NCBI GenBank assembly: GCA_022575985.1
Contig: JAKSXM010000014.1
Location: 12,958,001-13,022,000 of the forward strand
Origin: Anagrus nilaparvatae
Lineage: Eukaryota; Arthropoda; Insecta; Hymenoptera; Mymaridae
Length of the DNA stretch: 64,000 bases
Reading direction: 5' to 3'
In this document: positions 1 to 64,000 of the stretch, piece after piece
Position numbering within the stretch: the stretch's first letter is position 1
Layout of the letters: each line of letters opens with the position of its first letter
Translations under genes and position numbers: made by a program
The notes under the pieces: model-generated
Told to the model about the DNA's origin: nothing
Databases searched by the model: none
The model's input: only the letters and a program-made list of their open reading frames with translations

Positions 1-815
1 GATGATCAATTTTGATGATCAAGTTTGATGATCAAGCTTGCTGATCAACTTTGATGATCAAGTTTGATGATCAAGCTTGCTGATCAACTTTGATGATCAA
101 GGTTGCTGATCAATCTTGCTGATCAAATTTGATGATCAAGCTTGCTGATAAACTTTGATGTTCAAGTTTGCCGATCAAGGTTGATGATCAAGGTTCCTGA
201 TCAAGTTTGATGATCAAGTTTGATCACCAAGCTTGATCATCAACCTTGATCATCAAACTTGATCATCAAGATTGATCAGCAAGCTTGATCATCAACCTTG
301 ATCAGCAAACTTGATCATCAACCTTGATCAGCAAACTTGATCATCATAGTTAAACAGCAAGCTTGATCATTAAACTTGATCAGCAACCTTGATCATCAAA
401 CTTGATCAGCAACCTTGATCATCAAACTTGATCATCAACCTTGATCATCAAACTTGATCATCAACCTTGATCGGCAAACTTGATCATCAAACTTGATCAG
501 CAACCTTGATCATCAAACTTGATCATCAACCTTGATCATCAAACTTGATCATCAACCTTGATCAGCAAACTTGATCATCAAAGTTGATCATCAAACTTGA
601 TCAGCAACCGTGCCCAGCAACCTTGATCAGTAAGCTTGATCATCAAAGTTGATCAACAAGCTTGATAATCAACCTTGATCATCAAAGTTGATCAGCAACC
701 TTGATCATCAACCTTGATCGGCAAACTTGATCATCAAAGTTGATCAGCAAATTTGATCAGCAACCTTGATCATCAATTTTGATCGGCAAACTTGATCATC
801 AAAGTTGATCAGCAA
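1..815. repeat. 13-bp minisatellite, head-to-head arrays
   Basis: Imperfect 13-bp unit built on CTTGATCATCAAA. From 1 to about 218 the unit reads TTTGATGATCAAG; from about 222 onward it reads as the reverse complement, so two arrays meet head to head near 220. Each unit contains the palindrome TGATCA. Variants with GCTGATCAA or ATCGGCAA are interspersed. The array continues off the left edge. Confidence 0.9.
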
Positions 816-1680
816 AAAATAAAAAACCAAAATTTGACCACAATCACAATGGTTACTCATAACCAAAAAATAAGTTAAATTTAAAAAATCACGTTATTTT
901 AAATATTTAGTTCCAAAATTGGATTTTTTCATAAAAATTACTAAAAAATATAGTTCATTGTTCTCTAGAATACATAATCCTTGAAAAAATTCATATATTA
1001 AGGACGTACGTTATGTGTTTTGGGATTCATATCTGTATGGAAATGTCCCAGTTTGCACAAATAATTCAAAATGAGTTCAGAATGAATTCCTTTTCAAGAA
1101 AAGAGTTTAATTTAAATTTATAAATGGATCAGAAACTACTCAAGAAAAGTTCATGTTGTAGTAAAATTGACAGTACTTTCTGAATTCCATTTTAGCTCAT
1201 TCTGAATTCGATATGATCAACGCAATGTAATTCAAATATTTTTCAGAAAAGAAAACTATACTCACAAATAGAATTTAGCATAAAAATATTTATAATTTAG
1301 CATGAAAATAATAATAATAACCATGGAACTGGTGGTCCAAGAAAAACCTTGGGGGGGGGCTACTTTTTATGTAAATGTATATCCGAGCTCATATTAAAAT
1401 AAAATTGCCTACATGAGAAAAAATAATTTTTTTTCTGACTTACAAATTTTAATTAATTTTTTTGTTAGTTTATTTGTTACAAAAAAAAAATACAGAAAAA
1501 AGTAGTGGGTAAATTTTTCCTGATTTATGTTTATATTCTTGTGGCTTATATTATTTATAAATCACATTTTACTTGCGATGTCAATTCATTAGGTGACTAA
1601 TCCTAATTTAGCTAATCATTTTTCTAAAGTTTAAAATTAGTTGAAAATTTCTTATATTAACAATTTATATTGCAAAATTG
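816..1680. other. AT-rich stretch without recognised features
   Basis: No open frame with coding character and no clear repeat. Homopolymers and short ATA runs only. A G9 run lies near 1,351. Confidence 0.6.
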
Positions 1681-2060
1681 CCCTATACTCTAGTCAAATC
1701 GCGGGGACGAGGTGAATTTTCACTGTCCAATATGAGATTTGCTCTACTATAAGTTTTTTGGGTCGCTGACCAAGAATTTTTGGGAATTTTTCTTGAATAA
1801 TTTATATTTCACCCTTAAATTAGCAAAAATTATCCCTAAAAGGGGGTATTTTGCTATTTTCGCATTTTGAGCGACCTGTACGAGATCAAGCCCGTACGAG
1901 TTATATGGGTCATTAATAATTTGAGGGAATTTTGTATGGTTAATCTATATTTCACCCTTAAATTATCAAAATAACTCTAAAAGAGGTGCTTTTTCAAATT
2001 TTTGCAAATTTAAGAGCATTTCGCATATTACTCCCAGAAAAGACCCCGAAATTCGTGACC
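1681..2060. repeat. Single arm of the 50.3-kb fold-back family
   Basis: This stretch resembles the left arm of the fold-back element at 50,346-51,292. Both have ACTCTAGTCAAA/ACTCCAGTCAAA, a TTTTCACTG block, GAGATTTGCTC, TTTTTTGGGT and the 'CACCCTTAAAT...CCCTAAAAGGGG' pattern in the same order. The opposite arm is missing, so it is a solo or truncated copy. Downstream, to 2,518, is AT-rich sequence with two C/G runs and no gene. Confidence 0.6.
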
Positions 2061-2518
2061 AATTAATTACAGATCCAATCTGGTGGTGGCCGGAAAAAAA
2101 ACCACCTCCCCCCCCCCAGTTTTAGGGGTCTAATTTCTAGGCTCAGAAGGCACAGTGGTCTTGAATAAGAAAAAAGTTTCACGACGATTCCCCTAAAAAT
2201 CTCTGGTATTTTCTGATTCTATAGTGTCTCCTGAGGCAGGAAATACTTGTCCTAAAATTAAAATCGTAGCTCTCGAGGAGAACCACCCTGATTTGGAGGT
2301 TGTTGGGGGGTAAATTAATTTTTTATTTTTAATGTAACATTTTTTAAATGATTTTTGTAATTATAATGTACTAAGTAAGTTTATTTAGGACCAAAAAATA
2401 CAAATATTCAGTTTTTAAGGTCTAAGAGCAACTCAAATGTTAAACATTGGATTTATTTTAAAATTCACAGAATTGGGATTTTTCTGTCAGATTCTTCCTA
2501 TTTTTTGATGAAAAATAA

Positions 2519-3354
2519 GGGTAGATTTAAATGAAGTGAGTGCGACTTACATGGTCGGGTCTTCAAAACTGCCCCAAAGAAAATGCCTGCCCCAGCGAAA
2601 TTTTAAATTGAAAGATTAAAATATCTCATTTATTAAGGAATTTTTTAATTTTTTAAATTATTCCAAATTATTCAAAATTATTCAGAAAATTCTTTATTAT
2701 TTCACTGTTTTTCGCCGCTTTAACATAAACGCTTTTAAAAACATGAAAAGACATATCTTTATGTAAAATTTCCCGCGGAATTCAAATTTTTGGTCAGATT
2801 TTTGATTGGTCACGTGACTTGGCGGGAAATTTGAAATTTGTAAAAAATGAGGTTTTGAAAGCTGCTATTTTTTTATCTAGAGCTCCCAAAAAGCAGTGTC
2901 CCATCGAAATGTTTTTTTTGCCAAAAAATATAAGGTTTAACGAAAATTTTAAGCCTGGTTACAAGATTTTTCACTAATAGGCGTTTGAGAAATCGACTTT
3001 TGAAAAAAAACAGCCTATCTTAGCGATTCCTCGCGCATGCGCAACTCAAAAAAAATTTTTGACCCCGTAATGGGATAGCCAGGGAAATTTCCTATCCGGA
3101 CCTAAAAGGAAAAAATTTTTCATGCTAATGTGAGTTTTTTACAGCAATAATAAAAAAAATTATGACTCATTTTTCTTACTTTTTTTACGACAGTCAAAAA
3201 CACTAAAATGGCTGCCAAAAATCGAGATTTCGCTCTGGGAGGCTAAAAATTGGGCTGGTTACTTATTTTTGGTAGTACTTTCAGAAAAAAATACTTTAAG
3301 GCAGTTTTGAAGACCCGACCATGTAAGTCGCACTCACTTCATTTAAATCTACCC
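2519..3354. mobile_element. Non-autonomous DNA transposon with 55-bp perfect TIRs
   Basis: The ends 2,519-2,573 and 3,300-3,354 are exact reverse complements over 55 bp. The terminus starts GGGTAGATTTAAATG and the inner end is CTTCAAAACTGCC. The 836-bp element has no ORF of note. The flanks both show ATAA next to the termini, which may be a 4-bp target duplication, but the surrounding AT-richness makes this weak. Perfect TIRs suggest recent activity. The superfamily cannot be assigned from sequence alone. Confidence 0.85.
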
Positions 3355-4619
3355 ATAAATGAGTTATAGTAATTAAAGATTTTGTAATAATTTCCCTATA
3401 ATCTTAATTTCACACAACTAAAAAATTGGGTACGTCAGTGAATTTTCACCACAAGACAGAAAAAAGTTTTTCTGTTTTCTAGAGTAGTTTTTGCCTAAAT
3501 ATTTATTTATTTAAAAAAATTTTAGACATTTTAAACCCTTCAGGCTCAAATTGACTACTATAGCAAAAAATATAAAATTGGACAAAACCAGTAAAAATAG
3601 ATACAAATTATTATGACAAATTATTATTAATTACAATTTATGGCTAAGGAAAATTCCGGATGAAAAAACTAGTGATTTCATTGAATTTCAAAGGAAAAAA
3701 TACACAAGTGAATAATGTAAATATTATTCAGATTTTTAATTTAGGATAATTTAGGATTTTTCAATAAATACTTCGTTTCTACTTATAAAAATTGAGGGAA
3801 TATGTTTCTAATAGGTTTATTTATATGATTTCAATAAAAAAAATCGAACTTTCAAATAATTTTCGCGAAAATCCAATTTTTTTTTATCCAGAAAATTTAT
3901 CCAATTTTGGACATCACTAATCGAAAGGGCACATAAAATTATCCTGAACCACCAATTTACTTTTTTTTTAATTTTAAAAATAAAAATAAAAAATTTTTTG
4001 CAACTTATTTTACAGGCCCCTAAAATAATTTAGTTTTTTTTTTACTATTTTTAACTTTTTTTCACTTTTAACTTAAAAAGCTATAATAAAGCATTGTATA
4101 TTAATTACAATATTTATTTCTTTAAAAATACAAAATTTAGCCATTTAGGTTATAAATTTTTATTATTTTTTTCACACAATATAAACACATGTATATTTTA
4201 CTTATATTTATTTACTTATTGGTTATATGAAAAACATTTCACGGGATACTTTTTTTTTTTTATAACCTGAAGCTAGTTTCGAGATAATCCAATTTCTAAT
4301 CCAAAATGGAAGGAATTTCTAATCCGATTTAAAAATAACGTTTTTTAATTTAAGATATTTAATAAATTAGGGAATTATTTTGCGCGAGATTTTCAATTTG
4401 TATGTATTTTAACTCAGAGAATCCGAAAATAATCATTAAAAGTCCATTACATCGTTTTATCGAAAAATTTTTTGATTTTCACCGATTAAATTTTTTTTTT
4501 TTTCTAATCTGACTAATCCACGTGAAAGAGAACCAGCAACCATGAAAAATCCCATAAAAAAATTTTTTAAGTATCATTTCCACCTCCAACTAATCTAATC
4601 ATAACCCGATCGATTGTCA
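3355..4619. other. AT-rich stretch without recognised features
   Basis: No coding-like frame, no strong inverted or direct repeat seen. Homopolymer-rich. Confidence 0.5.
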
Positions 4620-5725
4620 CCCTGTATATTAAATTTTAAGTATGCTTCATCAGCAGCATAATATCTAATTATTTTCGGCTATTAATAATTGAAAAAAAAT
4701 CTATTCTGGGAAATTCATCAGAAATTTTAATAAGTTTAACAAGCAACTGAATAAAGTTAAAGTACTGTCATGTTGATTCAATTTTATTCGTTTAAGGAAA
4801 TTTCATAGCAGTACTTTTAAATGTCTTGTTCTCCTCGAAACTTATTGACTTAGTCTTAACAGAATCAGGCGTTATTTTTTAATTGTACAGTTGGCATAAT
4901 AGATTTTAGATATGCTTCATCAGCAGCATAATATCTTATAAATTTCAGGCTATTAATAACAGAATAAAAATCTATTGAGGAAACTTCATCAGAAATTTTA
5001 ATAAGTTTATTTAAGAAACTAAATAAAATCAAATTACTGTCATGCTTATTCAATTTTATTCGTTTTAGGAAAGTTCATAGCAGTACTTTTAAATCTCATG
5101 GTCTCTTCGAAAATTGTTGACTTACCCTTAACAGAATAAGTCGTTATTTTTTTATTATGCAGTTGGCCTAAAAGATTTTAAGTATGCTTCATCAGCAGCA
5201 ATAATATCTTATAAATTTCCGGCTATTAATAACGGAATAAAAATCTATTCAAGGAAATTCATCAGAAATTTTAATACGTTTATCAAGATATCGAATAAAG
5301 TTAAAATACTGTCATGTTGATTCAATTTTATCAGTTTTAGGAATGTTCATAGCAGTACTTTTAAATAACATAGTCTCTTCGAAAATTGTTGTCTTACTCT
5401 TGACAGAACAAGTCGTTATTTTTTTATTATTCAATTGGCATATTAAATTTTAAGTGTGCTTCATCAGCAGCATAATGTCTAATAATTTTCGGCTATTAAT
5501 AATTGAATAATAATCTATTCAGGGAAATTAATCAGAAATTTTAATAAGTTTATCAAGAAACTGAATAAAGTTAAAGTACTGTCTTGTTGATTCAATTTTA
5601 TTCGTTTTAGGAAATTTTATAGCTATACTTTTAAATTTCACCTTCTCCTCGAAACTTATTGACTTAGTTTAAGATTAATAGATATTATGCTGCTGATGGA
5701 GCATACTTAAAATTTAATATGCCAA
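4620..5725. repeat. ~272-bp tandem array, four copies plus inverted stub
   Basis: The block TATGCTTCATCAGCAGCATA (or a one-base variant) recurs at about 4,641, 4,911, 5,183 and 5,455, giving periods of 270-272 bp. Each copy carries the same order of landmarks: ATTTTCGGCTATTAATAA, GAAATTTTAATAAGTTTA, TACTGTCATGTTGATTCAA, and AGCAGTACTTTTAAA. At 5,675-5,725 the start of the unit recurs as its reverse complement. A short open frame in copy 2 (4,865-5,053) looks like a repeat by-product. Confidence 0.9.
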
Positions 5726-5734
5726 ATTTTTCGA

Positions 5735-6000
5735 ATTTGAATTTTTTTTCGAATTTTCATAACTAAGACTGCCGACATCTAAATTATTATTATTTTTTTT
5801 ATTTTTTCATAACTGGGACTGCCGACATCTAAATTATTATTTTTTTTTTTATTTTTTTATAACTGGGACTGCCGACATCTAAATTATTTTTTTTTATATT
5901 TTCATACATAGAACAGCCGACATCTAAAATATTTTTTTTTTTATTTTTTCATAACTAAGACTGCCGACATCTAAATTATAATTTTTTTTTTTCAATAGGA
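5735..6000. repeat. ~50-bp tandem repeat, five copies
   Basis: Five copies of a unit containing GACTGCCGACATCTAAATTA followed by a long T tract and a CATAACT block. The motif 'GCCGACATCT' is also echoed in diverged form at about 6,120 (GCCGATATCT). Confidence 0.85.
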
Positions 6001-6239
6001 ATTACCTAATATAGAAGCACCGAAATTATAAGATAAATATTTCTGAATTTTTCATATTATAAACGACAAATATATGTAACAACAGAATGAAATTTTTTTA
6101 ATTTTTTCTTTATACTTGGAACAGCCGATATCTATATTTTATTATTTTCTTTCTTTGATACGTAAAACTGCTAACAGTATAAATTAAAATTTTAATAATT
6201 TTATCAGATTCTAGACAACCAATATGAATTTCAGTATTT

Positions 6240-7890
6240 AAAAATAATTAATTATTTTTAAAAATATATCTAAAAAGTGATTTTTTTTAATTTTTAAAAT
6301 TTTTTTCATAAAACAGAAGATTATTAAAAAAAATTTAGAATGGTGTATAATTTCTGCTAAAGTCAATAAAAAAATTTCAATGCTATCATTGCATAAAAAT
6401 ATTTGAAATTACAAAAATATTTCAATGCAATCATTGCATAAAAATATTTGAAATTCCAGCTTTTAAATAAAACAGGAGACTATTAGAAAAGAATTTATAA
6501 TGGCTTATAGTTTCTGCTAAAATCAATAAAAAAATTTCCATGCTATCATTGCATAAAAATATTTATAATTACATATTTTGTATAAAACAGCAGGCTATTA
6601 AAAAAAAAATTAGAATGGCGTATAATTTCTCCTAAAGTCCAAAAAAAAATTTAAATGCTATCATTGCATAAAAATATTTGCAATTACAACTTTTATATAA
6701 AAGAGAAAACTAATCAAAAAAAATTTTAAATGGCGTATATTTTCGGCTAAAGTCAATAAAAAAATTTCAATACTATCATTGCATAAAAATATTTAAAATT
6801 ACAACTTTTGTATAAAACAGGAGACTATTAAAAAAAAATTTAGAATGACGTGTAATTTCTGCTAAAGTCAATAAAAAAATTTCAATGTTATCATTGCATA
6901 AAAATTGTTGAAACTACAAAAATATTTCAATGCAATCATTGCATAAAAATATTTAAAATTCCAACTTTTAAATAAAACAGGATACTATTAGAAAAAAATT
7001 TTAAATGATGTACAGTTTCAGCTATAATCAAAAAAAAAATTTTAATGCTATCATTGCAAAAAATATTTGAAATTACAAAAATATTTCAATTCAATCACTG
7101 CATAAAAATGTATGACAATTAAAAAAAAAATTAGAATGGCGTATAGTTTTTGCAAAAGTGAATAAAAAAATTTCAATGCAATCATTGCACAAAAATATTT
7201 TAAGTTGCAACTTTTATATAAAATAGGAGACTATTAGAAAAAATTTATAATGGCGTATAGTTTCTGCTAAAGTCAATAAAAAAATTTCAATGCTATCATC
7301 GCATAAACATAATTGAAATTCCAACTTTTCTATAAAACAGGAGACTATTAGAAAAAAATTTTAAATGATGTACAGTTTCAGCTAAAATCAAAAAAAAAAA
7401 TTTAATGCTATCATTGCTTAAAAATATTTGAAATTCCAACTTTTATATAAAACAGGAAACTAATCGAAAAAAATTTTAAATGGCGTATAGTTTCTGCTAA
7501 AGTCAATAAAAACATTTCAATGCAATCATTGCACAAAAATATTTTAAGTTGCAACTTTTATATAAAACAGGAGACTATTAGAAAAAATTTATAATGGCGT
7601 ACAGTTTCTGCTAAAGTCAATAAAAATATTTCAATGAAATCATTGCATAAATATATTTGAAATTACAACTTTTATATAAAACAGGAGACTATTAGAAAAA
7701 AATTTTAAATGATGTACAGTTTTAGCTAAAATCAAAAAAAAATTTAAATGCTATCATTGCATAAAAATATTTGAAATTCCAACTTTTATATAAAACAGGA
7801 AACTAATCGAAAAAAATTTAAAATTGCATATAGTTTCTGCTAAAGTCAATAAAAATATTTCAATGCAATCATTGCAATTCAGAACGTCCA
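6240..7890. repeat. ~110-120-bp satellite-like array
   Basis: About fifteen diverged units. Each has ATAAAACAGGAGACTATTAG, a GGCGTATAGTTTCTGCTAAA block, AGTCAATAAAAAA and a CAATGCTATCATTGCATAAA block. The last block is partly palindromic (AATGCTATCATT, or AATGCAATCATT in other units). Some units are shortened to the hairpin block alone. Confidence 0.9.
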
Positions 7891-9240
7891 ATAGATTCTA
7901 TAAATATATCTTAAAAATATACCATCTATATTGTCGGCTATTTATATATGAAAAAACTCAAAAAATTTCATTATGAAATAAGATAGATATCGGCAGTCCT
8001 AAGAATAAAAAAACAGAAATTTAAAAAATTTAATTGTATAGTAAAGTTCATATTGGCAGTTTACAATATGAAAAAACTAAAAAATTTACCATCTATATTG
8101 TCGGCTATTTATATATGAAAAAACTCAAAAAATTTCATTATGAAATAAGATAGTTATCGGCAGTCCTAAGAATAAAAAAAACAGAAATTTAAAAAATTTA
8201 ATTGTTTAGTAAAGTTCATATTGGCTGTTTACAATATGAAAATACTACAAAAATTTACTTGCATGGAAAAAAATGAGGTATTACATCCAAATTAAAAAAA
8301 AAAAATACCTGCAGATTTTTTGGTGAAAAAAATTTTATAAAAAAAATAGGTCTTAATGTCATATTGGTTGTGAAATATCACCGGTGACAGTTCTACATAC
8401 ATACATAAATACACTCACACACATTCATACATACTTTTTTTAAAAACTGGTTTTTTAGCATCCTGAGGTCTCAAAACGTGCGTATATGTCAAAAAATCAG
8501 AAATAAAAATTTCACCTAAAACAATGGGTCCTCTATGAGGAACCAAAATCATAAATATTTCACTCTAGAGTAAAATTAATATTGATTCTCTGCAATATAA
8601 AAAAACATCAAAAAAACTCAAAAATTTAGCCATATATAGAGTATAATGGATATCGGCTGTTCTATTTATGAAAACATTATAAAAATTATAAAAGTTTATA
8701 AAAAATATTATAAAAGTTTCACTCGATAGTAAAATTCATATTGATTGTCAACAATATGAAAAAACTGAAAAAATTTCAATCTATATTGTTGACTGTTATA
8801 TATAAGAAAAAACCCAAAAAATTTCACTATAGAGTAAAATGGATATCTTCTGTCCTATTTATGAAAAAAAATAATAATAAATATTTCACTCCAGAGTAAA
8901 ATTCATATTTATTGTCTAAAATATAAAAAAACAGTAAAAATTTCAATCTATATTGTTAGTTGTTTTATATATGGAAAATCCCAAAAATTTCACCATAGAG
9001 TAAAATGGATATTGGCTGTCTACATTATAAAAAAAATTCAAAATTTTCAATCTATATTGCTGGCTGTTTTATTTATGAAAAAGCTAAAAAAATTTCACCA
9101 TAGAGTGAAATGGATATCGCCTGTCCTATTTATGAACAATAAATAGTCATATTCATATTAATTGTCTACAATATCAGTTGTGATGTATATGAAAATTGAA
9201 AATATTCAAATATTCATTGTCTAAAGTATGAAAAAAACTG
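7891..9240. repeat. Diverged tandem repeats with a 167-bp direct duplication
   Basis: 7,921-8,087 and 8,088 to about 8,255 are near-identical direct copies containing ATATTGTCGGCTATTTATA and ATCGGCAGTCCTAAGAATA. More diverged copies with 'ATCTATATTGTTG' and 'TGGATATCGGCTGTCC' continue to about 9,200. A CA-rich microsatellite lies at 8,400-8,440. Confidence 0.8.
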
Positions 9241-10327
9241 GAAATTTTGTTAAAAAAGCTGCATATCACTATATTTTATTTTCCTTTATTATTTATTATC
9301 AATAATTATTTATGTTATAAAATGTACCTCATTAGTTATAAATATTTGTAAATAATCATGTAACTTTTACTTAATATGAATTATAAAATTTTTTTGTTAA
9401 TTTTAGAAGCATAAAATTAATTCTGTTCTCATTCATTTTTAAATAAAATTAAATTGCATTTTAATCACGTATGATTAAATTTATTATAATAAACTACATA
9501 TGATTAAAATATAAAAAAATTAATGCACAAGAGTTTTTATTTGGTTAAGCCGAGCATCGCGAGGCCAATCAGCTAGTTTAATATTATTATTTAAATTGTA
9601 ATTTCATATTCATTAATTAAGTAATAATTTATTATTTTTAAATAATTTTTTTTCCATAAAATAATTTGTTAACTGCATTTAATAAAAAATATTAATATTT
9701 ACTTGATAAATATATACTCGGAAGTTTAAATTTGAGTTTTGAATTTGTTCTTTTTGCAGAAGTACTGCGTGATTAAAAAGTAATAACACATTAATTGCAA
9801 TTAGTAAAATTAAGAGATATTTACCATTAAATTTGTGAATATTATTTAAAAAATTAATTTTTTGAATTTATAAAGTATTATTTGTATCATTTAAATAGTT
9901 GAATGTGTATTATTTTTTTTATCACTCAACGACTTGAGATTCAAGGCCAGAGCGTCGTTAAATGTTCTTTTTGTCAACTTTTTGGTGTAAATCTTGTAGG
10001 TGTTTAGATTTTTTATATCAAAAATCAAAATTAAAAATATCCGTGTAAAAATCACTGGTAGTAAAATAGAATCGTATCCAAAAAAATGTTTTTATATCTT
10101 ACTCTGTATGCAATTTTTATGCATCAACATTTTTTGATAGTTAACTTTTGTGGCGAACTGTCTGTTACAAAATCTCCGGTGACGTAGTTTTTCGTTTGCT
10201 TAAGCATACATATCTTCCATTTTTTTTCTTCTCAGCGGCTAGAAAGTACATATTTCCTGGCCGCGGCGTGATTTAAAAATAAGTGTTTTTTTTGCCGCTG
10301 ACAAAGAAAAATTATGCTTTGCCCTCG
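9241..10327. other. AT-rich stretch without recognised features
   Basis: No gene or repeat family recognised. Short T and A runs only. Confidence 0.5.
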
Positions 10328-10428
10328 GCCGCAAAAAAAAGAATGTCCCAGATCGCAGTTTGTCAACCTCGGCTTCGCCTCGGATTGCAATTTGCGTGGG
10401 ATCTGGGCCATTCTTTATTTTTGCGGCC
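10328..10428. repeat. ~100-bp imperfect hairpin (family A)
   Basis: Arms start GGCCGCAAAAAAAAGAATG and end CATTCTTTATTTTTGCGGCC. The loop carries CCTCGGCTTCGCCTCGG. A sister hairpin lies at 10,882-10,951, and the loop motif recurs near 29,415. Such small palindromes are typical of MITE remnants. Confidence 0.75.
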
Positions 10429-10881
10429 TAGAATAAAAGTATACTACTGTCTATTGTATAATTTTAAAAATTATTTGTTTAGCATAGAAATCAAAAGTTG
10501 ATTATTTTCTCTTGGATTTTTTTTTAACAGAACTCTTCATCGAAAATAATGGCTTTTATTTTATTCAATTATTTTATTCAATTTTGTAATTATCTGCCCA
10601 GCATCTCGATACCTGATCAAAAAAATTCTGACTTTATTTACTTGCATTTTATGTGAAATTTTACGTATGCTTGTAAATTTTAGTATAACTTGAGAAAAAA
10701 GAGACAATAATTGAAAATACGCAATCATAAAAATTTTCATAAAAATATGGCATTTTTTATTTTTTACTATTATTTTTTATTAATTTAATCACAAAGGAAC
10801 TATTCAATAATTAAAGAAAGTTTATCAGTTTTATCTTTAACAAATATATTTTTCTGTCGCAGAAAAATTTTATACGACCCT

Positions 10882-10951
10882 TGGCCATAAACAAAGAATG
10901 ACCCAAATCGCAGTTTACGTGCGATTTGGGTCATCCTTTATTTTTCTGGCC
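10882..10951. repeat. ~70-bp hairpin (family A)
   Basis: Left arm GGCCATAAACAAAGAATGAC and right arm with GTCATCCTTTATTTTTCTGG pair around a short loop GTTTACG. The arms share AAAGAATG and CCTTTATTTTT with the hairpin at 10,328-10,428, so the two look like relatives. Confidence 0.75.
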
Positions 10952-11582
10952 TAGGATCGGAATATACTATTTACGTTTTATTAAAGAAAATCATCTTTTT
11001 TCCTTCTTTTTTACATGTAATAATTAAAAAAATTTTTTTTTTTGTAAAGAATTACCAATAAGTAACTGCAATGTTTTTTGGCAAATTTGGCAAAATAACA
11101 TTCACAGTCATAACAACTTTCAAAGAACGCACTTATATACCTACAAAATAAATAATTTAAATAGTTCACTTTACTTTAGCCATTATAAAAACATAAACAA
11201 TAAACATATTCAATATTGAGGTTAGAAAATTTTTATTACTTATTCCAAAAATTATTAAATTAATTCATTATATACAAATAGATATAATAATCATTAAATT
11301 AACAAAGTTTATTAAATTCATTAAATTCATTAAATTCACCCATAACCTCTCGATTTAAATTAGTAATGTTTATGTTATTTTGAATTTAAAATTTTGTATA
11401 TGTTTGATTGTGTACATTATTGTGAGACCAATCAGAATGACTTTATTGCGATTACACTTAGCAACCGTTGCGATGTGCCATGTCTTTTTTAGTATAGGAT
11501 TATGAAGCAATATTTAATTTGAATCGTATTGTTTGGTTAGAATTTCGAAATTTTCTGTATTATAAAAAGTACTTTTATTAAT
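10952..11582. other. AT-rich stretch without recognised features
   Basis: No coding frame. A short ATTAAATTC direct repeat lies at about 11,310-11,340. Confidence 0.5.
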
Positions 11583-11595
11583 AATACAGGTCGAT

Positions 11596-12255
11596 AATGC
11601 GTATCATACATTTTTCAAATGCGATCGCTGGGCGACCAAAAAGTTGGCGCTTGAATCAATAATAGGACTGAGAGTATTGTTGGAAAAATGATTGAAAGCG
11701 AGGATTCGTCGAAAACTACGACAAAGTATGTGGAAGAAATTCTGCGAGAAAGAAAGCTATTGACGACACCCAAACTATGAGCCGGGTGTAGGAGCAGCCG
11801 CCTATACGTGGCTTCTGCACGCGGCATCAAAGGGGGTACTATGGAGGACGCACAAGGATATTTATTTATTTATTTATTTATTTATTCATAGATTATAAAA
11901 TATTTGTCTATTTATTTATTTATTAATTTATAGATTAGTATATTTATCTAGTTGACGACACGGCGAACTGACAAGAGGGAGAAAGAAGGGATGTCCAAGA
12001 TGAAAGGATTATGAAAAAAAGGATCTTCAAACGAAGAAGATACATGGCCTCAAGTCAACCCGATGTAATGTGATAAACGGTTCCGGGCTGACTTGTATAA
12101 GGTATGATGAGGGGTGAGTTTAGTCGGTAAACATGGGGCAAGGCATTCTTTGTAGAGTGCCTTACCAACATGGAGTCCAACACTGTTCAGAACACGGGTT
12201 ATGTTCGTGCGTAACGCATTCTCACCTCTCTGCCGTATGCAAAAAAAAAAAAAAA
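11596..12255 (+). mobile_element. 5'-truncated R1-like LINE (copy B)
   Basis: The plus strand carries the last codons of an R1-type reverse transcriptase ORF (11,611-11,780), then a 3' UTR with an ATTT-repeat tract (about 11,862-11,926), and ends in a 15-A tail at about 12,241-12,255. Its final 3' UTR (GCGTAACGCATTCTC) matches the 3' UTR of LINE copy A (GCGTAATGCATTTCTC on the minus strand). The flanks TAATACAGGTCGAT (11,582-) and TAACACAGGTCAAT (12,256-) look like a diverged target duplication. If so, the LINE landed inside the first bases of the neighbouring DNA transposon. Confidence 0.75.
11611..11780 (+). pseudogene. C-terminal fragment of R1-like LINE RT ORF
   Basis: The fragment begins FFKCDRWATKKLALESIIGL, which aligns with the end of LINE copy A (FFKCDRWAAKKFQLEANIGQ at about 18,780-18,840 on the minus strand). 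The frame meets TGA at about 11,689 because an A5 run lacks one base; a different frame continues to a stop at 11,778. Only the zinc-knuckle end and tail of the ORF remain. It is a dead relic by truncation and frameshift. Confidence 0.75.
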
Positions 12256-12260
12256 TAACA

Positions 12261-14077
12261 CAGGTCAATAAAAAAAAATTTTTGGCGCGAACCAGAAATG
12301 AGACCCATGTATTCCTAAGTTTTTTGGGGTGCTGAAACCGAATATGACCTTAGAAAATTTCCAAATATCTAGGATTTCCCCTAACCACCTCCTATGAAGG
12401 GTGGGATGGGGTGGAAATTGACTTCCGATGAAAAATTGATATGCATATCGATTATTATGTTTTATGGCATGCTAAAACTGAATATGATCTTAGAAAATTT
12501 CCAAACATCCACAATTTTATCCGAGCTACCCTCTATAGGGGTGAAGTGGGGTAAATATTGATATGCATATGGATTCCTATGTTTGAAATTGTTTCTGTTA
12601 ATTTTTTAATCTTTTAGTTTTTCTGTTACGTTTAGAGTAATATTTTTTGTGATTCTCCTCCACATCTCACAATTCACGGTGGCTGATGAGTTTGAATTTG
12701 GTCGTATCTCGCTAGCAGTGTTTTATTGCCTGCTATGGTAGCGGGCTCTGTTATCGCTAAATGATCTGCTTAGAATCCTCCTTTTCTGTCCCCTTTTATC
12801 CTCTGGTAAATCTCTTTTCAAATTCCAACAATTGTCAGCCAACATATTCACGCCCCATCTACCTTGGTAGCGCTTTTCCATCAGCTTAATATCCATATGG
12901 AATCTTTCTCCCTGTTCTTCGCTGTAGTCGCCTAAATTTCCCGGGAAATAATTAACATGCGACTCAAGGAAGTGTAGTTTTAAGCTCATCAAACATCCGA
13001 GCTTCTGGTAGTTGTTCAGCATTCCTTTAATTTTATCCTTGTAATCTACACTTTTGTTATTTCCCAGAAAGTTTTCGACGACACTCTTGAAGCTCAACTA
13101 GTCATTCTTCTCCAGAGCTGTCATTGATTTGACGATTTCCGGGTCTCGCATAAGTTTTCGAATTTGTGGTCCATCAAATATTCCCTTCTTTAGTTTGGAT
13201 TCTGATTTTTTTGGAAACTTATTTTGAATGTACTTAAATGCAGATCCTTCTTTATTTAGTGCTTTTACGTATTGCGTCATTAATCCTAGCTTTATGTGGA
13301 GTGCAGGGAGGAGGACTTTTATCATGTGGTACAAGAGGTTCCTAAAGAATATTTGGCGAACCAGGAGCAAGAGTTTTTCTTGCAGGCCATTTCGCATTTT
13401 TGTATTGTTTTTCACGAGCTCAACTTTTTCATAGACACAAAAAGCAGGGATGTTTCGTGTTTCTTTTCTGTAGTCCCAACAATGCTAGGCCTAACACCTT
13501 TAGATCTCGACAAATTTGCTACTGACGGTCGTTATATTTGATTTTTTCAATCACTATCTTCAGTGATTCGTAATCTTCTTGCATGGTTTTTATGAAGGCT
13601 ATTGGTATTGAGGCTAATTCATTCTTAGTTACTGGGAAAGGTAAAGCAGAATTGGGAATGTTAAGGAATTTGCTAAGGTTATCTACGTAGCACCACATTT
13701 TCATACGACTATAAAGATTTCTACACAGGAATCCATTTCAAACATAGGAATCCATATCAATTTTTCATCAAAAGTCAATTTTAACCCCATTCCATCCCTC
13801 ATAGGGGGTAGCTAGGGTGAAATTGTGGATGTTTGGAATTTTTTCAAGATCATATTCGGTTTCAGCACCCCAAAGAACATAGAAATCGATATGCATATCA
13901 ATATTTCATCAAAAGTCAACTTTCACCCAATCCCACCCTTCATAGGGGGTGGTTAGGGGGAATCCTAGATGATTGGACATTTTCTAAGGTCATATTCGGT
14001 TTTAGCACCTTAAAAAACACAGGAATTCATGGGTGTCATTTCTGGTTCGAGCCAAAAATTTTTTTGTTGTTGACCTG
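12261..14077. mobile_element. DNA transposon with ~330-bp composite TIRs
   Basis: About 12,261-12,595 and 13,725-14,077 are inverted copies (termini CAGGTCAA / TTGACCTG). Each arm is itself a tandem pair of ~160-bp sub-units. Each sub-unit carries a GAATATGACCTTAGAAAAT-type block, then a CTAACCACCTCCTATG-type block, then GATATGCATATCGAT. The interior encodes a conserved but broken protein on the minus strand. No superfamily assigned. The left terminus may have been split by LINE copy B. Confidence 0.8.
12723..13704 (-). pseudogene. Broken ORF of the 12.3-14.1-kb transposon
   Basis: Three open pieces read in the same direction. 13,519-13,704 starts MKMWCYVDNLSKFLN and ends at an in-frame TAG; that frame then carries on (PCFLCL) to a TGA at about 13,439. 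A frameshift there moves to 13,098-13,415, which ends at an in-frame TAG (13,098-13,100). 12,723-13,097 then contains the strongly conserved segment SEEQGERFHMDIKLMEKRYQ near its residues 79-98, followed by WGVNMLADNCW. I recognise this as a protein family found in many copies in insect and cnidarian genomes, usually listed as uncharacterised. Its position between long TIRs argues that it is transposon-encoded. The catalytic residues are not identified. This copy has two stops and at least one frameshift and is not functional. Confidence 0.7.
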
Positions 14078-14490
14078 CGTAATGAATGTAGCAAATTTTA
14101 AATAAAATAAATAAAAGATATAATTAACTATGAGCATAATGTCCTGAACCATTTACTGAAATTGATATATAATGCAAATCGATTAAAATCTTAACCGAAA
14201 TAGTTTAAAACAATTTTAGAAATATTTCAAATATTTCAAGCAGAGTCAACTGAAAATGTGAAAGAAGTGTAAATATTAAAATAAATAATTATTAAAATTC
14301 AATTTTACAGGTTTTATTGCTAAAGTAGAGCAAAGATAGTCCAAAATTTTTTTAAAATAGAGCATTGTATATATACTATTTATATACTATATATATATGA
14401 ATATTAAAAAATATTAAAATTTAAAAATAAGTTACTAAAACTTGTTATTAAGAATGTAAAATATTTCTTTGGCTACAAATAATATATAAC
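14078..14490. other. AT-rich stretch without recognised features
   Basis: Only AT-rich sequence with a TATA microsatellite near 14,370-14,400. Confidence 0.5.
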
Positions 14491-15860
14491 TTATGTTAAC
14501 GAGTTTTCGGCTTCTTTAGTAAATAGCCTATGTCCCTTTTTCGCTGTTACTCCCAAAGTAGCTAATAAAGGATACGAATTGATAAGGAGATATTTAAAAG
14601 TATCTTCATTAGTTTTGAATGTACTAATCTTTCGGTTAAAATTAGCTCTAGCATTATTATTATTATTATTATTAACTTCTTGAGCCTCTTCTGAGTACCA
14701 TCGTATTGGCAAATCGAAAAACTAAATTATTTTGGCTCCATGAATTAGTACTTTATGAACAGTTGGTGGCATTATGTACCAATCATACTTTTGGATACAA
14801 ATCTCGGAGGTTTTAAAGGCATAATCTTGAAACTTAGAAATATCTCTAGGTTTTTTACCGCAACTTAAAACTTGAAGTATGGTATGCATCCTTTCTATCA
14901 AATCTTTGACTACTCCAATACATTGTGAAGCTATATCTGCTTTTGCGAAGAATTCTACATTACCTGCAGAAGATAAAAAATTTCATAAAAAATAAATAAA
15001 GTATAATGTAGTTAAATATTTTACCAGTATTAGTCGTTCCAAAGCCTTTTTTAACAAAATTAACTGTCTACTGAACTTTTTCTTTTAATAACTTTTGAAA
15101 TTGAGCTTTTCTTTTGGCTATTTTTTGTTTCTTTAAAATCGTACTATCTTCTTTTCTGATATCTAATTTGTAAGATATATGAAGTATGTACTATAAAACC
15201 TTTAACCAAGCATGTAATATTGATAACCCAAATTTATATTTATTTTCTATGTCTGTAGCTGATGTTTCAAACTTTAAATCATTAATTTTACTAGGCTTAA
15301 GGCTACATATATTACAAGATTTCGTAGAATATTGATCAGTTAGCCAATTACAAATTTTACCATCAATCATTGTGCATTTGAGGTCGTAGATTACTTAGCA
15401 CTATCTATATTAAAATTCCAATAATGAACCTTTTTTAACAATTCATCATAATATTTATACTGAGTTTTTACAAAAGTATTTTCCTCTTTAGTAAGCTTGA
15501 ATTTAATTGGTCAGCAGTAAAAAATAGATGATGGTGTTTTGTTAACCCAAATAAGGTTATTATCGGATTTTAATTGTAAAGGAACAAAACAAATTCCAAA
15601 GACATTCTTATCTGACATATTGATAACTGGTTCTGGATGTGTATTAACATCTTCATCGTCATCGAAAATTGCATCTTCTCCAAAGTTATCATTAATTCTT
15701 CAGGACATAAATCCGGATTTTCACTATAATCTGTATCAATTGGAAGCATTGAAGCTGTTCATTGCTAGACCACTTCTGTCTAGTGGTTTGTTGTCCACTG
15801 GCTCCATCCATACCCCATTTTCCATCTAAATTTAAAACACTTCTAGATAATTGAGTTCGT
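14491..15860 (-). pseudogene. Decayed transposon protein gene
   Basis: On the minus strand, conserved pieces lie in order but with stops between them. They are: a Cys-rich segment MIDGKICNWLTDQYSTKSC (about 15,380-15,310), LHAWLKVL (15,205), a Lys-rich helix DSTILKKQKIAKRKAQFQKL (15,130), GFGTTN (15,030), DIASQCIGVVKDLIERMHT (14,940-14,880), DWYIMPPTVHKVLIHGAKII (14,790-14,730), then LPIRWYSEEAQEV and a final 73-codon open piece with an Asn7 run. A short intron-like gap with GT...CAG lies between about 15,025 and 14,966. I recognise the MPPTVHKVLIHG / SEEAQE pattern from multicopy insect and cnidarian genes of unknown function. Stops at 15,068 and 14,722 show it is dead. It is related to the gene at 20,595-21,740. 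Confidence 0.7.
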
Positions 15861-15939
15861 TCTTCTGCATTTTGTTGTCAAATAATTTTTTTAACGGTGT
15901 TTTCTATAGTGTAAGCAATGAAGCAATAAAAACACTGAA

Positions 15940-16450
15940 ACTCAGGAAATTTTTTTATAAGCATGGATTCTGATGCCAAATACTGGAAAATGTTCGTAAC
16001 GATGCCTAGAAACTTTGTCCGCTATAGCCGTTTGACGTTCAAAACGAAAAATGCCCTTTATGGGCAAAAAAGGGCCAAACTTAATAAAAAAAAGTAAAAT
16101 TCTAAATAACGTTAAAAAAAGTAACTCATGGGATAAAAAATGTATATTTATACAAAGGATTAATAAAAAATATATATTCAAATAATCTGGTTGACGTTTT
16201 GCTCTTTCCTGCCCTTTAAAGGGCAAAATCAAAATATTAACTTCAATTTTTTTAGCAAATGGAATTTGGGGGTTTTCGAAATCAGCAGAATCGAATTTCT
16301 ATATAAAATTAACATATTTTGATGCTTCAGCCATTTTTTGCTCTTTTCTGCCCTTTAAAGGGCAAAATCCAAACATTTAATTTAATTTCGTTTCAAAATG
16401 GCACATGGGAGTTTTCAAAGTCAACAGTTTTGAATTTCCATATATTATTT
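15940..16450. repeat. ~139-bp direct repeat with CCCTTTAAAGGG palindrome
   Basis: GCCCTTTAAAGGGCAAAATC occurs at about 16,211 and 16,350, each followed by a related ~90 bp (TTTTCGAAATCAGCAG / TTTTCAAAGTCAACAG). A diverged third form (GCCCTTTATGGGC) lies near 16,049. Open frames here are incidental. Confidence 0.8.
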
Positions 16451-17010
16451 TATTAATATTTGATCTTTAGTTTCTATTTTTATACTTTCTGCGGTTGAAC
16501 CCCAAAATACAATTTTACCCTCAATAAAAAACATTATAAGTTATACATTAACTTTAAAAAAGTTAAATATTATTAATATTTACATTGGTTTTTGTTTCAT
16601 CTGTTATTAATATTTCAGGTTTTTTACCACTACTTCTATCCAAATTTACCTTTATCTTTAATTAAATTCGAAATAATTTAGTAGTTTAATTAATTACTTA
16701 TATATAAAAAAAAATCTTAATGATATTTACAGTTCCTTTTTTTTGTGTGTGCTATACCTGTATTATAACATAAAATTTATCACAGACATCATCTAAAGCT
16801 ATACATCTTTTTATATTTTGCAAACACTCAATAACATTAAAACTAAATAATTTTGATTTTTTATAAGAAAATCCATGTTCTTTAGAAATGAAAATATATA
16901 TAATACAATAAAAAATTTAATAAAAAAAAAATAAAAAATATTTATACGTCTGAAATGTTATTCATACGTATGAACTGTTTAACTTAGATACCGTTACTAC
17001 GAGTATTAAT
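16451..17010. other. AT-rich stretch without recognised features
   Basis: No gene or repeat family recognised. Confidence 0.5.
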
Positions 17011-17019
17011 CCATAGCGA

Positions 17020-17630
17020 CCGTTTCAGCAGCAATCGTTTTTATGGTTAATATTTCCATAACAACCGTTACCATGTTTACCGTTTCCATAGCAACCGTTG
17101 CTATGGTTATCATTCCCATAGCAACCGGAGCTATGGTTAAAAATTCCATAACAACCGTTTCCATGGTTACTGTTTCCATAGCAACCGTTGCTATGTTTAC
17201 ACTTTCTATAAAAACCGTTAGCATGGTTACCGTCTCCATAGCAACCATTATTACCGTTTCCATAGCATCCGTTGCCATGGTTACCATTCCCATAACACCT
17301 GTTACCATAGTTACTGTTTCTATAGCAACCGTTACTATAAAAGTTGATCACGTGATAAACACGTAGTAATCACGTGATATACACGTGGTGATCACGTGAT
17401 AACCATAACCGTTGCTATGGTTATAAATTCCATAACAACCGTTTCCATGGTTACTGTTTCCATAGCAACCGTTGTTATGGTTACAATTTCAATAACAACC
17501 GTTAGAATGGTTACCGTCTCCATAGCAACCGTTATTACCGTTTCCATAGCAACCGTTGCCATGGTTACCAGTCCCATAACACCTGTTACCATGGTTGCTG
17601 TTTCTATAGCAACCGTTACTATAAGTGGTG
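17020..17630. repeat. Palindromic minisatellite, CCATAGCAACCG units
   Basis: Roughly 27-30-bp imperfect units of CCATAGCAACCGTTGCTATGG, itself a near-perfect palindrome, fill 17,020-17,345. A second block at 17,405-17,630 repeats the same succession of variants, so the whole block was duplicated. Long open frames on both strands through this region come from the repeat phase and should not be read as genes. Confidence 0.9.
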
Positions 17631-17765
17631 ATCACGTGATAACCATATAGTGATCACGTGATATACACGTGGTGATCACGTGATAATCATATAGTGATCA
17701 CGTGATATACACGTGGTGATCACGTGATAATCATATAGTGATCACGTGATAACCACGTGGTAACC
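17345..17765. repeat. GATCACGTGAT palindrome array
   Basis: Units of TGGTGATCACGTGATA alternate with ACACG and CATATAG spacers. Full GATCACGTGAT palindromes, each holding an E-box CACGTG, recur many times between 17,345 and 17,760, split by the second CCATAGCAACCG block. Extra CACGTG cores occur in the spacers. Confidence 0.9.
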
Positions 17766-18150
17766 TGCCTACAGCGGCGATTATATATTTATAGTATAGG
17801 TAGAAAATTATATTATTACAACTTTTTCACGAAACATAGTCGTTTTGAAGTTATTTTCAAAAAACGTTTTAAAAACATACATTTTTTAGGTATAAATTTA
17901 AAATTTCCCCTGCTTATATCTCGAAGGGAAAAAATTTTCATGAAAAATGCTATTTCAACTACCCCCTTTAAAATAAATTAAATTTTCCATTTTTGGGGTT
18001 AAATTTTTTTTCCCCATTTATGCCCATTTTTTAGCCCATCATGGTCCAAAAAGGGCAAAAAGTCACTAACCTTGAACGGACAAATTTCCTAAACATATAT
18101 TCGAAGATATTTCAGTATAATATCATTTGATAAATTATTATAAAAAAAAT
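17766..18150. other. Spacer before LINE A
   Basis: No coding signal seen. This is the left flank of the R1-like LINE insertion and by position should belong to the transposon gene that the LINE interrupts, but I could not follow the protein here. Confidence 0.4.
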
Positions 18151-18163
18151 TCCTGGGTACTAT
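18151..18163. repeat. Target-site duplication of LINE A, left copy
   Basis: TCCTGGGTACTAT here matches 20,582-20,594 exactly (13 bp), directly flanking the LINE. Confidence 0.9.
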
Positions 18164-20581
18164 TTTTTTTTTTGCGTAGGAAGTGGAGAAATGCATTACG
18201 CATACTGATCAGCATCCGAACTGATAGTTATGTGGGACTCAACCTACTTTGCCTATACCCACTAAAACTCCACTCCCTTTCTACCTTATGCGAGCCTATC
18301 CCGGGACCGTTTTCACATTACTTCAGGACAGGTTCAAGGCCATTTAGTTCTATTCATGAACTCCATCTTTTGACTTGCATCCACTGACTCGCCAGTCTGG
18401 TTAAGGAATCTCATTCCATCTGGTTGAAATTTCGTCTTTATGTACTGTCATCTTTAATCAAATATATGTTAGCTAAAAATATACGTTAATTCTCATTATC
18501 ATCAAAAAGAAGGTTAATAAATAAATAAATAAATAAATATATATAAATAAATAAATAAAAATACGATCTACTATTGCTTGCGGTATCAAGAGTAACTGCA
18601 GGGATGATAGTATGTTAGTACAACAGCTGCAGTCATCAGGATAACCGCAATACGTCTTAATATTAGCCTATACCTTGGACTTCAGGTTTTTTGGTGCGGA
18701 GTATGTACTCCACATACTGGCCAATTTCGGACCATACTTCTTCATTTCGAAGCATCAGGCCAACCACATTTTCAGGTGTGATTTGACCGATGTTAGCTTC
18801 TAATTGAAACTTTTTAGCAGCCCACCTATCGCATTTGAAGAATGTGTGTTCCGGCGTGTCGTCTTTGCCAGGACAGTATATACATTCAGCACTATTCATC
18901 TTCTGGATCCGAAAGAGGTAGGAGCAAAAAAGTCCATGTCCGCTTAGGAATTGGGTCAAAAAATAATTAATCTCCCCATGCCCTCTATTTATCCAAGGTG
19001 ATATCTCTCCTATCAACCTCTTGGTCCATTTGCTCTTCGCGTAGTCGGTCCAACGTTCCTGCCAATCGCTTAGGCTGATCTGGCGCGAAGTAGCCTTCGC
19101 GCGGTCAATACCTTCCCTCTCTTTGTTCAGATAGATATACTGTCTCTCAAGAGCCAGCAGATCTATCGGGATTACCCCAGCAATGACTAGAGCTGCCTCC
19201 AACGACACTGTTCGATAGGCACAGGAGATTCGCAGGGCTCCTTGCCTCTGCACGCTCGTAAGCTTAGACGCATAAGTGACCTTCTTTATGCAGTCGGCCC
19301 ATACTTCTACACCATACAGTAGTATGGAGTGGATTACCGACATAAGAAGCCTGCGCTTTCCGGTCTTAGGTCCGCACGTATTTCTCATGAGCCTGCTTAG
19401 CGCAGCAGTCAGCCTGGCAGCCTTCTCCGTGCTTCTCAGAGTCTGTGCCTTAAACGTCAGCTTCGTGTCCAGCAGCACTCCCAAATACTTTAAGTGTTCC
19501 TTCGTTTCTATCCTATCCTCCCCAATACATATTGGGATAATAGTCTCAATATGCTTACGGGTGAATAGGACAATCTCAGTCTTCGCCGTTGCAAGCTTTA
19601 GGCCGTGGTCTTCCATACAGTAATTTACCCCATGCATTGCCTGATTCAGTTTCTCTTCGGCGATTTTTTCATTTTTTGCCGTAATTACTAGGACCAGGTC
19701 GTCCGCGTAGCCTACAGTCAAAGTGTCAGCTGGCATCGGTAGCCTTAGTACCTGATCGTACATGATGTTCCATAGATCCGGTCCAAGGACCGATCCTTGA
19801 ACTGCACCTGCAGTTACTTTCTTCACTCTTGTTCCTTGTGCAGTTTCAAAGATTATTTCCCGATCACTCAGGTAGCTGCTGATTATTCTTCGCAGGTATT
19901 TTGGCACCTGGAAGTTCCTGAGTCCCTCCATGAAGTCGCTCCACCTTGCTGAGTTAAAGGCATTTTTTACATCGAAGGGTCACTAATAGCGTGATCTTTC
20001 TCGAATAGTGATTACCAGTCTGTGCGTTGTCGATGGCCCGAACAATACTGCTTATTGCATCGATTGTTGACTTCCCTCGGCGAAATCCGTATAGTCTAGG
20101 AGAGAGATCTCCCGCAGTTTCTACGGCCCTCAGTATCCTTGGCTGTAGCATCTTCTCGTAATTTTTGCCGGCTGTATCGAGTAATCCTAGAGGGCGCCAA
20201 GAGTTTGGCAGTCTAGGGTCCCCTTTGCCCTTACTGATAAGGACCAGTCTTGCTCTTTTCCAGAGTTTACTGAAGATGCCCGCACGTGCACAAGTATTGT
20301 ACATACATAAGATGAGTTTTGGGCATTCGTGCGCAGCTATCTTCAGTATCTCCGTAGGTATCCCATCAGGACCTGGTGCCTTACCGTTCTTGAGAGAGTC
20401 CACCGCTGTGACGAGTTCCTCCTCCGTAAATTCGGGGAAAGCCTCATCATTTTCACCCAAGTCATTTTCCTCCTCCCTCTCCGGGTGGGTAGGGAAAAGT
20501 CCGTCAACTATAAGCCTAACCTCGTCTTCGTTCATAACATCACTTGCGGAAAGAGCACCGATTCTCTTGGTGACTATCTTG
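18164..20581 (-). mobile_element. 5'-truncated R1-like LINE (copy A)
   Basis: The element reads on the minus strand. The poly(A) tail appears as a T run right after the left target duplication. A 3' UTR with an AATA tract (about 18,515-18,560) follows, then the RT ORF to the 5' truncation point at 20,581. The exact 13-bp duplication on both sides proves target-primed insertion. The endonuclease and ORF1 are absent. The interrupted sequence is the decayed transposon gene to the right. Confidence 0.9.
18663..20581 (-). pseudogene. R1-like LINE reverse transcriptase, frameshifted
   Basis: The 5' half (20,535 to 19,954) has the RT motifs GKAPGPDGIPTEILK, SWRPLGLLDTAGKNYEKML and SPRLYGFRRGKSTIDAI. 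A single-base shift at about 19,970-19,980, just before the catalytic-Asp motif (DVKNAFN), moves the frame to 19,931-18,663. That part has VQGSVLGPDLWN, the active-site GYADDLVLVI, and HLKYLGVLLD. Near its C-terminus there is a CCHC-type knuckle, CIYCPGKDDTPEHTFFKC. The knuckle and the downstream ~60 residues fit the R1/LOA-type LINE ORF2. Without endonuclease and with the shift this copy cannot move itself. Exact clade needs a tree. Confidence 0.85.
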
Positions 20582-20594
20582 TCCTGGGTACTAT
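20582..20594. repeat. Target-site duplication of LINE A, right copy
   Basis: TCCTGGGTACTAT, identical to 18,151-18,163. Confidence 0.9.
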
Positions 20595-21740
20595 AGCTTC
20601 ATTGCTTATACTACTAATAAAAAGAATAAATTTGTTTCTGCACCATCTTCAGTCACGTACATCTCATTTGGAAATGATTCTCGTTTTGTTTTGACTATAC
20701 TTTTATAAGAAGGGTATGGATCACAAGACGTAATTTCAAAATTATGTTTTCTGAACTGGCAATAACATTCGTAAGTAAATTTACAGTCTATGTACATTGC
20801 TAAAACTTTACTCATAAACCTGTAGGATTTCATATCTTTAAGATCTAGTTCATTTTTAATAATGCAAATTTTCCTTCTTTTTAAAGCCAGACCTAATTCA
20901 GGAGTAGAATGATTTTCTGCAAGTTCGTTTGCACGTCTTTTTTTTGTTCTTTTGCAGGCATTTTTATATTGGACTACTGGACGACCTATAGAGTGTGAAA
21001 TATTAGAAATATCCTCCATTGTAACATCTTCCTCTGATGAAATCACATTATCATTATATTCAACTTCCATTTCTTCATTGCTCACATTTTGATTATTAGC
21101 TGGATCTTCTAAATTAGTAATAAATTCTTCATTAATACAGTGGAACCTCCCATAACCGACCCTCCCGTAACCGGACCCTCCGATATCCGGATCGGTATTC
21201 AGGTTTTTTTTTTTTTTAATTTTTTTATGAAAATTAAAATTTTTTATAAACAAAACAATTGGCTCTTTTCATGGCCAAAAATTTATATAAAAGAAATAAA
21301 TAAATAAATAAATTATGGTTTTTATATTTTTGATTGTAAAAAAAAGATTAAAATATTTACAGTTTCCTTAGATAAATAAAGAGAAAAATTTAAAAACAAA
21401 AGAAACAAAAAAAAAATCTTCTTGTTAAAATAAATCTTTTTATCCTAATCATTTATTATAAAATTGAAGTTGCTCCCGTACCCGGATAATTATAATATCC
21501 GGACTACTAGTGATTTTAATTGATCCGGTTATGGGAGGTTCCACTGTATATGCATTATATTTTTCTTCAAAATATTTTTTCAGCCGATGAGCTGCCTGCC
21601 ATTTTGAATAGTAATGTGGATAAAAACTGTTTGATAATTTTTCTTTGATTTTAACAATTTGATCCTTAGTATAAGAATCTTGAAGCCTTAAAGTTTGTAC
21701 TATATAATCAATTTTCGCTTCTTTTACTTTAGATCCACAT
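20595..21740 (-). pseudogene. Transposon protein gene cut by MITE and LINEs
   Basis: Minus-strand coding sequence runs from about 21,740 (CGSKVKEAKIDYIVQTL, then SKWQAAHRLKKYFEEKYNAY) to a pogo-type MITE, and resumes at 21,137 (INEEFITNLEDP). It continues through an acidic stretch, a basic KRTKKRRANELAEN stretch, KVLAMYIDCKFTYECYCQF, YPSYKSIVKTKRESFPNEMY and VTEDGAE, then is lost near the LINE A junction. The second half resembles the N-terminal part of the same uncharacterised multicopy family as 14,491-15,860, of which that locus keeps the C-terminal part. Function unknown. It is broken by at least two insertions. Confidence 0.65.
21138..21546. mobile_element. pogo/Tc1-type MITE
   Basis: Termini CAGTGGAACCTCCCATAACC and its inverse GGTTATGGGAGGTTCCACTG bound 409 bp, flanked by TA on both sides (21,136-21,137 and 21,547-21,548). 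TA target choice and the CAGTGGAACCTC end are those of pogo/Tigger-like elements. There is no transposase; the interior is AT-rich. It sits inside the coding sequence of the gene above. Confidence 0.85.
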
Positions 21741-21743
21741 TCT

Positions 21744-23069
21744 AAGGTATTAGAAAAGCTGGTACATGACCAGATTACGCAATTTCTTTGTAACAGCAGC
21801 CTACTGGATCCCCTGCAAACGGGTTTCAGAAAATACAGCAGTACTGAAACTGCTTTGCTGAAGTTAACTGATGATATCAGACTAGGAATAAGTAAAAGAC
21901 TCATAACTATTTTGATTCAATTCGACTTCAGTAAAGCTTTTGATAAAGTATCTCCTACCAAGCTTCTGAGGAGGTTGTGTGATATAGGATTTTCCAAAAG
22001 TGCACTAATATGGTTCAAATCATATCTTGAAGATAGACAACTGAAAGTTGCTTCAAAAACATCTTGTTCTGAATCTCGAGACACTAATATTGGCATCCCA
22101 CAGGGCTCAGTATTGGGCCCACTATTGTTCTGCTTATACATGAATGATATTAAAGATCACGTGAGTCATAACGTTTTTCATCTCTTGTATGCTGACGATT
22201 TGCGGGTGTATATCCAGGTATCCCTTGAATGTATATTGGAGGGTATCAGTAGACTCAATACTGTGGCTGATTATGTTTCCCGTTGGACGAAAATGGTCTC
22301 TCTACAATTAAATCCTGCCAAGACCAGAGAAATTTATTTTGGATCTAGTATTTTTATTGATCGCTTGGATAAACTAAAGCTTCCTGAGATTGATGTGGGT
22401 GGTGAAATAATCGTTCCTTTTGTTCAGGAAGTAAAAAGTCTTGGTGTTATCTTGGATTGTAAACTGTCCTGGGAACCTCATTTAATATCTGTTGAGAAAA
22501 AAGTAAACAGGGTACTCTACACTCTTAGATTCATCAAAGGTTGCACATCAGAGACACTCAGGAAGCGTCTCATTCAGGCATTGATAACTCCTAATCTAGA
22601 TTACTGTAAAAATGTATTAATTGATGCAGGAATCACGCTAAGGAATAGGCTCCAAAGAATTAGTAATTCAAGTATCCGTTATATCTTTGGAATTAGTAGA
22701 GATACCCATATTTCTCCTCTTAGAAACAAGCTACATTGGCTAACTGTTAATAAACGCAGATTTTATTTCTGTAATATAATTATATATAAAATACTGCGCA
22801 TGAAACAACCAAACTATTTAGCTGACTGTTTTAAAATAAAAAAACCAAAGGATACAGCAAGAGGGCATTCCTCGACGAAAGAATTAACTTTACCAGACAT
22901 CATAAAGGGTCGGGGCTCTAACAGTTTTCAGGTTCTTGGAGCTGATTACTGGAATTCGCTTCCCTCCACTATTAGATTCTTACCTTCACTAAGTCGCTTT
23001 AAAAATTCCCTCTTCAAACATTTATTAACTAATGACTGTAAAGTTGTTTCTGGACGATCCTCCGTTTAG
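21744..23069 (+). CDS. LINE reverse transcriptase, C-terminal two thirds
   Basis: One open frame from the truncation point to the stop at 23,069; the first ATG is at 21,855 but the frame is coding before it (PLQTGFRKYSST is part of the RT fold). Motifs in order: catalytic-Asp motif QFDFSKAFDKV, then GIPQGSVLGPLLFCLYMND, active-site LLYADDLRVY and VKSLGVILDCKLSW. The C-terminus has the basic HWLTVNKRRFYF region followed by a short tail, as in CR1/Jockey-group LINEs. No stops inside, so the copy is young, but endonuclease and ORF1 are missing. The assignment to CR1 versus Jockey is tentative. Confidence 0.8.
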   Translation, partial: KVLEKLVHDQITQFLCNSSLLDPLQTGFRKYSSTETALLKLTDDIRLGISKRLITILIQFDFSKAFDKVSPTKLLRRLCDIGFSKSALIWFKSYLEDRQLKVASKTSCSESRDTNIGIPQGSVLGPLLFCLYMNDIKDHVSHNVFHLLYADDLRVYIQVSLECILEGISRLNTVADYVSRWTKMVSLQLNPAKTREIYFGSSIFIDRLDKLKLPEIDVGGEIIVPFVQEVKSLGVILDCKLSWEPHLISVEKKVNRVLYTLRFIKGCTSETLRKRLIQALITPNLDYCKNVLIDAGITLRNRLQRISNSSIRYIFGISRDTHISPLRNKLHWLTVNKRRFYFCNIIIYKILRMKQPNYLADCFKIKKPKDTARGHSSTKELTLPDIIKGRGSNSFQVLGADYWNSLPSTIRFLPSLSRFKNSLFKHLLTNDCKVVSGRSSV

Positions 23070-23460
23070 TTTGGTTTTGCTTAGTTTAGTGCAATATACG
23101 CTTAAATATTAATTAGACGTACATATATATATATACTCATATACATAATATAGATAAAGAAATTTTATTATAATATACTTCGTTAAATAGAAATTTTGAC
23201 TGCGATAAATTAATCACTTTTGCTGCGTACTATTTCAGTGATTGAGACACCTAGTTATATTATTATTATTATTATTATTTATTAAATATACCAGAGTTAT
23301 TTAAAGGTACCAAAAATTAATCTTATTTATTAATATTAAATGTTTTAATCACTGTAAAATTATATACGTTATATATACACGAATTGTTAAATTTTATACA
23401 TGTTATACTTTATGTACACATTTTTGTAAAACTTTTTGCAAATAAAGCTTATCTATCTAT
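21744..23460 (+). mobile_element. 5'-truncated CR1/Jockey-like LINE (copy C)
   Basis: Plus-strand RT ORF, then a 3' UTR with AATAAA at about 23,440 and a short ATCT repeat tail (GCTTATCTATCTATCT) instead of poly(A), as seen in CR1-like LINEs. The 5' side is truncated where it meets the decayed transposon gene at about 21,742. The last 270 bp of the UTR is also present inverted at 26,250-26,523. Confidence 0.8.
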
Positions 23461-23730
23461 CTAAAAAACATTCCCATATTAAATTACATAAAGTTTTCTT
23501 TGAAACTGTATAAGACATTATCTATTACTATACTGAAAAAAAGTATGAATAAGAATTAACTTATATTATTAATAAAGTACTTCAACTATTTTACTTATTT
23601 TTCTTTTAGTTTATCATGGAAGAGTTTAGCTATAAATTAGTAAAATAAACTTAAACAAAATAAGAATGTTTTAAAATATATAAAAACTGACGTTTAATAT
23701 AGACTTTCGTTATTTATTTATTCGTTATTT
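23190..23730. repeat. Left arm of 540-bp inverted duplication
   Basis: Almost identical, inverted, to 25,978-26,523. The arm holds the last ~270 bp of LINE copy C plus ~270 bp of non-LINE flank, so the LINE/flank junction itself was copied. The few differences (for example GCGTACTATT versus GTGTACTATT) indicate a recent event. Confidence 0.9.
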
Positions 23731-24727
23731 ATTTAATCTAAAAATTGATTTTTTTTACAAGGATCAAAGCAAAAATACCTGTTAATTGATAGTAAATCAA
23801 GTCAGTAATTAGGGAAAATACTACAGCCAAACTGCGGTTAAGACTGTTTTAATACTAGTGGTCATGAGATTTGAGTTTCTAAATTTGGTCCTGCTCGGTT
23901 TTTTCAAGAACGTTCTCAGGTAAAGAAATTCGGGGACCATTATTGTAACTCTTCACTCTTAAATAAGCAAAAAGTATTTATTTTATTTTGTTTGTGAATC
24001 TCTCAAACGGTAAGAAAAGGGGGGGGGTGAATATTCGGCGAAATCTGCTCTGGATAGGAGCCACTTGAGATTCTCAGGAAGTGGTGCTTTTTTGGTAACA
24101 AAAAACCTCCCGAAGTCGGTTTTTAATTTTTAGTACCAGTTTTGGCGATATTGGCCAAAATTTGCTCCATTTAAATAGCATTGGAAAAGTGGTTTTTTGA
24201 AAATAGCGCGAAAAAATGGGGGGGTTACACTTTTCTAACCTATACTAATCGACTCGAATATCGATCACCTTCAATCTCCATATGATGGAATTTTCGGGCT
24301 AGAAACGCAAATTTACATGTTGCCTCAATCTTATAAAATAGGGTTTTTCGGTAATTTTCGATAAAAGGTTACAACTTCATAAGATAAACAAAACACTTCT
24401 GGTTGGTATAATTTTTTTGGTATAAGTGTTACCTTTCCAATGCCATAAATTGCGTACTTTGTTCATTGATCCTTTCATCACTATAGCCAATTAACCTAAC
24501 GGTAATTTTTGACCCGTAATGACCAATTTTTAAATTTATTTAAATTGTTGCCACAATTGTAATTTTTGACGAAATTCAATAAAAATTCGAAAAAAATCAA
24601 TTTTTAGATTAAAAACTTATGACCGGTTTGTGTAACTACACAACCAACGAGCATGGAACATGTTCACTAATAACTAACACTGATAATAAAGTATCTATTC
24701 TGTTCATAATATCAATATTTATATCCA
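23731..24727. other. Spacer of the inverted duplication, no gene seen
   Basis: A G9 run lies at about 24,018. GCATGGAACATGTT at about 24,650 is matched by AACATGTTCCATGTT near 25,968, on the other side of the minisatellite. No coding frame. Confidence 0.5.
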
Positions 24728-25810
24728 AGTATTTCTGCACTAAAGTTCTTTAGAGACTTCTGCACCAATGGTCCCTAAGTACTTCTGCACCAAAGGTCTT
24801 TAGGGATTTCTGCACCATAGGTCCCTAGGTACTTCTGAACCAATGCTCCCTAGGTACTTCTGCACCAAAGGTCTTTAGAGACTTCTGCACCCTAGATACT
24901 TCTGCACCAAAGGTCTTTAGGGACTTCTGCACCATAGGTCTCTAGGTACTTCTACACCAATGCTTCCTAAGTACTTCTGCACCAAAGGTTTTTAGGTACT
25001 TCTGCACCAAAGGTCTTTAGGTACTTCTGCACCAAAGGTCTTTAGGTACTTCTGCACCAAAGGTCTTTAGGGACTTCTGCACCAATGCACCCTAAGTACT
25101 TCTGCACCAAAGGTCTTTAGGGACTTCTGCACCATAGGTCCCTAGGTACTTCTACACCAATGCTTCCTAAGTACTTCTGCACCAAAGGTCTTTAGAGACT
25201 TCTGCACCCTAGGTACTTCTGCACCAAAGGTCTTTAGGGACTTCTGCACCAATGCTCCCTAAGTACTTCTGCACCAAAGGTCTTTAGGGACTTCTGCACC
25301 ATAGGTCCCTAGGTACTTCTACACCAATGCTTCCTAAGTACTTCTGCACCAAAGGTCTTTAGAGACTTCTGCACCCTAGGGACTTCTGCACCATAGGTCC
25401 CTAGGTACTTCTACACAAATGCTTCCTAAGTACTTCTGCACCAAAGGTTTTTAGGTACTTCTGCACCAAAGGTCTTTAGGTACTTCTGCACCAATGCTCC
25501 CTAAGTACTTCTGCACCAATGCTCCCTAAGTACTTCTGCACCAAAGGTCTTTAGGGACTTTTGCACCATAGGTCCCTAGGTACTTCTACACCAATGCTTC
25601 CTAAGTACTTCTGCACCAAAGGTCTTTAGAGACTTCCGCACCATAGGTCCCTAGGTACTTCTGCACCAAAGGTCTTTAGGGACTCCTGCACCAATGCTCC
25701 CTAAGTACTTCTGTACCAAAGGTCTTTAGGGGCTTCTGCACCATAGGTCCCTAGGTACTTCTGCACCAATGCTCCCTAAGTACTTCTACACCAAAGGTCC
25801 CTAAATCGAA
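24728..25810. repeat. 25-bp minisatellite, ~42 units
   Basis: Units of TACTTCTGCACCAAAGGTCT plus TTAGG. Variants fall into classes (GGTCTTTAG, GGTCCCTAG, GCTCCCTAA, GCTTCCTAA) that recur in the same order, showing higher-order duplication. The array lies between the two arms of the inverted duplication. Confidence 0.95.
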
Positions 25811-25824
25811 AATATTCTAAGTCC

Positions 25825-25945
25825 CATTTGACCCCCCCCCCCTTAAAAAGGACAAATTTGACCCCCCCCCCCCTTAAAAAGGACATATTTGACCCCCCCC
25901 CCTTAAAAAGGACAAATTTGACCCCCCCCCTTAATTTTCCAGTTT
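25825..25945. repeat. ~35-bp poly(C) repeat, four units
   Basis: Four units of TTTGAC, 9-10 C, then TTAAAAAGGACA. A reverse-strand open frame through this tract (Gly-rich) is a repeat artefact. Confidence 0.9.
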
Positions 25946-25977
25946 TGAAGTACCCCCTCCCTATAAACATGTTCCAT

Positions 25978-26523
25978 GTTAATAAATAACGAATAAATAA
26001 ATAAAGAAAGTCTATATTAAACGTCAGTTTTTATATATTTTAAAACATTCTTATTTTGTTTAAGTTTATTTTACTAATTTATAGCTAAACTCTTCCATGA
26101 TAAACTAAAAGAAAAATAAGTAAAATAGTTGAAGTACTTTATTAATAATATAAGTTAATTCTTATTCATACTTTTTTTCAGTATAGTAATAGATAATGTC
26201 TTATACAGTTTCAAAGAAAACTTTATGTAATTTAATATGGGAATGTTTTTTAGATAGATAAATAAGCTTTATTTGCAAAAAGTTTTACAAAAATGTGTAC
26301 ATAAAGTATAACATGTATAAAATTTAACAATTCGTGTATATATAACGTATATAATTTTACAGTGATTCAAACATTTAATATTAATAAATAAGATTAATTT
26401 TTGGTACCTGTAAGTAACTCTGGTATATTTAATAAATAATAATAATAATAATAATATAACTAGGTGTCTCAATCACTGAAATAGTACACAGCAAAAGTGA
26501 TTAATTTATCACAGTCGAAATTC
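25978..26523. repeat. Right arm of 540-bp inverted duplication
   Basis: Reverse complement of 23,190-23,730. It contains the LINE copy C 3' end on the minus strand (TTTATTTGCAAAAAG, AGATAGATAAATAAGC). No LINE ORF follows, which rules out an independent insertion of a full tail-to-tail copy. Confidence 0.9.
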
Positions 26524-26696
26524 AAAAAAGAAAACCAAAAAAACAAAAAACTGAGGAAAAATTTTTTTATCAAAAAGAATTTCATTCGATTCGGGTATAT
26601 TTTTTACGTATCCACCTAAATTTTCAAGGCGATCTGTTTGATCTGTCAAAAGATACAATAATTTTTCGAAAATTATAAAAGTTTAGGACTAATATT

Positions 26697-27846
26697 ATAT
26701 ATGAGCAATTATTTTAAAAGTGCTACTTAATTTGAGCCTGGAATCGTAATTTTTTTTTTTGAAGGCACATCGATATGACCCGTGTTTTCTGTTAGTTTAA
26801 ACCTTCAGAAAACCGAAAAAAATCGTGAACAAGAAATCGGCGATAGGTGCCAAAGAGATTTTTTCACTTTTATGTCAAAAACCGTGTTTTTCGTATCTGA
26901 GCTACCCCAAATTTTTAAAATAACTTTTTAGATAAATAAAATTTTAAAAAATAGATAAAAAAATCTGATTGCCAGGGAAAAACGACTCCAGAAGAAAAAA
27001 AAACTTATCTTTTTACGATGAAATTTAGCCAAGCTATCGTCAATTTAAGATTTTGCTCAAATTCGTCTTAAAAAAGATTGAAATTTTATTGAAAAAAGCC
27101 TGTTTCTGAACTTTAAACATGCATTACCCGCTTTATTTTCACCGTAAAATAATAATTTTTTTTTTTAAATCGATTAATTTTTCCCTACAAATTCATTTTT
27201 GGAGAAAAAAAATCATTTTTATTGACTGAATTTAAATTTTTAGGTCAACAGCCTTTGAAAACTGTAAGTAGCAAAATTTACTTAACACAGTTTTTGACCT
27301 AATAATTGAAATTTGGTCAATAAAACTGATTTCTTTCTTGAAGAAATGAATTCTCAGGAAAAAATTAGTTGATTTAAAAAAAAAAATTATTACTTTACGA
27401 TGAAAATCAAGCGAATAATGCATGTTTAAAGTTCAGAAACAGGCTTTTTTCAATAAAATTTCAATCTTTTTTAAGACGAATTTGAGCAAAATCTTAAATT
27501 GACGATAACTTGGCTAAATTTCATCGTAAAAAGATAAGTTTTTTTTTCTTCTGGGGTGGTTTTTCCCTGGCAATCAGATTTTTTTATCTATTTTTTTAAA
27601 TTTTATTTACCTAAAAATTTATTTCAAAATTTTGGGGTAGCTCAGATACGAAAAACACGGTTTTTGACATAAAAGTGAAAAAATCTTTTTGGCACCTATC
27701 GCCTATTTCTTGTTCACGATTTTTTTCGGTTTTCTAAAGGTTTAAACTAACAGAAAACACGGGTCATATCAATGTGCCTTCAAAAAAAAAAATTACGATT
27801 CCAGGCTCAAATTAAGTAGCACTTTTTAAATAATTGCTCATATATT
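26697..27846. mobile_element. Fold-back element, ~480-bp arms (family F1)
   Basis: Left arm from ATATATGAGCAATTATTTT to about 27,175; right arm about 27,370 to 27,846, ending AATTGCTCATATAT. Arms are ~95% alike by eye with a ~190-bp centre. No transposase. A second copy of the left arm begins at 63,515. Shared parts (TTTTTACGATGAAATTTAGC) also occur in diverged form at 31,900-31,940. Confidence 0.9.
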
Positions 27847-28019
27847 TCTAATTTTTATCAGTCACTGATGTAGTAACTGACAATACAACCAAATAATATA
27901 TAATAACCAAATGCAGACATACTGACTACAAACTGCGTACATAATATGCTATAAATTTCTCATGATTTAGTACAGTATGACCTGAAGATGTAGCCGTTTC
28001 TGACTTCAGTATGTTGTCA

Positions 28020-29010
28020 CACTGGTGGAAAAAAAAGAGTACAAAAAAGTACAAAAAAATTCAAAAATATTCATAATGTATTAAAAACTATTCTAAAGAA
28101 ACGCAAAAAAATTCTTAAGAATTTATAATAATTCAAAACTGTGCACAAAAAAGTTCAAAAGTGTAACAATTTGCCGTCCTCGAAAATACTTTTATACTTT
28201 TTTGAATTGTTTTGAATACTTTGAAATACTTTAAAATAGTTTTGAATAATTTAAAAATTTAAAAAATTTTATTAAATTCATAATATTTATTTGTTTTATT
28301 TTTGCATTTTTCAATTAAAAAAATTAATATTCTAATTTAATATTGAATAATCCGGGTTTATCCACTAGAGCAAAAATTTGTTGCGAAAAAGTGAATTACT
28401 TTATCACGATAGTGTCAAGATAAATTCGCTCTTATAAGCAGTTGAAAATACATTTTGTTAACGAGATACAAAAAAATAGAAGGTGCCATCTAGAAGATTA
28501 AAAAAAAATAATATTTTTAATATTTTTTTTAAACGTAGATGGCCTCTCACCTTTTTTTGTATTCGTTAATAAAATGTATTTTCAACTGCTTATAAGAGCG
28601 AATTTATCTTGACACTATCGTGATAAAGTAATTCACTTTTTCGCAACTAATTTTTTGCTCTCGTGGATAAACCCGGATTATTCAATATTAAATTAGAATA
28701 TTAATTTTTTCAATTGAAAAATGCAAAAATAAAACAAATAAATATTATGAATTTAATAAAAATTTTAAAATTTTTAAATTATTCAAAACTATTTTAAAGT
28801 ATTTCAAAGTATTCAAAACAATTCAAAAAAGTATAAAAGTATTTTCGAGGACGGCAAATTGTTACACTTTTGAACTTTTTTTGTGCACAGTTTTGAATTA
28901 TTATAAATTCTTAAGAATTTTTTTGCAGTACTTTAGAATAGTTTTTAATACATTATGAATACTTTTGAATTTTTTTGTACTTTTTCGTACTCTTTTTTTT
29001 TCCACCAGTG
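28020..29010. mobile_element. Fold-back element, ~470-bp arms (family F2)
   Basis: Nearly the whole 991 bp is one palindrome: CACTGGTGGAAAAAAAAGAG at the left, CTCTTTTTTTTTCCACCAGTG-type end at the right (CCACCAGTG at 29,002-29,010). The ~60-bp centre separates the arms. No ORF. Flanking sequence on both sides belongs to a shared interspersed repeat (GTAGCCGTTTCTG, also at 51,567). Confidence 0.9.
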
Positions 29011-29145
29011 CAAGTTCTGCAGTTCAAGCTTGAGGTCAATATGACTTCAAATTGTACACAGAGTATGCTGTTAAGGAATAAGCGCACTCGCAGAGTTTGA
29101 TAGCATATTGACTACAGGCCTTGCGATCAGTTTGCATGCATATAA

Positions 29146-29278
29146 GGCTGAGTCCAGACACAGCGCGTTTCGCATGCGATAATGAAAAAGCGTGCGATTT
29201 TAGTATATAGGGATTCAATATATTTTAACGCACGCTTTTCATTGTCGCATGCGTATCGCACTATGTCTGGACTCAGTC
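29146..29278. mobile_element. Harbinger-type (Tourist-like) MITE, 133 bp
   Basis: Ends GGCTGAGTCCAGACA and TGTCTGGACTCAGTC pair, and the interior (GCATGCGATAATGAAAAAGC with its inverse) folds almost completely. TAA flanks both ends (29,143-29,145; 29,279-29,281), the 3-bp target duplication expected of PIF/Harbinger MITEs. Confidence 0.85.
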
Positions 29279-29484
29279 TAATGTAAGCAACATACGTTGA
29301 TGTCAATATGCTTGCATATAACCATAATCAGTATTTAACATAAAATAAAAATAAATAGCTATTTGTTAAACAAGGGATGAAAAGTAGGTTTATGCTTTCC
29401 ATGCAATTGTATGGAAACTTGGCTTCGCCTCGGATAGCAATTTACGCGCAAACTAGGACATTCTTTATTTTTAATTAGTTTTTT

Positions 29485-30720
29485 TGTATTTTTTAAGGAA
29501 AAAATTTTGAGACAATAATTTCCAAACATTATCAGATTGGAGATATTGACGAGTAAAAACAATAATTCTAGATATTCGTACTTTCATGAAAAAAATTAGG
29601 TACTACATCGAAAAAAAGAAAAAAAATGGTGTTTTTTGTATTTTTTGTCGGCAAAAATTTTGAGACAAAAATTTTCATAAAATTATATATCAAATTAGAC
29701 ATATCGAGTAAAAACGATAATTCTAGATACTAATACTTTCATGAAAAAAATTGGTTACTACATCAAAAAAAAAAAAAAAGAATGGTGTTTTTTAAATAGT
29801 ATATAGGCCTGGAACATGGTTTTATTTGCGATTTTTTTTGAAAGCATTTACGTGGACTTTTTCGACGGTACTTTTAGTTTTTGGGATCGCTGATTCTAAA
29901 TCCGAAGTCCGTTTTGACCTAACGTGGTCCAATTTTTCGTAATTACCCATTTTAGGTCATTTTTAACGTTTTTTGCCATTTTTTGTTAAAATTTTTATTA
30001 TATTACCATTTTTCTCACACTACACTAATGTTTTTTGGGTCTCTATACCTAATTATCATATCTACTCTAAAAAAAAAATGGTTGCCCATAATAGGGATTC
30101 TTAGGCTATTTTTCACGCTTTTTGTTCTAATTTTAGCTATTTTTATGAAATAATACCAATTTTTATCTACAGCTTCTGGTTTTGTGAGTATTTTAAAGTA
30201 GTTAATTTCCAATATTATTTTTAATTTATCTAAGCGCGTTGCAGTAGCCCATAATAGACACTTATAGGCTGTTTTTTGGTAATTGGTATTATTTCATAAA
30301 AATAGCTAAAATTAGCCCAAAAAGCGTGAAGAATAGCCTAAGAATCCCTATTATGAGCTACCATTTTTTTTTGTATGAGTAGATATGATAATTAGCTATA
30401 GTGACCCAAAAAACATTAGTGTAGTGTGAAAAAAAATGGCAAAAAAACGTTAAAAATGACCTAAAATGGGCAATTACGCAAAATTGGACCACGTTAGGTC
30501 ATGCTTTCAAAAAAAATCGCAAATAAAAGCATGCTCCAGGCCTATACTAAAATTTTTTATGCAAAAAATTCCGAAAAATTAAGTATTGGATTAGAGATAA
30601 CGAGTTAAAAACGATAATTCTAGATATTTTAGTACTTTCATATAGAAAAAAATGAAGCAAGCACTACGTCCAAGAAGAAAAGAAAATATTGCTTTTTTTT
30701 TACTTTTTAATGCAAAAAAT
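29485..30720. repeat. ~165-bp tandem array split by a fold-back
   Basis: Three copies (about 29,485, 29,641 and 30,555) share AAAAACGATAATTCTAGATA, ACTTTCATGAAAAAAATT and TACTACATC. The second and third are separated by the fold-back at 29,802-30,545, so the array pre-dates that insertion. Confidence 0.8.
29802..30545. mobile_element. Fold-back element (family F3)
   Basis: Termini TATAGGCCTGGAACATG and CATGCTCCAGGCCTATA; the arms continue inwards with TTATTTGCGATTTTTTTTGA, ACGTGGTCCAATTTT, CACTACACTAATGTTTTTTG and AATAGGGATTCTTAGGCTA. TA or TATA may be the target duplication. No protein-coding capacity; the minus-strand frame at 30,015-30,212 lies inside the palindrome. Confidence 0.85.
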
Positions 30721-30823
30721 TTGGAGAAAAAAAATTTCAAAAAATTTCAGATTACGTAGATTAAGTAAGTCTTTCTTTGCCAATACAGCAATGGTGGGCA
30801 GGTCGGATCATCGGAACGGCCTC

Positions 30824-31429
30824 AAAGAGCATCCCGGAATGTTAGGGGAAAATCTGCACCAGAATGATATCTAAAAAACCTTTTACAGATTGTTTATACA
30901 CAAAAAAATTTCGAATTGGAATTTTGCTCCCAGCTGCACTTCATGGGGCAGGGGGGGCAAAAACGTGTTTTTTTTCTCTTTTTTTTTTTCAAAAATCTGT
31001 CAAAAATTCATATCTCTGGTTCTTTGGTACCAAAATAGGTCTATATAGTCTTGAAAGATTTGTGCTTGATACCTTTTTCACATACAAAAATCAAAAAATA
31101 ATTATGCCTACTTTAGGAACCCTTAAATTCAAAAATGCTGAAGGCTAACATTAAAAATTTTACTTTAAAATTCAATTATTTTGCTATATCAAAAATTATC
31201 TCTCTGGAAAATTTATATGTTTTTTATCTATCAAATCCGTTCAAAGAAAAAGACACAAAAAGCCCCCCAAAGGAAAAAACACGCCCCCCCCCCTTCCCCA
31301 TGAAGTGCAGCTGGGAGCAAAATTCCAACGGGGAACTTATTACTTTTTTTTGTGTATAAACAATCTGTAAAAGGTTTTTTAGATATCATTCTGGTGCAGA
31401 TTTTCCCCTAATATTCCGGGATGCTCTTT
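30824..31429. mobile_element. Fold-back element (family F4)
   Basis: About 145-bp arms: AAAGAGCATCCCGGAATGTT at the left, AATATTCCGGGATGCTCTTT at the right, including the shared inner block TCCCAGCTGCACTTCATGGG. The arms flank a ~310-bp centre. Plus-strand open frames here (30,864-31,359) span both arms and do not resemble proteins. Confidence 0.85.
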
Positions 31430-31439
31430 TTTCCATGTT

Positions 31440-32340
31440 TTTATAACATAAAGATAGGAAAATCCTGAAATTTTTAGCCATCTAGGTCTTAAACAGCCCG
31501 ATTTATGGCCAATCGAACTCATTAGGCGGCTCTCGACCAGCATTAGTGCTTTTCGGGAAAATGGTTAAAATTATAAATATAAGCTTGAAAAAAAATTCTT
31601 CTTCAATAAATCCATGTCTGCCATTAGTTTTTCGAAAAAACCGCAATATCTCATTTTCCGCCATTCTTTTTTGTTTTGGCGGACCGGTATAAATGTACTG
31701 TCAGATGTCGCGTTGAACAAAAAACCAGCCAAAGAGTTTTTTTTTTTGTCAAAAACTAATGTAACATGTTAAAGACTGTTTTTGATTATTATCATTTTTT
31801 AACAAATAAAGTAAATTTCTGTTAATAAAATTAATTTTTTTATTAGATAAACGAACAGCCAAGGAAAATATATTCCATAATAATCCAAAACTTTTCTTTT
31901 TACGATAAAATTTAAGCGAGTTATGCATTTTTCAAGTTATAATGTCGTTTTAGAGCCTAAAATTGGAATCAGTATAAAAATGGTAGTTTTTGACAGTATC
32001 TTTACTTGACCATAACTTGCTTAATTTTCATCGAAAATAGTAATTTTTTTTTCTCGATTTTATTCGATTCTAAAAGAAAAAAAGTCAATTATTTTAACCC
32101 CTTATGGTAAATTAAATAAAGATGTATTAAAAATGCGGAATTATTCTAAAACAGCCTAAAATTGACCTTAATGGCCGAAACCAAGATTTTTTTTCGGACA
32201 GATCGATGGGATTCCAGTTTAGAAAAATTTTCAAAAAAAAAATGGCGGAAAATGAGATATTGCGGATTTTCTTAAAACGCATTTTCCCATTTTTCGGAAT
32301 TTCCCGGAAATATGAACTCGGACATATCATTTTTTATTAT
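31440..32340. repeat. Degenerate fold-back remnant
   Basis: CCGCAATATCTCATTTTCCG at about 31,651 and its inverse at about 32,243 mark two arms. The centre has sequence like family F1 (TTTTTACGATAAAATTTAAG, CGAGTTATGCATTTTTCAAG). A foreign 62-bp segment sits just inside the left arm. Confidence 0.65.
31676..31737. repeat. 62-bp exact copy of a Polinton gene segment
   Basis: Starts TTGGCGGACCGGTATAAATG and ends CAGCCAAAGAGT. It equals, base for base, the minus strand of 35,989-35,928 inside the small basic-protein gene of the Polinton. It lies outside the element, 706 bp left of the TIR, and is flanked by T runs on both sides. Confidence 0.95.
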
Positions 32341-32436
32341 TGCCTAACTGTCTATAGGTTACACTAGTGTAAGGCTTGTACAACGTGCTCAAAAGCTAAA
32401 ATAAATGGTTTCATCGGATTCCTGGGGAAAAAATAC

Positions 32437-32442
32437 TACGGG
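32437..32442. repeat. Polinton target-site duplication, left
   Basis: TACGGG, identical to 48,583-48,588. Six base pairs is the known Polinton/Maverick duplication length. Confidence 0.95.
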
Positions 32443-32636
32443 AGTAGTTAAGTATATACTATGAACCTATTTTTTTTTTTTGCTGCTGATTCAGCAGTTT
32501 TATAGTGTCACCAAGAGCTTGTATTTTTTATGTACAAAATGATATGCTATATATATATTGTTTATACATACGATAAAGGTATCAAGTTTCATTTGTTATA
32601 TGTAGTTATCGATTATTTTTTATGCTTTATAATTTT
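32443..32636. repeat. Polinton left terminal inverted repeat
   Basis: 194 bp. It differs from the right TIR only in T-run length, one TA unit and one A/G. An internal palindrome, CTGCTGATTCAGCAG, lies about 40 bp from the end, where a protein-primed origin or integrase site could be. The next 630 bp (32,637-33,264) is AT-rich with no gene. Confidence 0.95.
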
Positions 32637-33264
32637 AGCAGTATGAAGCGAATTTTATGTATATATATGACTCATTGCTCGAGGTAAGAAATGTAGTTCA
32701 TAGTTTCTGCGTTGCTTTTTGCTGACAATTGTTTTTTTTTGTTTTTTTTATGCTTACTTTTTTGTATGTGAAAGAATTTGTTATTTGATGTTTATAAACT
32801 AATTTATAAAAAAAATCTAATAATAGAATTTTAATTATGACAATGAATCAGGAATTTATTGGTGATTTGTGCTAGGTTTCTGAAAGAAATAAGCTTAATT
32901 TTTAATTTTTGGTTATTTATTGATACAAATAATATATTTTTAGATACATAGGTAAATATTATATTAAAGTAAATGTTATATTATAGTAAATATTTATATT
33001 ATTATAAAATGATGCGTAACAATTGATTTAAAAAGAAAAAAATTACAAAAATACAATCAAATAAGGTATTAAAAATCTAGCTTATTACATATGGTACTGA
33101 TCAAATAATCAAAATTCAATGCATAAAGTTCTTTTAAGAAAAGATGTGAATTTTTTATGCTAATTAATATAATGCTAATTAATATATAATTTTATCATAA
33201 TAAAATTTATAGGTAGTGATTCATAAGTTATATATTATGTGAAACAATATTATTTTTTAAGATA

Positions 33265-33837
33265 TTATAAATCTAATTCCTTACTTACACAACTTAAAAG
33301 GTAGTATAAATTTAATGCAAATAACTCTTTTAAGAATAGATGTGAATCAAATAGACTTGTAGCTTCTTTTTCGGGCATCTCTTGCTGTAGCTGTTTTCTT
33401 AATTCTTCGGTGACTTTTTCATCAAATTGTTCGCCTATCAATTTTACGTCTTTGACATTTACTTGGGAAATTAAATTTTTTTTGTTTTCGTTCAAGCATT
33501 GAGTAATGTAATTTATAAATTTATCTTTCAACGCATTTAAGTAACTTTTTTTAGCGTATAAATTTTCAAATTTCATATCAATCGAACTTGATAAATTTTT
33601 TAGTGAGTCAAAGCTAATTTTTTTTAACACCAGACTTACTTTAAACTTTTTATTTTCGGATTTGATTTCTTCTCCTGATATTTCTATTGCTTTTTCATAA
33701 TAGCTACGGGTTAATTTGATTGTGAAATATTTGTCTTGGAAAGTTTGCTCGCTGCTTGATTCTTTTCCATGGAAGTAATTATCTATTTCTGTAAAATACG
33801 TTTGTAGATTTTTCCATCCTTCGTAGTCGAGAGCCAA
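33265..33837 (-). CDS. Unidentified Polinton protein, left-end gene
   Basis: An open frame of up to 190 codons ending at 33,265. The first in-frame codon after the preceding stop region that could start is not an ATG (33,835-33,837 is TTG), so the true start is uncertain; the frame overlaps the end of the upstream gene by 55 bp. It could be an extension of that gene after a frameshift, a second exon, or a separate gene. The product is Lys/Glu-rich with segments KLTRSYYEKAIEISGEEIK and EELRKQLQQEMPEKE and a hydrophobic C-terminus FALNLYYLLSCVSKELDL. I do not recognise a family or catalytic motif. Confidence 0.5.
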   Translation of the reverse strand: MALDYEGWKNLQTYFTEIDNYFHGKESSSEQTFQDKYFTIKLTRSYYEKAIEISGEEIKSENKKFKVSLVLKKISFDSLKNLSSSIDMKFENLYAKKSYLNALKDKFINYITQCLNENKKNLISQVNVKDVKLIGEQFDEKVTEELRKQLQQEMPEKEATSLFDSHLFLKELFALNLYYLLSCVSKELDL

Positions 33838-34187
33838 GTACGCTCCAACTCTAAATTTATAACTTCGTTTGCTATGATTTTGTGTAGAAATATTACCTTG
33901 TCACGACCACGTACGTAAACTTTTCCTGCTTTTTTTGATATTAGCTGTAAATTTCTCGTCAAAATTTTACCGGTTATGTCTCCCTCATACCAATCTAATC
34001 CGTGATGGTTGTGGGTTAACCAATTGTTTTGTCTTTGGGAGTCGTATGATATTTTTGTAGAATTGTATGGAGGTTTTGTTATCCAGTGTGATTGAGATTC
34101 GCTGTTTAGTGCTATTATTGCGACTTCTTTCGGTAAAGTCTTGTCTTCGATACCCTTAAAAAACTGTATATCCACAACGACATCCAT
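33783..34187 (-). CDS. Conserved Polinton-associated protein, unknown function
   Basis: 134 codons from an ATG at 34,187. It starts 54 bp after the capsid gene stop, as the next cistron. The N-terminus MDVVVDIQFFKGIEDK looks like a beta strand ending in Asp-x-Gln. The centre has QNNWLTHNHHGLDWYEGDIT (residues ~52-72) with clustered His, Asp and Trp, and later KAGKVYVRGRDKVIFL. I have the impression that this pattern recurs in insect virus-like elements; an Asp-first strand plus a His/Asp cluster would suit a nuclease fold, but this is a guess. The last ~20 codons overlap the downstream frame, so its end may be altered by a frameshift. Confidence 0.6.
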   Translation of the reverse strand: MDVVVDIQFFKGIEDKTLPKEVAIIALNSESQSHWITKPPYNSTKISYDSQRQNNWLTHNHHGLDWYEGDITGKILTRNLQLISKKAGKVYVRGRDKVIFLHKIIANEVINLELERTWLSTTKDGKIYKRILQK

Positions 34188-34240
34188 TCTCGGTATGAAA
34201 AATACGGCTAGCCGATCTGACTGTTTGTTTAAAAAGTTGA

Positions 34241-35572
34241 TTAACCACTAAAGTCGATAAAGCACTGTCGAGCAGCATCTATTTCGCATATCGAGTTATA
34301 CTCGGAATAAATGACGCAGTTGACAATTTCTTTCAGAGCTTCTGCGAAGCGAATTTCTATGCGCACGCTACCGTGCTTTACGAGATTCCAGTGGCCTTCG
34401 CTGGCTGATAGGTCGGGTGTCAAGTCAAATACGTAGAGGCAGAATCCTGCTGGATAGGAAAACCTGTCGATTCTGTTACCTTGATTAAGGAAATGAATTC
34501 CAGTCCCGCTGAATAATGTATGGTAAGCCTCGAAGTAAGCCGCATTGTTGCCGGTGTAAACGGGTTGTAGTGGTGAGGAGGACGGTACCTGGACACCATC
34601 TACGTACATCGACAGATAGTTTAGATTAAAATGCTGGAAATTAAATGGGTTGAGTTTTCGGTCCCCGTTGAAAGCTTTATTCGATACAAATCCTAAGATG
34701 ATGCGTTTCGGTATCTGACCTATAATAACTGAATCTATCGTGTGATTCAATATCCCCTGCGAAATAACGACTGATTTAACGTCGACTCTGGTTAAGTCGT
34801 ACTTTGCCGTGGTTTTTGACAATGTATTTGCATGTGCGATGAGAACACCCGGTGAAATTTTTACTCTTCGTATGTGTAATGTAGCTTCGTCAAAATGTAC
34901 GTAATGCGTACCCGTCTCGTCCATTAGTGCAAAAGCTGGTCGGGCTTTTATTAGTCTTACTTTAAAATCGACACCGTTCAGCAGGAACTTGTTTTTGTTG
35001 AAGACGTCACTGTGTAAGTGACCAATCATATCTATGCTTTTGTTAGCATTTAACATCATGCGACGTCCTTCTAGACCAATATTACCGTCTTTTAAGTCAT
35101 CCATCTTTCCCGCCGTGTCGTCGTACCAGCCGACACATTGTAGATGCGAATTTTTCGAATCATATCCATAGTTGAGCAAATTTTCAATGTATGCTCGGTA
35201 ACCATAACCGTTACCCGGCGGAGTTACGATTTTTTGGTTAAAAGAGACTTCCACTTGACTGAAAAGCGAATGCATAAAATTATTTACCGGTCCAATGTTT
35301 TTTATTTTCAGCAAAGTTGCAGCGTCAGCTTCGGCTAGGTCCTCGTCCGTTTTGATTGTAACTTTTAGGTTTAGCATGGTATGGGCCAGGTCTAGGTATT
35401 CTTCGGCGTTTCCCGGAATATTGAATTCTATCGGGCAATCATCTGTTAAGCTCGCGATCGGTTTGTAGTTAACCCAATGACTCGATTCGATGGTAACTTG
35501 TGTGGAAGGTACGGTAAGTAATTCTAACTCGCTTTTTATCGATTCGCATGAATGTGTATGCAGGAAAGCCAT
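34241..35572 (-). CDS. Major capsid protein candidate
   Basis: 443 codons, uninterrupted, ATG at 35,572, TAG... stop codon at 34,241. The N-terminal third contains PIEFNIPGNAEEYLDLAHTM (residues 47-66), which I recognise from the multicopy F54H12.2-like proteins of nematode and insect Mavericks, and GYRAYIENLLNYG (124-136). Later segments such as PKRIILGFVSNKAFNGDRKL and NPFNFQHFNLNYLSMYVDG also suit that family. Those proteins are taken as the Polinton double-jelly-roll major capsid proteins. It would form the hexon-like shell. It is the longest intact late-type gene here, placed after the small basic protein and before the two unknown genes. The length is near the family norm. Confidence 0.8.
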   Translation of the reverse strand: MAFLHTHSCESIKSELELLTVPSTQVTIESSHWVNYKPIASLTDDCPIEFNIPGNAEEYLDLAHTMLNLKVTIKTDEDLAEADAATLLKIKNIGPVNNFMHSLFSQVEVSFNQKIVTPPGNGYGYRAYIENLLNYGYDSKNSHLQCVGWYDDTAGKMDDLKDGNIGLEGRRMMLNANKSIDMIGHLHSDVFNKNKFLLNGVDFKVRLIKARPAFALMDETGTHYVHFDEATLHIRRVKISPGVLIAHANTLSKTTAKYDLTRVDVKSVVISQGILNHTIDSVIIGQIPKRIILGFVSNKAFNGDRKLNPFNFQHFNLNYLSMYVDGVQVPSSSPLQPVYTGNNAAYFEAYHTLFSGTGIHFLNQGNRIDRFSYPAGFCLYVFDLTPDLSASEGHWNLVKHGSVRIEIRFAEALKEIVNCVIYSEYNSICEIDAARQCFIDFSG

Positions 35573-35589
35573 TTTGAGTATCTTATATT

Positions 35590-36180
35590 TTAAGAAAAAA
35601 TGTCGGCAAACGTATTCTTACTTGACCGTTTTTTGTCGTTTTTTTGCTTTTTCTGAATCTTTTTTCTTTTGTTTTTTCTTTTTTTCTTTTTTATGCCGTT
35701 TTTTTTTGACGTTGTTTTCCTTTTATTAGTTGTCTCCTTTTTTTTCTTTTTTCTTCATTTTGTTTCTTGCCCAGTTGTACGCAGAGTGCCGAGTGTATTT
35801 AGCAAGTGACTGCTTAGAGCCGGATGTTTCAATTTATAACCTGACCCCTCCATTAGATACTTATCTAGCTGATCCTCTGCTTTTCTCTTTAAATTACCGA
35901 CAGACTCGCGTGCATGGATGCGCAGAGACTCTTTGGCTGGTTTTTTGTTCAACGCGACATCTGACAGTACATTTATACCGGTCCGCCAAGCTTCTTTACC
36001 GACTACCTTAGCCCCTCTTGTAAATAAAGGTAGGATGCTGCGAAACAGTCCGCCAAGAAATGAGCCAATGCCGCTTCCCCGTTGATGTGGTGTTCCAATG
36101 TAAACGCGATTTATACCTGTACTAAATTCACTTCCACCGCTCCCAATTTGACTGTTGTAGTAATCAATGTAGTGGGCCAT
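35590..36180 (-). pseudogene. Small basic, membrane-active-like virion protein
   Basis: ATG at 36,180 after a 35-bp A-rich leader. 141 codons are open to 35,755. The N-terminal part is Gly/Ser-rich (MAHYIDYYNSQIGSGGS), then residues 37-53 form GIGSFLGGLFRSILPLF, a hydrophobic/amphipathic helix, followed by RGAKVVGKEAWRTG. This layout resembles the small virion core or membrane-lytic proteins of adenovirus-like viruses; I cannot name it firmly. A different frame downstream, from about 35,760 to a TAA at 35,590, is extremely Lys/Arg-rich and ends NTFADIFS. It may be the displaced basic tail after one or more frameshifts in the A-rich tract (35,650-35,760). The segment 35,928-35,989 is duplicated outside the element. 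Confidence 0.55.
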
Positions 36181-36213
36181 TTTGTTTTTTTTGTTTTTTT
36201 TATTTTTTTTTGA

Positions 36214-37047
36214 CTAATCCGTGCGCTTGAAATGCAACGTCACCGTCAACGTACCGACATCAAATGGCACTGCTGAACCGTATTGGTCGCGCAAGTCAAT
36301 TTCAATGGATCTGAAAGACTTGTGTAATAAGGGTACGTAAGAAGGGGGTGAGAAACTTTTAACCCTAACTGATCCATAAACAAACTTTTCGGTATCGAGA
36401 GAGATGCTCCTTAATAGCGGGGTATGCACATCACCCGTGATCCTTGGTTCAAGAATATCCGAATATATCATTATCATGTTGGGTATGTTTGCCGTGAGAT
36501 TCGGTTGTCTTTTAGCGGTTACTTGCTCTTTTTCTGGGGCTCGTAGCTCATAAGTTGAATCCGTGAAACCTAATATGCTTCTGATGACTTCGGAGACTTT
36601 CAGTGTGTGTAGTGAGTTGCTCCTGCAGTTTTTATCGCAAGTCAGTTTGAGGGAAACGAAGCCTCCACGTTTGCGTTCGTATGCGAAATGCTTTTTTACT
36701 GATTCCTGTGCATTTAATTCCACCAGAAACGATTCTATATCGTCGTAAATGCCTGGACTTATGTGGGATTCAATTTTTGACTATGCTGTAGAGACTCCAG
36801 TTTTTGGTGTCTCTTTTTCTTTTCCAGTAAAATGCAACAACCGAGTAGTAAGTTTTCTATCGATCGAATTGTCCTTGACGTGATGCATAGTCATTGGTAT
36901 TTGAATTTCGGCCAAAGCCACACTCCACTCTCCATCTAAATCAATCTGTTGCGGCAGGTACGTGCTAAAATGCGTCGTCATATTGTCAGGATATACATTC
37001 ATGCTGCTGTTGCTAGGCAGCACAATGGAGAATTGATTTTTCTTCAT
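36214..37047 (-). pseudogene. Minor capsid (penton-like) candidate with in-frame TAG
   Basis: ATG at 37,047 directly behind an A tract. The N-terminus NQFSIVLPSNSSMNVYPDN and the segment GEWSVALAEIQIPMTMHH are typical of the protein that accompanies the capsid gene in insect and nematode Polintons, thought to be a single-jelly-roll vertex protein. After 88 codons an in-frame TAG (36,781-36,783) interrupts; the same frame then stays open for 188 codons to 36,214 with segments GGFVSLKLTCDKNCRSNSL and SVRVKSFSPPSYVPLLHKSF. So one base change splits an otherwise complete 277-codon reading frame. A start at the downstream GTG is unlikely in an animal cell. Confidence 0.65.
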
Positions 37048-37083
37048 TTTTTTTTTTTTTTTTTAAATATTTTTAGCATTTAC

Positions 37084-38168
37084 TTAAATTGGAACTAATT
37101 CAGAAGCGAGAATCCAGGAATTGAACTTTGCCGGATATCCACGCCAGCTGACAAAATGTTTCTTTGCCTTTCCGCGACCTTTAGTTTGCAGAATTTGATC
37201 AATTTCGAAAACAGCATCGGTGAGATTTTTTTTACCGGACACAGTTCTTCCTCGTAGTATATACCGTCTATGGCTTCGCCATCCAGATCCTCCAACGTGT
37301 AGACCGGCGGTTGTCTCGCACAAGAGACACGCGCGATTCTGAAAATTTCAAGAGTCCATCCACTCTCGTAACCCTTCCGGAAAGTTTCTGGAGCACGGCT
37401 GACTCGAACCAGCGTTCCAACGTTATATTTTGGTATTTTATGTAATTTCCTCTTTAGCGAGTATCTTTTTCTCAAATTGAAGCGTGCTGTATCTGCGTTA
37501 TTTAAATTTACACTCGCTGGAGTCATTTTTGTGCCTGAATGTATCGTGTTGTTGTACGAGTGGACTATAGACGGTAGTACGTCAATATATCTCCGTGTAT
37601 TTTTGTACGTGAAGAAACGCCATAAGCGATGCTTGATTGTCTGAATCGCGCGCTCGGCGATTGCAGCTTTTGCGTCTGGGTTTCGAATCAATCGTAATTC
37701 AATATTATAATCCTTGAAGACATCCTGTACGACCTTAGCCGTGAATTTACGGCCACGGTCCGTTTGGTAAAGAATCGGTAATTTATCCCTGTTGTTGGAA
37801 AATATTTTGCGTAGAGCTGTAGCCACAGAAATGCCTGATTTGTCTTTAAGAGGTTCGACCCACAAAAATTTACTTAAACAGTCAATAACAAAGAGTACGT
37901 AAGTGTAATTATCGTTGAATGATTTGATCGAACGGAAATCGGCCAAATCAGCCTCGAAACAGTCGTATATATTGGATACATCGTACGTCCGTCGTGGAAA
38001 CTTTTTTCTAACCAATTTATGCTGATTATAGGCGTCTTGTTCGATCAGCCAATCTTTAACTTTTGTTTTATGGAATTAGCTTTTTGTGTTTCGGAATAAA
38101 TGATAGGCTCCGGCGAAAGCCGAAGTTTGCTCAGGCTCGTAATACAATTTGCTCAGTTTGCTTTCCAT
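37084..38168 (-). pseudogene. INT: Retroviral-type integrase with chromodomain, broken
   Basis: ATG at 38,168. Thirty codons (containing LYYEPEQTSAFAGAY) precede an in-frame TAA at 38,076-38,078; the same frame continues to the catalytic core. In the piece starting at 38,015 the DDE residues are D23 (EADLADF), D86 (YQTDRGRKF) and E121 (AAIAERAIQTIK), spaced about 35 apart as in retroviral integrases. Then comes an SH3-like segment (YNVGTLVRVSRAPETF). At an A8 run (37,226-37,233) the frame must shift by one to reach a chromodomain (FEIDQILQTKGRGKAKKHF, then VSWRGYPAKFNSWI) ending at 37,084. The C-terminal chromodomain is known for Polinton integrases. The role is insertion of the element DNA with 6-bp duplications. 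It carries one nonsense codon and one frameshift. Confidence 0.85.
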
Positions 38169-38310
38169 TATTTTTTTTATTTTTTTTCTGTACTGGTGTT
38201 ACCTTCTGTTTTTTTGTTTTGTTTTGTTTTTTTTTTTCATTACTCTGTAACTTCTTGCTTTTCTGTTTGCTTATTTTATTTTTTTTCTTTTTTTCTTCAA
38301 TTTTAGCGTT

Positions 38311-38806
38311 TTAATTTTTCTTTTTATTGATACCAATGAGTTTCTGTATACGATCAAAAAATTTTTCGAACGTAATTTTTGAAACCATGCAGCAGGCTGT
38401 TACGAGAGCAGCGGTTCGTTCACCAGGTTCGGAGTCAAAAGATAACATCTTCGTGAATGCTTTATCGGCTAATATTCGGTCGGCTTTGCGTCTGTCCTTG
38501 TCAGAGTTGTAAGCTAAGTCATGTTGTAAGCAAGCTTTATCTAAGGGATTTATACCTTGCTCACCTTGCTGTAAACGCTGATCCAAGTGTGTACCAGCCC
38601 CGCAAAATTCGTAGCCTCTCGGAAAATTTAATTCGAAAGGTAACAAATCAATTAGCGCATCTAATACGCTATTTTCTTCTTCCTTTTTTTTTTGCATCGT
38701 CTTCTTCTTCACCGTTGAGCATTTTAAATGCTTCTGATTCAGGTTCTACATTAATCTCTTCAGATACTAGATTAATATCAAACGCTTCTATCATAGGTGA
38801 TTCCAT
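38311..38806 (-). pseudogene. Phospholipase A2-domain virion protein, A10 frameshift
   Basis: The likely start is the ATG at 38,806, 16 bp inside the end of the preceding gene and in another frame. An acidic N-terminal segment (SEEINVEPESEAFKML) runs into an A10 run at 38,694-38,703, after which that frame stops. The +1 or -1 frame holds the PLA2 domain: calcium loop YEFCGAGTHLDQRL and the catalytic HDLAY pair (His64-Asp65 counted from the ATG at 38,712). This pattern is the parvovirus VP1-type secreted PLA2, used by virions to leave endosomes. PLA2-type proteins have been described in relatives of Polintons. A separate start at 38,712 (MKKKTMQKKK) would also give an intact PLA2 domain of 133 codons. 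Confidence 0.75.
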
Positions 38807-39714
38807 GTTCTTAGCGATGAATTTGCTTCAGGACTGAACGCGGATATAGAATCGTTTTTTCGTAGCCTCTTATGTTTATTTTTTTTTCTGTTTAATTTCG
38901 GTGTGACGTCCGAGTAATTTTCTCCTTCTTCTTCTTCTCCTTCTTCTTCTTCAGCTAGTGCGTCTTTATACGTGGATTTGTTTACCGACGCAAACGATTT
39001 GCTTCTATTGTTATTATTATTTATGTTTCTTTCTGGTGGTGGTGGTGTTGAAGACGCGAGAATGGAAAGCAGAGAGTTGTGAGGCGCAACAACTACGCCG
39101 TCTTTCCAAAAGTCTTTGTTTCCGACAAAATTCTCAGGCGAACCAGCGGCTCGGAGAGCAGAACAAAACTGACTTCTTCCCTTTGCTCTGATTCTTTTTC
39201 TCGATCGCATGGCGTCGTTCACTAAGTCAACAATGCTCGAGTCAGGTAGGAGATGTCCACGCACGCGTACTCTTCCGGCATCGTCCCAAGATACGCTGTT
39301 TACTTTTCGCGCAAACATCAAAAAACTTCTGGCTTTTTCGCGATATTTTGCCGGTACGGTGTTTATAATTTCGTCGTCGAAATTACGTGATGCCTCTTGC
39401 TCGTCGACTTCGTATTGCAATTTTTCTGTTTCCAAATTTTGATTAGCGCGTGAACTCGCTTTTGCAGTTAAAAAGCGTTGCAGAGCTTGTTGATAAGCGT
39501 TGCTCTATGCGTTCAGGTCCGGAAATTCATCGGATTGCAAAATATCCCGCATTAGAGCATCGAGTCTGCTAATGAGTGTGCCCGGAGTTTGTACAGTTTT
39601 TTCCATATCCATGGACAGTAAATGTTGCTGCTGCTGCTGCTGCTGCTGTTGCTGTTGATTAACAGTAGCTTCGTTTTCGGCAGGTACGAGAATCATTTTT
39701 CTAGCGTGATCCAT
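38791..39714 (-). pseudogene. Conserved Polinton protein of unknown role, in-frame TAG
   Basis: ATG at 39,714 behind an A tract. The first 69 codons have MDHARKMILVPAENEATVN, a CAG-encoded Gln run, then TPGTLISRLDALMRDIL, and stop at TAG 39,505-39,507. The same frame is open before and after, to 38,791 (VPAKYREKARSFLMF, then WDDAGRVRVRGHLLPDSSI and RSQFCSALRAAGSPENFVG). The C-terminal part is Glu-rich, then basic (KLNRKKNKHKRLRKNDS). I know this arrangement from arthropod virus-like elements but not its function; a scaffold or core role is possible. The end overlaps the PLA2 gene start by 16 bp. Confidence 0.6.
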
Positions 39715-39723
39715 TTTTTTTTT

Positions 39724-40110
39724 TTATTTAAAAAAAAACTTATCAACAACGGCGGTTATTATAGGTACTAAAAGAGCCGGCAGAAACCCGCCAATACCGC
39801 CGCCGTGCTGTAGAAGTAACTTTTTTTTGCCTGTGAATTTATCGTTTTTTCGTTTGACGCTCAATAATCTCAGCAACTTTGCGTGTTTTTTTAATCGATT
39901 TTTTTCATCCGGTTTAAGCGGTACATTGCCTCTCAATATATTAAGCGCACATTCGCACAAACACTTTACGAGATTTTTATCGGCGCTGCCGAGTAAAACT
40001 GCTCTCTGTTTACCCTCTAGTTGACTTAACGCTCTCAATATGTTTGCGTGTTTTTTCGAAATTGGACACTTTTTTCTCCCACCCCCGCAGCGTCGTCCTT
40101 TTGGCGCCAT
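39724..40110 (-). CDS. Basic protein with hydrophobic C-terminus
   Basis: 128 codons, intact. The ATG at 40,110 shares a base with the TAA of the ATPase gene (TAATG), an arrangement unusual for animal genes and common in compact viral genomes. The N-terminus is strongly basic (MAPKGRRCGGGRKKCPISKK). The middle has cysteines (LVKCLCECALNI) and a basic helix (KPDEKNRLKKHAKLLRLL), and residues 103-122 form GGGIGGFLPALLVPIITAVV. The basic plus glycine/hydrophobic layout suits a DNA-binding core protein or a small virion protein with a membrane-active tail. The product is not identified. Stop at 39,724. Confidence 0.65.
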   Translation of the reverse strand: MAPKGRRCGGGRKKCPISKKHANILRALSQLEGKQRAVLLGSADKNLVKCLCECALNILRGNVPLKPDEKNRLKKHAKLLRLLSVKRKNDKFTGKKKLLLQHGGGIGGFLPALLVPIITAVVDKFFFK

Positions 40111-40815
40111 TACAAATAAATCACTGATGGTGGAGCGCTTGAGTTTTTCATTGACGTCTTTTTTCTTTTACCCCTATTATTATTATTATTAATGGGTACG
40201 TAAACTGTTTGATGCAATGCCTCGTGTGGGAAAATGTCTGTACGATAACGTAAATTCTCCGGTGTGGACTGCTTGAGATCTACCAGAAGATAACCGTGTG
40301 GTTTAGCCGTGGCGTCGCGGTAAGCTTGCTGGACAAAAAGCGGTTGTTCGGGTGAAAGCTGATGAGCTAAATGTCTTATTTGGGATTTGTCCCTGGGATT
40401 TTTGAGCAGTACCAGATAATTTGTCTTTTGTAAATCACTCGTATAGTCCGTGGAATCGGGTAAACCTTCGTGAAATTCGATGTTTTCACCCAATCCTCTG
40501 TAGGTTTCCTGCCACATTGAGTAATAAAGTAAAATGCGATCAAACCGACAGTCGTTCATGCGATCTACATGTTCGAGAAAATTTTTTATAAAAACTGTCT
40601 TACCGGCTCCTTTTTTTTTTTGGTACACCAATCATCATCATCATGAACACCAACAACAACAACATCAAAGAGTAAAATGAAAGGAAAAAAAAAAAGTTAT
40701 TATGTTATTTAATTAAAAGCAAAAATTTTTACGTTAAATTGACAAATTACCTGTTGGACCGCTGATCATACATGTCCATGGATGCTTCCATGCATCGATA
40801 TGGATCCATTTTTTT
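40110..40815 (-). pseudogene. Packaging ATPase, split Walker A, Walker B apparently lost
   Basis: Exon 1 (about 40,815-40,751) encodes HPWTCMISGPT and exon 2 (40,609-40,110) begins GAGKTVFIKNF. A 141-bp intron with GT at 40,749-40,750 and AG at 40,610-40,611 lies between, so splicing yields the Walker A loop GPTGAGKT. The 3' end has NYLVLLKNPRDKSQIRHLAH, AYRDATAKPHGYLLVDLKQ and TDIFPHEALHQTVY, as expected for the Polinton FtsK/HerA-type DNA-packaging ATPase. Between EFHEGLPDSTDYTSD and NYLVLL I see no Walker B (hydrophobic stretch then DD/DE), and the protein is short (~190 codons), so an internal deletion is likely. The ATG at 40,807 is in another frame from exon 1, hinting at a small indel near the start. 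Confidence 0.7.
40610..40750 (-). other. Intron inside the ATPase P-loop
   Basis: Donor GTAATT; a T13 tract and a TTG microsatellite; the first AG after the T tract is the predicted acceptor, although it follows an A11 run. The intron is 141 bp, which keeps the Walker A codons in phase. Confidence 0.65.
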
Positions 40816-41252
40816 TATTTAAATGTAATTTTTTAACTTACGTAGTTTCGCTGCGTGAGCAAATACGAGCTCGCGCAGCCGACAAAAGCTGCTTGCGCAG
40901 CAGCGGACGCCGCCCCCCCGCTCTCCCGAAGGGCGCGGCGCGTGCGCGAGCACGAAAAACTCGCAAAAAATTAGACTAATCTTGCGTTTTTTCTTTTTTT
41001 TTATTGATATTATTTATTGATACAAACAATGCGTGAAATCGATGTACCATTCGTACGTAAGTACGTACGTACGTACGACTGTACGAGGAATTTTTGGCAA
41101 GGAAAAAAATTAAATAGGAATCAGATTATAATAAAAATAAAAAGTACACAAATAATTATTATTTTTTTCTTTTTTTTATCAAAAATTTTTTCTTTTTATT
41201 TTTTTTTCATAATAATGCAGTATCATACATGTTTTTTTTTTAAATTTTTTAT
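40816..41252. other. ATPase-polymerase gap with GC-rich palindromic tract
   Basis: A GC-rich stretch at 40,855-40,960 (GCTGCTTGCGCAGCAGC, CGCGCGCGAGC-like steps) stands out in the AT-rich element. A GTAC repeat lies at 41,058-41,078 (TACGTACGTACGTAC). Both could be regulatory, replication-related or chance; no gene. Confidence 0.5.
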
Positions 41253-44200
41253 CTACATATAAAAACCATATGGAAAACTTTTACTTAAACCTACGAATCT
41301 TCGTTTGCTAAAAACTGGTCTACAAATTTTCGTTTCAGTCCGGGTAACGACATCGTGAAATTGCGTGCGTCTAATAGCAATATTGTCACGTACAGTAATT
41401 GGATCATTTTGTTCGCACAGTACCAGTGATTCAACCGTGTCAAAATTGATTATCTGACTATTTTTGAAATTTAACCTAATACCCTTGACCTTGCAAATTT
41501 CCACAATAGTACCATCGTCTGTCAACACCTTGTAAGTGTAAAATTTTGGTCCAGCGGATACAAATGATGTTATATACGCGTTTTCACCGTATGCAGTCGA
41601 TTCGTTGGTGAGGTCTCCGAGTAAGGGTCCTGTTGGCAGGTCTGGGATCCCTGAATTCGGGTTAGATAAGTATATTACCGAATCTGTGTCCACATAGTAA
41701 GCAGCGCTACCTAAATGTTCAAGATAATTGTACAATTTGAGTCGAGCTTGAGCCGTCACGAAAGCCGCGATCACGACACTCGCGGTATTCAGAGGTTCCG
41801 GATTGCATTCTTTGAAGCGCGTACTCAAATATAAAACATTGTCGTCAACGGGTAGCAAACCTGTCACCTCGGTAATCGGGCAGGTTAAAGTCGCGTGCAG
41901 CTCGGCTGGGTCGTTTACCACATAAGTCTTTATTTTATTTTCCTGCTGGCCAAAGAAACCCCACAGCGAATTCAAACATAATTTTGCCAAGCCCCTGAAC
42001 GACGGATTACTTTCAATCTTCTCACGGTCTAACTCTATACCCTCGTTACGTGAAATATCTAAAACGTATTCATCAACGGTAGAATACTGTTCGGGTAAAC
42101 CGCTAGCTTGCGTCTTTAATTTGAAAAAAGTGTCTATGTATTCCGCAAATAATCCGCCCTTTTTCGTCACTGGATCAAATTCCGTCATCTCGTACTGCCA
42201 AATTTCGTAAATCTCCTTAATTACGTAACCCCGTTCGACTGCTTTTTTCAATTCCAGCGAAACCCACGTACCCACAAAGACTCTTAAATTTTCGTCCTCG
42301 TGACGACACGCCTCTTGTCTCATTTCCTCGCAACAAGTACGACACAGGCCAAACAAGAGCTTACCGTGCATTTCTACGGGTAAAACAGGATGCGTGAGAT
42401 TCCTCGGTGGTAGAATTTTGCAGTAAACTAGTCCCTCGACCCTGTCCACAAAATTTTCGTAATTTTGACCAGCGAATTCACGACATTCCGGTTCGCCGAC
42501 GTATAATTTTGGGTGAGCAAGCGGAAATTTACCACGCTTGCAAATGTATGGATAAAGCGACGTCACATCAACGTAATTTATTTTTTCGCCAGCACCGACT
42601 CGATACGACTTTATGAAATTTTCAGTTCTGCCGCCGTAAAAAGCTTCTCTCGGATTTAATGGCGGATTTCTGGTCAAATCGTGCTGGTCGAGATAATTGC
42701 TTATTTCGGGATTTTGTTCAAGTTCCATTCTGAATTCGCATTCCCATTTCACAATAAGTTCATAGTTATTGGCTCTGATTCTTCTGCTAATGGCCAAAGT
42801 TCTGCTATAACGATCTTCGAGCGTTTCGAAATTGTACTCGCTTAGCGGTTTGTCTCTGTTTCTCACGAAGCAACGAATACAACCGTGCCAATAACAACCC
42901 ATCATCTGAAGACATATACCGTTATGCGCATCGGTTTGGCTCGGAGGAATAAATCCATCTACCTTAACGTTTATAGGAAGCCTGATTTCACGACAACGAC
43001 CAGCGTGCTGAATTTCCCGATTCAATTCCCTTTCCATCCAAACTAACCACTGGACGGCTATCACAGACTGGTTGTCGCTAAATCTATAACCCCTGGCCGG
43101 TAAGATACCTACTGTGTTTGGTTTTAAAAAATTTTTCCTAAAAACCTTCATAAATGCACTGGCAATCGTCGTAGCTTCCGTGAAGGGACAAATTCTACCG
43201 ATCTCCAAAAAAGATTCTCTAAATTTCAAACAAGCTTTCCTCAACACATCTACGTCATTTTTGCAATACGACTCAATCTCGACTTGAAAATCAAACAAAC
43301 GTCCGGAATTTTTTCTCTCCCTGTACCAGGTCAAAAACTTTTCTCTTTTATCGCGCGACATACTGTCGACGCAATAAAACTCGATATCCGGTAACGGACA
43401 AATGTAATTCTGGTTTTCAGGTGTGTTAAAGAGGTGTGGAAAATCCCCCTTAATCATATCCGGCAAACCAAAAGCTTTAGGCAAAGCGCTCAGAGCCATG
43501 TGAAAATAATTCAGACTGTCTATGAATTTAACTTTTTTTTCAACAGTCATCAATACAATTTTCGACCCGTTCAATATCAGCTTTGGTTTCAGACGCATTT
43601 CCTCGACCATGTGCTTTAATAAAAATTGATTGTCAAAACTTTGACCGTTATGAGAAATACATATGACTTTTGAAAAATCCTTTTTCGGCATTAGCGCTAA
43701 TGTCAAAAAATTTTTCACAGGTTCTTCGCGGAAAATGTATTCTCGACGCCCGCATTTCGCACAGAATTGCAAGTCCTCGTCTCGCAAACAAAAAGTACAA
43801 ACTTGTTGCGCAACGCATAAATTCGGCTTGTGCAACTTAACCGCACAATCACCGACTAAAGTTTCACATTGCGTGGTTTCAAAGTCGAAAAATATAAAAA
43901 TTACTTTTGACTCATTATCTCTTTGAGACAGGGGCTGCATAAAACATAAATGATTCACGTTCACGCGTTTTAGGCACGTGTTGCAAAAAATTTCGTTGCA
44001 CTTGTGTTTCACGATATCGTCAATCTTTATCATTTTAAGACACGAAGAACAGTGTCTCACACCAAGGCAAACCGAGGCAACATTTTTATAACACCCGTGT
44101 GCTCTGTGTTTTTCAAAACAGCTATCATTCAGAAAATATCTCTGACACAAATCGCAAAACACAAACTGCTGAAACCCCACGATCAACTGATCACAGCGTG

Positions 44201-45259
44201 GAATTTGGAAACATTTGTAACATCTACTCGAACATCTGTGATACCTGTCGTTCGAATATTTTTTGTTACACGGTATGCAGTAACCTCTAGACCCTGAAGC
44301 TGCATTCAGATTTAAAATCGGGCTGTAATGGTTAGTGCGCGCAAAATACATTATTCTCAGTGTGTAGCGAATTTCGTTACCGGTATTTACCACGTATCAA
44401 GAACCGTCAAACATCGGGGCATCACCTCTACCGAAATTTTCGTCATCATACACCACTATGGACACTCCCAAATTAGCGTAATATATTTGAAATTGATGAA
44501 TCTCGTTTATTCCGCACCCAAACTGCGGGACCCATACGCCAGCGTCACGTACCAGTTGTTTTGCTGCAAAAAGTTGCTTTCTCTTTTTCCTTATTTTGCG
44601 CAAGTCTTGATGCAAAATTCCGCTTCGCAATTGACCCCTTTTAGCGTGCACATGTGCGACACAGAGAGATCGTGCCAGACACAAATTGTCTCGCGTAATT
44701 TTCAAAATCGACCTTTTGTATACATCGAATAGATTCAACGATGTCAAAGATACGCGCCCTCTGCCAGCAGGAACCCGAACAATCGAGGACACGGCTTCAA
44801 GTGAATCATCGCAGACGTCAAAAACGGCACCGCTCTGAGCCGCGCGTGCAATCAATGCCAAAACGTCTTTATGATCAAATTTTTCCACCGGTCTAAAACT
44901 CAGCCAAAGAGGCTTGTCAAATTTTATAGAACGCAATTCAAAACCAATGTAATCACTTGGCAACGCGGATTCCAACAATAAATCCGTCAATTCCTCAATA
45001 CAATTTTCAACCCAGGCTTGTGCGTCAATATTGTCCGTCTCGGTCGGCTGTTTAAACTTCACGCAAATCTCACTACCAGTCACCCTAAATCTACTATATC
45101 TACGAGTTTTTTTACTTAAAATAATTAAATGATTAGAATCATAATTACTATCAACAGTCTCATTATCATCAACAGCATCACAATTATTATTATCACTGCT
45201 GCTGATACTTGACTCTAGGCTATCAGGCTTACTGCTTCCATAACCAAGACCAATCTGTG
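41253..45259 (-). pseudogene. POLB: Protein-primed DNA polymerase B, main exon with one TGA
   Basis: From an acceptor AG at 45,260-45,261 the exon is open to TGA at 44,397-44,399, then in the same frame to 41,253. Counting from 44,393: a Cys/His-rich zinc-binding region (39-150); exonuclease motifs FFDFET (168-173), SHNGQSFD (247-254) and YCKND (376-380); YGGRTE (586-591); polymerase motif A DVTSLYP (609-615); motif B KLCLNSLWGFFGQ (804-816); motif C YVDTDS (900-905); then SAGPKFYTY (946-954). This is the Polinton/adenovirus-like protein-primed family B enzyme that would copy the element from its TIRs. All catalytic residues are present. The single TGA lies upstream of the zinc region. Without readthrough the N-terminal ~295 codons are severed. 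Confidence 0.9.
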
Positions 45260-45347
45260 CTAAAAAAAAAATGAAAAAATGCATATTATTTTATCGCAAG
45301 AAAATCATACGCACATTTATGTACAGAACAGAAAATATCCACATTAC

Positions 45348-46040
45348 CTTCCAAGGTAAGCCCGTTTTCATCCTGACCAGAAGGGTTCTCTAAAAAAGCT
45401 TTCAAAAATGGATAATCGTCGAAAATTTCTATAGGAACACTCTCTATATCACAACCATCCAGATGCTCGAAAACATCAATTTCACAATCAGGTACCGGGT
45501 TTTCATGCGTAGTACCTATTTCTATTTTTCCTTTTTTATTTTTTTTCGATTTAAGCTGGTCTATATAAAAAGATAAAAAAATAAGCATCCTACTTGCAAA
45601 AAAAAAAACAAATCATAATAATAAATCTTAAAAATTTACCTGCTTCGCTCGAATTTTTTCTTTTCACAATTTCCTTAACCACAGACGCAGTCGACTCGAC
45701 ATCGTCAGCATGTATATCATCTGCACTACACCCAGGAGTCGGATTCACGTGTACAGTATCTTTATATTTCAAATTAAGTTGATTAGTAACAAAAAAAAAA
45801 AAAATAGAAAAGCATTACAAAAATTGCATTTCACAGTCAAAAAAAAAAATCAGAATAACGCCAAAAAATTTGCAAATTTACCTGCAACCTTTAAATTTCT
45901 TTCATTCACAATTTTTTTGCCAGAAGTTTTAACTTGCTTACTCGCGTTTAAGCGCTGATTAACATCGACAAAATCTTTGCTACTGCATCCAGGAGTGGGG
46001 TTTTCAAAAACAGTACCTTTGTATTTTAATTTAAGCTGGT
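45348..46040 (-). other. POLB: Tandemly duplicated phase-1 exons 5' of polymerase
   Basis: Exon b 46,040-45,882 (159 bp), exon c about 45,779-45,640, exon d 45,560-45,348 (213 bp). Each begins with the DQLK / NQLN-type motif. Exons b and c share KYKxTVxxNPTPGCS and end in a Lys-rich ...VAG / ...EAG. Donors read GTAAATTT (b, c) and GTAATG (d); acceptors b and d read TATAG. Exon c lacks an obvious AG at the same place (TACTAATCAACTT). All junctions are after the first codon base, so exons can be added or skipped without changing frame. The chain splices into the polymerase exon at 45,259 (AQIGLGYGSSKPDS). Confidence 0.65.
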
Positions 46041-46203
46041 CTATAAAAAAAAAACGAATATTCGTGAAAAAAATACCAATTTATTCTCAAAACATCATAA
46101 TATTTAACAACATGAAAAATTTACCTACTACTCGAATCTTTTTTCCCTATTACATTATTATCTGCTAAAAAAAAAAATCATTATTAACTTCAATGCGTGT
46201 GAG

Positions 46204-46352
46204 GTATACTGCAGCGCAAATCACAAATTCCACATCTACATCGATACCACTAACGAAGACTCCGACATCCCTGCTCAAAATGTAAATGAGATGTCAGGGT
46301 TTTCGTTAGTAGTATCGATGTGGGATTTATGATTTGTATGGCAGTATATAAA
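46204..46352. mobile_element. Hairpin MITE inside a Polinton intron
   Basis: About 147 bp folding on itself: TATACTGC ... ACATCGATACCACTAACGAA pairs with TTCGTTAGTAGTATCGATGT ... GCAGTATA. TA at both outer ends is consistent with a mariner-type insertion. It lies in the intron between the small acidic exon and exon b. Confidence 0.7.
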
Positions 46353-46500
46353 AAGTGAAAACAAGTTTAATTTAATATTTTTAATATATAGCCAGGGTGA
46401 GATGTCGAGTAAAATTTTTGTTTTTATTTTGGGTTTAGGGGGAAAGAGTTCGAGAAAAATTTTTATTCAAATACTATATCAAATAAAAATTTAGTAATAC

Positions 46501-46566
46501 CTTGTAAATTTTCGTCAGACGGTAAAATTACATCTAAAAATTCATCGTCAAGACCATCTTCAAAAT
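46501..46566 (-). other. Small acidic exon 5' of polymerase
   Basis: 66 bp between AG (46,567-46,568) and GT (46,499-46,500), encoding FEDGLDDEFLDVILPSDENL. It links exon 46,967-46,637 with the duplicated exons. An uncertain further short exon lies at about 46,131-46,165. Confidence 0.55.
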
Positions 46567-46636
46567 CTAATTGCAAAGAGAAAAACCATGAATAAAAATT
46601 TAACATTCAGCATATAAAAACAAAAAAAAAACTTAC

Positions 46637-46967
46637 ATTTAATGGTGTTGTATTTATTCATGAACAAATCAAAACACGGAAGCCCTGCTTGGCCTCTTCT
46701 CCTCAAAATGTCACCAAAAATTAAAATAACATCATTTTCGACACACACGTTTAATAACAAGTTTTTTGCAATAACACGCAACGTTGGAAGCGCGCACAAA
46801 CTAAAAATTAATTTGATTTTTTTCAAAATCACCTTTATCGGGCAGACTTCTAATTGTGATCTCCACTTGAGATCACAAATTTTACGCACATTTGGCTCGC
46901 GCCCATAAGCGATTTTCATCAACAATTTTACAATTATTAATAAATTGAGCTTCCTGGATAAAACCAT
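46637..46967 (-). CDS. Probable first exon of the polymerase gene
   Basis: ATG at 46,967, open to a strong donor GTAAGT at 46,631-46,636, giving about 110 codons (MVLSRKLNLLIIVKLLMKI at the start, GDILRRRGQAGLPCFDLFMN near the end). The next acceptor (CAATTAG, 46,567) joins in phase. It is basic and Leu/Ile-rich with four cysteines; it does not resemble a protein I know. By position and splice phase it would be the N-terminus of the multi-exon polymerase protein, the region that in protein-primed polymerases may hold the terminal-protein function. It could also be a separate short gene reading through the donor. Confidence 0.5.
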
Positions 46968-47396
46968 TTTTAAAAAATTTTTTTCACTTTTTTGTTTCAA
47001 GAAAAATTTTAAAAGTCACCTAAGAAAGATAAAGCGATACTAAACATATGTGTTATAATAAAATCGCTTCATGTATAATGTCTCTCCTATAAAAGTTCAA
47101 CTCATCAAAAAATAGAAAAAATGCAAAAATTTCTTACAACAAGAAAAGAGCATAAAAGTCAATTAAAGATAAGACGATACCAAAAATATGTGTCATAATA
47201 AAACAACTTTATGCATACTGTTTATTTTTTTATTTTTTTTTTTTGTTAAAGCTCAAATCGACAAAAACAGAAAAATATATTTAAAAAAAAAACGTTCATT
47301 TTTTCATCTTACAAAAATAATGTCAAATGAAAAAAAACCACATTGTTTTTACAAAATATAATAAATTTTATTGAAAACTTAAATACAAAAAAATAG

Positions 47397-47624
47397 TCAT
47401 TTTTTTTTCATTTTTTCAGTTTTTTCCAGTAAAGGTTTTTTTTCATCTTGAAATGAATCTGTTTTTCCTTTAAAACTAGAGAATCCGTTAAACACGTCCT
47501 TCGAGAAGCTCCATTTATCGCTGGTAACTCTCCTCCAATAAGGTCCGTAATTTCTTTCCCCGTCTTCCCCAGCGTCTTCAAAACGACTATAGTTTACACT
47601 ACAATTCGTTGGCTTATTACCCAT
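47397..47624 (-). CDS. Small right-end gene, possible N-myristoylated protein
   Basis: 75 codons from an ATG at 47,624 that follows an A9 run. The N-terminus MGNKPTNCS fits the N-myristoylation pattern (Gly2, Thr6) with a cysteine at 8 that could be palmitoylated. The rest is polar with many aromatic residues (YGPYWRRVTSDKWSF, then FNGFSSFKGK) and ends in a Lys-rich tail KTEKMKKK. It is the gene nearest the right TIR and is probably the first transcribed. Function unknown; a membrane-anchored or virion-envelope role is speculative. No membrane helix. Confidence 0.5.
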   Translation of the reverse strand: MGNKPTNCSVNYSRFEDAGEDGERNYGPYWRRVTSDKWSFSKDVFNGFSSFKGKTDSFQDEKKPLLEKTEKMKKK

Positions 47625-47859
47625 TTTTTTTTCTTTTTTTAAATAAAACAACAATTTAACAGATGTCATTAACTTCAAAGCTTATGCAAGAATGACTAAG
47701 CAGCGATTCAGAAACCCTAAAAAAGCTACCGAATTTTTCAAAAAAAAAAGGCAAACGACCTCTGTCGACGAAAAAAAAGAACCAAATTTACGTAAAAATT
47801 TTTAATTTCAAAAAATTTTTAAAACTCCGAAAATTTTACCTGGTAATTTTACTCTAAAT

Positions 47860-48285
47860 TTCGGTTCAATTAAAATAATTTGATCTTAAAAAAAAATTTT
47901 TTTTTCAATTTCAAAAATTTTCAAAACCCCGAAAATTTTACCTGTTAATTTTTCTCTAAATTTTGGGTTACTGAAAATAATTTGATCACTTAACTACCTA
48001 CAATTACAACAATTTCCAATAGGTTAAAAGGATTCAGCTCATATAAATTTCCAGTAATTTCCGATCGATCCATTAAAATTTAAGGTCTTCGGTAGGTTAT
48101 AGTATAGCCCCAAAAATTTGACCTGTCGACTTTTCTCTGAATTTTAGATTATTTTAAATAATTTGGACATTTAGATACCTAAAATTGTAACGATTTCCAA
48201 CAGGTTTAATGAATTTATGTCAAATAAATTTCGAGCAATTTACGATTGATCAATTAAAATTCAATATCTTCGGTAGGTTGATAAA
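47860..48285. repeat. ~170-bp subterminal tandem repeat
   Basis: Two full units (about 47,935 and 48,108) and a partial one at 47,865. Each contains AATTTTACCTGTTAATTTTT or a variant, CAATTTCCAAxAGGTT, and a CTTCGGTAGGTT end. It lies between the last gene and the right TIR; the left end has no equivalent. Confidence 0.75.
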
Positions 48286-48388
48286 AAAATTTTAACTGAG
48301 TACAAGAATATAAAAATATTTATACATGTAACCAATCAAAAATCAAATCATTATTTCATATTTAACAAAATTTTTAAATTATTATCAA

Positions 48389-48582
48389 AAAATTATAAAG
48401 CATAAAAAACAATCGATAACTACATATAACAAATGAAACTTGATACCTTTATCGTATGTATAAACAATATATATAGCATATCATTTTGTACATAAAAAAT
48501 ACAAGCTCTTGGTGACACTATAAAACTGCTGAATCAGCAGCAAAAAAAAAAAAAATAGGTTCATAGTATATACTTAACTACT
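48389..48582. repeat. Polinton right terminal inverted repeat
   Basis: 194 bp, inverse of 32,443-32,636, ending CTTAACTACT. It holds the same CTGCTGAATCAGCAG palindrome. Confidence 0.95.
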
Positions 48583-48588
48583 TACGGG
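48583..48588. repeat. Polinton target-site duplication, right
   Basis: TACGGG, same as 32,437-32,442. Confidence 0.95.
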
Positions 48589-49130
48589 ATATCAATTTGA
48601 ACATAATCTAAAACAGTATTTAAATCCATTAGAAAAACTGAAAGTTTTAAGAAAATCCCAATTTTGAGGAGTCCAAAAAAAAACTTTCGAGAGCTATCGT
48701 GGGCTCAAAAATCGATGTTTTGGTTTAAATCCAACGAGAAACTTATTTTTTTTACTTATATTTTCGAGTTCTGCAGGCGCGTTAGGAATCCCGGATACTT
48801 TGAAAAAAAAACCAGTCTTATAAAAAAATTCAAATCATCATTATTCAAAATATGAAAATATTGACAGCAAATACTTAGCTGTAGCTTACAGTAGCTGGAT
48901 AGAAGGTCCGGATAAAAAATTCGTAGACATTTTTAGTGTAGAAAAGACCCCAACATACAGTTTTTTTTGTCATTTTGATCGCATAATAAAACGCTTCCAG
49001 GTCACCGTGTTCAATGCAAACATTTAGTAAGTGAATTTACCAATGCAAGAGTTATTTTTTTTTAATTTATGATTTGCTTCTACCATCTAGAAAAATCGGA
49101 AAATATGTTGGGGTTAATTAGTTCTATTTT
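48589..49130. other. Right flank of the Polinton, no gene seen
   Basis: AT-rich, no coding frame or repeat recognised. Confidence 0.5.
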
Positions 49131-49900
49131 TTATATTTTTTGAAAATTGGAAAATAGGCCATAAAAAACGACAAATTTCACTCACAAAAACCTTTTTTTC
49201 AACCTTGATATCGTCCAGGCTATGTAAAAAGCTTATTCTGACATGTTTTTTTGATCCACCATCTTGGAGAATCGGAAATTATGCTTGGGTGAAAATATGA
49301 AAATTTTCATCAATGAAAACGTTTTTTTAAACCTCGAAAACCCCCCAGGTAAAGCAAAAAGCTTTTTCCAACATATTTTTTGGTCTGCCATATTGGAAAA
49401 TTGAAAAATAAACTGGGACAAGAAAATGAAAAATTTTATTCAGTAAAATATTTCTTAAAACCTCGAAAACCCCCAGGCAATGTTTAAAGCTTATTTTGAC
49501 ATGTTTTTTTGATCTGTCATCTTGGAAAATCGGAAAATTTTTATCATTTAAAACGTTTTTCTGAACCTCGAAAACCACCATGTAATATAGAAATTTCTAC
49601 ATTTCATGTTTTTTGTTCCGCCATCTTTGGAAATCGGAAAATATGGTTGGGTAAAAATATGAAAATTCTCATCAATGGAAACTTTTTTTTGAAACTCAAA
49701 AACCCCCAGGCAATGTAAAAAGCTTACATATTAAAGTTTTTTGTTCCGCATTATTGGAAAATTGGAAAATATGGATGGTTAGAAATATGAAAATTTGAAT
49801 CATTCAAAGCGTTTTTATAAACCCTCAGGTAAAACAAAATATTCCTCTTTTCATGTTTTTTGGAAAATCAGAAAATTGTTTTAGATGAAAATTTAAAAAT
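49131..49900. repeat. ~115-bp tandem array, about seven units
   Basis: Units share AAACCTCGAAAACCCCCAGG, an AAAAAGCTTATTTTGACATG block, TTTTTTGATCCGCCATCTTG and GGAAAATCGGAAAATATG. Minus-strand open frames here are repeat by-products. Confidence 0.85.
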
Positions 49901-49909
49901 TATCGATCG

Positions 49910-50130
49910 GGACTTGGAATAAAAATTTTTTTATAAGAAACTTGTTCGGGATTGTGATTTTTTATCGGAATTTCGATCGAAATTTTTTATCGGAAACTCG
50001 ATCGGAATTTTGATTTTTTATAGGAAATTCAATAAAAATTTTTTTTATCGGAAAGTCGATCGGAAAGTTGATCAAATTCCGATCAGAAATCCGAACAATT
50101 TTTGATCGGAATTTCTTTTTCCGATCAACT
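49910..50130. repeat. Short GATCGGAA repeat tract
   Basis: Degenerate 20-24-bp repeats of TTTTATCGGAAATTCGATCG. No gene. 50,131-50,345 is plain AT-rich sequence. Confidence 0.8.
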
Positions 50131-50345
50131 TTTTCGATACGGGATATAACAAGGGTGGTGGTATAATTTTCCATAATAAGTACCTTAATATTATTATTTT
50201 TTAGAAATTTATTACAATCTTTATACTTTAAATTAAATTTTTACAAAAACTTAATTTATATACGTAAATTTTTACAAAAACTTAATTTATAAATGTAAAT
50301 GAATTAAAATTATATTTAAAATTTATTTTTAATCATTACAATAAT

Positions 50346-51292
50346 TACTCCAGTCAAAATACGGGTTTGGTTGTATTTTCACTGGCCAACACGAGATTTG
50401 CTCAACTATATAGGTTTTTTGGGTAGCTGAACACGAAAATCGGGGTCATTTCGTAAAGAAATGAGGGCTTCACATTTAAATTTGCAAAAACTACCTCCAA
50501 AAAGGGGTTTTTTTTACAAATTTGCACTTTGAGCGCTCAAATTTATACCATAAGGGTTTTTTGGGCCAATCTGATCAAGAATTTTGACTTCTTTTTCATA
50601 AGTAAAGAATATTTCACCCTTAAAATAGCTAAAACTACCCCTAAAAGGGGTGTCTTTGCTATTTTTGCACTTTGAGTATGCAAGATATCCCCATATAGGT
50701 TTTTTTGGTCGCTAATTAAGAATTTCGACTTATTTTTCATAAATAATTAAAATTTTACCCCTAAATTGGCTAAAACTACCCCCTAAAAGGGGTTATTTTT
50801 GATATTTTCATACTTTTAGCATCCAGGATATGCCGATATAGGTTTTTTGGGTCACTAATCAAGAATTTCGACTTCTTTTTCATAAATAATTAATATATCA
50901 CCACAAAAAAGGAGTCCAAATTCTTGAATAGCGAACCAAAAAACCTATATGGGCATATCCTGGACGCTCAAAATGCGAAATTAGCAAAAACACCCCTTTT
51001 AGGGGTAGTTTTAGCTATTTTAAGGGTGAAATATTGATTATTTATGAAAAAGAAGTCGAAATTCTTAATTGGCGACCCAAAAAACCAGTATGGTGCAAAT
51101 CTGAGCGCTCAAAGTGCGAATATTTAAAAAAAAACCTTTTTGGGGGTAGTTTTTGCAAATTTAAGGGTGAAGCCCCCATTTCTTTACGAAATGACCCCAA
51201 TTTTCGTGTTCAGCGACCCAAAAAACCTATAGTAGAGCAAATCTCTTGTTCGCCAGTGAAAATACAACCCCCCCTCGTATTTTGACTGAAGT
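50346..51292. mobile_element. Fold-back element (family F5)
   Basis: Ends ACTCCAGTCAAAATACG and CGTATTTTGACTGAAGT; the arms (~430 bp) contain internal tandem sub-units with a CACCCTTAAAATAGC-type block, CCCCTAAAAGGGGT and TTTTTTGGGTC. One arm of a relative lies at 1,681-2,060. No protein. The plus-strand frame at 51,034-51,285 is within the arm. Confidence 0.9.
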
Positions 51293-51399
51293 AAATACAC
51301 CAGCTTTGATTATTAAAAAATTTTACTTATCATTGATTTTATAATAGTGATAAATAAAATTCAACGGTAAAACAACGTACGTTGCATATAGATTTATTT

Positions 51400-51780
51400 T
51401 TTGAATAAAAGTTGACTACAATACCTGCGTTTGCAGCTACTGAGTTCAGATTGTCTACAAGGCCTGTACCAGATCTGTACGCAGACCCTGCTGGCAATTT
51501 GCACGCAGTGTCTGCTCTTTAAAATTTTTAGCATACCATACCTTGTTGTCAAATTGTACGCAAGATATAGCCGTTTCTGTACGCAATATGACATCATGCT
51601 TTGCATCAGTTGTTGAACTCAAAATGATTACATTATGCATGCATAATATGTTGTCTACTTTTTTAGCACAAAAAAAAGCAAATCGTGTAGGCAGATTGAA
51701 TGCATGCGCAAATACTGCTTGCAATTTGTCATCATAATGTAATCAGAAATTGCTTGGCAATATCTGCAGTGATTTTGAAC
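51400..51780. repeat. Interspersed repeat with TACGCA motifs
   Basis: Short degenerate repeats (GTTGTCAAATTGTACGCA, GTACGCAATATGACATC). Similar pieces (GTAGCCGTTTCTG, TGACTACA, CAAATTGTACACAG) flank the F2 fold-back at 27,890-28,019 and 29,011-29,140, so these loci are related. Overlapping open frames on both strands are not genes. Confidence 0.55.
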
Positions 51781-52039
51781 ATCAGGTTTGGTTATTGGGA
51801 TAGTAACTAAAAGAAACTTGAACAGCTATTATCATCAGGCCCTAGAGTGGATAGTCGAGGGAAACAACGACTGCTTGTGGATCCTATGGAAGGGTAGTGA
51901 AGCTTTGTATTGCTGATCACTAATTATAAGTCTGGGTTCGTATGCCCGTAATTTTTATGATTCAGTAAATTTTAGATAGTACTTGAGTTAAAAAAAGGTT
52001 ATTTTACAAAATATTGAGTAAAATAAAACAACATATTTT
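51781..52039. other. Possible SINE-like or unique spacer
   Basis: GGGTTCGTATGCCC near 51,932 resembles a weak B box, and TAGAGTGGATAGTCGAGG near 51,843 a weak A box. The match is too poor to call. Confidence 0.25.
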
Positions 52040-54699
52040 TGGAAAAATAAAGTCGCAGGGGTCCAGGGGGGCGCAGCCCCCTTGGTGGTTGCCGGGGGGA
52101 GCGAAGCGAGCTGGAGGCAGCTAGTACTATATATATATCTGAAAATTTATTTGTCTGTTTGTTTGTTTGTTTGTTTGTACCCTAATGACTCAAGAAGCAC
52201 CGAACCGATTGGCATGAAACCGGCGTCAAAATGAAGAAAAAAAAAATGCGGGTGACATAGGCCCTATATTTTTTGATAAGCTATCGTAGTTTTTGAGATA
52301 TTTAATTTTTAGTATTTTTGAACTTGATAACATTTTTTAAAAATTTTAACAAAAATTGAAATATCTCGAGACTATCGAAAAATTTTGCCATCGCACTTCA
52401 TAGTATTCGATTCAGCACTAATTTTTACGTATTCTCTGAAATTTTTATTCAAAACAGAGGTATCTTTAAAATTTTATAAAATATTTTTAAAGCTGGTAAA
52501 AAAATTTTTTTCATTTTTTTATTTTTTATGGTATTTTTAATCATTTATTTGTGGGTCTGTGTATATTATAATGTAATCTATATTCTATATTAAGGATGAT
52601 AACTACTAAGCTGGGGATAATAGGAATAAGAAACTATTACTCTCTCTTTCTATCATATTACTATAGAAGCGAGAACCTTGCGCGCGCACAACTATACGAT
52701 AGCAAATAAAATTTTCGTTATAAACAAACCACCCTAGTCTAAAATAAATTGAATAATTATATTCTACGATATGTTTTTTATATGTTATAATTTTTTTATC
52801 AAAAACTGTACTCAAAAAATACTTTAATTTTTTAATGTAAAATGTCGTCCCATATAAATCACGTGTATAAGATGCTCGGAGAAGCAAAATTATTTTTAAT
52901 TATTTAATAATGAAGGAGTCACCCTAGGATCTTCTAATTTTAAATATGTATTTTTTAATATGCTTTCTTGTTATATACCAACTTTTATTAAAATCTGTAC
53001 TCAAACAATAAAGGTGAGCAACATCCTTAAAATGTAATTTATGCGTACTTAGTTAAATTTTTATTAAAAACGTACGTTTCTTTAAAATAAAAAAAAAAAA
53101 AAATTGATGGAGTTAAAATAATGTTTGGTTTTAAAAATAATTATAATAAAAAATAAGACAAATTCAAGAAATTAATGATATAATATAATTTTTTTCGTTA
53201 AAAAAATAAATTAGTTAATATTAGTTTTAATTACATTTTCTACGATATTTAAAATTTTTTTTTTAAATTAAAATATAGGAAAAACGCTGCCAAATTATTG
53301 GCACTACAGTTCTTTAAGCAATGCAAATATTCATATAATTTAAAATTTTTTACTATATCTTAATACTATATATATTCATATGAGTTAAAATTTTTTACTA
53401 TATATTATATATATTTAACTCAAATTTTAGGGTATAATTTGGGGTGATAAAAAAGTCCCTCAGCCAAATTTTTAGTCCTCTAGCACCTCATGGGCCCGAA
53501 ATATGTCTGTTTAAAGGTCCGAAAATAGCCTGATTTGGCCCATTTTCAAAATTACGCTATTCCTTTGAATTTACTACAAATTTTATCTTATTGGTCACAT
53601 TTGAACTGGTAAAAGGTCTACATTAAGAAAAAAATTTTAGCTTATTTCAAGGCGTTAATTTTTTTTAGCATTGATATATATTTTGAACAATAACAACATG
53701 ATAATAATAAAAAATCAATAACAACAACACCGGGAATAGATCAGTTTCTCTCACCTATACTTTGAAAATTTATTTGTCTGTCTGTCTGTCTGTACCCTAA
53801 TGACTCAAGAACCGCCGAACCAAAGTATTCGAATAACATAGGCTATAGTTTTCTGACTCAGCTTTCTTACTTTTGGAGATATTCAATTTTTACTATTTTT
53901 AGGATATATAAAATTTTTTGAAAATTTGCTTTAAAAGTGAAATACCTCAAAAATATGATTGAATTTTACTGTCACAATTGGTATTACTTAATTTGGCACT
54001 AATTTATACGTACTCAGTTACATTTTTTTATTTTCTCTATTATAACTAGAGAATCAATCAGAGCCTATAATTTTTCATTAATGTTTCAGCTACGCTGCTC
54101 TGAATAGTTTGAATGAGTTTGCATAATTATAAATTTGTAGAGAAACATGATTTTTTTAAGCAACAGAAAAGTATTGAAGTAAATGTGAACAGGAGGGACT
54201 GAATCTCATTCAAAAAATCTGAATGTGTTTGCATAATTATAAATTTATAAATTTGCAATGAAAAATGATTTTTTGAAGTAACACAAACAGAAGGAAATGT
54301 GACACAGGGCGGAGCCCCCCCCCCCCTCCAACTTTTGCTAGTACTATATATATTTGAAAATTTATTTATTTGTCTGTCTGTCTGTCTGTCTGTACACTCA
54401 TCACTGAAGAACCACCGAACAAATTGGCATGAAATCGGTGTCAAAAAGAAGAAAAAAAATCTGCGGGTGACATAGGCCATAGATTTTCTGCTCAGATATC
54501 GTAGTTTTTGAGATATTTAATTTTCAGTGATTTTGAACTTGATAAAATTTTTAAAAATTTTTTAAAAATTTGAAATATCTCGAGACTATTGACAAAATAT
54601 TTTGTCACAAGTTTGTAGTATTCGATTCGGCACCATTTTTTACGTATTCTCCTAAATTTTTATTCAAAACTAAGGTATCTTTAAAATTATAAAATAATA

Positions 54700-55868
54700 T
54701 TGAGACGGTACGAAAGGGGGCCCAGTGTACCTTCGATTCTTTTCTATAATAATATATACCAGATCTATTAGGATGGGTATTTGGTAACACAATAACTAGA
54801 CTTGATTTTACAGAATAAAAATAAAGTAGAGTTTTTATTTATGAAAATATATGGATTGTCTTATATTATTTAATTAACAATTTATTGTTAAGTAATAATT
54901 GACTTTATAAAAAATAAGATTATAATTATTTATTTACAATGGTTGTTGTGTGTGTAGCAAACTTAGATAAATCAAAATTTAAATAATTAATAGAAATTAT
55001 TTACAATAATATTTTAATATGTAGCAGAAATCATATAATGCTAATTTATATAAAAAATGAATTTAATATTAATTACGTTAGCTCGGTTTACGTATTGTGC
55101 TTAGGACAACCCCAAGTATGGGAATTATATGCTGGACTGTTAAAAGATGGGAGCAACTCGCCGTCGCGTTGACTTATAGCAAAGCAAAAGGTTTCTGACG
55201 TCACGCGGTTGGTAACCAGACCCACGTGACCATCTAGGGACTCTAAACGCCAATCTCAGTGCAGCCCTTAATTAACCTGGCCGTATTGAGAGAGCAACTC
55301 ACTCAAATGACAGTCAGGATAACTAAAAAGACTTACCTGTAGAAGGGGTAACCAACTTCTACTGATTGGGTCGAGAGACCATAAGTGGAAGCGCCAGATT
55401 CCCTTTACCGAGCTATAAGACGTACAAAGGGAGCATCTCGCCCTTGCACGGCCGGTATATATAATAGGTGGTAACCAACCTATGTTTCCATCCTTGGAGC
55501 AACTCCAAGAGCACAAGTAACTAGAGCATCTCAAGTTTACTTAAGATCCGTTGTGCAACACAGCCGGATAACGAATGTATATTTTCTCGTGTCTTTGCAC
55601 CGTATTTATATGTTTTCGCTCACATTAACGCTCATAAGATAATAAAAGATATCTAAAGAAGTGAGATAACTAATGTCATATGATTGGAAGCGCATGCGTC
55701 GCCTTGTTTTAAATGTGTGTGTACGTGATCTTTGATCACGGAAGCACAGCTGATAAATTTCTAATAAATGTGAGTTGGGGTTAGGTTATGAGAGGGTATG
55801 ATTATAATAAAAAAAAATATTTATCATTTAAATTACTTATTGGCGGGGTGCCTATCATACCGTCTCAA
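54700..55868. mobile_element. DNA element with short TIRs TTGAGACGGTA
   Basis: Ends TTGAGACGGTACGAAAGG and CCTATCATACCGTCTCAA; the element interrupts a copy of the dispersed repeat (compare the uninterrupted 52,455-52,510). 1,169 bp, with a GC content above its surroundings at 55,080-55,560, including GTGGTAACCAAC palindromes. No convincing protein. No clear target duplication. Confidence 0.7.
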
Positions 55869-55971
55869 TATATAAAATTTTTTTTCATTTTTTTATTTTT
55901 ATTGTATTTTTAATAATTTATTTTTGTGGCTGTGTGTCTTTCGGTACCATAATGACTCTAGTTATATATAT

Positions 55972-57471
55972 GTTACATCCCAAACGTTTAATTGACCAAT
56001 TCATGAAATGGTCAAGACCCTTGCCCAATTCATAAATTGGTCAAAATTTTGACCATTTCATGAATTGGTCAAAAATATTCAATTTTTTTACACTAGTTGG
56101 TCAATAATTTTGGAGTGAATAAAAATAACGTTTATGTACACAGGAGTCACCATTATATTTTTTGATTTTAATAATTAATAATTAAAAATGCATATTAATA
56201 AAAAAATTATTACAAGTCTAAATTAATTAATTAGAAAATATATATTTAATTAGAAAATAATTTTTAAGAAAATAATTTTAATTAGAAAATATATATTTTT
56301 AAGTACATTCACATTTAAAATAAAATAAATAACAAATTATTAAAAATTTTTTCAAAATAATTACCGGAATCATACAATCTTTGTTTTTGAGTCAAAATTA
56401 CGGTCAAAACTATTTAAGTCAAATCTATTTATAAAGACTAAAAAATAGTGGTTCAAAGTAACCTAACCAATAACAAGATAGTGTAAGAGAAAAAAATCAT
56501 ATTTTTATAGATTTTCATTTGATTAAAAGGAAAGTTTTGATGGTTTAGCTTAAGATAAATACAGCTTCAATTTTTTTCGCATGTATTATGAATAATGTGG
56601 GCCTGTTGAAGCTGGAGATCTCAGAACAATTCGTCGGGATTTTTTTCTAAATCCAATAAGTTATGCATAATTTTTAAAAATCCCCCGTTTTACTTTCCGT
56701 TTTCTCCACGGAAAAACGTTGGATCTTAATTTCCTCTTACAGGAAATTTTTTTTTTCATTAACCTCGAACGCGCAACTATTATTTTTTTTGGAAAATTGA
56801 TAACTTATTAATATCAGAAAATAAAGTTAAACTTTTAACTTTCGCACGTTCTGCAAAAATGCTTGTCAGAATACCTCTTTACTTTATTTTCTAATATTTG
56901 CGAAAAATTATTCATTTTCCAAAAAAATAATAGCCCGAGATTATTGAAAAACGAAACTTCCTGTAAGAGGAAATTTTTTGATCCAACGTTTTTTCGCTGA
57001 GAAATCTTGGAAAGCAAAACAGGGGTTTTTCTAACTAAAACTTAACAGATTATCGACATATAGTAGAGCACACGGAATGCTCTTAATAACAAAATAAGCA
57101 GCGCAGATTTTATAAATAATAAGAATATTTAAGATATTTAATAATAATAATAAAATAAATTCAAATTGTTTGTGGATGTTATTGTTTTTGAATTAAAATA
57201 AAAATTAAAAATTGATAAATAATTTAGATTTAAAATGTTTTATTTTATACCTATAATTTATATGCATGATAAAATATTATATTTATTCAATTTTAAGTAT
57301 TGACCAACTAGTGTAAAAAAATTGAATATTTCTGACCAGTTCATGAATTGGTCAAATTTTTTACTATTTTTTGACCAATTCATGAAATGGGCAAGGGGCT
57401 TGACCATTTCATGAATTGGTCAAAAAGTTGACCATTTCATGAATTGGTCAATTACACGTTTGGGGTGTAAC
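55972..57471. mobile_element. DNA element with palindrome-cluster TIRs
   Basis: Ends GTTACATCCCAAACGTTTAA and CACGTTTGGGGTGTAAC. Each ~150-bp TIR contains three or four copies of the palindrome-like TTGACCAATTCATGAAATGG (completed by TCAA). ATATATAT on both sides would fit an 8-bp hAT-type duplication but is low complexity. The centre (about 56,690-57,010) is also a fold-back around AAAACGTTGGATC and CCTCTTACAGGAAATT. No protein. Confidence 0.8.
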
Positions 57472-57491
57472 ATATATATATTAAAATAATA

Positions 57492-58563
57492 CACTGAAAA
57501 ACCGATACCATTGAAGCAATGACTTAGAAGCGATTGAAATATGCCAATAGAATATATCATTGATTTGATGGCGCGGCTATTAAACGAATAGCTTCTCGCC
57601 ATTAATATGGCAGTCATTGTTTTGACGTAAATTTTCGTCAAAATAAAAGAGAATATAAAATTGAATTAATAGAGAGCATACAATCAAAATAATTGTTTTT
57701 AATATTTTGATTTAACGTTTAAAAACATTCAATCAATAGAAATTGATTTTAGTTCAATAATATTATTAATAACAAAAAAAAGTACCTATTATGCATATGT
57801 GTAGGTACTATTCTTTCTCTTTCTATCCTTCTGCGTATTTACCGATTACTCAGACTATATATTATGGCTTTTAATGGCGCGCGCCTGGGTGTGTTTTTGT
57901 TTATATTATTGTTATTCATTATTTTATTACTATTATATAAAGAAATGGAATTTCCTGAAAATAATTTATGATTAGATTTAATTAATATTTTTAAATATGC
58001 ATTTTGTTAGATATACTTAAATTACTCTGAGTATTAAAAAAAAGGGTGGGAAAATTATTATCTGTAACATATAGTCTTCAAAATTTTTTTATTATATCAA
58101 AGTGTCATGCTGGTGTAATGGATAAAGTCGCTGCCTGCTGATCAACACGGTTTACAACGGTCCTTGGTTCGATCCCGGATGATGTCGCAGTTTTTTTATT
58201 TGATAATAAATTTACAAAAAATAAATTAATTCCAAAAATGTAATTAAAAATGTAATAGGTAATAATTAAAAAAAATAAATAAAAAAAAAAATAAAAAAAT
58301 AATTAATAAATATAACAACACCAAAAAAACAGACAAGCAGGGGGGGGAATCATTAAAATAAAGTAAATATAAAATTTTTAAAAAAAATAAATTTTTATTT
58401 ATTTTCTATTAAATATACATTGAAGTGATGTATATTATAATCACTTCAATAGCCTTTAAATATTTGAAATAATTTCTATCTCGCCATTGAATTTATGATA
58501 TCCGTCATTGGCATATATCAATTGCTTTAAAATCATTGATTCAATGGTACCGGTTTTTCAGTG
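57492..58563. mobile_element. mariner-type MITE, ~85-bp TIRs
   Basis: Ends CACTGAAAAACCGATACCAT and its inverse ATGGTACCGGTTTTTCAGTG, flanked by TA on both sides (57,490-57,491; 58,564-58,565). The arms continue through ATTGAAGCAATGA and ATATGCCAAT. 1,072 bp, no transposase. It abuts the previous element almost directly. Confidence 0.8.
58104..58197 (+). ncRNA. tRNA-like Pol III unit (tRNA pseudogene or SINE head)
   Basis: A box TGGTGTAATGG (58,111-58,121) and B box GGTTCGATCCC (58,166-58,176) match the Pol III internal promoter, and a T7 run (58,191-58,197) could terminate transcription. If read as a tRNA (58,104 start) the T loop TTCGATC is perfect, but the acceptor stem has only four of seven pairs and the T stem one mismatch plus two wobbles. 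So it is probably a tRNA pseudogene or the head of a tRNA-derived SINE, carried inside the MITE. Confidence 0.45.
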
Positions 58564-58565
58564 TA

Positions 58566-59330
58566 CAGAGTTAGTATGTGTGCTATGTTTAACCTCTTTG
58601 AACCTTACGTTATATCAGAGGTCACCAACAATTTGTACAAGCGGTCCAAACCGCATTTTTTGCTTTTATATCCTCGGAAGTCGATATATATATTGAGATA
58701 TATACCGCTTTTTTCTTTAATGGAAATAATTTTTGGTTTGAAGACGTATGTGGATAAATTGTTAGTGAATCTGTAGGATTAGAAGGTATATACAGGGTTG
58801 GTGAAACTTTAACAACCGTTTCTCAAACTCAATTATCTTTAACCTCCTTAGGATTTGGGAAGGCCAATTGCGGTCCAAGGTCCGAATTTTTTATAGGAGC
58901 CATGCTGACAATTCCATCTTTAAAGCGCAGAGTTGTATTTCTACGACTCTACTCTTTAAAAGAGGCGCAAAAAACCTTGAAAAAACGCCCTCTTTCACGC
59001 TCTCTTTCTAGCACTTTCTATTTCATCTGTCTCCTGTGGACCGGCAGTCAGCTCTACTCTCCCTTCTTATAATAAATATTTAATTTTTGTTAAATATTTA
59101 TTTAGAAATAAAAGTATAATTGCTCCACATCAGAGGCAAACCCACTTCATAATATAATACTACATTACAAAGCAAGAACGTTACCTCTGCGCTACCGTGC
59201 CTGGTTGCAGAGTTAGTATTAGGTGATGTTTAATTAGGCTAATATGTTCCCGGTGTTGTGGTATTGATTTTTTATTATTAATTTTTATTATTATCATGTT
59301 GTTATTGTCCAAAATATATATATATATATA
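58566..59330. other. No recognised feature
   Basis: 58,600-59,060 is less AT-rich, but no convincing coding frame; the rest is AT-rich with a TA microsatellite at 59,318-59,330. Confidence 0.4.
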
Positions 59331-61890
59331 CTAGCAAAAGTTGGAAGGGGGGCTCCGCCCCCCCCCCCTGTATTGCATTTCCTCCTGTTTTTGTTGCTTA
59401 AGAAAACCAGGTTTCATTGTAAATTTATAACTATGCAAACACATTTAGAGTTTTCAGAGGAGCCTAGTTCTGTCCCCAGTAAAGTTATTATTATTAATTA
59501 CAGAAACATATTTTAAAAGGTATTGGAGAGGCTATGTCTAATCCTAAAGATAATTTATTTCTTATGGAATCGGCGTGTTTCTCCCGCACGAACAGAATCT
59601 AGCATTTTAGTATTAGTATCTCGTGTACTATTTTGGTATACTATAGATTTAGAGACTTCAAGACCTGTTATGAATCATGTTAGTCGGCTAGTAATTTCAT
59701 AATTTAAACTTTTTGTTATTACCTGTATATCCAATTTTTTCGGTATTTTTTAATCTAGTGAATTTAAGGCCGCCAATCACTGAAATTATTTACAAATTTT
59801 TATTGAAATGTCCTTTTTTGTGCAAATTTATCTGAGTACGTATAAATTAGTGCCGAATCGAGTAATACCAATTGCGGCCGAAAAATTTTATCATATTTAG
59901 AAGATATTTTAGTTTTTAATCAAAATTTCAAAATTTTATTTTTTTCAAAAATAGTAAAAATTGAATATCTCCAAAAGTACGGAGCTGAATTGCAAAACTA
60001 TGGCCTATGTCATACGCAGACTTTTTTTCTATATTTTGACACTTCATTTTGACTTTTCATTGATTAGACCCTGATGATGAAACACATACACAGACAGACC
60101 CACAAATATATGATTAAAAATACCATAAAAAATAAAAAAATTTAAAAAAATTTTTCAACCATCTTCAAAAATATTTTAAAGATACCTCCGTTTTGAATAA
60201 AAATTTAAGAGAATACGTAAGAACTGGTGTTAAATCGAATACTACAAAGTGTGACAGTAAAATTTTTCTATAGTTTCAAGATATTTCAATTTTTGTTAAA
60301 AATTTTTTAAAATTTTATTAAGTTCAATAATACTCAAAATTGAATATCTCCAAAAGTATGATAGCTGAGTCGCAAAACTATGGCCTATGTCACCCGCCGA
60401 CTTTTTTTCTTTAATTTGACACCAGTTTTATTAAATTTCGTTCACTGGTTTGATCCTGATGATAATACACACACACACACAGACACACAAATAAATTTTC
60501 AAATATATATAGTAGTAAGATATATATAAAAATTTTTTTACCAGCTTCAAAGATATTTTAATTCTGAAGCAACGTCCGTTTTTAGTAAAAATTTAACTAA
60601 GTACGTATAAATTAGTGCCAAATCAAGTAATACAACTAGCGACTCACTTTTTAGCCAAATTTTCAAAAAATTTAATTTTTTCCAAAAATAGTTTAATTTT
60701 AACTTTATTTTGACACTGGTTTTATGTAATTTCTTTCATTGGTTTGAGTCTCATGATAAAACACAGAGAAAATAAAATTTAATTGAGTACAGACAGATAG
60801 ACAAATAAATTTTCAAATGTATATAGTACTAGCATAGGTGATAGGAGGGGCTCCGCCCCCCCTGTGTCGCATGTATTTCTGTTTCTGTTGCTTCAAAAAA
60901 TCATTTTTCACTGCAAATTTATAATTATAATAAAGAATTATTGCGCTATTCTGCATTAAGTGTTAATTGATGTTCTATATAGGTGTATTTAAAAAATTAT
61001 TCTTAAACAAAAGAGTAGTATTATGTCTAAATGTTATTATGTTTAAATGATATTAAATATTTTTTTTTAATTATTATCTAGTCAAAATAATTTAATTAAT
61101 TATTAAAATAATATATTTTTATATTCTAAAAAAATTGATATTTATATTTTGTTATTTATGTATTGGCCTATAGAGGCTGTAAATGTATTAATTAAATAAA
61201 TAAATAAATAAATATAAAATGTATTATTCTAAACTATCAAATGATTATAGTAATCAGGAAGTTAATTGTTCTTTTGCTACGCCCCCCACTCTCCTGTGTC
61301 TCATTTAATTCTGTTTGTGTTGCTCAAAAAATTATTTTTCACTGCAAAATTTATAATTATGGAAACACATTCAGATTTTTCAGATGAGGCTCAGTCCCTC
61401 ATGTTCACATTTACTTCAATATTTTTCTGTTGCTTAAAAAAATCATGTTTTACTACAAATTTAAATTATTTAATTCAAACTACAAATTTAATTCAAACTA
61501 TCAAGAGCAGCGTAGGTAAAACATTAATGAAAAATTATAGGTTTTGATTAATTCTCTAGTTGTAATAGAGAAAATAAAAAATTTTAACTGAGTACGTATA
61601 AATTAGTGCTAAATTAAGTAATACCAATTGCGACATTAAAATTTGTTCATATTTTTCAGATATTTCAATTTTTAAGCAAATTTTAAAAAAATTTTATTTA
61701 TCCCAAAAATAGTAAAAATTAAATATCTCCAAAAGTACGAAAGCTACTCGCAAAACTATAGCTTATGTTATCCGCATACTTCTATTCCTTATTAAGACAC
61801 CGGCTTCATGTCAATTGATTCGGCGGCTATCAGTCATTAGGGTACAGACAGAAAGACAGACAGGCAGACAAATAAATGTTCAAATATATA

Positions 61891-62957
61891 TTGGCAAAAA
61901 AATCTACCACCGCGGGTAAGGGTGGCGCTGTTAAAAAATCCAATATGGCGTCTCACAACATGCTAGCATAATATCTTATAATATAAATATTATTGTTTTT
62001 TCAAGTTTTTTCTAATTATTTTAAGAAAATGTCGCGAATTTCTATGAGAAATATATACAATTATGCGCTATTACTTGGTCTAGGAGTTATTTTGAAGGTG
62101 AAAGAATTTTAAATTCTAATTTAATTGTTATTTTTGGGGTAACTAGGATAGAAAATAATACAGTTTTTCTGTATTCATTAATTTTACAAACGTCACACAT
62201 TACAAGTAACCCATATGAAGTAAAAGAAAAATTATTAATTAAATCAGAAATTTTAAACAATGAAATGTGTCAAGATGTTGTTATATTATCAATGAGTTGT
62301 ACTTGTAAAGCTGTGCAAAGTGAAATTTGCAAACACGTAGTTGCAGTATTATTATATTGCAACAGGTATTTAAAGCTTTTTATTTTTTTATAATTTTTTA
62401 TTAAAGTTAATTTTTAACTATCTAATATAATTATAATTATTGTTATTCTATTTTAATAAATAATAGTAATATATATTTCATATATATTTCATATATATTT
62501 TTAGGAATGATAACGAACAAATGTATAATTCAACATTCTTGTTACAGTTTTAAATTTTCAATAACTTTAAACACTCTGTCCTTTTATCTACTTTTTCTGT
62601 ATTTCCAAATATATTTTTTCTTATTACATAAATCTGAAAAAATTTTGGTATTCTATGAAAACTTAAATTGGAGTCAACAATAACTTGTGAATCACATTGT
62701 GAACAACACCGATTATCTCCGTTTTTTATTTTTTTTGTTGATGAATCAATTACAATTTCACATTAAATCATTTATATGTCTTTATTTTACTTAATTTTAT
62801 TCACATTCATAAATTTTTAATCTTATAAAATAAGTTTTTATTTATAAAAACAACTAAAATACCCATTTATACAATAATAACATCATGACGTGGGACGCCA
62901 TATTGTGTATTTCAACTTTTTAACACTTGGGGCGCACTGTTAATTTAAATTGCCAAT
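61891..62957. mobile_element. TIR element carrying SWIM-domain exons
   Basis: Termini TTGGCAA and TTGCCAA; inner arms share GGTGGCGCTGTTAAAAA-type and CAATATGGCGTCTCAC / CAATATGGCGTCCCAC blocks. 1,067 bp inserted in the dispersed repeat (CAAATATATA / TAGTATATAG). The interior holds two exons of a SWIM zinc-finger protein on the plus strand. Confidence 0.7.
62026..62553 (+). CDS. SWIM zinc-finger protein fragment, two exons
   Basis: Exon 1 runs from acceptor TTTTAAG (62,025) to donor CAG|GTATTT (62,365/62,366), 340 bp with one open frame: YEKYIQLCAITWSRSYFEGE, SHITSNPYEVKEKLLIKSE, and SCTCKAVQSEICKHVVAVLL. The last is a SWIM zinc finger (CxC...CxH), a DNA- or protein-binding module found in MuDR-type transposases and in several insect nuclear proteins. 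Exon 2 (62,505-62,553) joins in phase after a TATATTTTTAG acceptor, adds NDNEQMYNSTFLLQF and stops at TAA. No upstream exon is present inside the element, so it is a fragment. It may be the C-terminal remnant of a transposase or a captured host gene piece. Confidence 0.55.
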
Positions 62958-63514
62958 AGTATATAGTATTCAGATACGTATATAAAGATGGTTCTAGAAT
63001 TGACTAAATCAAGTAATACCAATTGCGACATTAAAAATTTTATTATATTTTTCAGATATTTCACTATTTAACCAAATTTTCAAAAAATTTAATCTTTCCC
63101 AATAATAGTAAAAGATTTTTAATTTAACTTTATTTTGACACTGGTTTTATGTAAATTCGTTCAATTCGGTTTGAGTCTCATGATGAAATACATACACACA
63201 GGCACACATATAAATTATTATAAAAACCATAAAAAATAAAAAAATGAAAAAAATTTTGTTTACCAGCTTCAAAAATATTTTATAAAATTTTAAAGATACC
63301 TCCGTTTTGAATAAAAATTTAGGAGAATACGTAAAAATTGGTGCCGAATCGAATACTAAAAACTTGTGACAGTAAAATTTCTTTTTAATACCGGTTTCAT
63401 GCCAATTGGTTCGGCGATTCTTGAGTTATTAGGGTAGAAACAAACAAACAGACAAATAAATTTTCAGATATATATAGTATAAAGTATATATAGTATATTT
63501 CAAATATATATGAG

Positions 63515-64000
63515 TATATGAGCAATTATTTTAAAAGTGCTACTTAATTTGAACCTGGAATCGTAATTTTTTTTTTGAGGGCACATCGATACGACCCGTG
63601 TTTTCAGGTAGTTTGAACCCTCAGAAAACTGAAAAAAAATCGTGAACAAGAAATCGGCGATAGGTGCAAAAAAGATTTTTTTTTTTTATATCAAAAAACG
63701 CGTTTTTCGTATCTGAGCTACCCCAAATTTTTAACTTTTTAGGTAAATAAAATTTTAAAAAAATAGATAAGAGAATCTGATTGCCAGAGAAAAACCACTC
63801 CAGAAGAAAAAGAAAACTTATCTTTTTACGATGAAATTTTGCCAAGTTCAATTAAAGTCAATTAAAGTCAATTTAATATTTTGCTCAAATTCGTCTTAAA
63901 AAAGATTGAAATTTTATTGAAAAATGCTTGTTTCTGAACTTTAACCATGCATTACTCGCTTGATTTTCATCGTAAAATAATAATTTTTTTTTTTAATCGA
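63515..64000. mobile_element. Second copy of fold-back F1, cut by window edge
   Basis: Starts TATGAGCAATTATTTTAAAA and follows the left arm of 26,697-27,846 with minor differences to the window end. It is inserted in the dispersed repeat next to TATATAGTATATTTC. A minus-strand frame (63,621-63,851) is within the arm and not a gene. Confidence 0.9.

What the first reader, a model, noticed from the sequence alone, without database searches (positions are those of the whole stretch)
31676..31737. 62-bp exact Polinton gene piece outside the element
This segment equals 35,928-35,989 (minus strand) with no mismatch, lies 706 bp outside the left TIR, and is bracketed by T runs inside an older fold-back remnant. 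An exact short piece of a mobile element in a repeat field could be repair filler copied during or after Polinton insertion, or an antisense source for small-RNA defence.
Basis: seen in the sequence. Interest (0 to 1): 0.75.

Follow-up and report, generated by a model that had tools for sequence, protein, structure and literature searches.

The report
Repair scar filled with transposon DNA
A break in a hairpin-prone repeat appears to have been mended by losing about 430 bases and pasting in a 62-base copy of a gene from a nearby virus-like transposon, a known kind of DNA repair scar rather than a functional element.

Summary
In detail: window 31676-31737 equals 35928-35989 (minus strand) exactly over 62 bp. 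It lies 706 bp outside a Polinton (TIRs 32443-32636 / 48389-48582, 6-bp TSD TACGGG). In the 488-Mb genome the 62-mer has 36 reported matches, 17 exact over its full length; the other 35 lie in Polinton sequence, so this is the only isolated copy found. It sits at a deletion junction. The host repeat is an abundant, nearly palindromic fold-back family. In this copy about 434 bp of the left inner arm, up to the loop base, is replaced by the 62 bp. A paralog 590 kb away (97%) has no Polinton, no 62-mer and still has the arm. Both junctions show 3-bp microhomology (TTG, AGT), with no target-site duplication or poly(A). This is the signature of error-prone break or fork repair with a templated filler (class-2 TSI-like). 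The likeliest donor is the neighbouring Polinton, inverted, 4.2 kb away; 16 identical donors exist, so this is inferred. 'During insertion' is untested and 'small-RNA source' has no support. A clear case of a known kind; low interest.

The parts
31676..31737 (+). 62-bp templated filler, identical to the Polinton gene piece 35928-35989 (minus); 31676-31678 (TTG) and 31735-31737 (AGT) are shared with the recipient, leaving 56 bp of unambiguous insert
35928..35989 (-). nearest and most likely donor, inside the 141-aa Polinton ORF 35755-36180 (minus)
   Evidence: 15 other full-length exact Polinton copies exist elsewhere
31427..31675 (+). left outer arm and start of left inner arm of the fold-back (palindrome) repeat
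31738..32307 (+). loop and right inner arm of the same fold-back repeat; the matching left inner arm (about 434 bp) is missing at the filler
32437..32442 (+). left target-site duplication of the Polinton (TACGGG)
32443..48582 (-). Polinton: TIRs 32443-32636 / 48389-48582 (1 mismatch and two 2-bp gaps), rve integrase ORF 37095-38015, type-B DNA polymerase ORF 41253-44393
48583..48588 (+). right target-site duplication of the Polinton (TACGGG)

Best explanation
The 62 bp is a templated filler left by error-prone repair of a double-strand break or collapsed fork in a hairpin-prone palindromic repeat. The break lost about 434 bp of the left inner arm, up to the loop base (shown by comparison with relatives and a paralog). 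A 3' end ending in TTG annealed to TTG in a Polinton copy, 62 nt were copied, and the new end annealed by AGT to the other break end (inferred from the microhomologies). The donor was most likely the adjacent Polinton in inverted orientation 4.2 kb away, so the repair would postdate its insertion (inferred). The enzyme, polymerase-theta-type end joining or microhomology-mediated template switching, is not determined. The piece most likely has no function of its own.
For: Exact 62-bp copy, the only isolated copy among 36 matches. Of 39 other fold-back copies examined, 28 keep the left inner arm (3 of these with an insertion in it; for L010 this was seen only in its longer stretch L075) and 11 lack part or all of it in the stretch fetched; some of the 39 look like duplicates of one another, so they are not 39 independent cases. 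None of the 39 places is among the 36 matches to the 62-mer. Paralog L075 matches window 29788-31676, 31739-32442 and 48583-51799 at about 97%, without Polinton, without 62-mer and with the arm. Junction microhomology is TTG and AGT; a random breakpoint pair has 3 bp or more with probability 0.077, so both about 0.006 if independent. No TSD or poly(A) flanks the insert. Nearly palindromic relatives (L018 and L022: arms 702-753 bp, 96-97% identical gaps aside, loop about 102-103 nt; L015: 92% over 499 bp) show a plausible break-prone structure.
Against: At 62 bp it is longer than usual for polymerase-theta inserts ('generally small (<25 bp)', PMC12426944, passages). A template 4.2 kb away is farther than the usual break-flanking template. 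Fifteen other full-length exact donors exist, so a cis donor is not proven. Both junctions lie in T-rich sequence whose run lengths differ by a few bases among relatives, so the 3-bp microhomologies rest on an alignment of simple sequence. No foreign templated filler was seen at the other arm deletions whose junctions I printed (13 loci; filler search in own locus and window for 3 of them), so the filler is not a habit of this repeat.
Confidence: 0.87

Rival explanations
1. Patch capture, a variant of the repair-filler reading whose odds overlap with it: a short Polinton DNA (extrachromosomal or degraded) or cDNA fragment from any copy was ligated into the break, rather than copied in place from the neighbour.
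For: 16 exact genomic sources; class-2 templated sequence insertions in human are described as such patches (PMC5110952, passages).
Against: The only isolated copy found lies 4.2 kb from a Polinton; a random site would be that close to one of 35 copies with probability about 6e-4, though the case was noticed because both lie in one window, which weakens the figure. Microhomology at both ends fits priming but does not exclude ligation.
Confidence: 0.25
2. The filler arose in the same event as Polinton integration, as collateral repair during insertion 706 bp away (odds overlap with the best explanation).
For: Both are derived in the window copy relative to paralog L075; they lie close together.
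Against: The Polinton has a clean 6-bp TSD, an ordinary integration; nothing links the two sites.
Confidence: 0.08
3. The piece is a small-RNA (piRNA or siRNA) source that helps silence Polintons.
For: It matches 16 Polinton copies exactly and is inverted relative to its neighbour, so a joint transcript could pair over 62 bp.
Against: Single isolated copy; no short isolated piece among the matches of three further fully scored 121-bp Polinton pieces; the anatomy is explained by repair alone.
Confidence: 0.02
4. Assembly or amplification artefact (inverted chimeric join with short microhomology).
For: Chimeric reads from amplified DNA typically show inverted joins with short microhomology (recalled, no call).
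Against: It needs two joins and a 434-bp loss in the consensus of a 40.5-Mb contig.
Confidence: 0.04

Closest known systems
Class 2 templated sequence insertion (TSI/TSIP), human
   Same: Short insert copied from another genomic place, no TSD or poly(A), microdeletion and microhomology at the junctions (PMC5110952, passages)
   Different: Here the donor is a DNA transposon and the nearest donor is 4.2 kb away; an RNA intermediate is not shown; comes with a 434-bp deletion in a palindrome
Polymerase-theta-mediated end joining with templated insert
   Same: Deletion plus templated insert, joints with a few bp of homology (PMC4490562 and PMC12426944, passages)
   Different: Insert 62 bp against generally less than 25 bp; template not immediately beside the break
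Replication template switching (FoSTeS/MMBIR)
   Same: Microhomology-primed copying from an inverted template some kb away (recalled)
   Different: No further switches or duplications seen; cannot be told apart from end joining here
Filler DNA at Drosophila CNV breakpoints
   Same: Insertions up to about 60 bp at non-homologous breakpoints (PMC4056370, passages)
   Different: [quoted passage not shown] this one is a perfect copy

Membership tests
Class 2 templated sequence insertion | Insert identical to a distant genomic sequence | tested here: met
   62/62 identical to 16 Polinton copies, nearest 4.2 kb away
Class 2 templated sequence insertion | No TSD, no poly(A) signal or tract | tested here: met
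   Recipient flanks from paralog L075 and relatives show loss, not duplication; the flanking T runs belong to the recipient repeat. No scan for poly(A) signals was run
Class 2 templated sequence insertion | Microdeletion and/or microhomology at junctions | tested here: met
   434-bp loss, TTG and AGT
Class 2 templated sequence insertion | RNA-derived patch | not testable with these tools
   no RNA data
Polymerase-theta end joining | Short microhomology at junctions | tested here: met
   3 bp each
Polymerase-theta end joining | Insert generally below 25 bp and templated from break-flanking sequence | tested here: not met
   62 bp, nearest template 4.2 kb away; the review says 'generally' and that inserts occasionally exceed 20 consecutive bases
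Polymerase-theta end joining | Dependence on POLQ | not testable with these tools
   needs a mutant
Polinton (the donor element) | Protein-primed type-B DNA polymerase | tested here: met
   PF03175 E 5.7e-43 in ORF 41253-44393; protein priming itself not tested
Polinton (the donor element) | Retrovirus-like integrase | tested here: met
   PF00665 E 9.5e-11 in ORF 37095-38015
Polinton (the donor element) | TIRs and 6-bp TSD | tested here: met
   TACGGG on both sides; the alignments of L010, L011 and L014 overlap by just these 6 bp at the empty site
Polinton (the donor element) | Capsid proteins, packaging ATPase, adenovirus-type protease | tested here: inconclusive
   no Pfam match to such families; 14 of 15 ORFs of 120 aa or more within the element were scanned, Pfam only
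piRNA/siRNA source locus | Small RNAs from the piece | not testable with these tools
   no RNA data held

The most novel reading that the evidence does not exclude
Polinton DNA is preferentially used as patch material for breaks near its own insertions, so that palindrome breakage and Polinton activity are coupled (integration, or its extrachromosomal self-replicated DNA, supplies fillers).
Probability: 0.07. Interest if true: 0.55.

Novelty: new member of a known kind. Interest (0 to 1): 0.25.

Why it matters
It is a well-resolved natural repair scar. The donor element is identifiable at 100% and the recipient's pre-event state is readable from a paralog. Microhomology is visible at both ends, and the break lies in a palindrome. 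It shows that a short exact transposon piece outside an element can be repair filler and need not be a functional or defence locus.

Tried and rejected
Larger independent Polinton fragment: rejected, palindrome sequence abuts both ends. A recurring 62-bp unit: rejected, 34 of the 34 matches outside the window lie in longer Polinton matches. Same deletion without filler in another copy: the joined-flank query found none that covers both flanks (two hits reach 10 T-rich bases across the junction), but only 40 of 929 candidates were scored.

Other isolated short Polinton pieces: for the 62-mer and three 121-bp pieces all candidates were scored (36, 38, 33, 28). The shortest match to a 121-bp piece is 73 bp (C317:75761, 99%), which proved to lie inside a diverged copy. 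Nine matches had no other of my seven pieces within 25 kb: one is C1:3625394, a longer Polinton piece; the other eight span 111 to 121 query positions at 74-92% identity, and their flanks were not fetched. For three 301-bp pieces only 40 of 70, 62 and 57 candidates were scored; one search lists three partial matches of 57-66 bp at 90-95%, each within about 5 kb of a match to one of my Polinton pieces, whose flanks were not fetched. So weak strays could be missed or hidden there.

Foreign fillers at other arm deletions: the 13 junction regions printed look like simple deletions, truncations or insertions by eye; a filler search (own locus and window only) was run for 3. The protein search with the donor ORF gave 129 relatives, 120 listed, with no name or 'hypothetical protein'. 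Literature: 'Polinton' with 'templated' (4 papers) and 'Maverick', 'Polinton', 'fragment', 'double-strand break repair' (3 papers) showed no such case in titles and abstract starts. Listings were seen as listings only, except the four papers of which passages were read. Absence from print is not claimed beyond these searches.

Full report
Observation. The 62-mer at 31676-31737 is exactly the reverse complement of 35928-35989 and does not extend in either direction. The next longest exact match between the Polinton and the rest of the window is a 22-bp low-complexity run. The piece lies 706 bp from the left TIR start and is flanked by T runs inside a fold-back repeat.

Genome-wide count. The window lies in a 488.7-Mb genome. 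The 62-mer has 36 matches, all 36 candidates scored, 17 of them exact and full length. Two are the window's own. For the other 34, flanks of 1.5 kb were fetched, and 34 of 34 align to the Polinton gene neighbourhood well beyond the 62 bp. The window copy is therefore the only isolated one found. The adjacent Polinton and 15 others are identical over the 62 bp, so sequence alone does not name the donor.

The recipient. The surrounding repeat is a large family (1845 first-look candidates, 40 scored). A typical copy is a near-palindrome: outer arm, inner arm, loop of about 100 nt, inner arm, outer arm. In L018 and L022 the arms align over 702-753 bp at 96-97% identity, gaps aside; in L015, closer to the window copy, at 92% over 499 bp. 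I examined 39 other copies (L010-L028, L055-L074). 28 keep the left inner arm, 3 of these with an insertion inside it (L010, L016, L070; for L010 seen in its longer stretch L075). 11 lack part or all of it in the stretch fetched. Some copies look like duplicates of one another. The window copy has the left arm only to about 31678 and resumes at the loop base, and the 62 bp lies between. With L015 as yardstick, 434 bp are gone.

Pre-event state. Locus L075 (C1:12396000-12405900, about 590 kb away, inverted) matches window 29788-31676, 31739-32442 and 48583-51799 at about 97%. At the empty site the two alignments of L010, which is the same place, overlap by exactly the 6 bp of the TSD, and so do those of L011 and L014. 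L075 has no 62-mer. It still carries the left inner arm in two pieces (88% and 91% to the window's right arm), interrupted by its own unrelated 1.5-kb insertion. Deletion, filler and Polinton are thus all derived in the window copy, by parsimony.

Junctions. Left: recipient ...TTTTG|AAAA, donor ...AAGCTTG|GCGG, window ...TTTTGGCGG: 3 bp shared (TTG). Right: recipient ...AAAAAGTTTT, donor ...AAAGAGT|CTC, window ...AAAGAGTTTT: 3 bp shared (AGT). Random breakpoint pairs share 3 bp or more in 7.7% of draws, so about 0.6% for both ends if independent. The T runs vary by a few bases among relatives, so the alignment at both junctions is through simple sequence. No target-site duplication or poly(A) is present; the T runs belong to the recipient.

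Mechanism. Deletion plus an exactly templated insert with microhomology at both ends is the signature of microhomology-primed repair. [quoted passage not shown] Class-2 templated sequence insertions in human have the same junction features (PMC5110952, passages). The length and the 4.2-kb inverted template equally allow replication template switching (recalled); the two cannot be told apart here. The adjacent Polinton is favoured as donor, because a random site lies this close to one of 35 copies with probability about 6e-4. The case was noticed only because both copies share a window, which weakens this figure. As a partial control, three 121-bp Polinton pieces with all candidates scored gave no short isolated copy: the shortest match, 73 bp, lies in a diverged Polinton. 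Three 301-bp pieces gave no exact short stray, but were only partly scored, and three matches of 57-66 bp at 90-95% were not followed up.

Donor. The element is a Polinton by type-B polymerase, rve integrase, TIRs and 6-bp TSD. Capsid, ATPase and protease were not recognised by Pfam in the 14 of 15 ORFs scanned. The donor ORF (141 aa) has no Pfam match and 129 relatives without an informative name among the 120 listed.

Verdict. Simultaneity with Polinton insertion is untested and a small-RNA role unsupported. It is an instructive member of a known class, of low interest.

Noticed in passing
window 30827-31426: A separate hairpin element of about 600 bp (arms 30824-30957 and 31287-31429, 90% alike) interrupts the outer arm; L017, L018 and L022 run straight from 30826 to 31427.
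   Followed up: partly
L075 (C1:12396000-12405900), locus 5167-6694: An unrelated insertion of 1,528 bp inside the left inner arm of the empty-site paralog, with a GC-rich palindromic repeat near one end.
   Followed up: partly
window 38311-38712 (-): Polinton ORF with a phospholipase A2-like domain, PF08398, E 8.1e-7.
   Followed up: no
window 39724-40110 (-): Polinton ORF with a weak, below-cut-off match to adenovirus core protein X, PF05829, E 0.0035.
   Followed up: no
L041 and L042: Two Polinton copies share the same local inverted rearrangement of the gene region around 35344-36107.
   Followed up: no
window 61576-61595: A 20-bp exact match to the Polinton near its right TIR (about 48284), not only a simple repeat; may be chance.
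   Followed up: no
L020, L065, L067, L073: Four palindrome copies lose the left arm within about 35 bp of the loop base (read by eye), which hints at a recurrent breakpoint near the palindrome centre.
   Followed up: partly
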